Below, in pieces: positions 1-64,000 of a stretch of 64,000 bases of DNA. Source of the DNA: Marchantia polymorpha subsp. ruderalis. Lineage: Eukaryota > Streptophyta > Marchantiopsida > Marchantiales > Marchantiaceae. The notes below the pieces were generated by a model, which saw only the letters and a list, made by a program, of their open reading frames with translations, was not told where the DNA came from and ran no database searches. The translations under genes were made by a program, and so were the position numbers. Numbering within the stretch: the first letter of the stretch is position 1; each line of letters starts with the position of its first letter. The DNA is taken from positions 20,936,501 to 21,000,500 of the forward strand of contig AP031352.1 in NCBI GenBank assembly GCA_037833965.1, given 5' to 3'.

Positions 1-450
1 AACTTCGCGCCTACCTCAAACCCTATTTCGCCTGTGCGCAGGCAAACTTCCTTCGTCCGCGCATAGGACAAAACTTCTCCGCCTGTGCGCAGGCGAAGAG
101 CTGAGTATCTTACAACCTTCATAACTCCCGGAGTGCTTATCCGTTGTTGGCGTTCTTGGGCTCGTTGGAATCAGCGCATCGAGCTCTTTCCAACGAGATC
201 CTAACTAAGCCAAGACGTTTGGGGGTGGACCTAAGTATGAAGGATTTCCCTACCGCCGCGGACGCAGCTCCGAGGCGGGTTTTGCGCCTTGCGCCGTAGG
301 GATCCTACTCCTAGAGGTCCCTCGAGAATCTCTGCGATCTTCCGAATTCACTCTGTTTTGATGCACCGAAGGCTATTTACATTGCTGCCGGGGTACAGTT
401 TTCCAAAAATGTTTTAATTTCCTCAAAATTACCAAAAGTGGGGTACCACA
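1..450 (-). repeat. LTR fragment, minus orientation, running off the left edge
   Basis: The right end is the LTR start read on the minus strand (TGTGGTACCCC at 450 going left). It is the first ~450 bases of the gypsy-family LTR found throughout the window, here with a deletion of roughly 80 bases near 300-320 compared with 1370-1470. It sits inside the LTR piece that continues at 451. The next five bases (CGGCG) may be one half of a target-site duplication, but the other half lies outside the window. No gene is supported here. Confidence 0.8.
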
Positions 451-1590
451 CGGCGATGTCGAGAATGCTTAGCAGCCAGCAGATGGACGCGCGCAGCTCG
501 CACTAGAGAATGGAATCGCGAATTCAAGAATGGGACGCTCTCCGCCTCCCGGTCGAAGGTCATGGTCGGCTCTTGCTCGTGGAGAACGACTCAATTGATG
601 GCCGCGCTGGCTCTACGCTGAAACGGTCTCCGCTCTCACGCGCGGCTTCACGCTCCGCCGTCGCCGATTAAACTCTCACGCTTGAATTGGCGAATTTGAA
701 CTCTGCGAGCGCACTACGCCGCGGACATGGGTGCGCAGCGCCGAAGGCGGATTTTCCGCCTTGCGCGGTACACTCGTTCGTACCGCTCCTCAGCCAATCC
801 TCTTCTGCCTCGGCGCGCGTGTCCGTATGTCGGACAAAAGTTCAACTCCCGCCTGCGCGCAGGCGAACTTCTCGGCGGATTCTCCGCCGGCGCGAAACTT
901 CACCCTCCTATGCACAAGCGCTCGCCTGTGCGCAGGCGAAGTCCGTCCGCGTCGATGCGCTGGCGCGGAAGGCGTTGACCGCGGTCAACCGACTCCGTCC
1001 AGACTGTCTGTTCCTTGTCTCTCCGTCGGCGCTCTCGCCGCCGCAACTCCGTCCGTCCAAGAGCGCATCCATCCGTCCCGTCCGTACAGTCAGTACGGAT
1101 TTTACTATTCTGGCGCATAGGACAAAACTTCCTTCGTCCGCGCATAGGACAAAACTTCTCCGCCTGTGCGTAGGCGAAGAGCTGAGTATCTTACAACCTT
1201 CATAACTCCCGGAGTGCTTATCCGTTGTTGGCGTTCTTGGGCTCGTTGGAACCAGCGCGTCAAGCTCTTTCCAACGAGACCCAAACTAAGTCAAGACGTT
1301 TGGGGGTTGACCTAAATATGAAGGATTTCCCTACCGCCGCGGACGCAGCGCCGAAGGCGGGTTTTGCGCCTTGCGCCGTAGGGATCCTAACTGCAGAGCC
1401 CGCAGGGAGGGTGGTGCCCGTCCTTACCGCTGCACCCAACTCCTAGATTCTACGAGGTCCCTCGAGAATCTCTGCAATCTTCCGAATTCACTCTGTTTTG
1501 ATGCACCGAAGGCTATTTACATTGATGTTGGGGTACAGTTTTCCAAAAATGTTTTAATTTCCTCAAAATTACCAAAAGTGGGGTACCACA
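451..1590 (-). repeat. LTR fragment, minus orientation (5' third of LTR)
   Basis: Reads on the minus strand as the LTR start (TGTGGTACC at 1590), the ~1.2 kb GC-rich leader, and the beginning of the LTR-encoded ORF region near 451-640, which contains stops and substitutions. It is visibly more diverged than the other copies. The bases after 1590 (AGCAC) fit a target site inside the coiled-coil part of another LTR ORF, so this copy is itself inserted into the LTR piece at 1591-1796. Small open frames here are low-complexity shadows. Confidence 0.75.
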
Positions 1591-1796
1591 AGCACTAATT
1601 TCTGAGCAAGCTCAGAATTGAATTTTGTCAGAGGAGCTCGTGCGACAGACGCGGTTGTTAGAGCAGTGTCAGCTTGCACGACAGGCGGATGAGGAATTAA
1701 TCCGCAGGCTGCAATCCGAGTGCGGAGAATTGAAAGCACAGCGTGCGGATGCCGAATCGCAGTTGGTAGTAATTGAAGACGATCGCCAACGAGAGG
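1591..1796 (+). repeat. Left half of the LTR split by Element A
   Basis: Encodes part of the coiled coil of the LTR ORF (reads as SEELVRQTRLLEQCQLARQA near 1627-1690) with frame damage near the left edge. The segment stops at AGAGG (1792-1796), the left copy of Element A's target-site duplication, and resumes at 23347 with AGAGG and the next part of the same coiled coil. It is therefore older than Element A. Confidence 0.85.
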
Positions 1797-4522
1797 TGTG
1801 GTACCCCACTTTTGGCAATTTTGAGAAAATTAAAACATTTTTTGGAAAACTGTACCCTGGCAGCATTGTAAATAGCCTTCGGTACATCAAAACAGAGTGA
1901 ATCCGGAAGATCGCGGGGATTCTCGAGGGATCTTGTAGAATCTGGGATTTGGGGTGCCGCAGCAAGCACAGGCACCACCCTCCCTGCGAGCTCCGCAGTT
2001 AGGATCTCTACGGCGCAAGGCGCAAAACCCGCCTTCGGAGGTTGCGGCCGCGGCTGTAGGGAAACCCCCGTAATTAGGTAAACCCTCGGGCGCCTTGACC
2101 AAGTTAGGGTCCGGTTGGAAAGAGCTCGACGCGCTGATTCTAACGAGCCCAAGAGCGCTTGGAACGGACGAGGACTTAGGGAGTTATCGCTACTGGAAGA
2201 AACGGAGGCGGTCGCCTACGACGGAAGGAGTTCGCCACCGGCGCGAATTCCGCCTACGCGGAAGGGGGATTCAAGTTTTGTCCTATGCGCGGACGAAGGC
2301 GTTCGCCTGTGCACAGGCGAAGTAGGGTTAGGGAAGGCGCGAAGTCCGCCTACGCACAGGCGTTCGCCTGTGCACAGGCACTTCGGCGTCGGCGGAAAAT
2401 CCGCCTTGGGCCCTAGAAATGCGCCTTGTGAGGTAGAAAGTGTACGGCGCCTTCCGCGCCAGCGCAGCGCAGCGTACGTCGGAAGAGCCGCCAGAGTAAT
2501 CCAATAGGTACGGACCGTGCGGACAGCACGGGTGGATGCGCTCTTGGACGGACGGAGTTGCGGCGGCGGAAGCGCCGACGGAGAGACAAGGAACGGACAG
2601 ACTGGACGGAGACGGCTGACCACGGTCAACGCCTTCCGCGCCAGCGCAGCGCCGCGGACGGAGTTCGCCTGCGCACAGGCGAACGCCTGTGCACAGGAGG
2701 ATGTTCAAGTTCCGCGCCGGCGGAGAATCCGCCGAGGCCCCTGCCTGCGCACAGGCAGGAGTTGAATTTTTGTCCGACATGCGGACGCACGCGTCAAGGC
2801 AGAAGGAGATTGGCCGAAGGGCGGTACGAACAAGTGTACCGCGCAAGGCGGAAAACTCGCCTTCGGCGCTACGCCCCCATGTCCGCAGGGTGACACGCTC
2901 GCGGAGTTCAAATCCGCCAATTCGAGCGTGAGAGTTTAATCGACGACGGCGGAGCGTGAAGCCGCGCGTGAGAGCGAAGACCGTTCCAGCGTACAGCCGG
3001 CGCGGCCATCAAGTGAGACGTTCTTCACGACCAAGAGCCGACCATGACCTTCGACCGGGCGGCGGAGAGCGTCTCATTCTTGAATTCGCGATTCCAATCT
3101 CTTGTGCGCGCTGCGCGCATCCATCTGCTGGCTGCGGACCATTCTCGTCGTCGTCGCACAGGAGATTTCTTGTTGATTGAGGGAGAAGTGAGTGCGCGTG
3201 ATTTGGAATTGAGAGCGATTAGAGTTTGCCGAGAGAGAAAGAAACGCGGACAGTGCGGAAGTAGAATGAGCGGGCGAGCGAACCCCAGGAACGCAATGAC
3301 GAGACCGAGCAGATTGCGGATGGTGCCACTTCGCCTGCCGCAGAACGGGCTGCGCGCTTTCGAGGAGCGCTTAATAGCAAGAAAGCTCGATTTCTTGCTA
3401 TGGGGATGGAATTACATCTGCGCGAATATGGTGCGCGAGTGGCTAGAGCCACAGGGACCACCCTCGCGCGGATTGCGTCCGCATGTTGACCGGTGGACAG
3501 TCCAAGATTGGGCGCAGGCGTTGGGAAGATGTGCTGGCATGCCAGGGCATCTCCTTTTCGACAGTGAGAGCATCAAGGTGACCAAGCAAGAAGAGGCGCA
3601 ATTTGTGGAGCTGTTCAAGACCGGGAGGTCTACCAAGAATGGGTACAGGACCCGTGATTACAAAGATCGATTTCGCCGGACTTTGTCCGCGGCGCTGATG
3701 CAATTACTGCAGCCGCACCGCGCCTGCTACATCACATTGTGGCAGGTCTCTTTTGTGGAGTGCGTCATCGAGGGAACTCCAATTCATTTGAACTCAGCTG
3801 ACAGTGCAGACACGGCGACGATTGCGACGGAGATAGGAAGTGCGTCGCCAGAGAGGCGAGAGGAAGCGCGGACGACCGCAGGAGCAACGGGCCACGCTGC
3901 AACCTCGTCGGGAGAGAGGCCGCCTACGGGCCAAGGGCCTCCGGAGTTACCACGTGCGATGCGGACAGATGTTCCGTTTGCGCACAGGCGAACCTCCGCG
4001 GACGGACGAGCCTCCGCGGACCGGCGAACACAAGTGGACGTGGATCTACGCTTACGCGTGGGAAGGAGCAGTCCGCCTGTGCACAGGCGCTCGCCTTTGC
4101 ACAGGTCGCCTGTGCACAGGTCACCTGTGCACAGAACACCTCCACACGTGCCGCCTGTGCACAGGCAAGAATCACCCCCGTTCCAACGTAGGAAGGGGAA
4201 GGAGCCGGCGGAAGAACCGCCTACGAGACACCGGCCCTCGGGGCCAGACCCTCCGGCGCACCACGCGCCGCAATTCGCGCCTTCGGCGCCAGGGCCTTCG
4301 AGCCGAGGAGATACGAGCAGAAAGCGTGCGGAGGCCGCACCGTCGGCGGAAAGTCCGCCGATAGATGCGCCTTCGGCGGTAGGGCCTATAGGCCAAGGAA
4401 CATCGGGCGTGCGGCCCCCGGCCATGTCGCCTTCGGCGATAGATGTCCGCGGCGCTACGCCTGCGGCGGACAAGGCGCCGGCACATGCGCCTGCGCACGG
4501 GCCGGGCACAGCCCCCACGGAC

Positions 4523-7500
4523 TGTAATAACCCACTAAAGGCTAAAACTGCAATATAGTGGTAGAAAGGTCGAACCCACAGGGACAGAGGAACACACAGG
4601 GTACAAAGTGTCACGTTTTAACAGACTATTGAGGAGTTTGAATTCTCAGGCAACTGTCACTCCCAGAAATACTGCAAGTGTCCACTCGGAGCGCACTCGG
4701 AGGTCGCACAGTGCAGCGTAACACACACACGCACACACCTGAAACTACAGAAACACAACCCAGAGATCCGTTAGGACCTCTACTTCAGGATTTCAGGGGG
4801 AAAGTCTCTCGCGAGCACACTCGGCGAAGCTGCGGGTAGTGACTTCCAACTCCGGCTTTTACAACGCTTCCACTAGCTTGCTGCTAGCGTAGGAAACCCG
4901 GTTTGGACTGCCTACTTCGGATCGAAGTCACTCATACGCGGTGAACAACACTCTCAACTCACAAAACGCGCAGAGAACACAGGTCCGCATTGAAGGACTC
5001 ACTGAGAAACATTCCAGTAACACAACAACAGTCTATTGAAGAGTTTGAATTCTCAGGCACTTGTCATTCCCAGAAATACTACAGGGGTTACCCTCAAGGC
5101 ACCTGCTGCAGCGTAACCTGAATTTACAACCAAGGCTTACACGAAGTGGCAAAACTTCACTTTGGCATTCAGGGGAAAAATCCCAAAGGAGTACAATCAG
5201 AAAGAAACACTCGAAGGTGTAGGGGCGAAACTGTTCAAGTATCTAACTAGTCACTGGCTCTGAGCATCGGCAGTCACCCGTAGGTGCAGTTCCGAACTAC
5301 TCAAGTCTCTAACCAATGTACTAGCTCTGAACATTCGGCCGCAGGCCTTCAGCTACAAAATGCGGAACGCTAAGTTGTAACTCCTCGTGCGTGGTGACAG
5401 AACTCAAGGACACAAACACGCAAAGGAAATGGGTTCCTGATCTGCACTTCTGAAATTGGGAAAGAACCCCAGGCAAAACGCCTGGAACTATTTTATACCT
5501 TCTAAGTCCTACCTAGCACTACACTGCACTACGCTACACGCCTGCACGGAACCACGCTACACTACACTCCGCGGAACCTGTACTACGTCTCCTGCGCGGC
5601 CGACTGCCGCGCACTAACTCCCTACCCTGCCACTCTTCCGCTCGACTACGCAGTCCCAACCGCTGCAACGCCGCGGACACCTCCCCCTCGAGGGCGGACA
5701 TGGTATCCTGTGCCTTCGACAGAAAGGCCTCGAGCTTCTTCGCTACCTTCCGCCGACTCCTACTGTCGCCTGACAACAACCCGGCTGCGCGCAATTCAAA
5801 CTCACGCAGTGTGAGTTTCTCCTGCGCCTTCACTTCCCAGTGGGCGTAGCCCTTGAGACAGTGGGCGACTCGCCTCGCCGTCTCCACCTTCGTGCGATCC
5901 GCCTCCTTCCTGCGATCCTCTTCAATGGTCACTAATTGCGATTCGGCTTCAGCACGTTGCGCTCTCAATTCGCCACACTCTGACTGTAAACTGCGGATTA
6001 ATTCTTCATCCGCCTGCCGTGCGAGCTGACATTGTTCCAACAACCGCGTCTGTCGCACGAGCTCCTCTGACAAAATCCGATTCTGGGCCTGCTCAGAGTT
6101 GAGTGCCTCCTTGACCTTCACCTGCTCCTTGGTGAGCTTGCCCAGTTTCTCATCCTTCATCTTCTCGGAGTGCTTGTAGAATTTCTGATTAAGCTTGTAC
6201 TGTCCCCACAAGCACTCATGCTTCTCCTTCAAGTCCCTCAACTCCTGGTCCACTCTAGCTAATAGCTTGCTGGTGTGGACTTTAGTGCGAGTCCGCCTGC
6301 GCACTAACTCGATGTAAGATCCCGGCTGGAGTGGGTCGGCGTATTTATCGACCTTGCGATCCAAGTACCGCAGCAACGGAATCACCTGCTAAGAGAGCGC
6401 CGCCGCCGGCGCTCCAACAATTTCCTCCTCCTCCTCCTCGGTGTCTTCTGCTCCTGACATTTCTTCCGTGGAGCCTCCGTCGTCATCATCCGAGTGGAGA
6501 ATTTCAGTCGCCATTGATTGCGTCGGCGACTGCCCCGAGTGGGGCTGCACGTCCTCGACGTGTGCTGCCTGCGAAGGCACGGCTGCAGCCTCGCTGCTCG
6601 TCGCCAAAATGTCTAAGGCGGAAGGCGAATGTATCCGTGCGGCATCCCCGTCTCTCGCTTGTTGATGGTCTACCGCATCCTCTCTGCCTCTGTCGTCCGT
6701 CGCCGGAGGTGATTGAGCGGAGGGTGGCTGCGCGGGGTTGGATTGCGCATCGCGCATCGAGATTTCATCCCGCTGACAGTCACTCCGCTCCTCCGTCTGC
6801 TGCTCCCTTGATCGGTCCGTGGGGGCTGTGCCCGGCCCGTGCGCAGGCGCATGTGCCGGCGCCTTGTCCGCCGCAGGCGTAGCGCCGCGGACATCTATCG
6901 CCGAAGGCGACATGACCGGGGGCCGCACGCCCGATCCTCCTTGGCCTATAGGCCCTACCGCCGAAGGCGCATCTATCGGCGGACTTCCCGCCGATGGTGC
7001 GGCCTCCGCACGCTCTCTGCTCGTATCTCCTCGGCTCGAAGGCCCTGGCGCCGAAGGCGCGAATTGCGGCGCGTGGTGCGCCGGAGGGTCTGGCCCCGAG
7101 GGCCGGTGTCTCGTAGGCGGTTCTTCCGCCGGCTCCTTCCCCTTCCTACGTTGGAACGGGGGTGATTCTTGCCTGTGCACAGGCGGCACGTGTGGAGGTG
7201 TTCTGTGCACAGGTGACCTGTGCACAGGCGACCTGTGCACAGGCGAGCGCCTGTGCACAGGCGGACTGCTCCTTCCCACGCGTAAGCGTAGATCCACGTC
7301 CACTTGTGTTCGCCGGTCCGCGGAGGCTCGTCCGTCCGCGGAGGTTCGCCTGTGCGCAAACGGAACATCTGTCCGCATCGCACGTGGTAACTCCGGAGGC
7401 CCTTGGCCCGTAGGCGGCCTCTCTCCCGACGAGGTTGCAGCGTGGCCCGCTGCTCCTGCGGTCGTCCGCGCTTCCTCTCGCCTCTCTGGCGACGCACTTC

Positions 7501-9871
7501 CTATCTCCGTCGCAATCGTCGCCGTGTCTGCACTGTCAGCTGGCAACACCAGTCTGCGTGCCTTCTGCTTCGGCCGGCTGTATGGCTCGCACAGCGGCCG
7601 CGGTCGAATGGGAGCAGAGGGTTCTTGATGCTGCTCCTCTTCGGACTCTTCCCTCCATCGCCGCTTCCGCGGCACTCGCGCCGCAGGGGTGTGTCTCCCT
7701 TCGTCCCTCCGTCTTGATGGGGTAGAAGTCGGTGACTCCTCCGCATCAGTGTCGACCTCGTTCTCCCGCACATACTTCCCGGGATGGTCGATGGACAATG
7801 GCGGAAAATGTTCAAGCTCCGCCGCTGTCAAACAATTCCGCTGTCGATAAAAATTGATGAGGAAAGGAGAAAGATGGTTTAGCGTTCCCCCCTTCTCCTC
7901 AAACGCGTGCTGTCGCATCACCCTGTGCAGGATGCTCGCCCAGTGAATGGGAGTTCCCTCGATGACGCACTCCACAAAAGAGACCTGCCACAATGTGATG
8001 TAGCAGGCACGGTGCGGCTGCAGTAATTGCATCAGCGCTGCGGACAAAGTCCGGCGAAATCGATCTTTGTAATCACGGGTCCTGTACCCATTCTTGGTAG
8101 ACCTCCCGGTCTTGAACAGCTCCACAAATTGCGCCTCTTCTTGCTTGGTCACCTTGATGCTCTCGCTGTCGAAAAGGAGATGCCCTGGCATGCCAGCACA
8201 TCTTCCCAACGCCTGCGCCCAATCTTGGACTGTCCACCGGTCAACATGCGGACGCAATCCGCGCGAGGGTGGTCCCTGTGGCTCTAGCCACTCGCGCACC
8301 ATATTCGCGCAGATGTAATTCCATCCCCATAGCAAGAAATCGAGCTTTCTTACTATTAAGCGCTCCTCGAAAGCGCGCAGCCCGTTCTGCGGCAGGCGAA
8401 GTGGCACCATCCGCAATCTGCTCGGTCTCGTCATTGCGTTCCTGGGGTTCGCTCGCCCGCTCATTCTACTTCCGCACTGTCCGCGTTTCTTTCTCTCTCG
8501 GCAAACTCTAATCGCTCTCAATTCCAAATCACGCGCACTCACTTCTCCCTCAATCAGCAAGAAATCTCCTGTGCGACGACGACGAGAATGTTCCGCAGCC
8601 AGCAGATGGATGCGCGCAGCGCGCACAAGAGATTGGAATCGCGAATTCAAGAATGGGACGTTCTCCGCCGCCCGGTCGAAGGTCATGGTCGTCTCTTGGT
8701 CGTGAAGAACGTCTCACTTGATGGCCGCGCCGGCTGTACGCTGGAACGGTCTTCGCTCTCACGCGCGGCTTCACGCTCCGCCGTCGTCGATTAAACTCTC
8801 ACGCTCGAATTGGCGGATTTGAACTCCGCGAGCGTGTCACCCTCCGGACATGGGGGCGTAGCGCCGAAGGCGAGTTTTCCGCCTTGCGCGGTACACTTGT
8901 TCGTACCGCCCTTCGGCCAATCTCCTTCTGCCTTGACGCGTGCGTCCGCATGTCGGACAAAAATTCAACTCCTGCCTGTGCGCAGGCAGGGACCTCGGCG
9001 GATTCTTCGCCGGCGCGGAACTTGAACATCCTCCTGTGCACAGGCGTTCTCCTGTGCACAGGCGAACTCCGTCCGCGGCGCTGCCCTGGCGCGGAAGGCG
9101 TTGACCGTGGTCAGCCGTCTCCGTCCAGTCTGTCCGTTCCTTGTCTCTCCGTCGGCGCTTCCGCCGCCGCAACTCCGTCCGTCCAAGAGCGCATCCACCC
9201 GTGCCGTCCGCACGGTCCGTACCTATTGGATTACTCTGGCGGCTCTTCCGACGTACGCTGCGCTGCGCTGGCGCGGAAGGCGCCGTACACTTTCTACCTC
9301 ACAAGGCGCATTTCTAGGGCCCAAGGCGGATTTCCCGCCGACGCCGAAGCGCCTGTGCACAGGCGAACGCCTTCGTCCGCGCATAGGACAAAACTTGAAT
9401 CCCCCTTCCGCGTAGGCGGAATTCGCGCCAGTGGCGAACTCCTTCCGCCGTAGGCGACCGCCTCCGTTTCTTCCAGTAGCGATAACTCCTTAAGTCCTCG
9501 TCCGTTCCAAGCGTTCTTGGGCTCGTTAGAATCAGCGCGTCGAGCTCTTTCCAACGGGACCCTAACTTGGTCAAGGCGCCCGAGGGTTTACCTAATTACG
9601 GGGGTTTCCCTACAGCCGCGGACGCAACCTCCGAAGGCGGATTTTGCGCCTTGCGCTGTAGAGATCCTAACTGCGGAGCTCGCAGGGAGGGTGGTGCCTG
9701 TGCGTGCTGCGGCACCCCAAATCCCAGATTCTACAAGATCCCTCGAGAATTCCCGCGATCTTCCGGATTCACTCTGTTTTGATGTACCGAAGGCTATTTA
9801 CAATGCTGCCAGGGTACAGTTTTCCAAAAAGGTTTTAATTTCCTCAAAATTGCCAAAAGTGGGGTACCACA
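4523..9871 (-). mobile_element. Solo LTR, minus orientation, nested in Element A 5' LTR
   Basis: On the minus strand it begins TGTGGTACC (9871) and ends TTATTACA (4523), 5,349 bp. It is flanked by CGGAC on both sides (4518-4522 and 9872-9876). The 3' LTR of Element A shows the uninterrupted target with a single CGGAC (near 21046). There is no internal region, so this is a solo LTR left by recombination between two LTRs. It keeps the whole LTR gene, TATA (5491-5497, minus) and CA microsatellite (about 4720-4738). Confidence 0.95.
5534..8686 (-). pseudogene. LTR-encoded ORF in solo LTR, one nonsense codon
   Basis: Full-length collinear copy of the ~1,040-residue LTR protein, starting ATG at 8686. 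It is open for 765 codons through the N-terminal domain, Pro/Arg-rich middle and EEEEEE acidic patch. A single GAG-to-TAG change at 6389-6391 then stops it in the sequence AALS-E-QVIPLLRYLDRK. The remaining coiled-coil part (6388-5534) is open. A truncated protein lacking the coiled coil could still be made. No other frame damage is visible. Confidence 0.88.
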
Positions 9872-11193
9872 CGGACCGATCAAGGGAGCAGCAGACGGAG
9901 GAGCGGAGTGACTGTCAGCGGGATGAAATCTCGATGCGCGATGCGCAATCCAACCCCGCGCAGCCACCCTCCGCTCAATCACCTCCGGCGACGGACGACA
10001 GAGGCAGAGAGGATGCGGTAGACCATCAACAAGCGAGAGACGGGGATGCCGCACGGAAACATTCGCCTTCCGCCTTAGACATTTTGGCGACGAGCAGCGA
10101 GGCTGCAGCCGTGCCTTCGCAGGCAGCACACGTCGAGGACGTGCAGCCCCACTCAGGGCAGTCGCCGACGCAATCAATGGCGACTGAAATTCTCCACTCG
10201 GATGATGACGACGGAGGCTCCACGGAAGAAATGTCAGGAGCAGAAGACACCGAGGAGGAGGAGGAGGAAATTGTTGGAGCGCCGGCGGCGGCGCTCTCTG
10301 AGCAGGTGATTCCGTTGCTGCGGTACTTGGATCGCAAGGTCGATAAATACGCCGACCCACTCCAGCCGGGATCTTACATCGAGTTAGTGCGCAAGAGGAC
10401 TCGCACTAAAGTCCACACCAGCAAGCTATTAGCTAGAGTGGACCAGGAGTTGAGGGACTTGAAGGAGAAGCATGAGTGCTTGTGGGGATAGTACAAGCTT
10501 AATCAGAAATTCTACAAGCACTCCGAGAAGATGAAGGATGAGAAACTGGGCGAGCTCACCAAGGAGCAGGTGAAGGTCAAGGAGGCACTCAACTCTGAGC
10601 AGGCCCAGAATCGGATTTTGTCAGAGGAGCTCGTGCGACAGACGCGGTTGTTGGAACAATGTCAGCTCGCACGGCAGGCGGATGAAGAATTAATCCGCAG
10701 GTTACAGTCAGAGTGTGGCGAATTGAGGGCGCAACGTGCTGAAGCCGAATCGCAATTAGTGACGATTGAAGAGGATCGCAGGAAGGAGGCGGATCGCACG
10801 AAGGTGGAGACGGCGAGGCGAGTCACCCACTGTCTCAAGGGCTACGCCCACTGGGAAGTGAAGGCGCAGGAGAAACTCACACTGCGTGAGTTTGAATTGC
10901 GCGCAGCCGGGTTGTTGTCAGGCGACAGTAGGAGTCGGCGGAAGGTAGCGAAGAAGCTCGAGGCCTTTCTGTCGAAGGCACAGGATACCATGTCTGCCCT
11001 CGAGGGGGAGGTGTCCGCGGCGTTGCAGCGGTTGGGACTGCGTAGTCGAGCGGAAGAGTGGCGGGGTAGGGAGTTAGTGCGCGGCAGTCGGCCGCGCAGG
11101 AGACGTAGTACAGGTTCCGCGGAGTGTAGTGTAGCGTGGTTCCGTGCAGGCGTGTAGCGTAGTGCAGTGTAGTGCTAGGTAGGACTTAGAAGG

Positions 11194-11200
11194 TATAAAA
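11194..11200 (+). promoter_or_regulatory. TATA box of Element A 5' LTR
   Basis: TATAAAA lies about 37 bases after the stop of the LTR ORF and just before a CCAGGC/GCCTGG hairpin (11206-11222). This layout is repeated in the other LTRs. It is the best candidate promoter for the genomic RNA, placing U3/R here; that is inference from position. Confidence 0.6.
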
Positions 11201-12190
11201 TAGTTCCAGGCGTTTTGCCTGGGGTTCTTTCCCATCAGAAGTATAGATCAGGAACCCATTTCCTTTGCGTGTTTGTGTCCTTGAGTTCTGTCACCACGCA
11301 CGAGGAGTTACAACTTAGCGTTCCGCATTTTGTAGCTGAAGGCCTTCGGCCGAATGTTCAGAGCTAGTACATTGGTTAGAGACTTGAGTAGTTCGGATCT
11401 GCACCTGCGGGTGATTGCCGATGCTCAGAGCCAGTGACTAGTTAGATACTTGAACAGTTTCGCCCCTACACCTTCGAGTGTTTCTTTCTGATTGTACTCC
11501 TTGGGATTTTTCCCCTGAATGCCAAAGTGAAGTTTTGCTACTTCGTGTAAACCTTGGTTGTAAATTCAGGTCACGCTGCAGCAGGTGCCTTGAGGGTAAC
11601 CCCTGTAGTATTTCTGGGAATGACAAGTGCCTGAGAATTCAAACTCTTCAATAGACTGTTGTTGTGTTACTGGAATGTTTCACAGTGAGTCCTTCAGGGC
11701 GGACCTGTGTTCTCTGCGCGTTTTGTGAGTTGAGAGTGTTGTTCACCGCGTAGGAGTGACTTCGATCCGAAGTAGGCAGTCCAAACCGGGTTTCCTACAC
11801 TAGCAGCAAGCTAGTGGAAGTGTTGTAAAAGCCGGAGTTGGAAGTCACTGCCCGCAGCTTTGCCGAGTGTGCTCGTGAGAGACTTTCCCCCTGAAATCTT
11901 GAAGTAGAGGTCCTAACGGATCTCTGGGTTGTGTTTCTGTAGTTTCAGGTGTGTGTGTGTGTGTGTGTGTTACGCTGCACTGTGCGACCTCCGAGTGCGC
12001 TCCGAGTGGACACTTGCAGTATTTCTGGGAGTGACAGTTGCCTGAGAATTCAAACTCCTCAATAGTCTGTTAAAACGTGACACTTTGTACCCTGTGTGTT
12101 CCTCTGTCCCTGTGGGTTCGACCTTTCTACCACTATATTGCAGTTTTAGCCTTTAGTGGGTTATTACATAAGAAGCCGACAACTTCTTTT

Positions 12191-12207
12191 TGGCGCCGCT
12201 GCCGGGG
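12191..12207 (+). other. Primer binding site, tRNA-Asp type (Element A)
   Basis: TGGCGCCGCTGCCGGGG lies 22 bases inside the LTR end. It is complementary to the 3' end of plant tRNA-Asp apart from one position (GCT where the complement would be GTT). The same sequence and spacing occur in Element B. Plant Tat/Athila-type elements commonly use this type of primer site. Confidence 0.8.
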
Positions 12208-12254
12208 ACAGTTGCGTCAACACCGGGGTTTTTACGAGCAGCCATGCTCGGTGA

Positions 12255-15086
12255 ATGTCGACTGGGGCTGGCGGGAGCAATCTAAGTGCTAGGGCTGTCC
12301 GCAAGTTCCGACGAGATTAAGAGAAGGCCGTGGAAGAGACACGGCGTCAAAACAAGAAAACACCAAGAAGAGTACCTAAGCCTAGTTCGGCCGACATCCT
12401 TGGGGAACCTACCCCCGGCGACTCGGAACCAAACTTGGTGCTTACAGTTCTACTAGATATTCCTTGCACGGACCCGCCTAGTGAAGTAGAACCGACCGCC
12501 CGAGGACCGTCGACAGACACACTGATGGCGGACGGACAAGCCAATGTGCGGCTACCTCAGCCGATTACTAAACATTCCTACCCGAAGTACAAAGGGAGTG
12601 GGGATGACGACGATGCAGATTCATACATCAAGTTATTCGAGTCGGTGTCTATTGCCAATCGCGAGATCGCAGACGACGACCGACTAAGGATCTTTCCAAG
12701 CCTTCTGCGGAAGAAAGCGAGGAGTTGGTATAATCACGAGAGCATCGATCCGACTGGGTTGACAACATGGGCCCAGCTGAAGGAGAAGTTCCTTCGTCGC
12801 TTTCGCGAGCTCGGCTACGACAGCCGGGTTTTGACGAAGTTACGTAATTTGCAGCGAGAGAAGAAGGAGAGTCTGCGTGACTACACTGAGAGATTTCTGG
12901 ACCTCCTCGACAGAATACCGAAAACAGGACCAGGGTCCCCTTTCTCGGTACAACAAGCTGTGGATTGGTACGTGACCGGTTTAACTCGGGAGATGGAGAC
13001 TTTTTGCCGACGCAGCAAGTGCGACACTATTGAGGATGTGATTGCATCGGCAGAAGCCTTCGAAACTTCCACTCTCAACCGAAGAGGGAGAGAGAGACGG
13101 GAGTCGAAGGAGCGCAAACCGAAAGGAGGGCGAAGACGGCGTAGAGGTACAACTCCGTCATCGGAGGAATCGTCTTCGGACGAGAACCGTTCTTCATCCG
13201 AAGAAGAGGAAACCTCATCGTCGGAGGAGGAGAAGAAGAGGAAGAAGCATGGGTCAGCAAAGAAAAAGGGCATCCGACGAGTGACTACGGACAGAGCGCC
13301 GGGAGATATAGCTTCGAAGATGGAGACCCTGGTGAAGGACTTCGCCGATCTCAAGGTTCAAGTGGTAGGCGGGCATGATCGCAGAAAATCACCCGGGAGA
13401 GTGCGAGCGAACTTATGGTGTACTACGTGCGGGGCGGTGGGACATGCAAACACCGAGTGCCTTACCACCCGGCCGTCATATCCAGTCAACGCAGTAGAGT
13501 GGGCGCAACCGTACTATGGAGAGCACCCTCAGTACTATGGAGAGGCTAGCGAAGAGACAGCCTACGCCGTCCAGTCGGTGCCTACCCCTCCTGCAGTTTC
13601 AGCAATGCAAGTCCCACGATATATTCCGGTGGATCGGGCCACTACGGTACCTGTGAGGCGGAGAGCACCTCCAGGGACGTTTGACCCACCGCCACCGCGA
13701 GCTTGTTATAATTGCGGGGAAGTTGGGCACTTCTCACCGCAGTGTCCCCATCCAAAAAGGCAAAACGATTATGCTCCGACATGTAGTAATTGCAAGAAGG
13801 TCGGGCACACTGCGCCAGAGTGTGATCAGCCACCAGTCCCTCGGCCAGTGGTACGATTTGTGAACACTCCTGCCAAGGAGGACGTGCAAGTTAACCAGGT
13901 CGAAGTAGGTTCAGACGGGGATGGCGAAGACGAAGAATGGCCGGCTGAAGAGGTTATGTGCGCACAGGTCGAAACTCGTAGCTCCAAGAAATCCAAGGAG
14001 CAAGAGCGTGACACTCGCAAGCACGAACTGAGAACCGCCGACCGGACGGGAAAAGGAAAGGAGAAGACATCCAGCAAGTCCGACTCGCGACCTGCTCGGA
14101 AGTCTTCGGCTACGCGGGAGGCACCAACAGTGCGCCCCCAGACAGCAGTCGAGGACGAGCCAGTGCGCCTACTGAAACGGGACTATGCTCCAGATATCCG
14201 CAACGAGGTAACCAACCTGTTGAAGGAAGCGATCCGCACGCAAAAGGACCCACCGCGGCCAGACTTGACATCCTCCCTTGGGGCGAAGTTGGCAGCCACC
14301 GTGGAACCTCGCAGAGCGTCGCCGACCCCGGCGCCCCAACGCGCCCACTATGACTTGGTTGAAGATCTCGGGAGTCGAAAAGTGAACATTACGTTCAAGC
14401 AGCTCTTGGAGGATAATAAGACGTATCGGAGAATGTTGATGCTTTCGCTACGGCATCCGCGGAAGCCGCGCGCATCCACATCCTCTCAAGTATATCAAGT
14501 GGAGAGCGAAGACCAAGGGCCACCCGAGATCGATGTGGAGATAGCAGGATGTTGTGTACGCAGAGTGCCAATCGACTCTGGATCAGGAGTCAACATAATG
14601 ACGGAGGATACAGCGAGAGCCTTGGGGTTCAGTCAATACGAACCCTCGAAGCGTGTGTTGAGATTAGCGGATCAGACGCGGAGAATGCCTGCAGGTATGC
14701 TGCGCAATGTCAAGACAACCATCAGGGGTGCGGACTTTCGGTTGACGTATATCATCCTTCAGCCGATGATGAAGCAGGGCTATGACGTTCTGCTCGGGCG
14801 ACCATGGCTATATGGTGCACAAGTCAGATGTGACTGGCGAAGACATCGCCTTAAGTTTCCTCACCCTTCGGAACCGACCAAAACCATTACGGTGCCCTGG
14901 AATAGGGTCAGGCACGAAGGAGAGACCCCATCGACAAGTGCAGGTTACACATCGGGCGAGGACAGTGAGTCGACCGCGCGATCGGATTCCAGTGGTACCG
15001 AATCCGATTACTTCGTAGGATTCGTTGCCTGCTGTTCGGTGGAAGAAGAAGAAGAGACGGAAGCTATTCAGCCGGAAGACGAATAG
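12255..15086 (+). pseudogene. gag-pro: Gag-protease of Element A (nonsense near N terminus)
   Basis: Structural protein and aspartic protease of the element. Counting from ATG 12255: Gag capsid-like domain at about residues 119-271 (with KKARSWYNHES and LREKFLRRFREL-type helices), a Ser/Glu/Lys-rich stretch, three CCHC zinc knuckles starting near residues 389 (CTTCGAVGHANTEC), 484 and 510, and a protease with the catalytic PIDSGSG at Asp774 and a VLLGRPWLY flank. Codon 22 is TAA (12318-12320) where Element B has TCA, so translation from the conserved ATG would stop. No good ATG follows soon in frame. The ORF ends at UAG 15084-15086 and continues in frame into pol. Confidence 0.9.
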
Positions 15087-15092
15087 CAATTA
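15084..15092 (+). promoter_or_regulatory. Leaky-stop context UAG-CAA-UUA between gag-pro and pol (Element A)
   Basis: The gag-pro stop is TAG, followed in the same frame by CAA TTA and then open pol. UAG-CAR-YYA is the well-known readthrough context first described in tobamoviruses. Because gag-pro and pol share one frame with only this stop between them, readthrough, not frameshifting, is the simplest expression route. Element B has the same nine bases at 38558-38566. Confidence 0.8.
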
Positions 15093-17927
15093 ACTGTGGG
15101 ACTGGGAAGGAGTGAGACGAGTCACACTGAGGGCATTGTCGACCCTAGTGACTGTCATGAAGTACAACTCAGTCCCGGCAAATGCTTGAAGGTATCAAGC
15201 GCAGTGAGAGGAGACGAGCTAAGGAAAGTACAGGCGTTCCTTAGCCACTATGTCGACGTCTTCGCCTGGAAGATCGAAGACATGAAGGGGATACCCGCAC
15301 GATATGGGGAACACCGTATCGATTTACTGGACGACTCAGTACCCATACGACAGCGCCAGTATCGCCTCAACCCAAAGTACTCCTTGCTAGTGAAAGAGGA
15401 GATAGATAAGTACTTGAGCGCTGGTATTATTTATCCTGTGCTCAGCAGCGAGTGGGTGTCGCCGATTGTTATCGTACCCAAGAAGTTGACGGGTAAGATA
15501 CGAGTGTGTCAGGATTTCCGGAAGTTGAATGCAGCAACACGCAAGGATCATCACCCGTTACCATTCACGGATGCCATTCTAGACCATGTCGCAGGACATG
15601 AATGTTATAGCTTCCTGGATGGGTTCTCAGGTTACAATCAGGTGTCTATCCGTGAACAGGACAAGGATAAAACTACGTTCACAACCGACTGGGGAACTTA
15701 CGCATACCACAAGATGCCCTTCGGTCTGTGCAACGCGCCTGCCACCTTTCAACGGATGATGACCAATATCTTTCAGGAACAACTGAGGAAGTTCCTGGAG
15801 ATATTCATAGATGACTTCTGTGTCTTTGGGAAGCGGTCTGAACACCTAAGTCACTTGAAGCAGACCTTCGATAAATGTAGAGAGAGCAGTTTATCACTGC
15901 ATCCCGAGAAGTGCTTTTTCTTCATGACTAGTGGAATCTTGTTGGGTCATCGGGTCTCGGCAGAAGGCATTGCGGTGGACATCGAGAAGGTCAAGGTTAT
16001 ACTCGAGCTTGAGCCACCCACGAATCTAAGAGAGCTGCGAGCATTCCTGGGTCATGTGGGCTACTACCGAAGATTCATACACATGTATGCAATACTGGCG
16101 GCGGACCTGACCAAGTTGTTGAAGAAGGACGAGCCTTATGCTTGGGGTGCGAACCAGCAGACAGCATTTGAAGCTCTGAAAGCGAAACTCACGACTGCTC
16201 CCGTACTAAGGAGTCCAGACTGGAATCGACCATTCCATGTTTACGTTGACACTTCGGCATTCGCCATCGGTGTAGTACTGAGTCAAAAGGATGACAACAA
16301 AAAGGACTACCCGATCTACTTCGCGAGCCGACAGCTGTCTCTAGCAGAGCGGAAGTACACCACGACGGAGAGAGAAGCGTTGGGGATGGTGTACTCCTGT
16401 AAAAAGTTCCGTCACTACCTAATCTGTTACGAGTTTGTGTTCCATGTGGACCACTACGCATTGCAACACCTAGTCAAGAAAGCCGACCTATCCGGTCGAA
16501 TCGCCAGGTGGGTGTTGTTACTACAAGAGTTCACCTACACAGTCCAGACCAGGAAAGGGATGCACCACGAAAATGCGGATTACTTGTCCCGATTATGGAC
16601 CCAGCCGACAGAGGAGGAATTGGTGGACGATTTTCCAGATGAAGAGTTATTTCAGTTGTCTGCAGGACATGAGTCCCGCTATGCCGACCTGTATCGATAT
16701 CTGTTAACCCTCCAGTGCCCCGAGGGCATGGATTTGGAACAGCGAACTGTCTTTATTCATAAGGCAGGCCCGTATCAACTCCAGCAGGGGGTTTTGTTCA
16801 AGAAGATGGCGGATGAGCGCTTATGCAGATGCCTGGAGGAATCAGAAGTACCAAGAATAGTGAGTGCGATGCATACAGAGGAGGCGGGTGGACACTATGC
16901 CACCAGGAACACGGTCACAAAGATCCTAAACGCGGGATATTGGTGGCCGACCATGTTTAAGGATGTTCTCGATTACATCCGCAAGTGCGATAGTTGCCAG
17001 AGGACGGGGAGACCGACGCCTACAACACGCTGGCCTCTGACTCCCATCATGCCTCTAGCACCTTTCGAAAAGTGGGGTATTGACTTTGTAGGGCCGATAC
17101 AACCAGTGACTAGAAGTACACGAAGGCGCTACATTCTGGTAGCAACGGACTACGCCACCAAAATGGTAGAGGCCAGAGCCACCAGAAAGGATGATGCTGC
17201 CACAGTGGCAGCATTCTTGTTTGAGTCGATCATCACACGCTACGGATGTCCCTTAGAACTAGTCAGCGACCGGGGCACGCATTTTCTGAATCAGATCATC
17301 GAAGATCTGACACGGTATTTCCACATCAAGCACCGGAAGACTACTCCATACAATCCCAAGGCAAATGGACTGACGGAGAAGTCCAATGGTCTGCTGTGTA
17401 AAATACTACTCAAGGTCACGGTGAATCACGCTCACGACTGGGATACGAAGCTAGCAGCCGCTCTATGGGCGTACCGCACAGCTGAGAAGATCACGACCAA
17501 ACAGACACCATACTTTCTGGTGTATGGGCAACACCCGATCCTCCCAATCGAATTTGAAGTACCCACCCATCGAACGATGGATTTGCAGAGGATGGGCGCA
17601 GAGGAGAGTCAGCTCTACAGGTTACAGGAGGTCATGCTGCTGGATGAGCGGAGAAGAGACGCCGAAGATCGCACCAGGAAAATCCAGCTCCGCCGAAAGG
17701 AGAGATACGATAAAAAGATCAAACCGGTACTCCTGCAGGCGGGTGATTTGGCATTGCTCTACGACAGCAGGCATGCCAGATTCCCAGGCAAGCTGCACCT
17801 AAGGTGGATGGGACCTTACAGGGTTGTCGAAGTCTTCCCGAATGGGTCCATCCAACTTGCGGACCTGGCCGGCGATTTGTTAGGCACCCGAGTGAACGGG
17901 TGGCGGTTGAAGAAATACCACATGTGA
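15087..17927 (+). CDS. pol: Pol of Element A: reverse transcriptase, RNase H, integrase
   Basis: Copies element RNA into DNA and inserts it. Residues counted from the GTG at 15096: RT at about 95-270 with VCQDFRKLN, FLDGFSGYNQ, KMPFGLCNAPATFQ and the catalytic FIDD (237-240, where YxDD is usual); RNase H at about 365-480 (VYVDTSAFAIG, TTTEREALGMV, VDHYALQHL); integrase with an HHCC zinc finger (H...H...CDSC, about 590-635) and a DD35E core at Asp663, Asp725 and Glu761. The C terminus NGSIQLADL...NGWRLKKYH has no chromodomain. There is no ATG near the start, so it should be made only as a readthrough fusion with Gag-protease. The frame is open throughout and nearly identical to Element B. Confidence 0.95.
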   Translation, partial: QLTVGLGRSETSHTEGIVDPSDCHEVQLSPGKCLKVSSAVRGDELRKVQAFLSHYVDVFAWKIEDMKGIPARYGEHRIDLLDDSVPIRQRQYRLNPKYSLLVKEEIDKYLSAGIIYPVLSSEWVSPIVIVPKKLTGKIRVCQDFRKLNAATRKDHHPLPFTDAILDHVAGHECYSFLDGFSGYNQVSIREQDKDKTTFTTDWGTYAYHKMPFGLCNAPATFQRMMTNIFQEQLRKFLEIFIDDFCVFGKRSEHLSHLKQTFDKCRESSLSLHPEKCFFFMTSGILLGHRVSAEGIAVDIEKVKVILELEPPTNLRELRAFLGHVGYYRRFIHMYAILAADLTKLLKKDEPYAWGANQQTAFEALKAKLTTAPVLRSPDWNRPFHVYVDTSAFAIGVVLSQKDDNKKDYPIYFASRQLSLAERKYTTTEREALGMVYSCKKFRHYLICYEFVFHVDHYALQHLVKKADLSGRIARWVLLLQEFTYTVQTRKGMHHENADYLSRLWTQPTEEELVDDFPDEELFQLSAGHESRYADLYRYLLTLQCPEGMDLEQRTVFIHKAGPYQLQQGVLFKKMADERLCRCLEESEVPRIVSAMHTEEAGGHYATRNTVTKILNAGYWWPTMFKDVLDYIRKCDSCQRTGRPTPTTRWPLTPIMPLAPFEKWGIDFVGPIQPVTRSTRRRYILVATDYATKMVEARATRKDDAATVAAFLFESIITRYGCPLELVSDRGTHFLNQIIEDLTRYFHIKHRKTTPYNPKANGLTEKSNGLLCKILLKVTVNHAHDWDTKLAAALWAYRTAEKITTKQTPYFLVYGQHPILPIEFEVPTHRTMDLQRMGAEESQLYRLQEVMLLDERRRDAEDRTRKIQLRRKERYDKKIKPVLLQAGDLALLYDSRHARFPGKLHLRWMGPYRVVEVFPNGSIQLADLAGDLLGTRVNGWRLKKYHM

Positions 17928-17964
17928 GTGTTCGCGTGGGCGCTCACAATTGAGGAGGGGGGCA
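17928..17964 (+). other. Conserved 3' segment and polypurine tract (Element A)
   Basis: Between the pol stop and the 3' LTR: a short hairpin-capable stretch (GTGAGTG ... CGCTCAC) followed by TGAGGAGGGGGGCA, the plus-strand primer site abutting the LTR at 17965. The same ~36 bases recur in Elements B and C. Confidence 0.8.
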
Positions 17965-19211
17965 TGTGGTACCCCACTTTTGGCAATTTTGAGAAAATTA
18001 AAACATTTTTTGGAAAACTGTACCCTGGCAGCATTGTAAATAGCCTTAGGTACATCAAAACAGAGTGAATCCGGAAGATCGCGGGGATTCTCGAGGGATC
18101 TTGTAGAATCTGGGATTTGGGGTGCCGCAGCAAGCACAGGCACCACCCTCCCTGCGAGCTCCGCAGTTAGGATCTCTACGGCGCAAGGCGCAAAACCCGC
18201 CTTCGGAGGTTGCGGCCGCGGCTGTAGGGAAACCCCCGTAATTAGGTAAACCCTCGGGCGCCTTGACCAAGTTAGGGTCCGGTTGGAAAGAGCTCGACGC
18301 GCTGATTCTAACGAGCCCAAGAGCGCTTGGAACGGACGAGGACTTAGGGAGTTATCGCTACTGGAAGAAACGGAGGCGGTCGCCTACGGCGGAAGGAGTT
18401 CGCCACCAGCGCGAATTCCGCCTACGCGGAAGGGGGATTCAAGTTTTGTCCTATGCGCGGACGAAGGCGTTCGCCTGTGCACAGGCGAAGTAGGGTTAGG
18501 GAAGGCACGAAGTCCGCCTACGCACAGGCGTTCGCCTGTGCACAGGCACTTCGGCGTCGGCGGGAAATCCGCCTTGGGCCCTAGAAATGCGCCTTGTGAG
18601 GTAGAAAGTGTACGGCGCCTTCCGCGCCAGCGCAGCGCAGCGTACGTCGGAAGAGCCGCCAGAGTAATCCAATAGGTACGGACCGTGCGGACAGCACGGG
18701 TGGATGCGCTCTTGGACGGACGGAGTTGCGGCGGCGGAAGCGCCGACGGAGAGACAAGGAACGGACAGACTGGACGGAGACGGCTGACCACGGTCAACGC
18801 CTTCCGCGCCAGCGCAGCGCCGCGGACGGAGTTCGCCTGCGCACAGGCGAACGCCTGTGCACAGGAGGATGTTCAAGTTCCGCGCCGGCGGAGAATCCGC
18901 CGAGGCCCCTGCCTGCGCACAGGCAGGAGTTGAATTTTTGTCCGACATGCGGACGCACGCGTCAAGGCAGAAGGAGATTGGCCGAAGGGCGGTACGAACA
19001 AGTGTACCGCGCAAGGCGGAAAACTCGCCTTCGGCGCTACGCCCCCATGTCCGCAGGGTGACACGCTCGCGGAGTTCAAATCCGCCAATTCGAGCGTGAG
19101 AGTTTAATCGACGACGGCGGAGCGTGAAGCCGCGCGTGAGAGCGAAGACCGTTCCAGCGTACAGCCGGCGCGGCCATCAAGTGAGACGTTCTTCACGACC
19201 AAGAGCCGACC

Positions 19212-22200
19212 ATGACCTTCGACCGGGCGGCGGAGAGCGTCCCATTCTTGAATTCGCGATTCCAATCTCTTGTGCGCGCTGCGCGCATCCATCTGCTGGC
19301 TGCGGACCATTCTCGTCGTCGTCGCACAGGAGATTTCTTGTTGATTGAGGGAGAAGTGAGTGCGCGTGATTTGGAATTGAGAGCGATTAGAGTTTGCCGA
19401 GAGAGAAAGAAACGCGGACAGTGCGGAAGTAGAATGAGCGGGCGAGCGAACCCCAGGAACGCAATGACGAGACCGAGCAGATTGCGGATGGTGCCACTTC
19501 GCCTGCCGCAGAACGGGCTGCGCGCTTTCGAGGAGCGCTTAATAGCAAGAAAGCTCGATTTCTTGCTATGGGGATGGAATTACATCTGCGCGAATATGGT
19601 GCGCGAGTGGCTAGAGCCACAGGGACCACCCTCGCGCGGATTGCGTCCGCATGTTGACCGGTGGACAGTCCAAGATTGGGCGCAGGCGTTGGGAAGATGT
19701 GCTGGCATGCCAGGGCATCTCCTTTTCGACAGTGAGAGCATCAAGGTGACCAAGCAAGAAGAGGCGCAATTTGTGGAGCTGTTCAAGACCGGGAGGTCTA
19801 CCAAGAATGGGTACAGGACCCGTGATTACAAAGATCGATTTCGCCGGACTTTGTCCGCGGCGCTGATGCAATTACTGCAGCCGCACCGCGCCTGCTACAT
19901 CACATTGTGGCAGGTCTCTTTTGTGGAGTGCGTCATCGAGGGAACTCCAATTCACTGGGCGAGCATCCTGCACAGGGTGATGCGACAGCACGCGTTTGAG
20001 GAGAAGGGGGGAACTCTAAACCATCTTTCTCCTTTCCTCATCAATTTTTATCGACAGCGGAATTGTTTGACAGCGGCGGAGCTTGAACATTTTCCGCCAT
20101 TGTCCATCGACCATCCCGGGAAGTATGTGCGGGAGAACGAGGTCGACACTGATGCGGAGGAGTCACCGACTTCTACCCCATCAAGACGGAGGGATGAAGG
20201 GAGACACACTCCTGCAGCGCGAGTGCCGCGGAAGCGGCGATGGAGGGAAGAGTCCGAAGAGGAGCAGCATCAAGAACCCTCTGCTCCCATTCGACCGCGG
20301 CCGCTGTGCGAGCCATACAGCCGGCCGAAGCAGAAGGCACGCAGACTGGTGTTGCCAGCTGACAGTGCAGACACGGCGACGATTGCGACGGAGATAGGAA
20401 GTGCGTCGCCAGAGAGGCGAGAGGAAGCGCGGACGACCGCAGGAGCGACGGGCCACGCTGCAACCTCGTCGGGAGAGAGGCCGCCTACGGGCCAAGGGCC
20501 TCCGGAGTTACCACGCGCGATGCGGACAGATGTTCCGTTTGCGCACAGGCAAACCTCCGCGGACGGACGAGCCTCCGCGGACCGGCGAACACAAGTGGAC
20601 GTGGATCTACGCTTACGCGTGGGAAGGAGCAGTCCGCCTGTGCACAGGTCGCCTGTGAACAGAACACCTCCACACGTGCCGCCTGTGCACAGGCAAGAAT
20701 CACCCCCGTTCCAACGTAGGAAGGGGAAGGAGCCGGCGGAAGAACCGCCTACGAGACACCGGCCCTCGGGGCCAGACCCTCCGGCGCACCACGCGCCGCA
20801 ATTCGCGCCTTCGGCGCCAGGGCCTTCGAGCCGAGGGGATACGAGCAGAGAGCGTGCGGAGGCCGCACCGTCGGCGGAAAGTCCGCCGATAGATGCGCCT
20901 TCGGCGGTAGGGCCTATAGGCCAAGGAACATCGGGCGTGCGGCCCCCGGCCATGTCGCCTTCGGCGATAGATGTCCGCGGCGCTACGCCTGCGGCGGACA
21001 AGGCGCCGGCACATGCGCCTGCGCACGGGCCGGGCACAGCCCCCACGGACCGATCAAGGGAGCAGCAGACGGAGGAGCGGAGTGACTGTCAGCGGGATGA
21101 AATCTCGATGCGCGATGCGCAATCCAACCCCGCGCAGCCACCCTCCGCTCAATCACCTCCGGCGACGGACGACAGAGGCAGAGAGGATGCGGTAGACCAT
21201 CAACAAGCGAGAGACGGGGATGCCGCACGGAAACATTCGCCTTCCGCCTTAGACATTTTGGCGACGAGCAGCGAGGCTGCAGCCGTGCCTTCGCAGGCAG
21301 CACACGTCGAGGACGTGCAGCCCCACTCAGGGCAGTCGCCGACGCAATCAATGGCGACTGAAATTCTCCACTCGGATGATGACGACGGAGGCTCCACGGA
21401 AGAAATGTCAGGAGCAGAAGACACCGAGGAGGAGGAGGAGGAAATTGTTGGAGCGCCGGCGGCGGCGCTCTCTGAGCAGGTGATTCCGTTGCTGCGGTAC
21501 TTGGATCGCAAGGTCGATAAATACGCCGACCCACTCCAGCCGGGATCTTACATCGAGTTAGTGCGCAAGAGGACTCGCACTAAAGTCCACACCAGCAAGC
21601 TATTAGCTAGAGTGGACCAGGAGTTGAGGGACTTGAAGGAGAAGCATGAGTGCTTGTGGGGACAGTACAAGCTTAATCAGAAATTCTACAAGCACTCCGA
21701 GAAGATGAAGGATGAGAAACTGGGCGAGCTCACCAAGGAGCAGGTGAAGGTCAAGGAGGCACTCAACTCTGAGCAGGCCCAGAATCGGATTTTGTCAGAG
21801 GAGCTCGTGCGACAGACGCGGTTGTTGGAACAATGTCAGCTCGCACGGCAGGCGGATGAAGAATTAATCCGCAGGTTACAGTCAAAGTGTGGCGAATTGA
21901 GGGCGCAACGTGCTGAAGCCGAATCGCAATTAGTGACGATTGAAGAGGATCGCAGGAAGGAGGCGGATCGCACGAAGGTGGAGACGGCGAGGCGAGTCAC
22001 CCACTGTCTCAAGGGCTACGCCCACTGGGAAGTGAAGGCGCAGGAGAAACTCACACTGCGTGAGTTTGAATTGCGCGCAGCCGGGTTGTTGTCAGGCGAC
22101 AGTAGGAGTCGGCGGAAGGTAGCGAAGAAGCTCGAGGCCTTTCTGTCGAAGGCACAGGATACCATGTCTGCCCTCGAGGGGGAGGTGTCCGCGGCGTTGC

Positions 22201-22331
22201 AGCGGTTGGGACTGCGTAGTCGAGCGGAAGAGTGGCAGGGTAGGGAGTTAGTGCGCGGCAGTCGGCCGCGCAGGAGACGTAGTACAGGTTCCGCGGAGTG
22301 TAGTGTAGCGTGGTTCCGTGCAGGCGTGTAG
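19212..22331 (+). CDS. LTR-encoded ~1,039-residue protein, intact (Element A 3' LTR)
   Basis: Function unknown. Residues 85-310 form a conserved, probably globular domain (LRLPQNGLRAFEERL, LDFLLWGWN, GYRTRDYKDRFRR, GGTLNHLSPFLINFYRQ). It faintly resembles the plant-transposon-type domain seen in accessory ORFs of plant gypsy elements; this is a by-eye impression only. Residues ~311-680 are Pro/Arg/Ser-rich with VHRSP repeats, then an acidic DDDDGG...EEEEEE patch, then a coiled coil from ~797 to ~1010, ending with RPRRRRS and WFRAGV. ATG 19212 has a fair context (GACCATGA), but Met85 (19464) is an alternative start because it matches the only ATG in Element C's homologue. It lies wholly in U3, ending 36 bases before the TATA box. 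No zinc knuckle, RT or transmembrane segment is visible. Confidence 0.85.
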   Translation: MTFDRAAESVPFLNSRFQSLVRAARIHLLAADHSRRRRTGDFLLIEGEVSARDLELRAIRVCRERKKRGQCGSRMSGRANPRNAMTRPSRLRMVPLRLPQNGLRAFEERLIARKLDFLLWGWNYICANMVREWLEPQGPPSRGLRPHVDRWTVQDWAQALGRCAGMPGHLLFDSESIKVTKQEEAQFVELFKTGRSTKNGYRTRDYKDRFRRTLSAALMQLLQPHRACYITLWQVSFVECVIEGTPIHWASILHRVMRQHAFEEKGGTLNHLSPFLINFYRQRNCLTAAELEHFPPLSIDHPGKYVRENEVDTDAEESPTSTPSRRRDEGRHTPAARVPRKRRWREESEEEQHQEPSAPIRPRPLCEPYSRPKQKARRLVLPADSADTATIATEIGSASPERREEARTTAGATGHAATSSGERPPTGQGPPELPRAMRTDVPFAHRQTSADGRASADRRTQVDVDLRLRVGRSSPPVHRSPVNRTPPHVPPVHRQESPPFQRRKGKEPAEEPPTRHRPSGPDPPAHHAPQFAPSAPGPSSRGDTSRERAEAAPSAESPPIDAPSAVGPIGQGTSGVRPPAMSPSAIDVRGATPAADKAPAHAPAHGPGTAPTDRSREQQTEERSDCQRDEISMRDAQSNPAQPPSAQSPPATDDRGREDAVDHQQARDGDAARKHSPSALDILATSSEAAAVPSQAAHVEDVQPHSGQSPTQSMATEILHSDDDDGGSTEEMSGAEDTEEEEEEIVGAPAAALSEQVIPLLRYLDRKVDKYADPLQPGSYIELVRKRTRTKVHTSKLLARVDQELRDLKEKHECLWGQYKLNQKFYKHSEKMKDEKLGELTKEQVKVKEALNSEQAQNRILSEELVRQTRLLEQCQLARQADEELIRRLQSKCGELRAQRAEAESQLVTIEEDRRKEADRTKVETARRVTHCLKGYAHWEVKAQEKLTLREFELRAAGLLSGDSRSRRKVAKKLEAFLSKAQDTMSALEGEVSAALQRLGLRSRAEEWQGRELVRGSRPRRRRSTGSAECSVAWFRAGV

Positions 22332-22367
22332 CGTAGTGCAGTGTAGTGCTAGGTAGGACTTAGAAGG

Positions 22368-22396
22368 TATAAAATAGTTCCAGGCGTTTTGCCTGG
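22368..22396 (+). promoter_or_regulatory. TATA box plus start-proximal hairpin (Element A 3' LTR)
   Basis: TATAAAA at 22368-22374 is followed at 22380-22396 by CCAGGC-GTTTT-GCCTGG, a perfect 6-bp stem. The expected transcription start would fall in or just after the stem. The pair is kept in the solo LTRs and in Element B's 3' LTR. Confidence 0.55.
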
Positions 22397-22775
22397 GGTT
22401 CTTTCCCATCAGAAGTATAGATCAGGAACCCATTTCCTTTGCGTGTTTGTGTCCTTGAGTTCTGTCACCACGCACGAGGAGTTACAACTTAGCGTTCCGC
22501 ATTTTGTAGCTGAAGGCCTTCGGCCGAATGTTCAGAGCTAGTACATTGGTTAGAGACTTGAGTAGTTCGGATCTGCACCTGCGGGTGATTGCCGATGCTC
22601 AGAGCCAGTGACTAGTTAGATACTTGAACAGTTTCGCCCCTACACCTTCGAGTGTTTCTTTCTGATTGTACTCCTTGGGATTTTTCCCTTGAATGCCAAA
22701 GTGAAGTTTTGCTACTTCGTGTAAACCTTGGTTGTAAATTCAGGTCACGCTGCAGCAGGTGCCTTGAGGGTAACC

Positions 22776-23250
22776 CCTGTAGTATTTCTGGGAATGACAA
22801 GTGCCTGAGAATTCAAACTCTTCAATAGACTGTTGTTGTGTTACTGGAATGTTTCACAGTGAGTCCTTCAGGGCGGACCTGTGTTCTCTGCGCGTTTTGT
22901 GAGTTGAGAGTGTTGTTCACCGCGTAGGAGTGACTTCGATCCGAAGTAGGCAGTCCAAACCGGGTTTCCTACACTAGCAGCAAGCTAGTGGAAGTGTTGT
23001 AAAAGCCGGAGTTGGAAGTCACTGCCCGCAGCTTTGCCGAGTGTGCTCGTGAGAGACTTTCCCCCTGAAATCTTGAAGTAGAGGTCCTAACGGATCTCTG
23101 GGTTGTGTTTCTGTAGTTTCAGGTGTGTGTGTGTGTGTGTGTGTGTGTTACGCTGCACTGTGCGACCTCCGAGTGCGCTCCGAGTGGACACTTGCAGTAT
23201 TTCTGGGAGTGACAGTTGCCTGAGAATTCAAACTCATCAATAGTCTGTTA
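22776..23250 (+). repeat. Two diverged direct repeats in LTR R/U5 region
   Basis: GTATTTCTGGGAATGACAAG at about 22780 and GTATTTCTGGGAGTGACAGT at about 23194 both lead into TGCCTGAGAATTCAAACTC and CAATAG(A/T)CTGTT. The upstream flanks also correspond loosely (TTTCCCC-TGAA, TTCAGG, ACGCTGCA). This suggests an old tandem duplication of about 410 bp inside the LTR. The same pair appears in every LTR copy. Confidence 0.6.
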
Positions 23251-23346
23251 AAACGTGACACTTTGTACCCTGTGTGTTCCTCTGTCCCTGTGGGTTCGAC
23301 CTTTCTACCACTATATTGCAGTTTTAGCCTTTAGTGGGTTATTACA

Positions 23347-23668
23347 AGAGGCAGATCGCACGAAGGAAGAGATGGCAATGCGAGTCATCCACTGTCTCAA
23401 GGGCTACGCCCACAGGGAAGTGGCGGCGCAGGAGAAACTCACACTGCGTGAGTTAGAGCTTCGTGCAGCCGGGTTGTTGACGGGTGACAGTCGGAGTCGG
23501 CGGCGAGTAGCGAAGAAGCTGGATTCCTTTCTATCGAAGGCGCAAGACACCATGGCCACCCTTGAGACGGAGGTTTCCGCGGTGTTGCGGCGATTGAGAC
23601 TGCGCAGTCGAGCTAAGGAATGGCAGGGTAGGGAGTTAGTGCGCGGCAGTACGTCGCGCAGGAGGTGA
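23347..23668 (+). pseudogene. 3' end of LTR ORF in the split host LTR
   Basis: Encodes EADRTKEEMAMRVIHCLKGYAHREVAAQEKL-type sequence, the C-terminal coiled coil of the LTR protein, up to a stop at 23666-23668. Substitutions such as KEEMAM for KVETAR and a shorter C terminus (ends TSRRR, without the WFRAGV tail) mark an older subfamily. It is cut from its 5' part by Element A. Confidence 0.8.
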
Positions 23669-24747
23669 AGCACAGGTTCCGCGGAGTGTAGTGTAGCGTG
23701 GTTCCGTGCAGGCGCGTAGCGGAGTGCAGTGTAGTGTTAGTTAGCACTTAGAAGGTATAAAGTAGTTCAAGGCGTCTTGCCTTGGGATCTTTCCCAATTT
23801 TGGAAGTGCAGATCAAGAACTCATTTTCTCTGCGTGTTTGTGTCCTTAGTTTTGTCACCACGCGAGAGGAGCTACACCTTAGCGATCCGCATTTTGTAGC
23901 TGAAGGCCTTCGGCTGAATGTTCAGAGCTAGTACATTGGTTAGAGACTTGAGTAGTTCGGATCTACACCTGCGGGTGATTGCCGATGCTCAGAGCCAGTG
24001 ACGAGTTAGATACTTGAACAGTTTCCCCCTTACACCTTCGAGTGACTGTTTCTGATTGAACTCCTTCGGGATTTTTCCCCTGAATGCCAAAGTGAAGTTT
24101 TGCTACTTCGTGTAAGCCTTGATTGTAAATTCAGGTTACGCTGCAGCAGGTGCCTTCAGGGTAACCCCTGCAGTATTTTTGGGAATGACAAGTGCCTAAG
24201 AATTCAAACTCTTCAATAGACTGTTATGGTGTGTTACTGGATCGTTTCTCCGTGGAGTCCTTCTGTGCGGACCTGTGTTCTCTGCGCGTTTTGTGAGTTG
24301 AGTGTGTTGTTCACCGCGTGTGAGTGACTTCAATCCGAAGTAGGAAGTCCAACCCGGGTTCCCTACGCTAGCAGAAAGCTAGTGGAAGGGTTGTAAAAGC
24401 CGGAGTTGGGAGTCACTACCCGCAGCTTTGCTGAGTACTCGTGAGAGACTTTCCCCCTGAAATCTTAAGTAGAGGTCCTAACCGATCTCTGGGTTGTGTT
24501 TCTATAGTTTCAGGTGTGTGTGTGTGTGTGTGTGTGTGTGTTGAGTGAACTACGCTGCACTGTGCGACCTCCGAGTGAGCTCCGAGTGAACACTTGCAGT
24601 ATTTCTGGGAGTGACATTCGCCTGAGAATTCAAACTCCTCAATAGTCTGTTAAATGTGTCACTTTGTACCTTGTGTGTTCCTCTGTCCCTGTAGGTTTGA
24701 CCTTTCTACCACTATATTGCAGTTTTAGCCTTTAGTGGGTTATTACA
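23347..24747 (+). repeat. Right half of the LTR split by Element A
   Basis: Resumes the LTR interrupted at 1796: coiled-coil end of the LTR ORF (23347-23668), TATAAAG at 23756, R/U5-like sequence with a GT run (about 24511-24540), and the terminal TTATTACA at 24747. It is clearly more diverged from the other LTRs, as expected for the older host. Beyond 24747 the sequence changes abruptly to AT-rich DNA, so this is the outer edge of the nest. Confidence 0.88.
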
Positions 24748-25767
24748 AGTTATCATGTTAAAGATCCGTGTGCTTGGTAGATAAAGAGTAAGGGTGTTTG
24801 TTAATAGCGATATGTCAACAATCCGTATGTTTGTTATGTACATGATGTTATCAATACATTAAGAGTGGAGAGTAAGACAAGAAGGAAAATTTATCTTCAT
24901 GTATGCATTAAAAATATCTATATAAGGAAGAGAAAGAACATTATAGATATCTGTCATCTTTGAAGTTTATCTTTCATCTTTGAGTAAGATCTCTTCTTAA
25001 GCCCTAGTGTTACAATGTGTTCAAAGATATCAAAGAGATCTCTTTTCTTGAATGGGTCATTCTTCATGTGATGTGTTAATGCATAGAAATTGGTAGGGAT
25101 TGTTGATTTGCATATAGACAGGGGGAGAAAGATAACATTGTGATTTTATAGATATGAAGTTGTGTGTTATGAAAATTGAATATTCAAATGAGTGATCTCC
25201 AATCTATTTGATCTTTATCTTTGTTTAATGAAAAAACATCATTTCTAGATGTATATTGGGGATGTACAATGTTCGTATTGGGGCTTTCCATATTAGTGAA
25301 GGAATCTACTTTTGTAATTCAATGGTTCAAGTGATAGAGTCAAGAATGTCATTAATACTTTAAATAATTACTTATGGATAGACTTAATATTGTATCACTG
25401 CATTATGTACTAAATGTTTGAAATATTTGAATGGAAAATCATTCGTGGCGGTTTGATATAAACATGTATGGAGAGATCAGAATAATATATCATCAGAATA
25501 GAATGTGGAAATATTTCCTTGTGAAAATTTATGAAGAGAAGTTTTATAGTAATGATATGAAATCATCCACATCTTTTGTGACTTTTTTGTGGAGAGGTTG
25601 AATAATTATCATAATTATGTTGTATGAAGGTGAGTTAAAAAAATTAATGGAGGTATCATTTGATACGAGTGATGTTCTCAATGCGATCATGGCTGAAATA
25701 AAAGAGTTGAAAAAAGCTATAGAATATTGACACAAAAGGCAAAAAGTAATGAAAGATAAAATCTTTG
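24748..25767. other. AT-rich host DNA, possible remains of a Ty1/copia 5' end
   Basis: No open gene. TGTTAAAG at 24756, a TATATAAGG near 24918 and a TATCAAAGAGATC near 25029 resemble a decayed copia LTR with its Met-tRNA primer site (TGGTATCAGAGC type). CAGGGGGAG near 25118 is a purine-rich stretch. The copia RT fossil at 53085-53870 lies on the other side of Element B, so both may belong to one old copia element. Weak evidence. Confidence 0.35.
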
Positions 25768-26140
25768 TGTGGTACCCCACTTTTGGTAATTTTGAGGAAA
25801 TTAAAACATTTTTGGAAAAAACTGTACCCTGGCAGCATTGTAAATAGCCTTCGGTACATCAAAACAGAGTGAATCCGGAAGATCGCGGGGATTCTCGAGG
25901 GATCTTGTAGAATCTAGGATTTGGGGTGCAGCAGTAAGGACAGGCACCACCCTCCCTGCGAGCTCTGCAGTTAGGATCCCTGCGACGCAAGTCGCAAAAC
26001 CCGCCTTCGGAGGTTGCGTCCGCGGCGGTAGGGAAATCCTCCATAATTAGGTTAACCCTCGGGCGCCTTGACTGAGTTAGGGTCTCGTTGGAAAGAGCTC
26101 GACGCACTGATTCCAACGAGTCCAAGAACGCTTGGAACGG

Positions 26141-29100
26141 TGTGGTACCCCACTTTTGGCAATTTTGAGGAAATTAAAACATTTTTGGAAAACTGTACCC
26201 TGGCAGCATTGTAAATAGCCTTCGGTACATCAAAACGGAGTGAATCCGGAAGATCGCGGGGATTCTCGAGGGATCTTGTAGAATCTGGGATTTGGGGTGC
26301 AGCAGTAAGGACAGGCACCACTCTCCCTGCGAGCTCTGCAGTTAGGACCCCTACGTCGCAAGGCGCAAAACCCGCCTTCGGAGGTTGCGTCCGCGGCGGT
26401 AGGGAAATCCTCCATAATCAGGTCAACCCTCGGGCGCCTTGACCAAGTTGGGGTCCCGTTGGAAAGAGCTCGACGCACTGATTCCAACGAGTCCAAGAAC
26501 GCTTGGAACGGATGAGGACTTAGGGAGTTATCACTATTGGAAGAAACGGAGGCGGTCGCCTACGGCGGAAAGAGTTCGCCACCGGCGCGAATTCCGCCTA
26601 CGCGGAAGGGGGAATCAAGTTTTGTCCTATGCGCGGACGAAGGCGTTCGCCTGTGCACAAGCGAAGTAGGGTTAGGGGAGGCGCGAAGTCCGCCTACGCA
26701 CAGGCGCTCGCCTGTGCACAGGCACTTCGGCGTCGGCGGAAAATCCGCCTTGGGCCCTAGAAATGCGCCTTGTGAGGTAGAAAGTGTACGGCGCCTTCCG
26801 CGCCAGCGCAGCGCCGCGTACGGCGGAAGAGCCGCCAGAGTAATCAAATCGGTACGGACTATGCGGACGGGAAGGGTGGATGCGCTCTTGGACGGACGGA
26901 GTTGCGGCGGCGGAAGCGCCGACGAAGAGACAAGGAACGGACAGACTGGACGGAGACGGCTGACCACGGTCAACGCCTTCCGCGCCAGCGCAGCGCCGCG
27001 CACGGAATTCGCCTGCGCACAGGCGAACGCCTTTGCTCAGGAGGATGTTCAAGTTCCGCGCCGGCGGAGAATCCGCCGAGGCTCCTGCCTGCGCACAGGC
27101 AGGAGTTGAACTTTTGTCCGACAGGCGGACACACGCGTCAAGGCAGAGGGGGATTGGCCGAGGGGCGGTACGAACAAGTGTACCGCGCAAGGCGGAAAAC
27201 TCGCCTTCGGCGCTACGCCCGCATGTCCGCGGGGTAATACGCTCGCGGAGTTCAAATCCGCCAATTCGAGCGTGAGAGTTTAATCGACGACGGCGGAGCG
27301 TGAAGCCGCGCGTGAGAGCGAAGACCGTTCCAGCGTACAGCCGGCGCGGCCATCAAGTGAGACGTTCTTCACGAGCAGGAGCCGACCATGACCTTCGACC
27401 GGGCGGCGGAGAACGTCCCATTCTTGAATTCGCGATTCCAATCTCTTGTGCGCGCTGCGCGCATCCATCTGCTGGCTGCGGAACATTCTCGACGTCGTCG
27501 CACAGGAGATTTCTTGTTGATTGAGGGAGAAGTGAATGCGCGTGATTTGGAATTGAGGGCGATTAGAGTTTGCCGAGAGAGAAAGAAGCGCGGGCAGTGC
27601 GGAAGTAGAATGAGCGGGCGAGCGAACCCCAGGAACGCAATGACGAGACCGAGCAGATTGCGGATGGTGCCACTTCGCCTACCACAGAACGGGCTGCGCG
27701 CTTTCGAGGAGCGCTTAATAGCAAGAAAGCTCGATTTCTTGCTATGGGGATGGAACTACATCTGTGCGAATATGGTGCGCGAGTGGCTAGAGCCACAGGG
27801 ACCACCCTCGCGCGGATTGCGTCCGCATGTTGATCGGTGGACAGTCCAAGATTGGGCGCAGGCGTTGGGAAGATGTGCTGGCATGCCAGGGCATCTCCTT
27901 TTCGACAGTGAGAGCATCAAGGTGACCAAGCAGGAAGAGGCGCAATTTGTGGAGCTGTTCAAGACCGGGAGGTCTACCAAGAATGGGTACAGGACCCGTG
28001 ATTACAAGGATCGATTTCGCCGGACTTTGTCCGCGGCGCTGATGCAATTACTGCAGCCGCACCGCGCCTGCTACATCACATTGTGGCAGGTCTCTTTTGT
28101 GGAGTGCGTCATCGAGGGAACTCCAATTCACTGGGCGAGCATCCTGCACAGGGTGATGCCGAGCACGCGTTTGAGGAGAAGGGGGGAACTCTAAACCATC
28201 TCTCTCCTTTCCTCATCAATTTTTATCGACAGCGGAATTGTTTGACAGCGGCGGAGCTTGAACATTTTCCGCCATTGTCCATCGACCATCCCGGGAAGTA
28301 TGTGCGGGAGAATGAGGTCGACACGGATGCGGAGGAGTCACCGACTTCTACCCCATCAAGGCGGAGGGACGAAGGGAGACACACTCCTGCAGCACGAGTG
28401 CCGCGGAAGCGGCGATGGAGGGAAGAGTCTGAAGAGGAGCAGCATCAAGAACCCTCTGCTCCCATTCGGCCGCGGCCGCTGTGCGAGCCATACAGCCGGC
28501 CGAAGCAGAAGGCACGCAGACTGGTGTTACCAGCCGACAGTGCGGACACGGCGACGATTGCGACGGAGAAAGGAAGTGCGTCGCCAGAGAAGCATGAGGA
28601 AGCGCGGACGACCGCAGGAGCAACGGGCCCCGCTGCAACCTCGACGGGAGAGAGGCCGCCTACGGGCCAAGGGCCTCCGGAGTTACCACGTGCGATGCGG
28701 ACAGATGTTCCGTTTGCGCACAGACGAGCCTCCGCGGACAGGCGTTCACAAGTGGACGTGGATCTACGCTTACGCGTGGGAAGGAGCAGTCCGCCTGTGC
28801 ACAGGCGCTCACCTTTGCACAGGTCGCCTGTGCACAGGACACCTCCACACGTGCCGCCTGTGCACAGGCAAGAATCACCCCCGTTCCAACGTAGGAAGGG
28901 GAAGGAGCCGGCGGAAGAACCGCCTACGAGACACCGGCCCTCGGGGCCAGACCCTCCGGCGCACCACGCGCCGCAATTTGCGCCTTCGGCGCCAGGGCCT
29001 TCGAGCCGAGGAGATACGAGCAGGGAGCGTGCGGAGGCCGCACCATCGGCGGAAAGTCCGCCGATAGTTGCGCCTTTGGCGGTAGGGCCTATAGGCCAAG

Positions 29101-31515
29101 GGACATCGGCGAGCGGCCCCCGGCCATGTCGCCTTCGGCGATGGATGTCCGCGGCGCTACGTCTGCGGCGGACAAGGCGCCGGCAATTGCGCCTGCGCAC
29201 GGGCCGGGCACAGCCCCCACGGACCGATCAAGGGATCAGCAACAGACGGAGGAGCGGAGTGACTGTCCGCGGGATGAAATTTCGATGCGCGATGCGCAAT
29301 CAAACCCCGCGCAGCCACCCTCCGCTCGATCGCCTTCGGCGGCGGGCAACGGCGGCAGAGAGGACGCGGTAGACAACCAACAAGCGAGCGACGGGGATGC
29401 CGCACGGGTACATTCGCCTTCCGCCTTAGACATTTTGGCGACGAGCAGCGAGGCTGCAGCCGTGCCTTCGCAGGCAGCACACGTCGACAACGTGCAGCCC
29501 CACTCGGGGCAGTCGCCGACGCAATCAATGGCGACTGAAATTCTCCACTCGGATGATGACGACGGGGGCTCCACGGAAGAAATGTCAGGAGCAGAAGACA
29601 CCGAGGAAGAGGAGGAGGAAATTGTTGGAGCGCCGGCGGCGGCGCTCTCTGAGCAGGTGATTCCGTTGCTGAGGTACTTGGATCGCAAGGTCGATAAATA
29701 CGCCGACCCACTCCAGCCGGGATCTTACATCGAGTTAGTGCGCAGGCGGACTCGCACTAAAGTCCACACCAGCAAGCTGTTAGCTAGAGTGGACCAGGAG
29801 TTGAGGGAATTGAAGGAGAAGCATGCATGCTTGTGGGGTCAGTACAAACTTAATCAGAAATTCTACAAGCACTCCGAGAAGATGAAGGATGAGAAACTGG
29901 ACGAGCTCACCAAGGAGCAGGTGAAGGTCAAGGAAGCACTCATTTCTGAGCAGGCCCAGAATCGGATTTTGTCAGAGGAGCTCGTGCGACAGACGCGGTT
30001 GTTGGAACAATGTCAGCTCGCACGGCAGGCGGATGAAGAGTTAGTCCGCAGGTTACAGTCAGAGTGTGGCGAATTGAGAGCGCAACGTGCTGAAGCCGAA
30101 TCGCAATTAGTGATAATTGAAGAGGATCGCAGGAAGGAGGCGGATCGCACGAAGGTGGAGACGGCGAGGCGAGTCGCCCACTGTCTCAAGGGCTACGCCC
30201 ACTGGGAAGTGAAGGCGCAGGAGAAACTCACACTGCGTGAGTTTGAATTGCGCGCAGCCGGGTTGTTGTCAGGCGACAGTAGGAGTCGGCGGAAGGTAGC
30301 AAAGAAGCTCGATGCCTTTCTGTCGAAGGCACATGATACCATGTCCGCCCTCGAAGTGGAGGTGTCCGCGGCGTTGCAGCGTTTGGGACTGCGCAGTCGA
30401 GCGGAAGATTGGCAGGGTAGGGAGTTAGTGCGCGGCAGTCGGCCGCGCAGGAGACGTAGTACAGGTTCCGCGGAGTGTAGTGTAGCGTGGTTCCGTGCAG
30501 GCGTGTAGCGTAGTGCAGTGTAGTGTTAGGTAGGACTTAGAAGGTATAAAATAGTTCCAGGCGTTTTGCCTGGGGTTCTTTCCCATCAGAAGTGCAGATC
30601 AGGAAAGCATTTCCTTTGCGTGTTTGTGTCCTTGAGTTCTGTCACCACGCACGAGGAGTTACAACTTAGCGTTCCGCATTTTGTAGCTGAAGGCCTTCGG
30701 CCGAATGTTCAGAGCTAGTCCATTGGTTAGAGACTTGAGTAGTTCGGATCTGCACCTGCGGGTGACTGCCGATGCTCAGAGCCAGTGACTAGTTAGATAC
30801 TTGAACAGTTTCGCCCCTACACCTTCGAGTGTTTCTTTCTGATTGTACTCCCTTGGGATTTTTCCCCTGAATGCCAAAGTGAAGTTTTGCTACTTCGTGT
30901 AAGCCTTGGTTGTAAATTCAGGTTACGCTGCAGCAGGTGCTTTGAGGGTAACCCCTGTAGTATTTCTGGGAATGACAAGTGCCTGAGAATTCAAACTCTT
31001 CAATAGACTGTTGTTGTGTTACTGGAATGTTTCACAGTGAGTCCTTCAGTGCGGACCTGTGTTCTCTGCGCGTTTTGTGAGTTGAGAGTGTTGTTCACCG
31101 CGTAGGAGTGACTTCGATCCGAAGTAGGCAGTCCAAACCGGGTTTCCTACACTAGCAGCAAGCTAGTGGAAGTGTTGTAAAAGCCGGAGTTGGAAGTCAC
31201 TGCCCGCAGCTTTGCCGAGTGTGCTCGCGAGAGACTTTCCCCCTGAAATCTTGAAGTAGAGGTCCTAACGGATCTCTGGGTTGTATTTCTGTAGTTTCAG
31301 GTGTGTGTGTGTGTGTGTTACGCTGCACTGTGCGACCTCCGAGTGCGCTCCGAGTGGACACTTGCAGTATTTCTGGGAGTGACAGTCGCCTGAGAATTCA
31401 AACTCATCAATAGTCTGTTAAACGTGACACTTTGTACCCTGTGTGTTCCTCTGTCCCTGTGGGTTCGACCTTTCTACCACTATATTGCAGTTTTAGCCTT
31501 TAGTGGGTTATTACA
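26141..31515 (+). mobile_element. Solo LTR, direct orientation, nested in Element B 5' LTR
   Basis: TGTGGTACC at 26141 to TTATTACA at 31515 (5,375 bp), flanked by AACGG at 26136-26140 and 31516-31520. The host LTR reads continuously across the site (GCTTGGAACGG then ATGAGGACTT). It keeps a TATA box at 30545-30551 and hairpin. Its LTR ORF is frameshifted twice. Confidence 0.95.
27388..30508 (+). pseudogene. LTR-encoded ORF in solo LTR, two frameshifts
   Basis: Collinear with the ~1,040-residue LTR protein but in three consecutive frames. A one-base loss at about 28158 (GATGCCGAGC where others read GATGCGACAGC) hits the end of the N-terminal domain. A second one-base loss at about 29108 (CATCGGCGAGC against CATCGGGCGTGC) hits the Pro-rich middle. 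The rest, through the coiled coil to WFRAGV, is open. Amino-acid choices such as LRELKEKHACLWG and AEDWQG place it nearer to Element B's LTRs than to A's. Confidence 0.88.
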
Positions 31516-31683
31516 AACGGATGAGGACTTAGGGAGTTATCACTATTGGAAGATACGTAGACGTTCGCCTTCGGCGGAAGGAGTTCGCCACCGGCGGGAA
31601 TTCCGCCTACGCGGAAGGGGGAATCAAGTTTTGTCCTATGCGCGGACGAAGGACGTTTGCCTGTGCACAGGCGAAGTAGGGGT

Positions 31684-34600
31684 CGGAGAACGTCCCATTC
31701 TTGAATTCGCGATTCCAATCTCTTGTGCGCGCTGCGCGCATCCATCTGCTGGCAGCTAAACATTCTCGAATTCGCCGCACAGGAGATTTCTTGTTGATTG
31801 AGGGAGAAGTGAATGCGCGTGATTTGGAATTGAGGGCGATTAGAGTTTGCCGAGAGAGAAAGGAGCTCGGGCGGTGCGGAAGTAGAATGAGCGGGCGAGC
31901 GAACCCCTGGAACGCAATGACGAGACCGGGCAGATTGCGGATGGTGCCACTTCGCCTACCACAGAACGGGCTGCGCGCTTTCGAGGAGCGCTTAATAGCA
32001 AGAAAGCTCGATTTCTTGCTATGGGGATGGAACTACATCTGTGCGAATATGGTGCGCGAGTGGCTAGAGCCACAGGGACCACCCTCGCGCGGATTGCGTC
32101 CGCATGTTGATCGGTGGACAGTCCAAGATTGGGCGCAGGCGTTGGGAAGATGTGCCGGCATGCCAGGGCATCTCCTTTTCGACAGTGAGAGCATCAAGGT
32201 GACCAAGCAGGAAGAGGCGCAATTTGTGGAGCTGTTCAAGACCGGGAGGTCTACCAAGAATGGGTACAGGACCCGTGATTACAAGGATCGATTTCGCCGG
32301 ACTTTGTCCGCGGCGCTGATGCAATTACTGCAGCCACACCGCGCCTGCTACATCACATTGTGGCAGGTCTCTTTTGTGGAGTGCGTCATCGAGGGAACTC
32401 CAATTCACTGGGCGAGCATCCTGCACAGGGTGATGCGACAGCACGCTTTTGAGGAGAAGGGGGGAACTCTAAACCATCTCTCTCCTTTCCTCATTAATTT
32501 TTATCGACAGCGGAATTGTTTGACAGCGGCGGAGCTTGAGCATTTTCCGCCATTGTCCGTCGACCATCCCGGGAAGTATGTGCGGGAGAATGAGGTCGAC
32601 ACTGATGCAGAGGAGTTACCGACTTCTACCCCATCAAGGCGGAGGGACAAAGGGAGAAACACTCCTGCAGCACGAGTGCCGCGGAAGCGGCGATGGAGAG
32701 AAGAGTCCGAAGAGGAGCAGCATCAAGAACCCTCTGCTTCCATTCGACCGCGGCCGTTGTACGAGTCATACAGCCGGCCGAAGCAGAAGGCACGCAGACT
32801 GGTGTTACCAGCCAACAGTGCGGACACGGCGACGATTGCGACGGAGAAAGGAAGTGCGTCGCTAGAGAAGCATGAGGAAGCGCGGACGACCGCAGGAGCA
32901 ACGGACCACGCTGCAGCCTCGACGGGCGAGAGGCCGCCTACGGGCCAAGGGCCTCCGGAGTTACCACGTGCGTTGCGGACAGATGTTCCGTTTGCGCACA
33001 GACGAGACTCCGCGGACGGACGAGCCTCCGCGGACAGGCGATCACAAGTGGACGTAGATCTACGCTTACGCGTGGGAAGGAGCAGTCCGCCTGTGCACAG
33101 GTCGCCTGTGCACAGGACACCTCCACACGTGCCGCCTGTGCACAGGCAGGAATCACCCCCGTTCCAACGTAGGAAGGGGAAGGAGCCGGCGGAAGAGCCG
33201 CCTACGAGACACCGGCCCTCGGGGCCAGACCCTCCGGCGCACCACGCGCCGCAATTTGCGCCTTCGGCGCCAGGGCCTTCGAGCCGAGGAGATACGAGCA
33301 GGGAGCGTGCGGAGGCCGCACCATCGGCGGGTAGTCCGCCGATAGATGCGCCTTCGGCGGTAGGGCCTATGGGCCAAGGGACAGCAGGCGAGCGGCCCCC
33401 GGCCATGTCGCCTTTGGCGGTGGACGTCCGCGGCGCTACGCCTGCGGCGGACAAGGCGCCGGCATTTGCGCCTGCGCACAGGCCAAGCACAGCCCCCACG
33501 GACCGATCAAGGGAGCAGCAACAGACGGAGGAGCGGAGTGACTGTCCGCGGGATGAAATTTCGATGCGCGATGCGCAATCAAACCCCGCGCAGCCACCCT
33601 CCGCTCGATCGCCTTCGGCGGCGGGCGTCGGCGGCAGAGAGGACACGGTAGACGACCAGCAAGCGAGCGGCGGGGATGCCGCACGGGCACATTCGCCTAC
33701 CGCCTTAGACATTTTGGCGAAGAGTAGCGAGGCTGCAGCCGTGCCTTCGCAGGCAGCACACGTTGACGACGTGCAGCCCCACTCGGGTCAGTCGCCGACG
33801 CAATCAATGGCGACTGAAATTCTCCACTCGGATAATGACTACGGAGGCTCCACCGAAGAAATGTCAGGAGCAGAGGACACTGAGGAGGAGGAGGAGGAAA
33901 TTGTTGGAGCGCCGGCGGCGGCGCTCTCTGAGCAGGTGATTCCGTTGCTGAGGTACTTGGATCGCAAGGTCGATAAATACGCCGACCCACTTCAGCCGGG
34001 ATCTTACATCGAGTTAGTGCGCAGGCGGACTCGCACTAAAGTCCACACCAGCAAGCTATTAGCTAGAGTGGACTAGGAGTTGAGGGAATTGAAGGAGAAG
34101 CATGCATGCTTGTGGGGTCAGTATAAACTTAATCAGAAATTCTACAAGTACTCCGAGAAGGTGAGGGATGAGAAACTGGACGAGCTCACCAAGGAGCAGG
34201 TGAAGGTCAAGGAAGCACTAATTTCTGAGCAGGCCCAGAATCGGATTTTGTCAGAGGAGCTCGTGCGGCAGACGCGGTTGTTGGAACAATGTCAGCTCGC
34301 ACGGCAGGCGGATGAGGAGTTAATCCGCAGGTTACAGTCAGAGTGTGGCGAATTGAGAGAGCAACGTGCTGAGGCCGAATCGCAATTAGTGATAATGGAA
34401 GAGGATCGCAGGAAGGAGGCAGATCGCACGAAGGTGGAGACGGCGAGGCGTGTCGCCCACTGTCTCAAGGGCTACGCCCACTGGGAAGTGAAGGCGCAGG
34501 AGAAACTCACACTACGTGAGTTTGAACTGCGCGCAGCCGGGTTGTTGTCAGGCGACAGTAGGAGTCGGCGGAAGGTAGCAAAGAAGCTCGATGCTTTTCT

Positions 34601-34787
34601 GTCGAAGGCGCAGGATACCATGTCCGCCCTCGAAGTGGAGGTGTCCGCGGCGTTGCAACGATTGGGACTGCGCAGTCGAGCGGAAGATTGGCAGGGTAGG
34701 GAGTTAGTGCGCGGCAGTCCGCCGCGCAGGAGACGTAGTACAGGTTCCGCGGAGTGTAGTGTAGCGTGGTTCCGTGCAGGCGTGTAG
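31684..34787 (+). pseudogene. LTR-encoded ORF of Element B 5' LTR, N-truncated and stopped
   Basis: The 5' deletion at about 31680 removes the first ATG, but the N-terminal domain is otherwise complete and in frame, including the internal Met that could serve as start. The frame runs to TAG 34074-34076 (CAG-to-TAG after KLLARVD), then the coiled coil continues open from 34080 to 34787. It is nearly identical to the intact copy in the 3' LTR of the same element (48104-51226), so the stop and the deletions arose after insertion. Confidence 0.85.
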
Positions 34788-34800
34788 CGTTCCGCATTTT
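34785..34800 (+). other. Deletion junction removing the TATA box (Element B 5' LTR)
   Basis: GTGTAGCG runs straight into TTCCGCATTTTG. In intact LTRs these are about 160 bases apart (22333 and 22495), with TAGCG at both ends of the lost segment. This fits a short-homology deletion. The missing stretch holds TATAAAA and the hairpin. Confidence 0.8.
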
Positions 34801-35661
34801 GTAGCTGAAGGCCTTCGGCCGAATGTTCAGAGCTAGTACATTGGTTAGAGACTTGAGTAGTTCGGATCTGCACCTGCGGGTGACTGCCGATGCTCAGAGC
34901 CAGTGACTAGTTAGATACTTGAACAGTTTCGCCCCTACACCTTCGAGTGTTCCTTTCTGATTGTACTCCCTTGGGATTTTTCCCCTGAATGCCAAAGTGA
35001 AGTTTTGCTACTTCGTGTAAGCCTTGGTTGTAAATTCAGGTTACGCTGCAGTAGGTGCTTTGAGGGTAACCCCTGTAGTATTTCTGGGAATGACAAGTGC
35101 CTGAGAATTCAAACTCTTCAATAGACTGTTGTTGTGTTACTGGAATGTTTCACAGTGAGTCCTTCAGTGCGGACCTGTGTTCTCTACGCGTTTTGTGAGT
35201 TGAGAGTGTTGTTCACCGCGTATGAGTGACTTCGATCCGAAGTAGGCAGTCCAAACCGGGTTTCCTACGCTAGCAGCAAGCTAGTGGAAGCGTTGTAAAA
35301 GCCGGAGTTGGAAGTCACTACCCGCAGCTTCGCTGAGTGTACTCTTGAGAGACTTCCCCCCTGAAATCTTGAGTAGAGGTCCTAACGGATCTCTGGGTTG
35401 TGTTTCTGTAGTTTCAGGTGTGTGTGTGTGTGTGTGTGTGTGTACGCTGCACTGTGCGACCTCCGAGTGCGCTCCGAGTGGACACTTGCAGTATTTCTGG
35501 GAGTGACAATCGCCTGAGAATTCAAACTCATCAATAGTCTGTTAAACGTGACACTTTGTACCCTGTGTGTTCCTCTGTCCCTGTGGGTTCGACCTTTCTA
35601 CCACTATATTGCAGTTTTAGCCTTTAGTGGGTTATTACATAAGAAGCCGACAACTTCTTTT

Positions 35662-35678
35662 TGGCGCCGCTGCCGGGG
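35662..35678 (+). other. Primer binding site, tRNA-Asp type (Element B)
   Basis: Same 17 bases as in Element A, again 22 bases inside the LTR end, including the one mismatch to tRNA-Asp. Conservation of the mismatch in both copies suggests it is normal for the family. Confidence 0.8.
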
Positions 35679-35725
35679 ACAGTTGCGTCAACACCGGGCT
35701 TTTTACGAGCAGCCATGCTCAGCGA

Positions 35726-38560
35726 ATGTCGACGGAAGCTAGCGGGAGCAACCTAAGTGCTAGAGCTGTCCGCAGGTTCCGACGAGATTCAGAGAAGGCC
35801 GTGGAAGAGACACGGCGTCAAAACAAGAAAACACCAAAAAGAGTACCTAAGCCTAGTTCGGCCGACATCCTTGGGGAACCTACCCCCGACGACTCGGAAC
35901 CAAACTTGGTGCTTACAGTTCTACTAGATATTCCTTGCACGGACCCCCCTCGTGATTTAGAAACGACCGCCCGAGGACCGTCGACAGACACACCGATGGC
36001 GGACGGACAAGCCAATGTGCGGCTACCTCAGCCGATCACTAAACATTCCTACCCAAAGTATAAAGGGAGTGGGGATGACGACGATGCAGATTCATACATC
36101 AAGTTGTTCGAATCGGTGTCTATTGCCAATCGCGAGATCGCAGACGACGACCGACTAAGGATCTTTCCAAGCCTTCTGCAGAAGAAAGCGAGGAGTTGGT
36201 ACAATCACGAGAGCATCGACCCGACTGGGTTGACAACATGGGCCCAGCTGAAGGAGAAGTTCCTTCGCCGCTTCCGTGAGCTCGGCTACGACAGTCGGGT
36301 ATTGACAAAGTTACGTAATTTGCAGCGAGAGAAGAAGGAGAGTCTGCGTGACTACACTGAGAGATTTCTGGACCTCCTTGACAGAATACCGAAAACAGGA
36401 CCAGGGTCCCCTTTCTCGGTACAACAAGCTGTGGACTGGTACGTGACCGGCTTAACTCGGGAGATGGAGACTTTTTGCCGACGCAGCAAGTGCGACACTA
36501 TTGAGGATGTGATTGCATCGGCAGAAGCCTTCGAAACTTCCACTCTCAACCGAAGAGGGAGAGAGAGACGGGAGTCAAAGGAGCGAAAACCGAAGGGAGG
36601 GCGAAGACGACGTAGAGGTACAACTCCGTCATCGGAAGAATCGTCTTCGGACGAGAACCGTTCCTCATCCGAAGAAGAGGAAACCTCATCGTCGGAGGAG
36701 GAGAAGAAGAGGAAGAAGCATGGGGCAGCGAAGAAGAAGGGCACCCGACGAGCGACTACGGACAGAGCGCCGGGAGACATAGCCTCGAAGATGGAGACCC
36801 TTGTGAAGGACTTCGCCGACCTCAAGGTTCAAGTGGTAGGCGGGCATGATCGCCGAAAATCACCCGGGAGAGTGCGAGCGAACTTATGGTGTACTACGTG
36901 CGGGGCGGTGGGACATGCAAACACCGAGTGCCTTACCACCCGTCCGTCATATCCAGTCAACGCAGTAGAGTGGGCACAACCGTACTATGGAGAGCACCCC
37001 CAGTACTATGGAGAGGCTAGCGAAGAGACAGCCTACGCCGTCCAGTCGGTTCCCACCCCTACTGCAGTTTCAGCAATGCAAGTCCCACGATATCATCCGG
37101 TGGATCGGGCCACTACAGTACCCGTGAGGCGGAGAGCACCTCCAGGGACGTTTGACCCACCGCCACCGCGAGCTTGTTATAACTGCGGGGAAGTTGGACA
37201 CTTCTCACCGCAGTGTCCCCATCCAAAAAGGCGAAACGATTATGTTCCGACATGTAGTAATTGCAAGAAGACCGGGCATACTGCGCCAGAGTGTGATCAG
37301 CCACCAGTTCCTCGGCCAGCGGTACGATTTGTGAACCCTCCTGCCAAGGAGGACGTCCAAGTTAACCAGGTCGAAGTAGGTTCAGACGGGGATGACGAAG
37401 ACGAAGAATGGCCGGCGGAAGAGGTTATGTGCGCACGGGTCGAAACTCGTAGTTCCAAGAAATCGAAGGAGCAAGAGCGTGACACTCGCAAGCACGAACG
37501 GAGAACCGACGACCGGACAGGAAAAGGGAAGGAGAAGACATCCAGCAAGTCCGACTTGCGACCTGCACGGAAGTCTTCGGTTACGCGAGAGGCACCAGCA
37601 GTGCGCCCCCAGACAGCAGTCGAGGATGAGCCAGTACGCTTGCTGAAACGGGACTATGCTCCGGATATCCGCAACGAGGTAACCAACCTGTTGAAGGAAG
37701 CGATCCGCACTCAAAAGGGCCCACCGCGGCCAGAGATGCCATCCTTCCTTGGGGCGAAGTTGGCAGCCACCGTGGAACCTCGCAGAGCGTCGCCGCCGAC
37801 CCCGGCGACCCAACGCGCCCACTATGACTTGGTCGAAGATCTCGGGAGTCGGAAAGTGAACATCACGTTCAAGCAGCTCCTGGAGGACAACAAGACGTAT
37901 CGAAGAATGTTGATGCTTTCGCTACGACGTCCGCGGAAGCCGCGCGCATCCACATCCTCTCAAGTATATCAAGTGGAGAGCGAAGACCAAGGGCCACCAG
38001 AGATCGATGTGGAAAAAGCAGGGTGTTGTGTACGCAGGGTACCAATCGACTCTGGATCAGGAGTCAACATAATGACGGAGGATACCGCGAGAGCCTTGGG
38101 GTTCAGTCAATACGAACCCTCGAAGCGTGTGTTGAGATTAGCGGATCAGACGCGGAGAATGCCTGCAGGTATGCTGCGCAATGTCAAAACAATCATCGGT
38201 GGTGCGGACTTTCGGTTGACGTATATCATCCTTCAACCGATGATGAAGCAGGGCTATGACGTTCTGCTCGGGCGACCATGGCTATATGGCGCACAAGTCA
38301 GATGTGATTGGCGAAGGCATCGCCTTAAGTTTCCCCATCCTTCGGAACCGACCAAGACCATTACGGTGCCCTGGAATAGGGTCAGACACGAAGGAGAGAC
38401 CCCATCGACAAGTGCAGGTTACACATCGGGCGGGGACAGTGAGTCGACCGCGCGATCGGATTCCAGTGATACCGAATCCGATTATTTCGTGGGATTCGTT
38501 GCCTGCTGTTCGGTGGGAGAAGAAGAAGAGCCGGAAGCTATTCCGCCGGAAGACGAATAG
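35726..38560 (+). CDS. gag-pro: Gag-protease of Element B (open, 944 residues)
   Basis: Capsid/nucleocapsid precursor with an aspartic protease at the C terminus. Start chosen at ATG 35726 (MSTEASGSNLSARAVRRF), the first ATG in frame after the primer site; the frame is open further upstream only into the LTR. Order: Gag domain at about residues 115-275, Arg/Lys then Ser/Glu-rich stretch, three CCHC knuckles (CTTCGAVGHANTEC, CYNCGEVGHFSPQC, CSNCKKTGHTAPEC), a charged linker, and the protease with PIDSGSGVNIM and DVLLGRPWLY. It ends at a UAG in a readthrough context. A short upstream ORF starts at ATG 35714. No damage is visible. Confidence 0.93.
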   Translation: MSTEASGSNLSARAVRRFRRDSEKAVEETRRQNKKTPKRVPKPSSADILGEPTPDDSEPNLVLTVLLDIPCTDPPRDLETTARGPSTDTPMADGQANVRLPQPITKHSYPKYKGSGDDDDADSYIKLFESVSIANREIADDDRLRIFPSLLQKKARSWYNHESIDPTGLTTWAQLKEKFLRRFRELGYDSRVLTKLRNLQREKKESLRDYTERFLDLLDRIPKTGPGSPFSVQQAVDWYVTGLTREMETFCRRSKCDTIEDVIASAEAFETSTLNRRGRERRESKERKPKGGRRRRRGTTPSSEESSSDENRSSSEEEETSSSEEEKKRKKHGAAKKKGTRRATTDRAPGDIASKMETLVKDFADLKVQVVGGHDRRKSPGRVRANLWCTTCGAVGHANTECLTTRPSYPVNAVEWAQPYYGEHPQYYGEASEETAYAVQSVPTPTAVSAMQVPRYHPVDRATTVPVRRRAPPGTFDPPPPRACYNCGEVGHFSPQCPHPKRRNDYVPTCSNCKKTGHTAPECDQPPVPRPAVRFVNPPAKEDVQVNQVEVGSDGDDEDEEWPAEEVMCARVETRSSKKSKEQERDTRKHERRTDDRTGKGKEKTSSKSDLRPARKSSVTREAPAVRPQTAVEDEPVRLLKRDYAPDIRNEVTNLLKEAIRTQKGPPRPEMPSFLGAKLAATVEPRRASPPTPATQRAHYDLVEDLGSRKVNITFKQLLEDNKTYRRMLMLSLRRPRKPRASTSSQVYQVESEDQGPPEIDVEKAGCCVRRVPIDSGSGVNIMTEDTARALGFSQYEPSKRVLRLADQTRRMPAGMLRNVKTIIGGADFRLTYIILQPMMKQGYDVLLGRPWLYGAQVRCDWRRHRLKFPHPSEPTKTITVPWNRVRHEGETPSTSAGYTSGGDSESTARSDSSDTESDYFVGFVACCSVGEEEEPEAIPPEDE

Positions 38561-38566
38561 CAATTA
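38558..38566 (+). promoter_or_regulatory. Leaky-stop context UAG-CAA-UUA (Element B)
   Basis: Same nine bases as in Element A (15084-15092), with gag-pro and pol in one frame. Nearby third positions vary between the copies (ACTGTG versus ACGGTG just after), so conservation here is at least compatible with function. Confidence 0.8.
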
Positions 38567-41401
38567 ACGGTGGGACTGGGAAGGAGTGAGACGAGTCACA
38601 CCGAGGGCATTGTCGACCCTAGTGACTGTCACGAAGTACAACTCAGTCCCGACAAGTGCTTGAAGGTATCAAGCACAGTGAGAGGAGACGAGCTAAGGAA
38701 AGTACAGGCATTCCTTAGCCATTATGTCGACGTCTTCGCCTGGAAGATCGAAGACATGAAGGGGATACCTGCACGGTATGGGGAACACCGTATCGATTTA
38801 CTGGACGACTCAGTACCCATACGACAGCGCCAGTATCGCCTCAACCCAAAATACTCCTTGCTAGTTAAGGAGGAGATAGATAAGTACTTGAGTGCTGGTA
38901 TTATTTACCCAGTGCTCAGCAGTGAATGGGTGTCGCCGATTGTTATCGTACCCAAGAAGTTGACGGGTAAGATACGAGTGTGTCAGGATTTCCGGAAGTT
39001 GAATGCAGCAACACGCAAGGATCATCACCCGTTGCCGTTCACGGATGCCATTCTAGACCATGTCGCAGGACATGAATGCTATAGCTTCCTGGACGGGTTC
39101 TCAGGTTACAATCAGGTGTCTATCCGGGAACAGGACAAGGATAAAACTACGTTCACAACCGACTGGGGAACTTACGCATACCACAAGATGCCCTTCGGTC
39201 TGTGCAACGCGCCTGCTACCTTTCAACGGATGATGACCAATATCTTCCAGGAGCAACTGAGGAAGTTCCTGGAAATATTCATAGATGACTTCTGTGTCTT
39301 TGGGAAGCGGTCTGAACACCTAAATCACTTGAAGCAGACCTTCGATAAATGTAGAGAGAGCAGTTTATCGCTGCATCCCGAGAAGTGCTTTTTCTTTATG
39401 ACTAGTGGGATCCTGTTGGGTCATCGGGTCTCGGCAGACGGCATTGCGGTGGACATCGAGAAGGTCAAGGTTATACTCGAGCTTGAGCCACCCACGAATC
39501 TAAGAGAGCTGCGGGCATTCCTGGGTCATGTGGGCTACTACCGAAGATTCATACACCTGTATGCAATACTGGAGGCGGACCTGACCAAGTTGTTGAAGAA
39601 GGACAAGCCTTATGCTTGGGGTGCGAACCAGCAGTCAGCATTTGAGGCTCTTAAAGCGAAACTCACGACTGCTCCCGTGCTAAGGAGTCCAGACTGGAAT
39701 CGACCATTCCATGTTTACGTTGACACATCTGCATTCGCCATCGGTGTAGTACTGAGTCAAAAGGATGACAACAAAAAGGACTACCCGATCTATTTCGCGA
39801 GCCGACAGCTGTCTCTAGCAGAGCGGAAGTACACCACGACGGAGAGAGAAGCGTTGGGGATGGTGTACTCCTGTAAAAAGTTCCGTCACTACCTAATCTG
39901 CTACGAGTTTGTGTTCCATGTGGACCACTACGCATTGCAACACCTAGTCAAGAAAGCCGACCTATCCGGTCGGATCGCCAGGTGGGTGTTGTTGCTACAA
40001 GAGTTCACCTACACAGTCCAGACCAGGAAAGGGGTGCACCACAAAAATGCGGATTACTTGTCCCGATTATGGACCCAGCCGACAGAGGAGGAATTGGTGG
40101 ACGATTTTCCAGATGAAGAGTTATTTCAGTTGTCTGCGGGGCATGAGTCCCGCTATGCCGACCTGTATCGATATCTGCTAACCCTTCAGTGTCCCGTAGG
40201 CATGGATTTGGAACAGCGAACTGTCTTTATTCATAAGGCAGGCCCGTACCAACTCCAGCAGGGGGTTTTGATCAAGAAGATGGCAGATGAGCGCTTATGC
40301 AGATGCCTGGAGGAATCAGAGGTACCAAGAATAGTGAGTGCGATGCATACAGAGGAGGCGGGTGGACACTATGCCACCAGGAACACGGTCACAAAGATTC
40401 TAAATGCGGGGTATTGGTGGCCGACCATGTTTAAGGATGTTCTCGATTACATCCGCAAGTGCGACAGTTGCCAGAGGACGGGGAGACCAACGCCTACAAC
40501 ACGCTGGCCCCTGACTCCCATCATGCCTCTAGCACCTTTCGAAAAGTGGGGCATTGACTTTGTAGGGCCGATACAACCAGTGACTAGAAGCACACGAAGG
40601 CGCTACATTCTGGTCGCAACGGACTACGCCATCAAAATGGTGGAGGCCAGGGCCACCAGAAGGGATGATGCTGCCACAGTGGCAGCCTTCTTGTTTGAGT
40701 CGATTATCACACGCTACGGATGTCCCTTAGAGCTAGTCAGCGACCGGGGCACGCATTTTCTGAATCAGATCATCGAAGATCTGACACGGTATTTCCACAT
40801 CAAGCACCGGAAGACTACTCCATACAATCCCAAGGCGAATGGACTGACGGAGAAGTCCAATGGTCTGCTGTGTAAAATACTACTCAAGGTCACGGTGAAT
40901 CACGCTCACGACTGGGATACGAAGCTAGCAGCCGCACTATGGGCGTACCGGACAGCTGAGAAGATCACGACCAAACAGACACCATACTTTCTGGTGTATG
41001 GGCAACACCCGATTCTCCCGATCGAATTTGAAGTACCCACCCAACGAACGTTGGATTTGCAGAGGATGGGCGCAGAGGAGAGTCAGCTCTACAGGTTACA
41101 GGAGGTCACGCTGCTGGATGAGAGGAGACGAGACGCCGAAGATCGCACCAGGAAAATCCAGCTCCGCCGAAAGGAGAGATACGATAAAAAGATCAAACCT
41201 GTACTCCTGCAGGCGGGTGATTTGGCATTGCTCTACGACAGCAGGCATGCCAGATTCCCAGGCAAACTGCACCTAAGATGGATGGGACCTTACAGGGTTG
41301 TCGAAGTCTTCTCGAATGGATCCATCCAACTTGCGGACCTAGCCGGCGATTTGTTAGGCACCCGAGTGAACGGGTGGCGGTTGAAGAAATACCACATGTG
41401 A
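38561..41401 (+). CDS. pol: Pol of Element B: reverse transcriptase, RNase H, integrase
   Basis: 946 codons after the UAG, no stops. Same domain order and motifs as Element A: RT with FLDGFSGYNQ and catalytic FIDD, RNase H with VYVDTSAFAIG, integrase zinc finger ending CDSCQ, and DD35E core (IDFVGPI, VSDRGTHF, NGLTEKS). Differences from A are scattered single residues (for example YATK to YAIK, FPNGS to FSNGS). There is no initiating ATG near the start, so it should be expressed as a fusion of about 1,890 residues with Gag-protease. Confidence 0.95.
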   Translation, partial: QLTVGLGRSETSHTEGIVDPSDCHEVQLSPDKCLKVSSTVRGDELRKVQAFLSHYVDVFAWKIEDMKGIPARYGEHRIDLLDDSVPIRQRQYRLNPKYSLLVKEEIDKYLSAGIIYPVLSSEWVSPIVIVPKKLTGKIRVCQDFRKLNAATRKDHHPLPFTDAILDHVAGHECYSFLDGFSGYNQVSIREQDKDKTTFTTDWGTYAYHKMPFGLCNAPATFQRMMTNIFQEQLRKFLEIFIDDFCVFGKRSEHLNHLKQTFDKCRESSLSLHPEKCFFFMTSGILLGHRVSADGIAVDIEKVKVILELEPPTNLRELRAFLGHVGYYRRFIHLYAILEADLTKLLKKDKPYAWGANQQSAFEALKAKLTTAPVLRSPDWNRPFHVYVDTSAFAIGVVLSQKDDNKKDYPIYFASRQLSLAERKYTTTEREALGMVYSCKKFRHYLICYEFVFHVDHYALQHLVKKADLSGRIARWVLLLQEFTYTVQTRKGVHHKNADYLSRLWTQPTEEELVDDFPDEELFQLSAGHESRYADLYRYLLTLQCPVGMDLEQRTVFIHKAGPYQLQQGVLIKKMADERLCRCLEESEVPRIVSAMHTEEAGGHYATRNTVTKILNAGYWWPTMFKDVLDYIRKCDSCQRTGRPTPTTRWPLTPIMPLAPFEKWGIDFVGPIQPVTRSTRRRYILVATDYAIKMVEARATRRDDAATVAAFLFESIITRYGCPLELVSDRGTHFLNQIIEDLTRYFHIKHRKTTPYNPKANGLTEKSNGLLCKILLKVTVNHAHDWDTKLAAALWAYRTAEKITTKQTPYFLVYGQHPILPIEFEVPTQRTLDLQRMGAEESQLYRLQEVTLLDERRRDAEDRTRKIQLRRKERYDKKIKPVLLQAGDLALLYDSRHARFPGKLHLRWMGPYRVVEVFSNGSIQLADLAGDLLGTRVNGWRLKKYHM

Positions 41402-41438
41402 GTGTTCGCGTGGGCGCTCACAATTGAGGAGGGGAGCA
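41402..41438 (+). other. Conserved 3' segment and polypurine tract (Element B)
   Basis: Matches Element A's 37-base segment except GGGGAGCA for GGGGGGCA in the purine tract. It directly abuts the 3' LTR start TGTGGTACC at 41439. Confidence 0.8.
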
Positions 41439-42160
41439 TGTGGTACCCCACTTTTGGTAATTTTGAGGAAATTAAAACATTTTTGGAAAAAACTGTACCC
41501 TGGCAGCATTGTAAATAGCCTTCGGTACATCAAAACAGAGTGAATCCGGAAGATCGCGGGGATTCTCGAGGGATCTTGTAGAATCTAGGATTTGGGGTGC
41601 AGCAGTAAGGACAGGCACCATCCTCCCTGCGAGCTCTGCAGTTAGGATCCCTGCGACGCAAGGCGCAAAACCCGCCTTCGGAGGTTGCGTCCGCGGCGGT
41701 AGGGAAATCCTCCATAATTAGGTTAACCCTCGGGCGCCTTGACTGAGTTAGGGTCTCGTTGGAAAGAGCTCGACGCACTGATTCCAACGAGTCCAAGAAC
41801 GCTTGGAACGGATGAGGACTTAGGGAGTTATCACTATTGGAAGATACGTAGACGTTCGCCTTCGGCGGAAGGAGTTCGCCACCGGCGGGAATTCCGCCTA
41901 CGCGGAAGGGGGAATCAAGTTTTGTCCTATGCGCGGACGAAGGACGTTTGCCTGTGCACAGGCGAAGTAGGGTTTGGGGAGGCGCGAAGTTTGCCTGCGC
42001 ACAGGCGTTCGCCTGTGCACAGGCGCTTCGGCGTCGGCGGAAAATCCGCCTTGGGCCCTAGAAATGCGTCTTGTGAGGTAGAAAGTGTACGGCGCCTTCT
42101 GCGCCAGCGCGGCGCCGCGGACGAGCAAGGAGCCACCAGAGTAATCAAATCCGTACGGAC

Positions 42161-45100
42161 TGTAATAACCCACTAAAGGCTAAAACTGCAATATAGTGGT
42201 AGAAAGGTCGAACCCACAAGGACAGAGGAACACACAGGGTACAAAGTGTCACGTTTTAACAGACTATTGAGGAGTTTGAATTCTCAGGCAACTGTCACTC
42301 CCAGAAATACTGCAAGTGTCCACTCGGAGCGCACTCGGAGGTCGCACAGTGCAGCGTAACACACACACACACACACACCTGAAACTACAGAAACACAACC
42401 CAGAGATCCGTTAGGACCTCTACTTCAAGATTTCAGGGGGAAAGTCTCTCACGAGCACACTCGGCAAAGCTGCGGGCAGTGACTTCCAACTCCGGCTTTT
42501 ACAACGCTTCCACTAGCTTGCTGCTAGTGTAGGAAACCCGGTTTGGACTGCCTACTTCGGATCGAAGTCACTCATACGCGGTGAACAACACTCTCAACTC
42601 ACAAAACGCGCAGAGAACACAGGTCCACACTGAAGGACTCACTGTGAAACGTTCCAGTAACACAACAACAGTCTATTGAAGAGTTTGAATTCTCAGGCAC
42701 TTGTCATTCCCAGAAATACTACAGGGGTTACCCTCAAGGCACCTGCTGCAGCGTAACCTGAATTTACAACCAAGGCTTACACGAAGTAGCAAAACTTCAC
42801 TTTGGCATTCAGGGGAAAAATCCCAAAGGAGTACAATCAGAAAGAAACACTCGAAGGTGTAGGGGCGAAACTGTTCAAGTATCTAACTAGTCACTGGCTC
42901 TGAGCATCGGCAGTCACCCGCAGGTGCAGATCCGAACTACTCAAGTCTCTAACCAATGGACTAGCTCTGAACATTCGGCCGAAGGCCTTCAGCTACAAAA
43001 TGCGGAACGCTAAGTTGTAACTCCTCGTGCGTGGTGACAGAACTCAAGGACACAAACACGCAAAGGAAATGGGTTCCTGAACTATACTTCTGAGTTTGGG
43101 AAAGAACCCCAGGCAAAACGCCTGGAACTATTTTATACCTTCTAAATCCTAACTAGCACTACACTGCACTACGCTACACGCCTGCACGGAACCACGCTAC
43201 ACTACACTCCGCGGAACCTGTACTACGTCTCCTGCGCGGCCGACTGCCGCGCACTAACTCCCTACCCTGCCACTCGTCCGCTCGACTACGCAGTCCCAAC
43301 CGCTGCAACGCCGCGGTCACCTCCCCCTCGAGGGCGGACATGGTATCCTGTGCCTTCGACAGAAAGGCCTCGAGCTTCTTCGCTACCTTCCGCCGACTCC
43401 TACTGTCGCCTGACAACAACCCGGCTGCGCGCAATTCAAACTCCCGCAGTGTGAGTTTCTCCTGCGCCTTCACTTCCCAGTGGGCGTAGCCCTTGAGACA
43501 GTGGGCGACTCGCCTCGCCGTCTCCACCTTCGTGCGATCCGCCTCCTTCCTGCGATCCTCTTCAATGGTCACTAATTGCGATTCGGCTTCAGCACGTTGC
43601 GCCCTCAATTCGCCACACTCTGACTGCAGACTGCGGATTAATTCTTCATCCGCCTGCCGTGCGAGCTGACATTGTTCCAACAACCGCGTCTGTCGCACGA
43701 GCTCCTCTGACAAAATCCGATTCTCGGCCTGCTCAGAGTTGAGTGCTTCCTTGACCTTCACCTGCTCCTTGGTGAGCTCGCCCAGTTTCTCATCCTTCAT
43801 CTTCTCGGAGTGCTTGTAGAATTTCTGATTAAGCTTGTACTGTCCCCACAAGCACTCATGCTTCTCCTTCAAGTCCCTCAACTCCTGGTCCACTCTAGCT
43901 AATAGCTTGCTGGTGTGGACTTTAGTGCGAGTCCGCCTGCGCACTAACTCGATGTAAGATCCCGGCTGGAGTGGGTCGGCGTATTTATCGACCTTGCGAT
44001 CCAAGTACCGCAGCAACGGAATCACCTGCTCAGAGAGCGCCGCCGCCGGCGCTCCAACAATTTCCTCCTCCTCCTCCTCGGTGTCTTCTGCTCCTAACAT
44101 TTCTTCCGTGGAGCCTCCGTCCTCATCATCCGAGTGGAGAATCTCAGTCGCCATTGATTGCGTCGGCGACTGCCCCGAGTGGGGCTGCACGTCCTCGACG
44201 TGTGCTGCCTGCGAAGGCACGGCTGCAGCCTCGCTGCTCGTCGCCAAAATGTCTAAGGCGGAAGGCGAATGTATCCGAGCGGCATCCCCGTCGCTCGCTG
44301 GTTGATTGCCCACCGCATTCTCTCTGTCGCCGTCGTCCGTCGCCGAAGGCGATCGAGCGGAGGGTGGCTGCGCGGGGTTGGATTGCGCATCGCGCATCGA
44401 GATTTCATCCCGCGGACAGTCACTCCGCTCCACCGTCTGCTGCTCCCTCGATCGGTCCGTGGGGGCTGTGCCCGGCCCGTGCGCAGGCGCATTTGCCGGC
44501 GCCTTGTCCGTCGCAGGCGTAGCGCCGCGGACATCTATCGCCGAAGGCGACATGGCCGGGGGCCGCACGCCCAATGTTCCTTGGCCTATAGGCCCTACCG
44601 CCGAAGGCGCATCTATCGGCGTACTTCCCGCCGATGGTGCGGCCTCCGCACGCTCTCTGCTCGTATCTCCTCGGCTCGAAGGCCCTGGCGCCGAAGGCGC
44701 GAATTGCGGCGCGTGGTGCGCCGGAGGGTCTGGCCCCGAGGGCCGGTGTCTCGTAGGCGGTTCTTCCGCCGGCTCCTTCCCCTTCCTACGTTGGAACGGG
44801 GGTGATTCTTGCCTATGCACAGGCGGCACGTGTGGAGGTGTTCTGTGCACAGGTGACCTGTGCACAGGCGAGCGCCTGTGCACAGGCGGACTGCTCCTTC
44901 CCACGCGTAAGCGTAGATCCACGTCCACTTGTGTTCGCCGGTCCGCGGAGGCTCGTCCGTCCGCGGAGGTTTGCCTGTGCGCAAACGGAACATCTGTCCG
45001 CATCGCACGTGGTAACTCCGGAGGCCCTTGGCCCGTAGGCGGCCTCTCTCCCGACGAGGTTGCAGCGTGGCCCGCTGCTCCTGCGGTCGTCCGCGCTTCC

Positions 45101-47557
45101 TCTCGTCTCTCTGGCGACGCACTTCCTATCTCCGTCGCAATCGTCGCCGTGTCTGCACTGTCAGCTGGCAACACCAGTCTGCGTGCCTTCTGCTTCGGCC
45201 GGCTGTATGGCTCGCACGGCGACCGCGGTCGAATGGGAGCAGAGAGTTCTTGATGCTGCTCCTCTTCGGCCTCTTCCCTCCATCGCCGCTTCCGCGGCAC
45301 TCGCGCCGCAGGGGTGTGTCTCCCTTCATCCCTCCGTCTTGATGGGGTAGAAGTCGGTGACTCCTCCGCATCAGTGTCGACCTCGTTCTCCCGCACATAC
45401 TTCCCGGGATGGTCGATGGACAATGGCGGAAAATGTTCAAGCTCCGCCGCTGTCAAACAATTCCGCTGTCGATAAAAATTGATGAGGAAAGGAGAAAGAT
45501 GGTTTAGAGTTCCCCCCTTCTCCTCAAACGCGTGCTGTCGCATCACCCTGTGCAGGATGCTCGCCCAGTGAATTGGAGTTCCCTCGATGACGCACTCCAC
45601 AAAAGAGACCTGCCACAATGTGATGTAGCAGGCGCGGTGCGGCTGCAGTAATTGCATCAGCGCCGCGGACAAAGTCCGGCGAAATCGATCTTTGTAATCA
45701 CGGGTCCTGTACCCATTCTTGGTAGACCTCCCGGTCTTGAACAGCTCCACAAATTGCGCTTCTTCTTGCTTGGTCACCTTGATGCTTTCGCTGTCGAAAA
45801 GGAGATGCCCTGGCATGCCAGCACATCTTCCCAACGCCTGCGCCCAATCTTGGACTGTCCACCGGTCAACATGCGGACGCAATCCGCGCGAGGGTGGTCC
45901 CTGTGGCTCTAGCCACTCGCGCACCATATTCGCGCAGATGTAATTCCATCCCCATAGCAAGAAATCGAGCTTTCTTGCTATTAAGCGCTCTTCGAAAGCG
46001 CGCAGCCCGTTCTGCGGCAGGCGAAGTGGCACCATCCGCAATCTGCTCGGTCTCGTCATTGCGTTCCTGGGGTTCGCTCGCCCGCTCATTCTACTTCCGC
46101 ACTGTCCGCGTTTCTTTCTCTCTCGGCAAACTCTAATCGCTCTCAATTCCAAATCACGCGCACTCACTTCTCCCTCAATCAACAAGAAATCTCCTGAGCG
46201 ACGACGACGAGAATGTTCCGCAGCCAGCAGATGGATGCGCGCAGCGCGCACAAGAGATTGGAATCGCGAATTCAAGAATGGGACGCTCTCCGCCGCCCGG
46301 TCGAAGGTCATGGTCGTCTCTTGGTCGTGAAGAACGTCTCACTTGATGGCCGCGCCGGCGGTACGCTGGAACGGTCTTCGCTCTCACGCGCGGCTTCACG
46401 CTCCGCCGTCGTCGATTAAACTCTCACGCTCGAATTGGCGGATTTGAACTCCGCGAGCGTGTCACCCTCCGGACATGGGGGCGTAGCGCCGAAGGCGAGT
46501 TTTCCGCCTTGCGCGGTACACTTGTTCGTACCGCCCCTCGGCCAATCTCCTTCTGCCTTGACGCGTGTGTCCGCATGTCGGACGAAAATTCAACTCCTGC
46601 CTGTGCGCAGGCAGGGGCCTCGGCGGATTCTCCGCCGGCGCGGAACTTGAACATTCTCCTGTGCACAGGCGTTCTCCTGTGCGCAGGCGAATTCCGTCCG
46701 CGGCGCTGCGCTGGCGCGGAAGGCGTTGACCGTGGTCAGCCGTCTCCGTCCAGTCTGTCCGTTCCTTGTCTCTCCGTCGGCGCTTCCGCCGCCGCAACTC
46801 CGTCCGTCCAAGAGCGCATCCACCCGTGCCGTCCGCACGGTCCGTACCTATTGGATTACTCTGGCGGCTCTTCCGACGTACGCTGCGCTGCGCTGGCGCG
46901 GAAGGCACCGTACACTTTCTACCTCACAAGGCGCATTTCTAGGGCCCAAGGCGGATTTCCCGCCGACGCCGAAGTGCCAGTGCACAGGCGGACGCCTGTG
47001 CGTAGGCGGACTTCGCGCCTTCCCTAACCCTACTTCGCCTGTGCACAGGCGAACGCCTTCGTCCGCGCATAGGACAAAACTTGAATCCCCCTTCCGCGTA
47101 GGCGGAATTCGCGCCGGTGGCGAAATCCTTCCGCCGGGGGCGACCGCCTCCGTTTCTTCCAGTAGCGATAACTCCCTAAGTCCTCGTCCGTTCCAAGCGT
47201 TCTTGGGCTCGTTGGAATCAGCGCGTCGAGCTCTTTCCAACGGGATCCTAACTTGGTCAAGGCGCCCGAGGATTGACCTAATTACGGGGGTTTCCCTACA
47301 GCCGCGGACGCAACCTCCGAAGGCGGGTTTTGCGCCTTGCGCCGTAGAGATCCTAACTGCGGAGCTCGCAGAGAGGGTGGTGCCTGCCCTTACTGCGGCA
47401 CCCCAAATCCCAAATTCTACAAGATCCCTTGAGAATCCCCGCGATCTTCCGGATTCACTCTGTTTTGATGTACCGAAGGCTATTTACAATGCTGCCAGGG
47501 TACAGTTTTCCAAAAATGTTTTAATTTCCTCAAAATTGCCAAAAGTGGGGTACCACA
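42161..47557 (-). mobile_element. Solo LTR, minus orientation, nested in Element B 3' LTR
   Basis: Minus-strand start TGTGGTACC at 47557 and end TTATTACA at 42161 (5,397 bp), flanked by CGGAC at 42156-42160 and 47558-47562. Complete, with an intact LTR ORF, TATA at 43131-43137 (minus) and hairpin. The target sequence differs from that of the other CGGAC insertion (4518-4522), although the five duplicated bases are the same. Confidence 0.95.
43174..46311 (-). CDS. LTR-encoded 1,045-residue protein, intact, in a solo LTR
   Basis: Full-length copy of the LTR protein with no stop or frameshift, carried by an LTR that has no gag or pol of its own. Same layout as the copy at 19212: conserved N-terminal domain, VHRRSPVHRSPVHR-type repeats, acidic patch, coiled coil, WFRAGV end. 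It has private substitutions (for example SATDDGDRENAVGNQPASDG in the linker, AENRILSEEL in the coiled coil), so it is not a recent duplicate of A's copy. If the leader holds a promoter, this solo LTR is a free-standing gene. Confidence 0.85.
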   Translation of the reverse strand: MTFDRAAESVPFLNSRFQSLVRAARIHLLAAEHSRRRRSGDFLLIEGEVSARDLELRAIRVCRERKKRGQCGSRMSGRANPRNAMTRPSRLRMVPLRLPQNGLRAFEERLIARKLDFLLWGWNYICANMVREWLEPQGPPSRGLRPHVDRWTVQDWAQALGRCAGMPGHLLFDSESIKVTKQEEAQFVELFKTGRSTKNGYRTRDYKDRFRRTLSAALMQLLQPHRACYITLWQVSFVECVIEGTPIHWASILHRVMRQHAFEEKGGTLNHLSPFLINFYRQRNCLTAAELEHFPPLSIDHPGKYVRENEVDTDAEESPTSTPSRRRDEGRHTPAARVPRKRRWREEAEEEQHQELSAPIRPRSPCEPYSRPKQKARRLVLPADSADTATIATEIGSASPERREEARTTAGAAGHAATSSGERPPTGQGPPELPRAMRTDVPFAHRQTSADGRASADRRTQVDVDLRLRVGRSSPPVHRRSPVHRSPVHRTPPHVPPVHRQESPPFQRRKGKEPAEEPPTRHRPSGPDPPAHHAPQFAPSAPGPSSRGDTSRERAEAAPSAGSTPIDAPSAVGPIGQGTLGVRPPAMSPSAIDVRGATPATDKAPANAPAHGPGTAPTDRSREQQTVERSDCPRDEISMRDAQSNPAQPPSARSPSATDDGDRENAVGNQPASDGDAARIHSPSALDILATSSEAAAVPSQAAHVEDVQPHSGQSPTQSMATEILHSDDEDGGSTEEMLGAEDTEEEEEEIVGAPAAALSEQVIPLLRYLDRKVDKYADPLQPGSYIELVRRRTRTKVHTSKLLARVDQELRDLKEKHECLWGQYKLNQKFYKHSEKMKDEKLGELTKEQVKVKEALNSEQAENRILSEELVRQTRLLEQCQLARQADEELIRSLQSECGELRAQRAEAESQLVTIEEDRRKEADRTKVETARRVAHCLKGYAHWEVKAQEKLTLREFELRAAGLLSGDSRSRRKVAKKLEAFLSKAQDTMSALEGEVTAALQRLGLRSRADEWQGRELVRGSRPRRRRSTGSAECSVAWFRAGV

Positions 47558-48103
47558 CGGACCATGCGGACGGGACGGGTGGATGCGCTCTGGGACGGAC
47601 GGTGTGCGGCGGCGGAAGCGCCGACGAAGAGACAAGGAACGGACAGACTGGACGGAGACGGCTGACCACGATCAACGCCTTCCGCGCCAGCGCGACGCCG
47701 CGCACGGAATCCGCCTGCGCACGGAATCCGCCTGCGCACAGGCGAGCGCCTGTGCACAGGAGAATGAAGTTCCGCGCCGGCGGAGAATCCGCCGAGGAGT
47801 CTGCCTGCGCACAGGCAGGAGTTGAACTTTTGTCCGACATGCGGACACACGCGTCAAGGCAGAAGGGGATTGGCCGAGGGGCGGTACGAACAAGTGTACC
47901 GCGCAAGGCGGAAAACTCGCCTTCGGCGCTACGCTCCCATGTCCGCGGGGTAATACGCTCGCGGAGTTCAAATCCGCCAATTTGAGCGTGAGAGTTTAAT
48001 CGGCGACGGCGGAGCGTGAAGCCGCGCGTGAGAGCGAAGACCGTTCCAGCGTAGAGCCGGCGCGGCCATCAAGTGAGACGTTCTCCACGAGCAAGAGCCG
48101 ACC

Positions 48104-51100
48104 ATGACCTTCGACCGGGCGGCGGAGAACGTCCCATTCTTGAATTCGCGATTCCAATCTCTTGTGCGCGCTGCGCGCATCCATCTGCTGGCTGCTAAAC
48201 ATTCTCGACGTCGCCGCACAGGAGATTTCTTGTTGATTGAGGGAGAAGTGAATGCGCGTGATTTGGAATTGAGGGCGATTAGAGTTTGCCGAGAGAGAAA
48301 GGAGCTCGGGCGGTGCGGAAGTAGAATGAGCGGGCGAGCGAACCCCAGGAACGCAATGACGAGACCGGGCAGATTGCGGATGGTGCCACTTCGCCTACCA
48401 CAGAACGGGCTGCGCGCTTTCGAGGAGCGCTTAATAGCAAGAAAGCTCGATTTCTTGCTATGGGGATGGAACTACATCTGTGCGAATATGGTGCGCGAGT
48501 GGCTAGAGCCACAGGGACCACCCTCGCGCGGATTGCGTCCGCATGTTGATCGGTGGACAGTCCAAGATTGGGCGCAGGCGTTGGGAAGATGTGCCGGCAT
48601 GCCAGGGCATCTCCTTTTCGACAGTGAGAGCATCAAGGTGACCAAGCAGGAAGAGGCGCAATTTGTGGAGCTGTTCAAGACCGGGAGGTCTACCAAGAAT
48701 GGGTACAGGACCCGTGATTACAAGGATCGATTTCGCCGGACTTTGTCCGCGGCGCTGATGCAATTACTGCAGCCACACCGCGCCTGCTACATCACATTGT
48801 GGCAGGTCTCTTTTGTGGAGTGCGTCATCGAGGGAACTCCAATTCACTGGGCGAGCATCCTGCACAGGGTGATGCGACAGCACGCTTTTGAGGAGAAGGG
48901 GGGAACTCTAAACCATCTCTCTCCTTTCCTCATTAATTTTTATCGACAGCGGAATTGTTTGACAGCGGCGGAGCTTGAGCATTTTCCGCCATTGTCCGTC
49001 GACCATCCCGGGAAGTATGTGCGGGAGAATGAGGTCGACACTGATGCAGAGGAGTCACCGACTTCTACCCCATCAAGGCGGAGGGACAAAGGGAGAAACA
49101 CTCCTGCAGCACGAGTGCCGCGGAAGCGGCGATGGAGAGAAGAGTCCGAAGAGGAGCAGCATCAAGAACCCTCTGCTCCCATTCGACCGCGGCCGTTGTA
49201 CGAGTCATACAGCCGGCCGAAGCAGAAGGCACGCAGACTGGTGTTACCAGCCAACAGTGCGGACACGGCGACGATTGCGACGGAGAAAGGAAGTGCGTCG
49301 CCAGAGAAGCATGAGGAAGCGCGGACGACCGCAGGAGCAACGGACCACGCTGCAGCCTCGACGGGCGAGAGGCCGCCTACGGGCCAAGGGCCTCCGGAGT
49401 TACCACGTGCGTTGCGGACAGATGTTCCGTTTGCGCACAGACGAGACTCCGCGGACGGACGAGCCTCCGCGGACAGGCGATCACAAGTGGACGTAGATCT
49501 ACGCTTACGCGTGGGAAGGAGCAGTCCGCCTGTGCACAGGTCGCCTGTGCACAGGACACCTCCACACGTGCCGCCTGTGCACAGGCAGGAATCACCCCCG
49601 TTCCAACGTAGGAAGGGGAAGGAGCCGGCGGAAGAGCCGCCTACGAGACACCGGCCCTCGGGGCCAGACCCTCCGGCGCACCACGCGCCGCAATTTGCGC
49701 CTTCGGCGCCAGGGCCTTCGAGCCGAGGAGATACGAGCAGGGAGCGTGCGGAGGCCGCACCATCGGCGGGTAGTCCGCCGATAGATGCGCCTTCGGCGGT
49801 AGGGCCTATGGGCCAAGGGACAGCAGGCGAGCGGCCCCCGGCCATGTCGCCTTTGGCGGTGGACGTCCGCGGCGCTACGCCTGCGGCGGACAAGGCGCCG
49901 GCATTTGCGCCTGCGCACAGGCCAAGCACAGCCCCCACGGACCGATCAAGGGAGCAGCAACAGACGGAGGAGCGGAGTGACTGTCCGCGGGATGAAATTT
50001 CGATGCGCGATGCGCAATCAAACCCCGCGCAGCCACCCTCCGCTCGATCGCCTTCGGCGGCGGGCGTCGGCGGCAGAGAGGACACGGTAGACGACCAGCA
50101 AGCGAGCGGCAGGGATGCCGCACGGGCACATTCGCCTACCGCCTTAGACATTTTGGCGAAGAGCAGCGAGGCTGCAGCCGTGCCTTCGCAGGCAGCACAC
50201 GTTGACGACGTGCAGCCCCACTCGGGTCAGTCGCCGACGCAATCAATGGCGACTGAAATTCTCCACTCGGATAATGACTACGGAGGCTCCACCGAAGAAA
50301 TGTCAGGAGCAGAGGACACTGAGGAGGAGGAGGAGGAAATTGTTGGAGCGCCGGCGGCGGCGCTCTCTGAGCAGGTGATTCCGTTGCTGAGGTACTTGGA
50401 TCGCAAGGTCGATAAATACGCCGACCCACTTCAGCCGGGATCTTACATCGAGTTAGTGCGCAGGCGGACTCGCACTAAAGTCCACACCAGCAAGCTATTA
50501 GCTAGAGTGGACCAGGAGTTGAGGGAATTGAAGGAGAAGCATGCATGCTTGTGGGGTCAGTATAAACTTAATCAGAAATTCTACAAGTACTCCGAGAAGG
50601 TGAGGGATGAGAAACTGGACGAGCTCACCAAGGAGCAGGTGAAGGTCAAGGAAGCACTAATTTCTGAGCAGGCCCAGAATCGGATTTTGTCAGAGGAGCT
50701 CGTGCGGCAGACGCGGTTGTTGGAACAATGTCAGCTCGCACGGCAGGCGGATGAGGAGTTAATCCGCAGGTTACAGTCAGAGTGTGGCGAATTGAGAGCG
50801 CAACGTGTTGAGGCCGAATCGCAATTAGTGATAATGGAAGAGGATCGCAGGAAGGAGGCAGATCGCACGAAGGTGGAGACGGCGAGGCGTGTCGCCCACT
50901 GTCTCAAGGGCTACGCCCACTGGGAAGTGAAGGCGCAGGAGAAACTCACACTGCGTGAGTTTGAACTGCGCGCAGCCGGGTTGTTGTCAGGCGACAGTAG
51001 GAGTCGGCGGAAGGTAGCAAAGAAGCTCGATGCTTTTCTGTCGAAGGCGCAGGATACCATGTCCGCCCTCGAAGTGGAGGTGTCCGCGGCGTTGCAACGA

Positions 51101-51226
51101 TTGGGACTGCGCAGTCGAGCGGAAGATTGGCAGGGTAGGGAGTTAGTGCGCGGCAGTCCGCCGCGCAGGAGACGTAGTACAGGTTCCGCGGAGTGTAGTG
51201 TAGCGTGGTTCCGTGCAGGCGTGTAG
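48104..51226 (+). CDS. LTR-encoded 1,040-residue protein, intact (Element B 3' LTR)
   Basis: Intact copy of the second LTR subfamily. It differs from A's copy in the N-terminal part (EGEVNARDLEL, RERKELGRCGS), linker (ALRTDVPFAHRRDSADG, QQQTEERSDCPRDE, SDNDYGG) and coiled coil (LRELKEKHACLWG, KYSEKVRDEKLDEL, AEDWQG), yet the core LDFLLWGWNYICANMVREW to LINFYRQRNCL is almost unchanged. The shorter VHRSPVHRTPP repeat is one or two units down from the solo LTR copies. In a genomic transcript ending in the 3' LTR this ORF would lie in the 3' untranslated part. Confidence 0.85.
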   Translation: MTFDRAAENVPFLNSRFQSLVRAARIHLLAAKHSRRRRTGDFLLIEGEVNARDLELRAIRVCRERKELGRCGSRMSGRANPRNAMTRPGRLRMVPLRLPQNGLRAFEERLIARKLDFLLWGWNYICANMVREWLEPQGPPSRGLRPHVDRWTVQDWAQALGRCAGMPGHLLFDSESIKVTKQEEAQFVELFKTGRSTKNGYRTRDYKDRFRRTLSAALMQLLQPHRACYITLWQVSFVECVIEGTPIHWASILHRVMRQHAFEEKGGTLNHLSPFLINFYRQRNCLTAAELEHFPPLSVDHPGKYVRENEVDTDAEESPTSTPSRRRDKGRNTPAARVPRKRRWREESEEEQHQEPSAPIRPRPLYESYSRPKQKARRLVLPANSADTATIATEKGSASPEKHEEARTTAGATDHAAASTGERPPTGQGPPELPRALRTDVPFAHRRDSADGRASADRRSQVDVDLRLRVGRSSPPVHRSPVHRTPPHVPPVHRQESPPFQRRKGKEPAEEPPTRHRPSGPDPPAHHAPQFAPSAPGPSSRGDTSRERAEAAPSAGSPPIDAPSAVGPMGQGTAGERPPAMSPLAVDVRGATPAADKAPAFAPAHRPSTAPTDRSREQQQTEERSDCPRDEISMRDAQSNPAQPPSARSPSAAGVGGREDTVDDQQASGRDAARAHSPTALDILAKSSEAAAVPSQAAHVDDVQPHSGQSPTQSMATEILHSDNDYGGSTEEMSGAEDTEEEEEEIVGAPAAALSEQVIPLLRYLDRKVDKYADPLQPGSYIELVRRRTRTKVHTSKLLARVDQELRELKEKHACLWGQYKLNQKFYKYSEKVRDEKLDELTKEQVKVKEALISEQAQNRILSEELVRQTRLLEQCQLARQADEELIRRLQSECGELRAQRVEAESQLVIMEEDRRKEADRTKVETARRVAHCLKGYAHWEVKAQEKLTLREFELRAAGLLSGDSRSRRKVAKKLDAFLSKAQDTMSALEVEVSAALQRLGLRSRAEDWQGRELVRGSPPRRRRSTGSAECSVAWFRAGV

Positions 51227-51262
51227 CGTAGTGCAGTGTAGTGCTAGGTAGGACTTAGAAGG

Positions 51263-51291
51263 TATAAAATAGTTCCAGGCGTTTTGCCTGG
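51263..51291 (+). promoter_or_regulatory. TATA box plus hairpin (Element B 3' LTR)
   Basis: TATAAAA at 51263-51269 and CCAGGC-GTTTT-GCCTGG at 51275-51291. Present here but deleted from the 5' LTR of the same element. Confidence 0.55.
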
Positions 51292-52247
51292 GGTTCTTTC
51301 CCAAACTCAGAAGTATAGATCAGGAACCCATTTCCTTTGCGTGTTTGTGTCCTTGAGTTCTGTCACCACGCACGAGGAGTTACAACTTAGCGTTCCGCAT
51401 TTTGTAGCTGAAGGCCTTCGGCCGAATGTTCAGAGCTAGTACATTGGTTAGAGACTTGAGTAGTTCGGATCTGCACCTGCGGGTGACTGCCGATGCTCAG
51501 AGCCAGTGACTAGTTAGATACTTGAACAGTTTCGCCCCTACACCTTCGAGTGTTCCTTTCTGATTGTACTCCCTTGGGATTTTTCCCCTGAATGCCAAAG
51601 TGAAGTTTTGCTACTTCGTGTAAGCCTTGGTTGTAAATTCAGGTTACGCTGCAGCAGGTGCTTTGAGGGTAACCCCTGTAGTATTTCTGGGAATGACAAG
51701 TGCCTGAGAATTCAAACTCTTCAATAGACTGTTGTTGTGTTACTGGAATGTTTCACAGTGAGTCCTTCAGTGCGGACCTGTGTTCTCTACGCGTTTTGTG
51801 AGTTGAGAGTGTTGTTCACCGCGTATGAGTGACTTCGATCCGAAGTAGGCAGTCCAAACCGGGTTTCCTACGCTAGCAGCAAGCTAGTGGAAGCGTTGTA
51901 AAAGCCGGAGTTGGAAGTCACTACCCGCAGCTTCGCTGAGTGTACTCTTGAGAGACTTCCCCCCTGAAATCTTGAGTAGAGGTCCTAACGGATCTCTGGG
52001 TTGTGTTTCTGTAGTTTCAGGTGTGTGTGTGTGTGTGTGTGTGTGTACGCTGCACTGTGCGACCTCCGAGTGCGCTCCGAGTGGACACTTGCAGTATTTC
52101 TGGGAGTGACAGTCGCCTGAGAATTCAAACTCATCAATAGTCTGTTAAACGTGACACTTTGTACCCTGTGTGTTCCTCTGTCCCTGTGGGTTCGACCTTT
52201 CTACCACTATATTGCAGTTTTAGCCTTTAGTGGGTTATTACACTTTG

Positions 52248-53084
52248 CATTATAAAATCAAAAAGTAGGAAGAGAACGAGTTGGAGAGATGTAAGTGAAA
52301 TCTCATGTTCAAGCTTTTCAAGTTTAATTGGAACCAATTTCTATGAATGCGGTTAAATGAAATAGGATACTTTTTTAGAAAATTGAAAATGAAGTTTATC
52401 TTTTACTTTGAATGAAAAATTCATGTGCAATGAAAGATTAGAAAAAAAATTAGAACAATAAAGTTTTTGGAGGGTTGGATCATGAGGATAAATTATTTTT
52501 TTTTTCATTTTCATTTTTCCAATTTTATTGCAAGACCGATTATAATAAAGATAAATTTTATTAAATTATAAATAATATTAAAGATAAAATTTTTACATGA
52601 TACATTACATGAGATGAATGTTTTAAGACCTAGATGCTTCAATTTAATGCAGTGGAAAAATTTTGCAGAATTTTCAACAATTGGATTTTTTTCGAATCAC
52701 AAAAATATAATTGTGATATTTTGTCATAGATTTTATGCATCTATGAATGCATTTAAGAATCTTATGATCTTCAAGGATCCAATCATGGATATGAATGAAG
52801 TAGAAGCTTTAGATGTGTTCAAACCAGATTTGAATTATCAATTTCAAAAAGAGTTGATGATCAACAATTCATCCACAGATAATAAAACAGTTATAATTGA
52901 ATAGAAAAAATCTCAAAAAATAAATTGCACATGGAAATCTGTAAATCTTCCATTCGGAAAAAATCTTGCACAATTGAAGGCAGATAAAACTTCAAGGTGA
53001 AGAGAGGAATTGCTAGTGAAATTCTTAAGTAGAATGCGAGATGAGTAGCCAGGGTATACAATTAACAACCTGATGTAGAAAACC
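52248..53084. other. AT-rich host DNA without a supported gene
   Basis: Continues the sequence interrupted at 25767 (CTTTG then CATTATAAAATC). It has long A/T runs (for example the T-run near 52497-52505). A 96-codon frame at 52614-52904 has no recognisable motif. By position it could be decayed copia gag-pol sequence upstream of the RT fossil, but nothing in it shows that directly. Confidence 0.5.
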
Positions 53085-53870
53085 TTGAAACCTACGTTCT
53101 TGTTGCAAGTGTGATCTATCAACATGTTGTTAGCTCTAGCTGTTGAAAATAAGTGGGAGATCTAGCAACTAGATATGATGTTGAATGGAGATTAGGAGAA
53201 ACAAATCTACAAGGATGTACCATACGGCCACTCCAACTCCGAGAAAGTTTGCTTGCTCAGAAAAGCCCTTATATGGGCTAAAGCAAGCTCCTATGAGTTG
53301 CTACCAGAAGCTTGATGCTTATGTGAGGATGCAACCCTTCAAGAGAGCACACTCAAACTTGAGTGCCTTCATTAAGAATGTAGAACTCTTGAAAATAGTT
53401 TACGTTGATGATTTGTTGTTGATAGGGAAGGGAGTAAGACACTTTTGTTAAGGGTTTTTACAGTATCAAGTACTGTAAAGTTTCTTCTAGGTCCACATTG
53501 ACAGAAACCGAAAGGAAGGATACATTATATTGAGCCAAACCAAGTACATTGGAGATAGGTAGAAAGTGGAGGATGCCAAACCTGTCTCTACCTCCTTGGA
53601 ACATGGCTGCAGGTTGATGAAGGAGATCGATGAAACTAGCACAAAAACCATAGAAGACTTGCAATTCCTATGGCAGAGTGCACTAGGTTCACTGGTGTTT
53701 GCTATGGTGAGTACAAACCCAGAAATAACTCACTCCATGGGAGCTCTAACCAGATACACAAACGTTCCAACTGCATGACATTGGAGATGTCTGAAGAAAG
53801 TACTAAGGTACTTGAATGGCAGTCTTGATATGTATATAGAAAACAGGAAATTAGGGATAAAAGCTCTTCT
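53085..53870 (+). pseudogene. Ty1/copia reverse transcriptase-RNase H fossil
   Basis: Pieces in shifting frames match the copia RT order: ETYVLVAS, then MLLALAVENKWEI*QLDMMLNGD (two stops), KALYGLKQAPMSCYQKLDAY, the catalytic YVDDLLLIG near 53400, a gap, EDAKPVSTSLEHG, YRQRSALGSLVF-like sequence read as WQSALGSLVFAM, ITHSMGALTRYTNVPTA and HWRCLKKVLRYLNGS. Several stops and frameshifts rule out activity. It is Ty1/copia, unrelated to the gypsy elements, and older than them. Confidence 0.88.
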
Positions 53871-54970
53871 CATGCTTGTTGGGGTGATAATTTGGATATC
53901 ATTAGATTTTCTAGTGATTATTTAATTATTCCAAGAGGTGGAGCTCTTAGCTCTCATTGTTGGTTTTCACATGTCTTGAGGAGTGTAGTATATTTTCTTA
54001 AAAAGATCAATTACTCGTACTTCCAGAGCACCTGATACTGTAGGATCATAATCTGGGATTCATCTCGAGGATAAAACTTCATAAGGATGTTCACAGGAAT
54101 CTAATTATAATTTCTCGGTATACTTTTAACGATAATGTCTTTGTCAGTATATAAATATTTGATTAGATATCTTCATTAATGCCATCTATGCAACTATATA
54201 CCAGAAAACTTCTGCTCATTCATGTACATGTTTCTAACATCAATCTGTACAAGTTTTCAAAGATTTCATAAGAATAAAAATTCGAAGGTTTTTTTATAAT
54301 CACCTTTATCAGTCTTCGAATTATCTAGTATCCGATGCATTCCATTGCTTTTTTGTGCAACGGGTAGTTAGACTATGTCCAAAAAAAAAATGCCCCGTTC
54401 TAATAATAGAGGTGACATCTTAACAAGGCAATAACGCCAAAAATAATCACTGGCAATCGACCTAAAATAATCAGCCTGGTGCCTCTTTTCAATAAATTAT
54501 TCAAAAAGTAGAAAACATGTTCGTTGGCCATAGAGAAGCTCTGTTTATGATGCTTATATAAATGCTCATTTAAATGTTTTTCAATTACTCGATTCTGAAT
54601 TCTACTCTATCAACTTTACTATCAAGTGCACGAGCGGAATCCAACGTTGCGCCCAGCCAATCATACAGGGGCTCCATTGATCGCATGTCTGTGTTGCAAT
54701 CTCTTTTTTCTCTTTCTTTTTTAATTTTTTCTTTTCATGCCTCGATCCTCTCACCATATGATACATTATCAAGGAAAAATTAGTAATAAAAAAAGAAGAC
54801 TAGTCTCGACCACCGGACAATCAAAGTCAGCCTGCGCATGTGCGTCTGCATGGTTAGCTTGCAGTGACATTTCAAATTCCACGTATTGTGGGATTCCGTG
54901 TTTTGGCCTTGATATCAGGGGAGTCATTGTTTTAGTCAGGGGCTTTCATCCGCGTTGCACAAGCCATAGA
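53871..54970. other. AT-rich spacer, nothing recognised
   Basis: No open frame with recognisable motifs on either strand and no clear repeat or copia 3' LTR. T-rich tract near 54700-54735. Confidence 0.5.
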
Positions 54971-54971
54971 G

Positions 54972-55433
54972 GTGAGAGATATGGAGGACATTGCTGTACC
55001 CACGAGAAAACATGAAAATTCGATTTTATTGTACATGTGGGCTTCTGAAGCTCTGAGCTCCGACCAGTATGTTATATTCAGTAAGAGGTGGAATATGTTT
55101 CTACTTCATTCAGGAAGATATGTCGGTGGGTTCACATACTGCAGTCTTGATGGCACTTACGTCTCGGGAGAGTGCCGTCATTTGGAGGACGTAAACTAGA
55201 AATACAGAGGCCAAGGTGGAAAATCAGTAGGAAAGGAATTCGCAACCTTGAATCCTGGAACTTCGTTCTCGATTAGGAAATCATGGATCGATATCCGACC
55301 CTCGTTGTGTCTGGCAGACAATGTAGACTGTACAAATATGCACATATATGACGCTCCTCTGAAACCATGGTACTCAGCTCCATCTTCATTCCTCTCATCA
55401 GCAGAGAAAATATTCATTCTTCAATCACGTTAG
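54972..55433 (+). pseudogene. Gene fragment with one internal stop, unknown family
   Basis: A single frame runs from MEDIAVPTRKHENSILLYM through SDQYVIFSKRWNMFLLHSGRYVGGFTYC to a TAG at 55197-55199 and then on through NPGTSFSIRKSWIDIRPSLCL and PWYSAPSSFLSSAEKIFIL to a stop at 55431. Aromatic-rich strands such as AEKIFIL would fit the C-terminal part of an F-box protein, and an F-box remnant lies 600 bases downstream, but I do not recognise the family. The piece GTTCACATACTGCAGTC near 55130 recurs almost exactly at about 56010, hinting at a local duplication. Confidence 0.4.
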
Positions 55434-55980
55434 AAGGAGTGGCAACTGTTGTACGTTAAAATTAATAAATATCGATTAGAAGGAACAACAACGGACGTGC
55501 AAGTAACAGACTGAAAAGTTCGAGGAGCTCGCCGGCACCGGTCTCGATCCAAAATTTGGAGCATACGTGTTCGCTCGTCGGCCAGGTCATGTCAATATGA
55601 GTATCGAGTTCAAATTTATTTTTCAAAGCTCGTTCGAGAGGATGAATCTTCTCACCCCGGTGTTATAACGACAACCATTTCCAACATAAACTTCTGGAAT
55701 ATATCCGCCGCGTCAAATGTACCAGTATCCATTGAATCGTGTCAGTTCGTGCGCCTTGTGTGGCGGATTAGCTGACTGCATTGAAACGGGCAACTGCGTT
55801 CACTATATATCGCGTGCGATCTGGCTCATGGCACCATAAAACTGCACAAGAAGGGCCCACTTCGAGAGGTTCACTTAACAAAATATACTCTCGAGTATTT
55901 TAGAAATTCTGTGTTGCTGAAGTTCTGAGTACCCACCGTTCTACGCTGTTCACTACGAAGGAGCAAGTCTTCATCTTCGA
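55434..55980. other. Spacer, no supported gene
   Basis: Mixed-composition DNA between the two gene fragments. A TATATATCGCG run near 55804 is not convincing as a promoter. Confidence 0.4.
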
Positions 55981-56218
55981 GTCCAATCAGAAGAGTCTGC
56001 CTCTGGGAGCTTCACATACTGCAGTCCTGGTGGCATATGAGAGGGCGCAAGTGAAGATATGGAGTCTGCTTGACGTAGAAGGTGGACTCTTGGAAATGAT
56101 CCTCGCTCACCTGCCCATGCCAAAGTTGCTTCAGTTCAGAACAGTTTGCAAAGACGCTGGGGCGATGACGCAGCTGCGTCCCAGCAGCAAGACCGCTGCG
56201 AAACACTCGACGATCTGA
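55981..56218 (+). pseudogene. F-box domain remnant
   Basis: The frame reads MAYERAQVKIWSLLDVEGG and then LLEMILAHLPMPKLLQFRTVCKD, a good F-box (Skp1-binding) motif as in SCF ubiquitin-ligase substrate receptors. After CKD the usual continuation is lost and the frame stops at 56216-56218. No kelch or other C-terminal repeats follow in frame. It is probably a truncated gene copy; the wording of the motif resembles bryophyte F-box families as I remember them. Confidence 0.6.
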
Positions 56219-56706
56219 CGCGCGTTTCTGAAAGATCTCCATCTCGTGCACCTCGAACCGAACGACGCCTACGCACCCAGCCCCAGCACTCGAACAATGA
56301 CCAACGAAGGCGGCCGTCGAACTAATCCAGCTGCGCTCACGAAGCGGACCGAAGTCGTAGTCGAATGCCAAGTCCCGAGGACTCGGGCTACCTAAGGAAG
56401 AATCGGTCTATGCAGGATATTCACGGAGGAAAAATGATCCAATGAGAACGACTTTTCGAACTGTTGGAAAAATTGATGACGTTGACAGGATCAAACCCAA
56501 TGTACGACAATCTGTAGGAAACAAAGGGACCACTGGCCTATATCATCAAGACAAAGCTAGTTTACAGGTCTTTTATACAACAATTACTTCAAGAATGGGA
56601 AATTGGAATGAGCTGAACGAATCTAGGGTCTGTTCTTAGACAACATAAAAATACCAGCAGAAAAGTGTTGCTCTTAAGTCCCGACGGATTTTATCCATCT
56701 CTGACA

Positions 56707-56742
56707 AAAATAAATAAATAAATAAATAAATATATATATATA
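56707..56742. repeat. AATA/TA microsatellite
   Basis: Run of AATA units followed by TA units. Confidence 0.9.
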
Positions 56743-56764
56743 TGAATGATTTAATAAAACGTTC

Positions 56765-56856
56765 GAGAGTAACGGATGAGGGAAACGATATTCTGTATCA
56801 TCCATGTTGCGAGAGTAACGGATGAGGGAAACGATATTCTGTATCATCCATGTTGC
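56765..56856. repeat. Perfect 2 x 46-bp tandem duplication
   Basis: The 46 bases from GAGAGTAACGG to CCATGTTGC at 56765-56810 are repeated without change at 56811-56856. The perfect match implies a recent event. Confidence 0.92.
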
Positions 56857-57160
56857 GACGAAGCGGGTTTTGGTTGACAGCATGAACAAATCGGCGGACT
56901 CAAGAGTCTCATCAACTCCATCCCCGACGGCAAATAATCTCAGTCAGTATGTCGATTACTTCCACATCACAAAGTCTGAGAGCCAAAACGGTTGCTGGGT
57001 CATTGCAGCGAATGGACGGAAAATGAGTACGGCTGGCGGGGAAGGTATAGTTCTAAAAACTGCAGACGACGAACCAGGTTTTGAATGGGATTTCGTCGTT
57101 CCAGAAGATTTTCCAGATGCATCTAGAATCGAAAATCGGGACACACATAAAATCATCTAG
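56857..57160 (+). pseudogene. Short coding-like fragment, unknown
   Basis: Open frame reading QYVDYFHITKSESQNGCWVIA and PGFEWDFVVPEDFPDASRIEN to a stop at 57158-57160. Composition looks protein-like (aromatic and acidic residues, few simple repeats), but I do not recognise it. Its start runs into the 46-bp tandem duplication. It may be another part of the broken F-box-type gene. Confidence 0.35.
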
Positions 57161-57857
57161 AGCGCGAAGTCTTGGAAGTCGTCCTTCCACAACTGAATGA
57201 TGTACGTTAAGGGAAGATTGAACCTTCTCGACCAGATGCGCATTGGCTCCTGAAGGGTTACACAATACTTTGAACAGGGTGAAATATTGCTTCTCAATCG
57301 TAGTCATTATGATACTGCTTATCGTTGCAAAATTGTGGGGCTGGCTGGTGAAGAGATCACCCGCATGAGCTATCGGATATCACGTATGCTTGGCTAAATT
57401 AGCACACAGATTAGATTGGGGCCACAAGAGGGACTAGTTTTGGGCTATATGGTATCGTTAATCTTAGAATTGGCTCTCCTGTATTGAATACAGCGGCTGT
57501 ATGTTCGCTGCTACGATGATGAATATAATTGTGGGAGATGCGTTTTTCGATCTACTTAGACAAAGAAGGTAGGATGGACTGACCGACCTTTTCAAGGGAG
57601 AAAGGGCGGATGTGATCAGAGAAAATCTAAATCTGCAGCGCGCGCTCCTGCTACATGTCGTGTTCTACCCGAAGTTCGAACGACCTTGTTTCCAGGTGTA
57701 GATATAACAATGAATTTGATCATATCCAGTCATATTATTGATAAAATATAATAATAAATACAAATGACGCTGATGAGGTTTGACTATGGTGTAGTCATAG
57801 CACTATACCTAACCTCACCGAGAAGAGAGATCGCATGCGAAAGAAACGAGCTGGGAA
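57161..57857. other. Spacer, nothing recognised
   Basis: No supported gene, RNA or repeat on either strand. Confidence 0.4.
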
Positions 57858-58728
57858 GCTCGGAGAATGGATCACTTTCCGGATAAAGGATTACTCTTAG
57901 CCACTCTTAGTGAATTTTCTATCCTTACTCTTGAGTTCCAACAAGTGATTACTCTTAGCCAATAGTTTTTTTCTGTCACTTCTCGAAACTCAGATTCCAT
58001 CTACAATCGACCCAGCGCGTTTGCTACCTGAGATGAGAAAATGGAACACTTTCCAGAGAAAAAATTACTCTCTGCCACTCACTTCTCAAAACTCAGATTC
58101 CATTACAATCCACCCAGCGCTTTTGCTTGAGATGGGTGATGGATCATGTGGCCTTGATCCTTCTGACTTGGATCATGTGGGTGCATCAACACTCACAAAA
58201 ACAAGAGAATGTCCAAAAACGATGATAGATCAGGTAGCAAAAGCTGTAGGTGGAATGTAGGTGAATTACGAGTTTTGACAAGTGACAGAAAAAGCCAATT
58301 GGCGAAGAGTAATCGCTTGTCGGAACTCAGGAGTAAGGATTGAAAAAGTCACTTTTGAGTGGATAAGAGTAATTCTTTCTCTAGAAAGTGATACACCTCT
58401 CATATCAGGTAGCAAAAGCAGTGTCTGGAATGCAGGTGAAATGTGCGTTTTGAGAGGTGACAAGAAAAACCTCTGGGGTAAAAGTAATCGCTTGTTTGAA
58501 CTAAGGAGGAAGTACAGAAAAAGTGACTTTGAGTGGCTAAGAATAATATTATCTCAAAAAGTGATCCATCTCCAATCTCAAGTAGCAAAAGCGGTGTGTG
58601 GAATGCAGGTGAAATGCGAGTTTTGGGAGGTGATAGAAAAAGCCTATGGGAGTAATTGCGATTCCACCTTCTCTCGTTTCTGTGAGTGTTGAAACATCCA
58701 CATGATCCAAGTCAAAAGGATCAAGGCG
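57858..58728. repeat. ~175-bp repeat units in both orientations with an inverted spacer
   Basis: Forward units begin at about 58229, 58406 and 58580 (each starting AGTAGCAAAAGC-like and containing GGAATG-AGGTGAA and GTGGATAAGAGTAAT-like parts), roughly 175 bp apart and about 2.4 copies. The reverse complement of the same unit occurs at about 57858-58135 (GATCACTTT, ATTACTCTTAGCCACTC). A separate segment at 58151-58200 (GCCTTGATCC ... CACTCACA) recurs inverted at 58677-58728. Short open frames across it are by-products. Confidence 0.75.
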
Positions 58729-59482
58729 GCTGCAATAGCTGCTGAGTTTTTTATCAGTTGATATGCACCATAACGCTCGACAAGGCAGTGCTCAGGTAAA
58801 ATGGCCCGGGCACATGCAGAGCTCTGTGCAGCCCCTGCTCTTCCTGGCTCGGACTCTCTCTTTACCGCTCTCTCGGTGCTTCGCTCAGTGCTCAGTGTCG
58901 TATGGATGCTGTGTGCGCTCAAGTCGCTGCAAACCCAAACATGAAAGCTCTAAAAGTGGCTTTACTGTGAGGCCTTGGTTTTTCTACTCAATCGTCTTCC
59001 AGCCTCGATCATCACGTCAACTTACAAACAATACGTGGTAACCTGCAACGAACCTATCGCTGGCCAAGGGTGAATTTGGAGGCCTTCGTAACCCATTGGT
59101 TGGCTTACACTGATCAGCAGTGTTTTCGAGAAAACGTCTATTCTAACGACTCACGATACAACATTCTTGTATCCGTTTTTGGTGAACCGTTTATTTTGAA
59201 GGTTCTAGATTCTTATCTGCTGTTCGAATCCACTGGAGAGCTGTTTTCTGATCGACTTTTGATTTCCAAATATCACCGACAATATTTACAGTCGCGGAAG
59301 AAGATGGGATTTAAGAACTTTTATTTGTCAGGATGGTTGAAGTAGTTATAGTAAGCTTGAGTGACTCCCCGGAGCACTTCAAAAGCCGTCAGATCTCACA
59401 AGAACCAACAGGGGGCCCTGATTTCGTGATATTAAGCTAAGGCTTTTCTATTGCATGAGGGACCAATTTGGAGGATCCGACA
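58729..59482. other. Spacer with one unrecognised 91-codon frame
   Basis: 59070-59345 (+) is open (AFVTHWLAYTDQQCFRENVY, LKVLDSYLLFESTGELFSDR), with no match I recognise and no clear start context or neighbours. I leave it as a possible gene fragment at most. Confidence 0.3.
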
Positions 59483-59990
59483 CAATGGCGAACACAACTT
59501 TTTCCTTAGTTGGGGATCGGAGCCAATTTTTTTTCGAAATCCAAATCCTACCTGGGCCGCCCGGACTTCAACGGGATGTCGAACTGTGATCCCCAAATCA
59601 AAACAATGGCGAACACAACTTTTCTTTTAGTGGAGGATCGGGGCCAATTTTTTCTCGAAATCGAAATCCTACCTGGGCCACCCAGACTTCAACGGGACGT
59701 CGAACTGTGATCCCAAATCAAAACAATGGCGAATACAACTTTTCTTTGAGTGGGGGATGGGGGCCAATTTTTTCTCGAAGTCGAAGTCCTACCTGGGGCG
59801 CTCAGACTTCAACGGGATGTCGAACTGTGATCCCCAAATCAAAACAATGGCGAATACAACTTTTCTTTTAGTGGGGGATGGGGCCAATTTCTTCTCGAAA
59901 TCGAAATCCTACTTGGGCCGCCCAGACTTCAACGGGATGTTGAACTATGATCCCCAAATCAAAACAACGGTGTCGGAATCCTTTAAACTG
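59483..59990. repeat. ~120-bp minisatellite, four copies plus a partial
   Basis: Units start CAATGGCGAA(C/T)ACAAC at 59483, 59604, 59724 and 59845, with a partial at 59965 (CAACGG). Spacing is 120-121 bp. Units are similar but not identical, with small indels in the G-run and T-run, so no frame stays open through all copies. Confidence 0.9.
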
Positions 59991-60034
59991 GCCTCGATCT
60001 CCGTCTGAGAATGTGCGAGGTTGTGGGCGCCGCC

Positions 60035-63000
60035 TGTAATAACCCACCAAAGGCTAAAACTTGCAGTATGGTGGTAAAAAGATCGAACCCACAGGGACAG
60101 AGGCAACACACAGAGTAAAAGTGTCACGTTTAACAGACTTTTGGTAGAGTTTGAATTCTAGGCGACTGTCACTCCCAGAAATACTTCCGTGCTCGACTCG
60201 GAGGCTGGACTCGGAGGAGGATCTCAACTCGGAGGATGCTCGGAGGATGCACGGTACAGCTTGGTCACTCAACACACACACACACACACCTGAAACTGGC
60301 AAAAAAGCACAACTCGGAGGTCAGTCAGGACCTCCGCTTCGGATTTCAGGAGGAAAGTGTCTCGTAAGTTCACTCAGAGGTTCTGCAGGAAGTGCCTCCC
60401 ACTCCGGCTTTTACTGCCCTTCCGCCAGGAACTAGCGGGGGTACCCGGACTGGACTTCTCTGGGAGTCGGATACACCCTGCGCGTCTTGACTCCACTTGG
60501 CCTGCTTGTTGGTGGCGTTCTTCCAGAAGTGCCTTCCGCCGAAGACGACCCTCTGAGGATTGTTGGCTCGTCAGCCAAACTTTCTTCTGCTTCCGGCCTG
60601 CTGTCCGGTTCAACGCGCCGTTCAGTTGGCCTTCCTTCCGCTTGTCGACCTTCAGTCATCCGACTCGCAGCCGGCCGGCTGTCAGTCCGTCCATCTCCTC
60701 CCGAAGGCCGTGGTGCCTTCTGTGCAGAGGTTTCTGCCGTCTTCCCTAGGATCTGAGCGATTATCTCTTCCTGTGTGAGATTCCGCCGGGTCGGAGTTCG
60801 CCTGGTCTCCTCAGTAACAGTTGGCATTTTGCGTGCCCTCTGTTTTGGTCGACTGTGAGGCTCGGGGGTGGGCCGACCACGAGTCCGCGCAGCTGGTACT
60901 TCCGGCTGCCTGTCCTTAGGTCTCTCATCCCACTTCCGCTTTCGCGGAATGCGCTCACTTCGACGTTCTTCTGCTGCTCTTGCTGGAGCCGGAGCCGGAG
61001 GCGTACTGGCAGGTTCCTCGTCCGGATCCGTGTCTACTTCGGCCTCCCTCGAATATCTACCTGGATAAGTCCGGGTCAGCTGCGGAAACCGAGTTTTCTC
61101 AGCATTCGTCAAACATCCCATCGCCCGGTAAAACACGATTAAGTAAGGCGATAGATGATTGAGGGTTCCTCCCCTCTCTTCTTGCGCATGTTGGCGCGTC
61201 ACCTTCCACAGGAGCCGTGCCCAATGCACCGGAGCTCCTGACAATACTAGCTCCACAAACTCTACCTGCCAACCATGCATGTAAGCGGTCTTGGTCGGCT
61301 GCAATATCTGCAGCAATGCCGTCGCGACATTTCTCCGCAATCGATCCTTGTAATCCCGGGTCCGGAAACCGTTCTTGGGATGTCTAGCCACCTTGAAGAG
61401 CTCATTGTAAGAGATTTCTTCCTCCTGGGACACTTTCACGCTGTCGGCCTCGAAGAGGAGATCCCCTTCCTCGCCGGCACACCTGCCCAACACCTGCGCC
61501 CAATTGCAAATGTCCCATCTCTCTGGGTGTGGGCGAAATCCGCGAGAAGGCTTGTGTCTCTCTTGCAGATACTCGCGCACCATCTCCGGACATGTCCAAT
61601 TCCACCCCCATAGGAGAAAATCGAGCTTCAGCCTCAACAGCACATCTTGAAATGCGCGTAGACCGATCTGCGGCACCCTGAGTGGAGACACTCGCAGCTG
61701 GGGAACCTTCGACATTGCGTTGCCTGCACACACACAAACGTTCTCCCTTTCGCTCGCTCTCTCACAATCGCCACTGCGCGTCGGCCACTCAAGCACTGAC
61801 TGCTCACTCTCTCTGCGCTCGTTCAAGATCGCTACTCCCAATTCTTTCAAGGTCCGCCAAGATCCTTGCGCAACTCGTCTCCGCACTCTCTACTCTCACT
61901 GCAGGTCGCTCCGCCCTTGCGCGTAATCTTGGAACTGGAAATCGCAAAGCCAAGAATGAGAGAATGAGACTGGAGTGCAGTCTTTTCTTCTCCGATTTCA
62001 AGAACGTCCAACGTTCTTACTGGTTGCAACGTACGCAGCCGGCTATACGGCTTAACGGTTCGCCCTTTGCATGCGCGAATTCACGTCTCCGCATTGCGCG
62101 CATTCGCATGCTTAAACGTTGAATTCTCCCGCCGCCGCCACCTTCCGGACTCGAGTCCGCTGCAGGGTATACGTCGACCCTGTTGTCTTTTCCTAACCCG
62201 CCCTTCTCCGGAGGCGTGTCGCCGCTGGTGCGTTCATTATCCGTCGGCGCCTTGCTGGAGGCGCACATCCAGTCGGATCGAATTACGCCGGCGCGCAGTC
62301 GTACCGCCTATTTTGTCCTTTATGCCTCGTCCGTTGCTGCCGGCGCATATCCGCCAGCGCATCCGACTGTCAGCGCCACGTCGGAGACGTACATCCGACC
62401 GGCGCTTTCCTTCCATGGACCGCCGCCAAAGGCGCTTCCGACTCTGAGTGGGTTTCCTCCTATGAGCGCGTGATTCCACCGAAGGCGCATCGCTGAGGGC
62501 GTACGGGAATCCTTTCCGGCTGTGAACCCTAGCGCGAACGGCGCATGTCCGGCTACGAGTTTTCCGACGCTCATAACTTCTCCATTCCTGATCCATCTCC
62601 GACGCTCTTGGACTCGTTAGAACGAGCGTCCCGCGCTCTTTCTAAGGCAACTTCAACCAACCGGATCTACCGTGTATCCCGATTGTTATGAAGGTTTTCC
62701 CTTTCCGCGCTAGCGGCGCTTCGCCGAAGGCGCACTCATGGTCGGATGCCTTTAGAGGTCCAGGCCCTTCTCCTGACGTCTTTAGCAAAACCTCCTCCTG
62801 AGGTGTCTGCGCCGGAAGCGTAGCTTCCTTATACGCTAGAGGCGCGTGAGTAGAGATACCTCAAAAAGGAGCTTTTGCCGAAGGCGCCGAAGACGTTGGC
62901 GTTGGTACATCCGACTACGTGATTCTTTGTGCCCTCGTGACGATCTCATCAATCCACTCTATTTAGCGTACCCTTCTCTAGCTACAAACACTGCTTTGGT

Positions 63001-63056
63001 ACTAGTTTTCTAAAATTGTTTAAATTCTGCAAAAAAACAAAAAGTGTGTTACCACA
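60035..63056 (-). repeat. 3' LTR of Element C (3,022 bp)
   Basis: Minus-strand start TGTGGTAACACAC at 63056, end TTATTACA at 60035. It is shorter than the 5.4-kb LTRs: the sequence homologous to the acidic region, coiled coil, TATA box and first part of R is missing, and the linker of the LTR ORF is joined to sequence near CTCCGGCTTTTAC (60406). CA microsatellite at 60270-60289. 61716-63056 is leader sequence with GC-rich short palindromes and no supported gene. Confidence 0.85.
60432..61715 (-). CDS. Element C homologue of the LTR-encoded protein (427 residues)
   Basis: From ATG 61715 (MSKVPQLRVSPLRVPQIGLRAF) it aligns without large gaps to residues 85-310 of the LTR protein: LDFLLWGWN, PSRGFRP, NWAQVLGRCAG, NGFRTRDYKDRLRRN, GGTLNHLSPYLIVFYR and PG(K/R)Y..E.EVDTD are shared. 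More than half of the core looks identical by eye, with many third-base changes. A Pro/Arg/Thr-rich tail follows, then a stop at 60432. The acidic patch and coiled coil are absent because of a deletion in the LTR. The frame upstream of this ATG is open but has no other ATG, which makes this Met the likely start. Confidence 0.75.
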   Translation of the reverse strand: MSKVPQLRVSPLRVPQIGLRAFQDVLLRLKLDFLLWGWNWTCPEMVREYLQERHKPSRGFRPHPERWDICNWAQVLGRCAGEEGDLLFEADSVKVSQEEEISYNELFKVARHPKNGFRTRDYKDRLRRNVATALLQILQPTKTAYMHGWQVEFVELVLSGAPVHWARLLWKVTRQHAQEERGGTLNHLSPYLIVFYRAMGCLTNAEKTRFPQLTRTYPGRYSREAEVDTDPDEEPASTPPAPAPARAAEERRSERIPRKRKWDERPKDRQPEVPAARTRGRPTPEPHSRPKQRARKMPTVTEETRRTPTRRNLTQEEIIAQILGKTAETSAQKAPRPSGGDGRTDSRPAASRMTEGRQAEGRPTERRVEPDSRPEAEESLADEPTILRGSSSAEGTSGRTPPTSRPSGVKTRRVYPTPREVQSGYPR

Positions 63057-63093
63057 TGCCCCCCTCCTCAATTGTGAGCGCCCACGCGAACAT
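63057..63093 (-). other. Conserved 3' segment and polypurine tract (Element C)
   Basis: Read on the minus strand, TGTTCGCGTGGGCGCTCACA is followed by ATTGAGGAGGGGGGCA and the LTR start. It is nearly base-for-base the same as in Element A although the flanking pol and LTR sequences have diverged. Confidence 0.8.
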
Positions 63094-64000
63094 TTACACG
63101 TGGTATTTCTTCAGACGCCATCCGTTCACGCGGGTGCCTAACCATTCTCCCGTCAGTTCTGCGAGTTGGATGGATCCATTTGGAAAAACTTCTATCACCT
63201 TGTAAGGTCCCATCCACCTCAAGTGGAGCTTGCCTGGAAATCTAGCATGTCTGCTATCGTATAGCAGAGCCAAGTCGCCCTTCTCCAGCAGTACTGGTTT
63301 GAGCCTTCGATCGTACTTCTCCTTCCGCCTGAGTTGTAATTGCTTTGTCCGATCTTCGGCCTCTTGACGTCTTTCCTCCAGTGCCATTACCTCTTGCAGT
63401 CGATATGCCTGACTTTCTTCCGCGTCCAGCCTTCTCTGATCTAAGGTCCTCTTGGTAGGTATCTCGAATTCGATGGGTAAGATCGGATGCTGCCCATAAA
63501 CTAGGAAGTAAGGTGTTTGCCTGGTGGTGACTTTTTCTGCCGTTCTATATGCCCATAAGGCGGCCGGTAGCTTGGTGTCCCAGTCATGAGCATGGTTTAC
63601 AGTCACCTTGAGGAGTATCTTACAGAGTAATCCATTGGACTTCTCTGTCAGACCATTTGCCTTGGGGTTGTATGGAGTGGTCTTTCGATGCTTAATCTGG
63701 AAGTGCCGCGTCAAACTCTCTATCACCTGATTCAGAAAGTGCGTCCCACTGTCACTGACTATTTCTAGGGGGCACCCGTAGCGTGTGATGATTGATTCGA
63801 ATAGGAACCGTGCTACTGCGGCTGCGTCGTCGTGCCTTGTGGCCTCTGCCTCCACCATCTTGGTCGCATAGTCTGTTGCTACCAATATGTAGCGCTTGCG
63901 CGTGCCTTTAGTGACAGGTTGTATTGGTCCCACGAAGTCGATCCCCCATTTTTCAAATGGTGCCAATGGCATGATTGGTGTAAGAGGCCATCTCGTGGTC
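63094..64000 (-). CDS. pol: Integrase part of Element C pol, partial at window edge
   Basis: C-terminal ~300 residues of pol, open to 64000 with no stop (upstream reads TTRWPLTPIMPLAPFEKWG). It contains the three catalytic residues of the DD35E core: IDFVGPIQP, VSDSGTHFLNQ and NPKANGLTEKSNG. The C terminus is PNGSIQLAELTGEWLGTRVNGWRLKKYHV. It differs from Elements A and B at many positions (for example EATRHDDAAAVARF for ARATRKDDAATVAAF) but keeps length and motifs, so it looks functional. RT and gag would lie to the right of the window. Confidence 0.9.
   Translation of the reverse strand, partial: TTRWPLTPIMPLAPFEKWGIDFVGPIQPVTKGTRKRYILVATDYATKMVEAEATRHDDAAAVARFLFESIITRYGCPLEIVSDSGTHFLNQVIESLTRHFQIKHRKTTPYNPKANGLTEKSNGLLCKILLKVTVNHAHDWDTKLPAALWAYRTAEKVTTRQTPYFLVYGQHPILPIEFEIPTKRTLDQRRLDAEESQAYRLQEVMALEERRQEAEDRTKQLQLRRKEKYDRRLKPVLLEKGDLALLYDSRHARFPGKLHLRWMGPYKVIEVFPNGSIQLAELTGEWLGTRVNGWRLKKYHV

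What the first reader, a model, noticed from the sequence alone, without database searches (positions are those of the whole stretch)
19212..22331. A ~1,040-residue protein gene lies inside the LTR (U3) of a plant gypsy family
The LTR limits are fixed by matching termini, polypurine tract, primer site and target-site duplications, so the ORF is truly inside the LTR, in sense orientation and upstream of the TATA box. Three of seven near-complete copies are fully open and the others have only one or a few lesions. Large protein genes in LTRs are rare (the mouse mammary tumour virus sag gene is the textbook case); I know of no described plant example of this size, but I cannot search. The ORF would be absent from the genomic-RNA 5' end and present in its 3' end, so it likely needs its own promoter or a spliced or subgenomic message.
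Basis: partly seen in the sequence, partly recalled or inferred. Interest (0 to 1): 0.92.

Follow-up and report, generated by a model that had tools for sequence, protein, structure and literature searches.

The report
Protein gene inside retrotransposon end repeats
An abundant plant retrotransposon carries a large, evolutionarily preserved protein gene inside its terminal repeats rather than between them, so a leftover solitary repeat can still carry a copy of that gene; what the protein does is not yet known.

Summary
Confirmed. The ORF at 19212-22331 (1039 aa) lies wholly inside a 5.38-kb LTR, sense strand, ending 36 nt before a TATA box. LTR limits rest on TG..CA ends, PPT, a tRNA-Asp PBS and 5-bp target-site duplications on all five insertions seen in the window. 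It behaves like a gene: seven window LTRs hold it, three intact; dN/dS is 0.25-0.36 between diverged insertions (14 pairs) and 0.03 for residues 85-310 among the intact copies, against 0.16 for gag-pro and 0.07 for RT-IN at similar dS. Paired LTRs of one element show no codon bias. A second family (47% identical) has it intact in the same place; a third has a broken homologue. The 241-Mb genome holds 3,808 exact encodings of the octapeptide RTRDYKDR, 6,462 LTR ends and 1,233 PPT-LTR junctions, so many LTRs look solo or fragmentary. No relatives in the family, structure, viral and prokaryote collections searched. I read it as an element-encoded nuclear accessory protein, probably regulatory; role and transcript are inferred. 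Extra ORFs of plant elements are known; none inside an LTR was found in print. MMTV sag is the nearest parallel.

The parts
17965..23346 (+). 3' LTR of element 1 (5,382 nt, TG..CA)
   Evidence: termini, TSD AGAGG at 1792-1796 and 23347-23351; about 99.6% identical to the split 5' LTR over the aligned blocks
19212..22331 (+). LTR-encoded ORF, 1039 aa: N-terminal extension 1-84, most conserved domain 85-310, low-complexity linker 311-745, C-terminal charged, proline-poor part 746-1039 (read as coiled coil)
22368..22377 (+). TATA box just downstream of the ORF (start of genomic RNA inferred some 30 nt on)
   Evidence: same place in F2 and in the four LTRs of L053-L056
17965..19211 (+). U3 leader upstream of the ORF; block at LTR nt about 315-365 conserved across three families
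17952..17964 (+). polypurine tract GAGGAGGGGGGCA
   Evidence: 1,233 PPT-LTR junctions in the genome with up to 3 mismatches
1797..4522 (+). 5' LTR of element 1, first part (holds part of the ORF, broken)
9872..12168 (+). 5' LTR of element 1, second part, after a nested solo LTR
4523..9871 (-). solo LTR nested in element 1's 5' LTR; ORF copy with one premature stop
   Evidence: TSD CGGAC
12330..15086 (+). gag-protease ORF of element 1 as listed (start codon not established)
   Evidence: ends in UAG CAA UUA
15096..17927 (+). RT-RNase H-integrase ORF of element 1, same frame as gag-pro
12191..12208 (+). primer-binding site, tRNA-Asp(GTC), 22 nt after the LTR
26141..31515 (+). solo LTR nested in element 2's 5' LTR; ORF copy with two frame-breaking deletions
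   Evidence: TSD AACGG
31516..35639 (+). 5' LTR of element 2, second part (first part 25768-26140); ORF copy lacking its start and with one stop
35640..41438 (+). internal region of element 2: gag-pro (open frame listed from 35627, true start not established, to 38560) and RT-IN 38570-41401
42161..47557 (-). solo LTR nested in element 2's 3' LTR; intact ORF 43174-46311
   Evidence: TSD CGGAC
47558..52242 (+). 3' LTR of element 2, second part (first part 41439-42160); intact ORF 48104-51226
   Evidence: TSD CTTTG
60035..63056 (-). 3' LTR of a diverged family (F2), its ORF shortened; homologous part 60432-61715

Best explanation
It is an accessory gene of a Ty3/gypsy retrotransposon lineage that resides in the U3 part of the LTR and is kept by selection on the transposing lineage. 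Shown: location, intact copies, purifying selection within two families, a homologue in a third, high copy number. Inferred: a separate message is made from a start in the roughly 1.2-kb U3 leader (or by splicing of the genomic RNA) and ends at the LTR's own polyadenylation site, so that solo LTRs remain complete gene copies. Inferred: the protein is nuclear (no membrane segment; a basic cluster PRKR[RK]W shared by F1 and F2), self-associates through a C-terminal coiled coil, uses the conserved N-terminal domain to contact its target, and acts in trans on LTR chromatin or element RNA or DNA to favour expression or mobility of the family, like a regulatory or anti-silencing factor.
For: Selection: dN/dS 0.25-0.36 for the 14 window pairs of different insertions with dS of 0.06 or more (pairs not independent), 0.033 for residues 85-310 among the three intact window copies and 0.055 there within F2. 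dS is close to that of gag-pro and RT-IN, so it shares their transposing lineage. Indels: 6 of 8 in the ORF are multiples of 3, against 3 of 13 in the leader and 2 of 8 after the ORF. Paired LTRs of one element show no bias: 9 N to 3 S and 6 N to 4 S. F1 and F2 share N- and C-terminal domains, F3 too, though broken. Of ten PPT-LTR junction loci not chosen by ORF (all on C1, all exact matches), 8 hold the ORF start in place, 1 holds it with a deletion, 1 shows none in the 1.5 kb held. No transmembrane segment and a shared basic cluster. More LTR ends than paired elements account for.
Against: No transcript, protein or localisation evidence. No TATA-like motif in the F1 leader. No detectable DNA-binding or chromatin domain, and no structure could be predicted. 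The palindrome repeated in the F1 leader is absent from the F2 leader. The pair c-f gives p = 0.12 in the test for a nonsynonymous deficit, and low-divergence pairs reach dN/dS 0.51. The C-terminal part is weakly constrained within F2 (0.50) and the extension 1-84 within F1 (0.37).
Confidence: 0.45

Rival explanations
1. A structural or replication cofactor: the protein joins Gag particles or chaperones RNA/cDNA, and is made from the 3' end of the genomic RNA or a spliced form of it.
For: Disordered, charged linker and C-terminal helix-like part; evolves on one lineage with gag-pol.
Against: No zinc knuckle, capsid or other gag domain. Placement in U3 gives no obvious packaging advantage.
Confidence: 0.25
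2. An env-like or movement protein, equivalent to the sense ORFs after pol in Athila or SIRE elements, displaced into the LTR.
For: Same order on the genomic RNA: downstream of pol, sense strand.
Against: No transmembrane segment (maximum Kyte-Doolittle 19-window 1.14 in F1, 1.12 in F2); no ATHILA match in hmmscan nor over cut-off in the genome.
Confidence: 0.08
3. A self-limiting factor: the LTR protein dampens further transposition by the family, as dosage rises with every insertion and solo LTR.
For: High copy number would give dosage feedback.
Against: Selection on the transposing lineage should favour loss of a self-inhibitor; yet the gene persists in diverged families.
Confidence: 0.12
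4. A spurious long ORF in GC-rich LTR DNA that codes for nothing.
For: GC-rich DNA (58% in L001) can hold long chance ORFs; an antisense ORF of 258 aa overlaps it (20270-21046).
Against: Codon-position bias, low dN/dS, mostly in-frame indels, protein-level homology between families at near-saturated dS.
Confidence: 0.02

Closest known systems
Mouse mammary tumour virus sag (U3 ORF)
   Same: ORF in U3 of the LTR, with a U3 promoter P2 reported for sag (passages of PMC9412291); being in U3 it is copied into both LTRs (general knowledge)
   Different: Much smaller (size recalled), vertebrate retrovirus, superantigen; the plant protein has no membrane segment; sequences were not compared
Additional / extra ORFs (aORF, eORF) of plant LTR retrotransposons: Athila, SIRE, Grande, RIRE2, Retand
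   Same: Large lineage-specific ORF of unknown function beside gag-pol (PMC7264820, passages and first of three parts; PMC6317226 and PMC11963269, passages)
   Different: PMC7264820 describes them in the internal region; PMC6317226 sorts them as 5' or 3' of the polyprotein region without saying, in the passages seen, whether any lie in an LTR. None of the named Pfam domains is found here
Retrosat2 ORF0 of rice
   Same: gypsy element with LTRs over 3.2 kb and an extra ORF (PMC3485330, passages and outline)
   Different: ORF0 is described as upstream of gag-pol (ORF1), with mean Ka 0.26 against 0.08 for ORF1; not stated to be in the LTR
VANC anti-silencing proteins of Arabidopsis VANDAL transposons
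   Same: Proposed mode of action only: transposon-encoded factor acting on the family's non-coding DNA (PMC5735166, passages)
   Different: DNA transposon (recalled); sequence relation not tested; no binding-motif array common to the families here

Membership tests
Ty3/gypsy LTR retrotransposon | protease-RT-RNase H-integrase order with flanking LTRs, PBS, PPT and TSD | tested here: met
   domain order; LTR, PPT, TSD; PBS tRNA-Asp
Chromovirus branch of Ty3/gypsy | chromodomain at the integrase C-terminus | tested here: not met
   no chromodomain in hmmscan of the two RT-IN ORFs at E up to 1
MMTV sag-type U3 gene | sense ORF wholly inside U3 | tested here: met
   ORF at LTR nt 1248-4367, TATA at 4404 (U3 limit inferred from the TATA box)
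MMTV sag-type U3 gene | own U3 promoter or spliced message | not testable with these tools
   no RNA data; no TATA-like motif in the F1 leader
MMTV sag-type U3 gene | membrane-anchored superantigen (recalled) | tested here: not met
   no hydrophobic segment, no Pfam match
Plant aORF/eORF | extra ORF of at least 250 codons apart from gag-pol | tested here: met
Plant aORF/eORF | located in the internal region (definition in PMC7264820) | tested here: not met
Athila ORF1 / plant mobile domain / Transposase_28 / Transposase_32 proteins | match to the Pfam model (PF03078, PF10536, PF04195, PF20167) | tested here: not met
   0 Pfam families for P0001 at E up to 1, and for its N-terminal domain and P0002 at E up to 10. 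Genome searches: PF03078 one match at E 0.5 under cut-off; PF20167 none, but no control genome rang either; PF10536 unanswered; PF04195 not searched in the genome
VANC-like anti-silencing factor | family-specific DNA motif arrays in the element | tested here: inconclusive
   F1 leader repeats the palindrome CCTGTGCACAGG, F2 leader does not
VANC-like anti-silencing factor | loss of DNA methylation in trans | not testable with these tools
   needs expression in plants

The most novel reading that the evidence does not exclude
The LTR itself is a complete gene: solo LTRs, left when gag-pol is lost, keep making a trans-acting protein that serves the whole family. The retrotransposon would thus have turned recombination into solo LTRs, normally its death, into a growing genome-wide supply of its own regulator, with up to thousands of copies in one plant genome.
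Probability: 0.3. Interest if true: 0.9.

Novelty: new variant of a known kind. Interest (0 to 1): 0.76.

Why it matters
A gene of about 1,000 codons inside the LTR, under purifying selection in two families and with a homologue in a third, changes what a solo LTR is: not only a promoter relic but possibly a gene. It would matter for transposon annotation (LTRs are usually treated as non-coding; general knowledge), for how elements counter silencing, and as a plant parallel to the U3 genes of animal retroviruses. The questions it opens are directly testable with RNA reads and one tagged protein.

Tried and rejected
Short-LTR alternative (true LTR only from TATA to TTATTACA): rejected, both ends of the 5.38-kb LTR coincide with TSD and PPT. 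Chance ORF: rejected. Relatives in viral contigs and prokaryote genomes: none confirmed, by a search that reaches close relatives only. PDB by sequence and by profile of the N-terminal domain: 0 matches. NCBIfam: only sub-threshold matches in the C-terminal part; PHROGs 0. Pfam Inj_translocase at E 0.03-0.05 on the C-terminal part is far under its cut-off and taken as noise. Palindrome as a shared binding site: not shared by F2. Splice acceptor at the F2 LTR start: seen by eye, absent from F1 and F3, dropped. First tRNA pattern was mis-spaced and gave 0; the corrected one gave 29 places. Species: not named; one LEAFY match and eight long contigs plus one of 5.6 Mb suggest a liverwort, inference only.

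Limits of the counts: dN/dS uses intact ORFs only (10 F1 and 21 F2 sequences; dropped: 8 of 29 F2 loci not full length, L001 and L009 as duplicates of the window, window copies a, b, d, e), and the loci are best hits of a protein search (44 of 13,320 and 88 of 10,694 candidates scored), which favours conserved copies; the window-only figures include broken copies and carry the argument. Pattern counts differ in mismatches allowed, include fragments, and are compared only roughly: at most 2 x 1,233 = 2,466 of the 6,462 LTR ends belong to elements with a PPT-LTR junction, but how many of the rest are whole solo LTRs was not tested. In one search the F2 leader lacked its first 19 nt and the F1 leader ran on to codon 84. 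In one search two pairs of near-neighbouring indels may each be one event.

'Most copies in solo LTRs' was weakened to 'many LTRs look solo or fragmentary'.
Full report
1. The observation. The frame 19212-22331 is open for 1039 codons on the + strand. A self-comparison of the window shows five LTR-bearing insertions of this family, all with TG..CA ends and 5-bp target-site duplications: element 1 (1797-23346, TSD AGAGG), element 2 (25768-52242, TSD CTTTG), and three solo LTRs nested in their LTRs (4523-9871 minus, TSD CGGAC; 26141-31515 plus, AACGG; 42161-47557 minus, CGGAC). The ORF occupies nt 1248-4367 of a 5,382-nt LTR, and a TATA box follows at LTR nt 4404. The polypurine tract abuts the LTR start. 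The primer site 22 nt after the LTR end is complementary to the 3' end of tRNA-Asp; 3 of 29 matching places were scanned and are tRNA-Asp(GTC) genes.

2. Copies in the window. Seven LTRs hold the ORF: intact in three (19212-22331 +, 43174-46311 -, 48104-51226 +), broken in four: one by a deletion plus a nested LTR plus a stop, one by a stop, one by two frame-breaking deletions, one by loss of its start plus a stop.

3. Selection. Of 21 pairwise comparisons of the seven copies, the 14 between different insertions with dS of at least 0.06 give dN/dS 0.25-0.36; the 5 less diverged ones give 0.27-0.51. The two pairs of LTRs of one element, which were identical at insertion, give 9 nonsynonymous to 3 synonymous changes (0.99) and 6 to 4 (0.49), with no codon-position bias. 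Third-position excess is p = 1.1e-9 (c-d), 5.1e-10 (c-g), 0.0005 (d-g), 0.0075 (c-f), 0.012 (c-b). Against the most lenient neutral expectation computed (65% nonsynonymous, strong CpG bias) the test for a nonsynonymous deficit gives 1.6e-5, 1.4e-6, 0.009, 0.12 and 0.017 for the same pairs: c-f is not significant. Between elements 1 and 2 the ORF has dS 0.122, gag-pro 0.128 and RT-IN 0.118; their dN/dS are 0.27, 0.16 and 0.07. Residues 85-310 are the most constrained: 0.033 among the three intact window copies, 0.075 within F1 (45 pairs), 0.055 within F2 (210 pairs). The rest is looser: 0.37 for 1-84 and 0.36 for 311-745 within F1, and 0.50 for the C-terminal part within F2 against 0.19 within F1. 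Indels are multiples of three in 6 of 8 cases in the ORF, 3 of 13 in the leader, 2 of 8 after it.

4. Other families. At 60035-63056 (minus) the window holds the 3' LTR of a second family, F2, with a shortened ORF 47% identical to the first over 391 aligned positions. Elsewhere F2 has LTRs of 4,876 and 4,877 nt by coordinates (two LTRs read at C5:20.41-20.42 Mb) and an ORF of about 851 aa, full length in 21 of 29 loci taken from a best-hit list. It begins at the counterpart of residue 85, and its TATA box follows the stop by 33 nt. Ten PPT-LTR junction loci, the first listed (all on C1, all exact matches), were taken without regard to the ORF: 8 of 10 show the ORF's start in place, 1 (L046) shows it with a deletion to about residue 214, and 1 (L051) shows no match in the 1,517 nt of LTR held. 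Among them is a third family, F3 (L047/L054: 47% and 68% identical to F1 in two stretches, 59% to F2 in the N-terminal part), and diverged F1-like copies (L044/L053, L052/L055, L046/L056). The four followed further all carry ORF homology up to the C-terminus and the same TATA motif after it; all four are broken, and the far LTR end was not read for F3.

5. Abundance. The genome holds 6,462 matches to the LTR end (up to 2 mismatches), 1,233 PPT-LTR junctions (up to 3) and 3,808 exact encodings of the octapeptide RTRDYKDR; reversed control patterns gave 0. Fragments count too. At most 2,466 LTR ends belong to elements with a PPT-LTR junction, so many LTRs are solo or fragmentary; how many solo LTRs keep the ORF was not counted. 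Of the 44 best protein matches scored (of 13,320 candidates), 40 have no stop.

6. The protein. No Pfam match for the whole protein at E up to 1 nor for the N-terminal domain and the F2 fragment at E up to 10; one far sub-threshold match on the C-terminal part. None in PDB or PHROGs, sub-threshold only in NCBIfam, none confirmed in IMG/VR or GTDB contigs. It has no transmembrane segment, a P/S/R-rich linker, an acidic stretch, a C-terminal part nearly free of proline and rich in charge, and a basic cluster PRKR[RK]W shared by F1 and F2. 'Coiled coil' is my reading of composition; no predictor was run.

7. How it may work. Genomic RNA should start just after the TATA box, so the ORF lies at its 3' end, past pol and the PPT; reverse transcription copies it into both LTRs (established knowledge of LTR elements). 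A message from the U3 leader through the ORF to the LTR's polyadenylation site would make every intact solo LTR a gene. The leader has no TATA-like motif in F1, but a block at LTR nt about 315-365 is conserved across F1, F2 and F3 (29 invariant of 40 columns in four sequences), a candidate control element. I favour a nuclear regulator or anti-silencing factor (0.45), then a Gag/replication cofactor (0.25). These steps are inference.

8. Known relatives. The review of additional ORFs in plant elements (PMC7264820; passages and first of three parts) describes them in the internal region, most often between pol and 3' LTR. The REXdb survey (PMC6317226; passages) sorts extra ORFs as 5' or 3' of the polyprotein region and notes LTRs up to about 5 kb; the passages seen do not say whether any extra ORF lies in an LTR, so an unremarked case there is possible. 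The Retand study (PMC11963269; passages) concerns the region between pol and 3' LTR. Retrosat2 has long LTRs and ORF0, upstream of gag-pol (PMC3485330; passages and outline). MMTV sag is the known U3 gene (PMC9412291; passages). Paper searches (listings only) showed no plant ORF in an LTR; the library lacks most subscription journals.

9. Verdict. Observation confirmed and strengthened; novelty lies in place, size, selection and copy number, not in having an accessory gene as such.

Noticed in passing
15084-15095 and 38558-38569: gag-pro and RT-IN are in one frame separated by a single UAG followed by CAA UUA, the tobamovirus-type readthrough context (motif recalled); 766 similar junctions in the genome with up to 1 mismatch.
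   Followed up: partly
12169-12190: Between LTR end and PBS lie 22 nt with AAGAAG..CTTCTT, able to form a short hairpin; identical in element 2, one change in F2 that would keep a G-U pair. No folding was run.
   Followed up: no
G000 C5:11013987-11050731, C5:20407909-20430689, C2:31345306-31378889: Runs of matches spaced about 11.2 kb (F1) and 10.67 kb (F2), consistent with head-to-tail elements sharing LTRs.
   Followed up: no
G000 C1 about 2.2-3.25 Mb: Matches recur at offsets near 342, 366, 393 and 406 kb, pointing to large segmental duplications on the smallest contig (possibly a sex chromosome).
   Followed up: no
26136-26140, 4518-4522, 42156-42160: The three solo LTRs landed in LTRs of their own family, at AACGG or CGGAC; the first lies beside the conserved leader block.
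   Followed up: no
23348-24749 and 1592-1786: Element 1 sits inside an older LTR of the same kind (83-89% identical), whose ORF remnant still shows dN/dS 0.27-0.33 over 372 nt against seven copies.
   Followed up: partly
L051 (G000 C1, about 2.494 Mb): An F2-like LTR matches F2 only over its first 888 nt, then diverges, with no ORF match in the 1.5 kb held: an insertion, a deletion or a family without the ORF.
   Followed up: no
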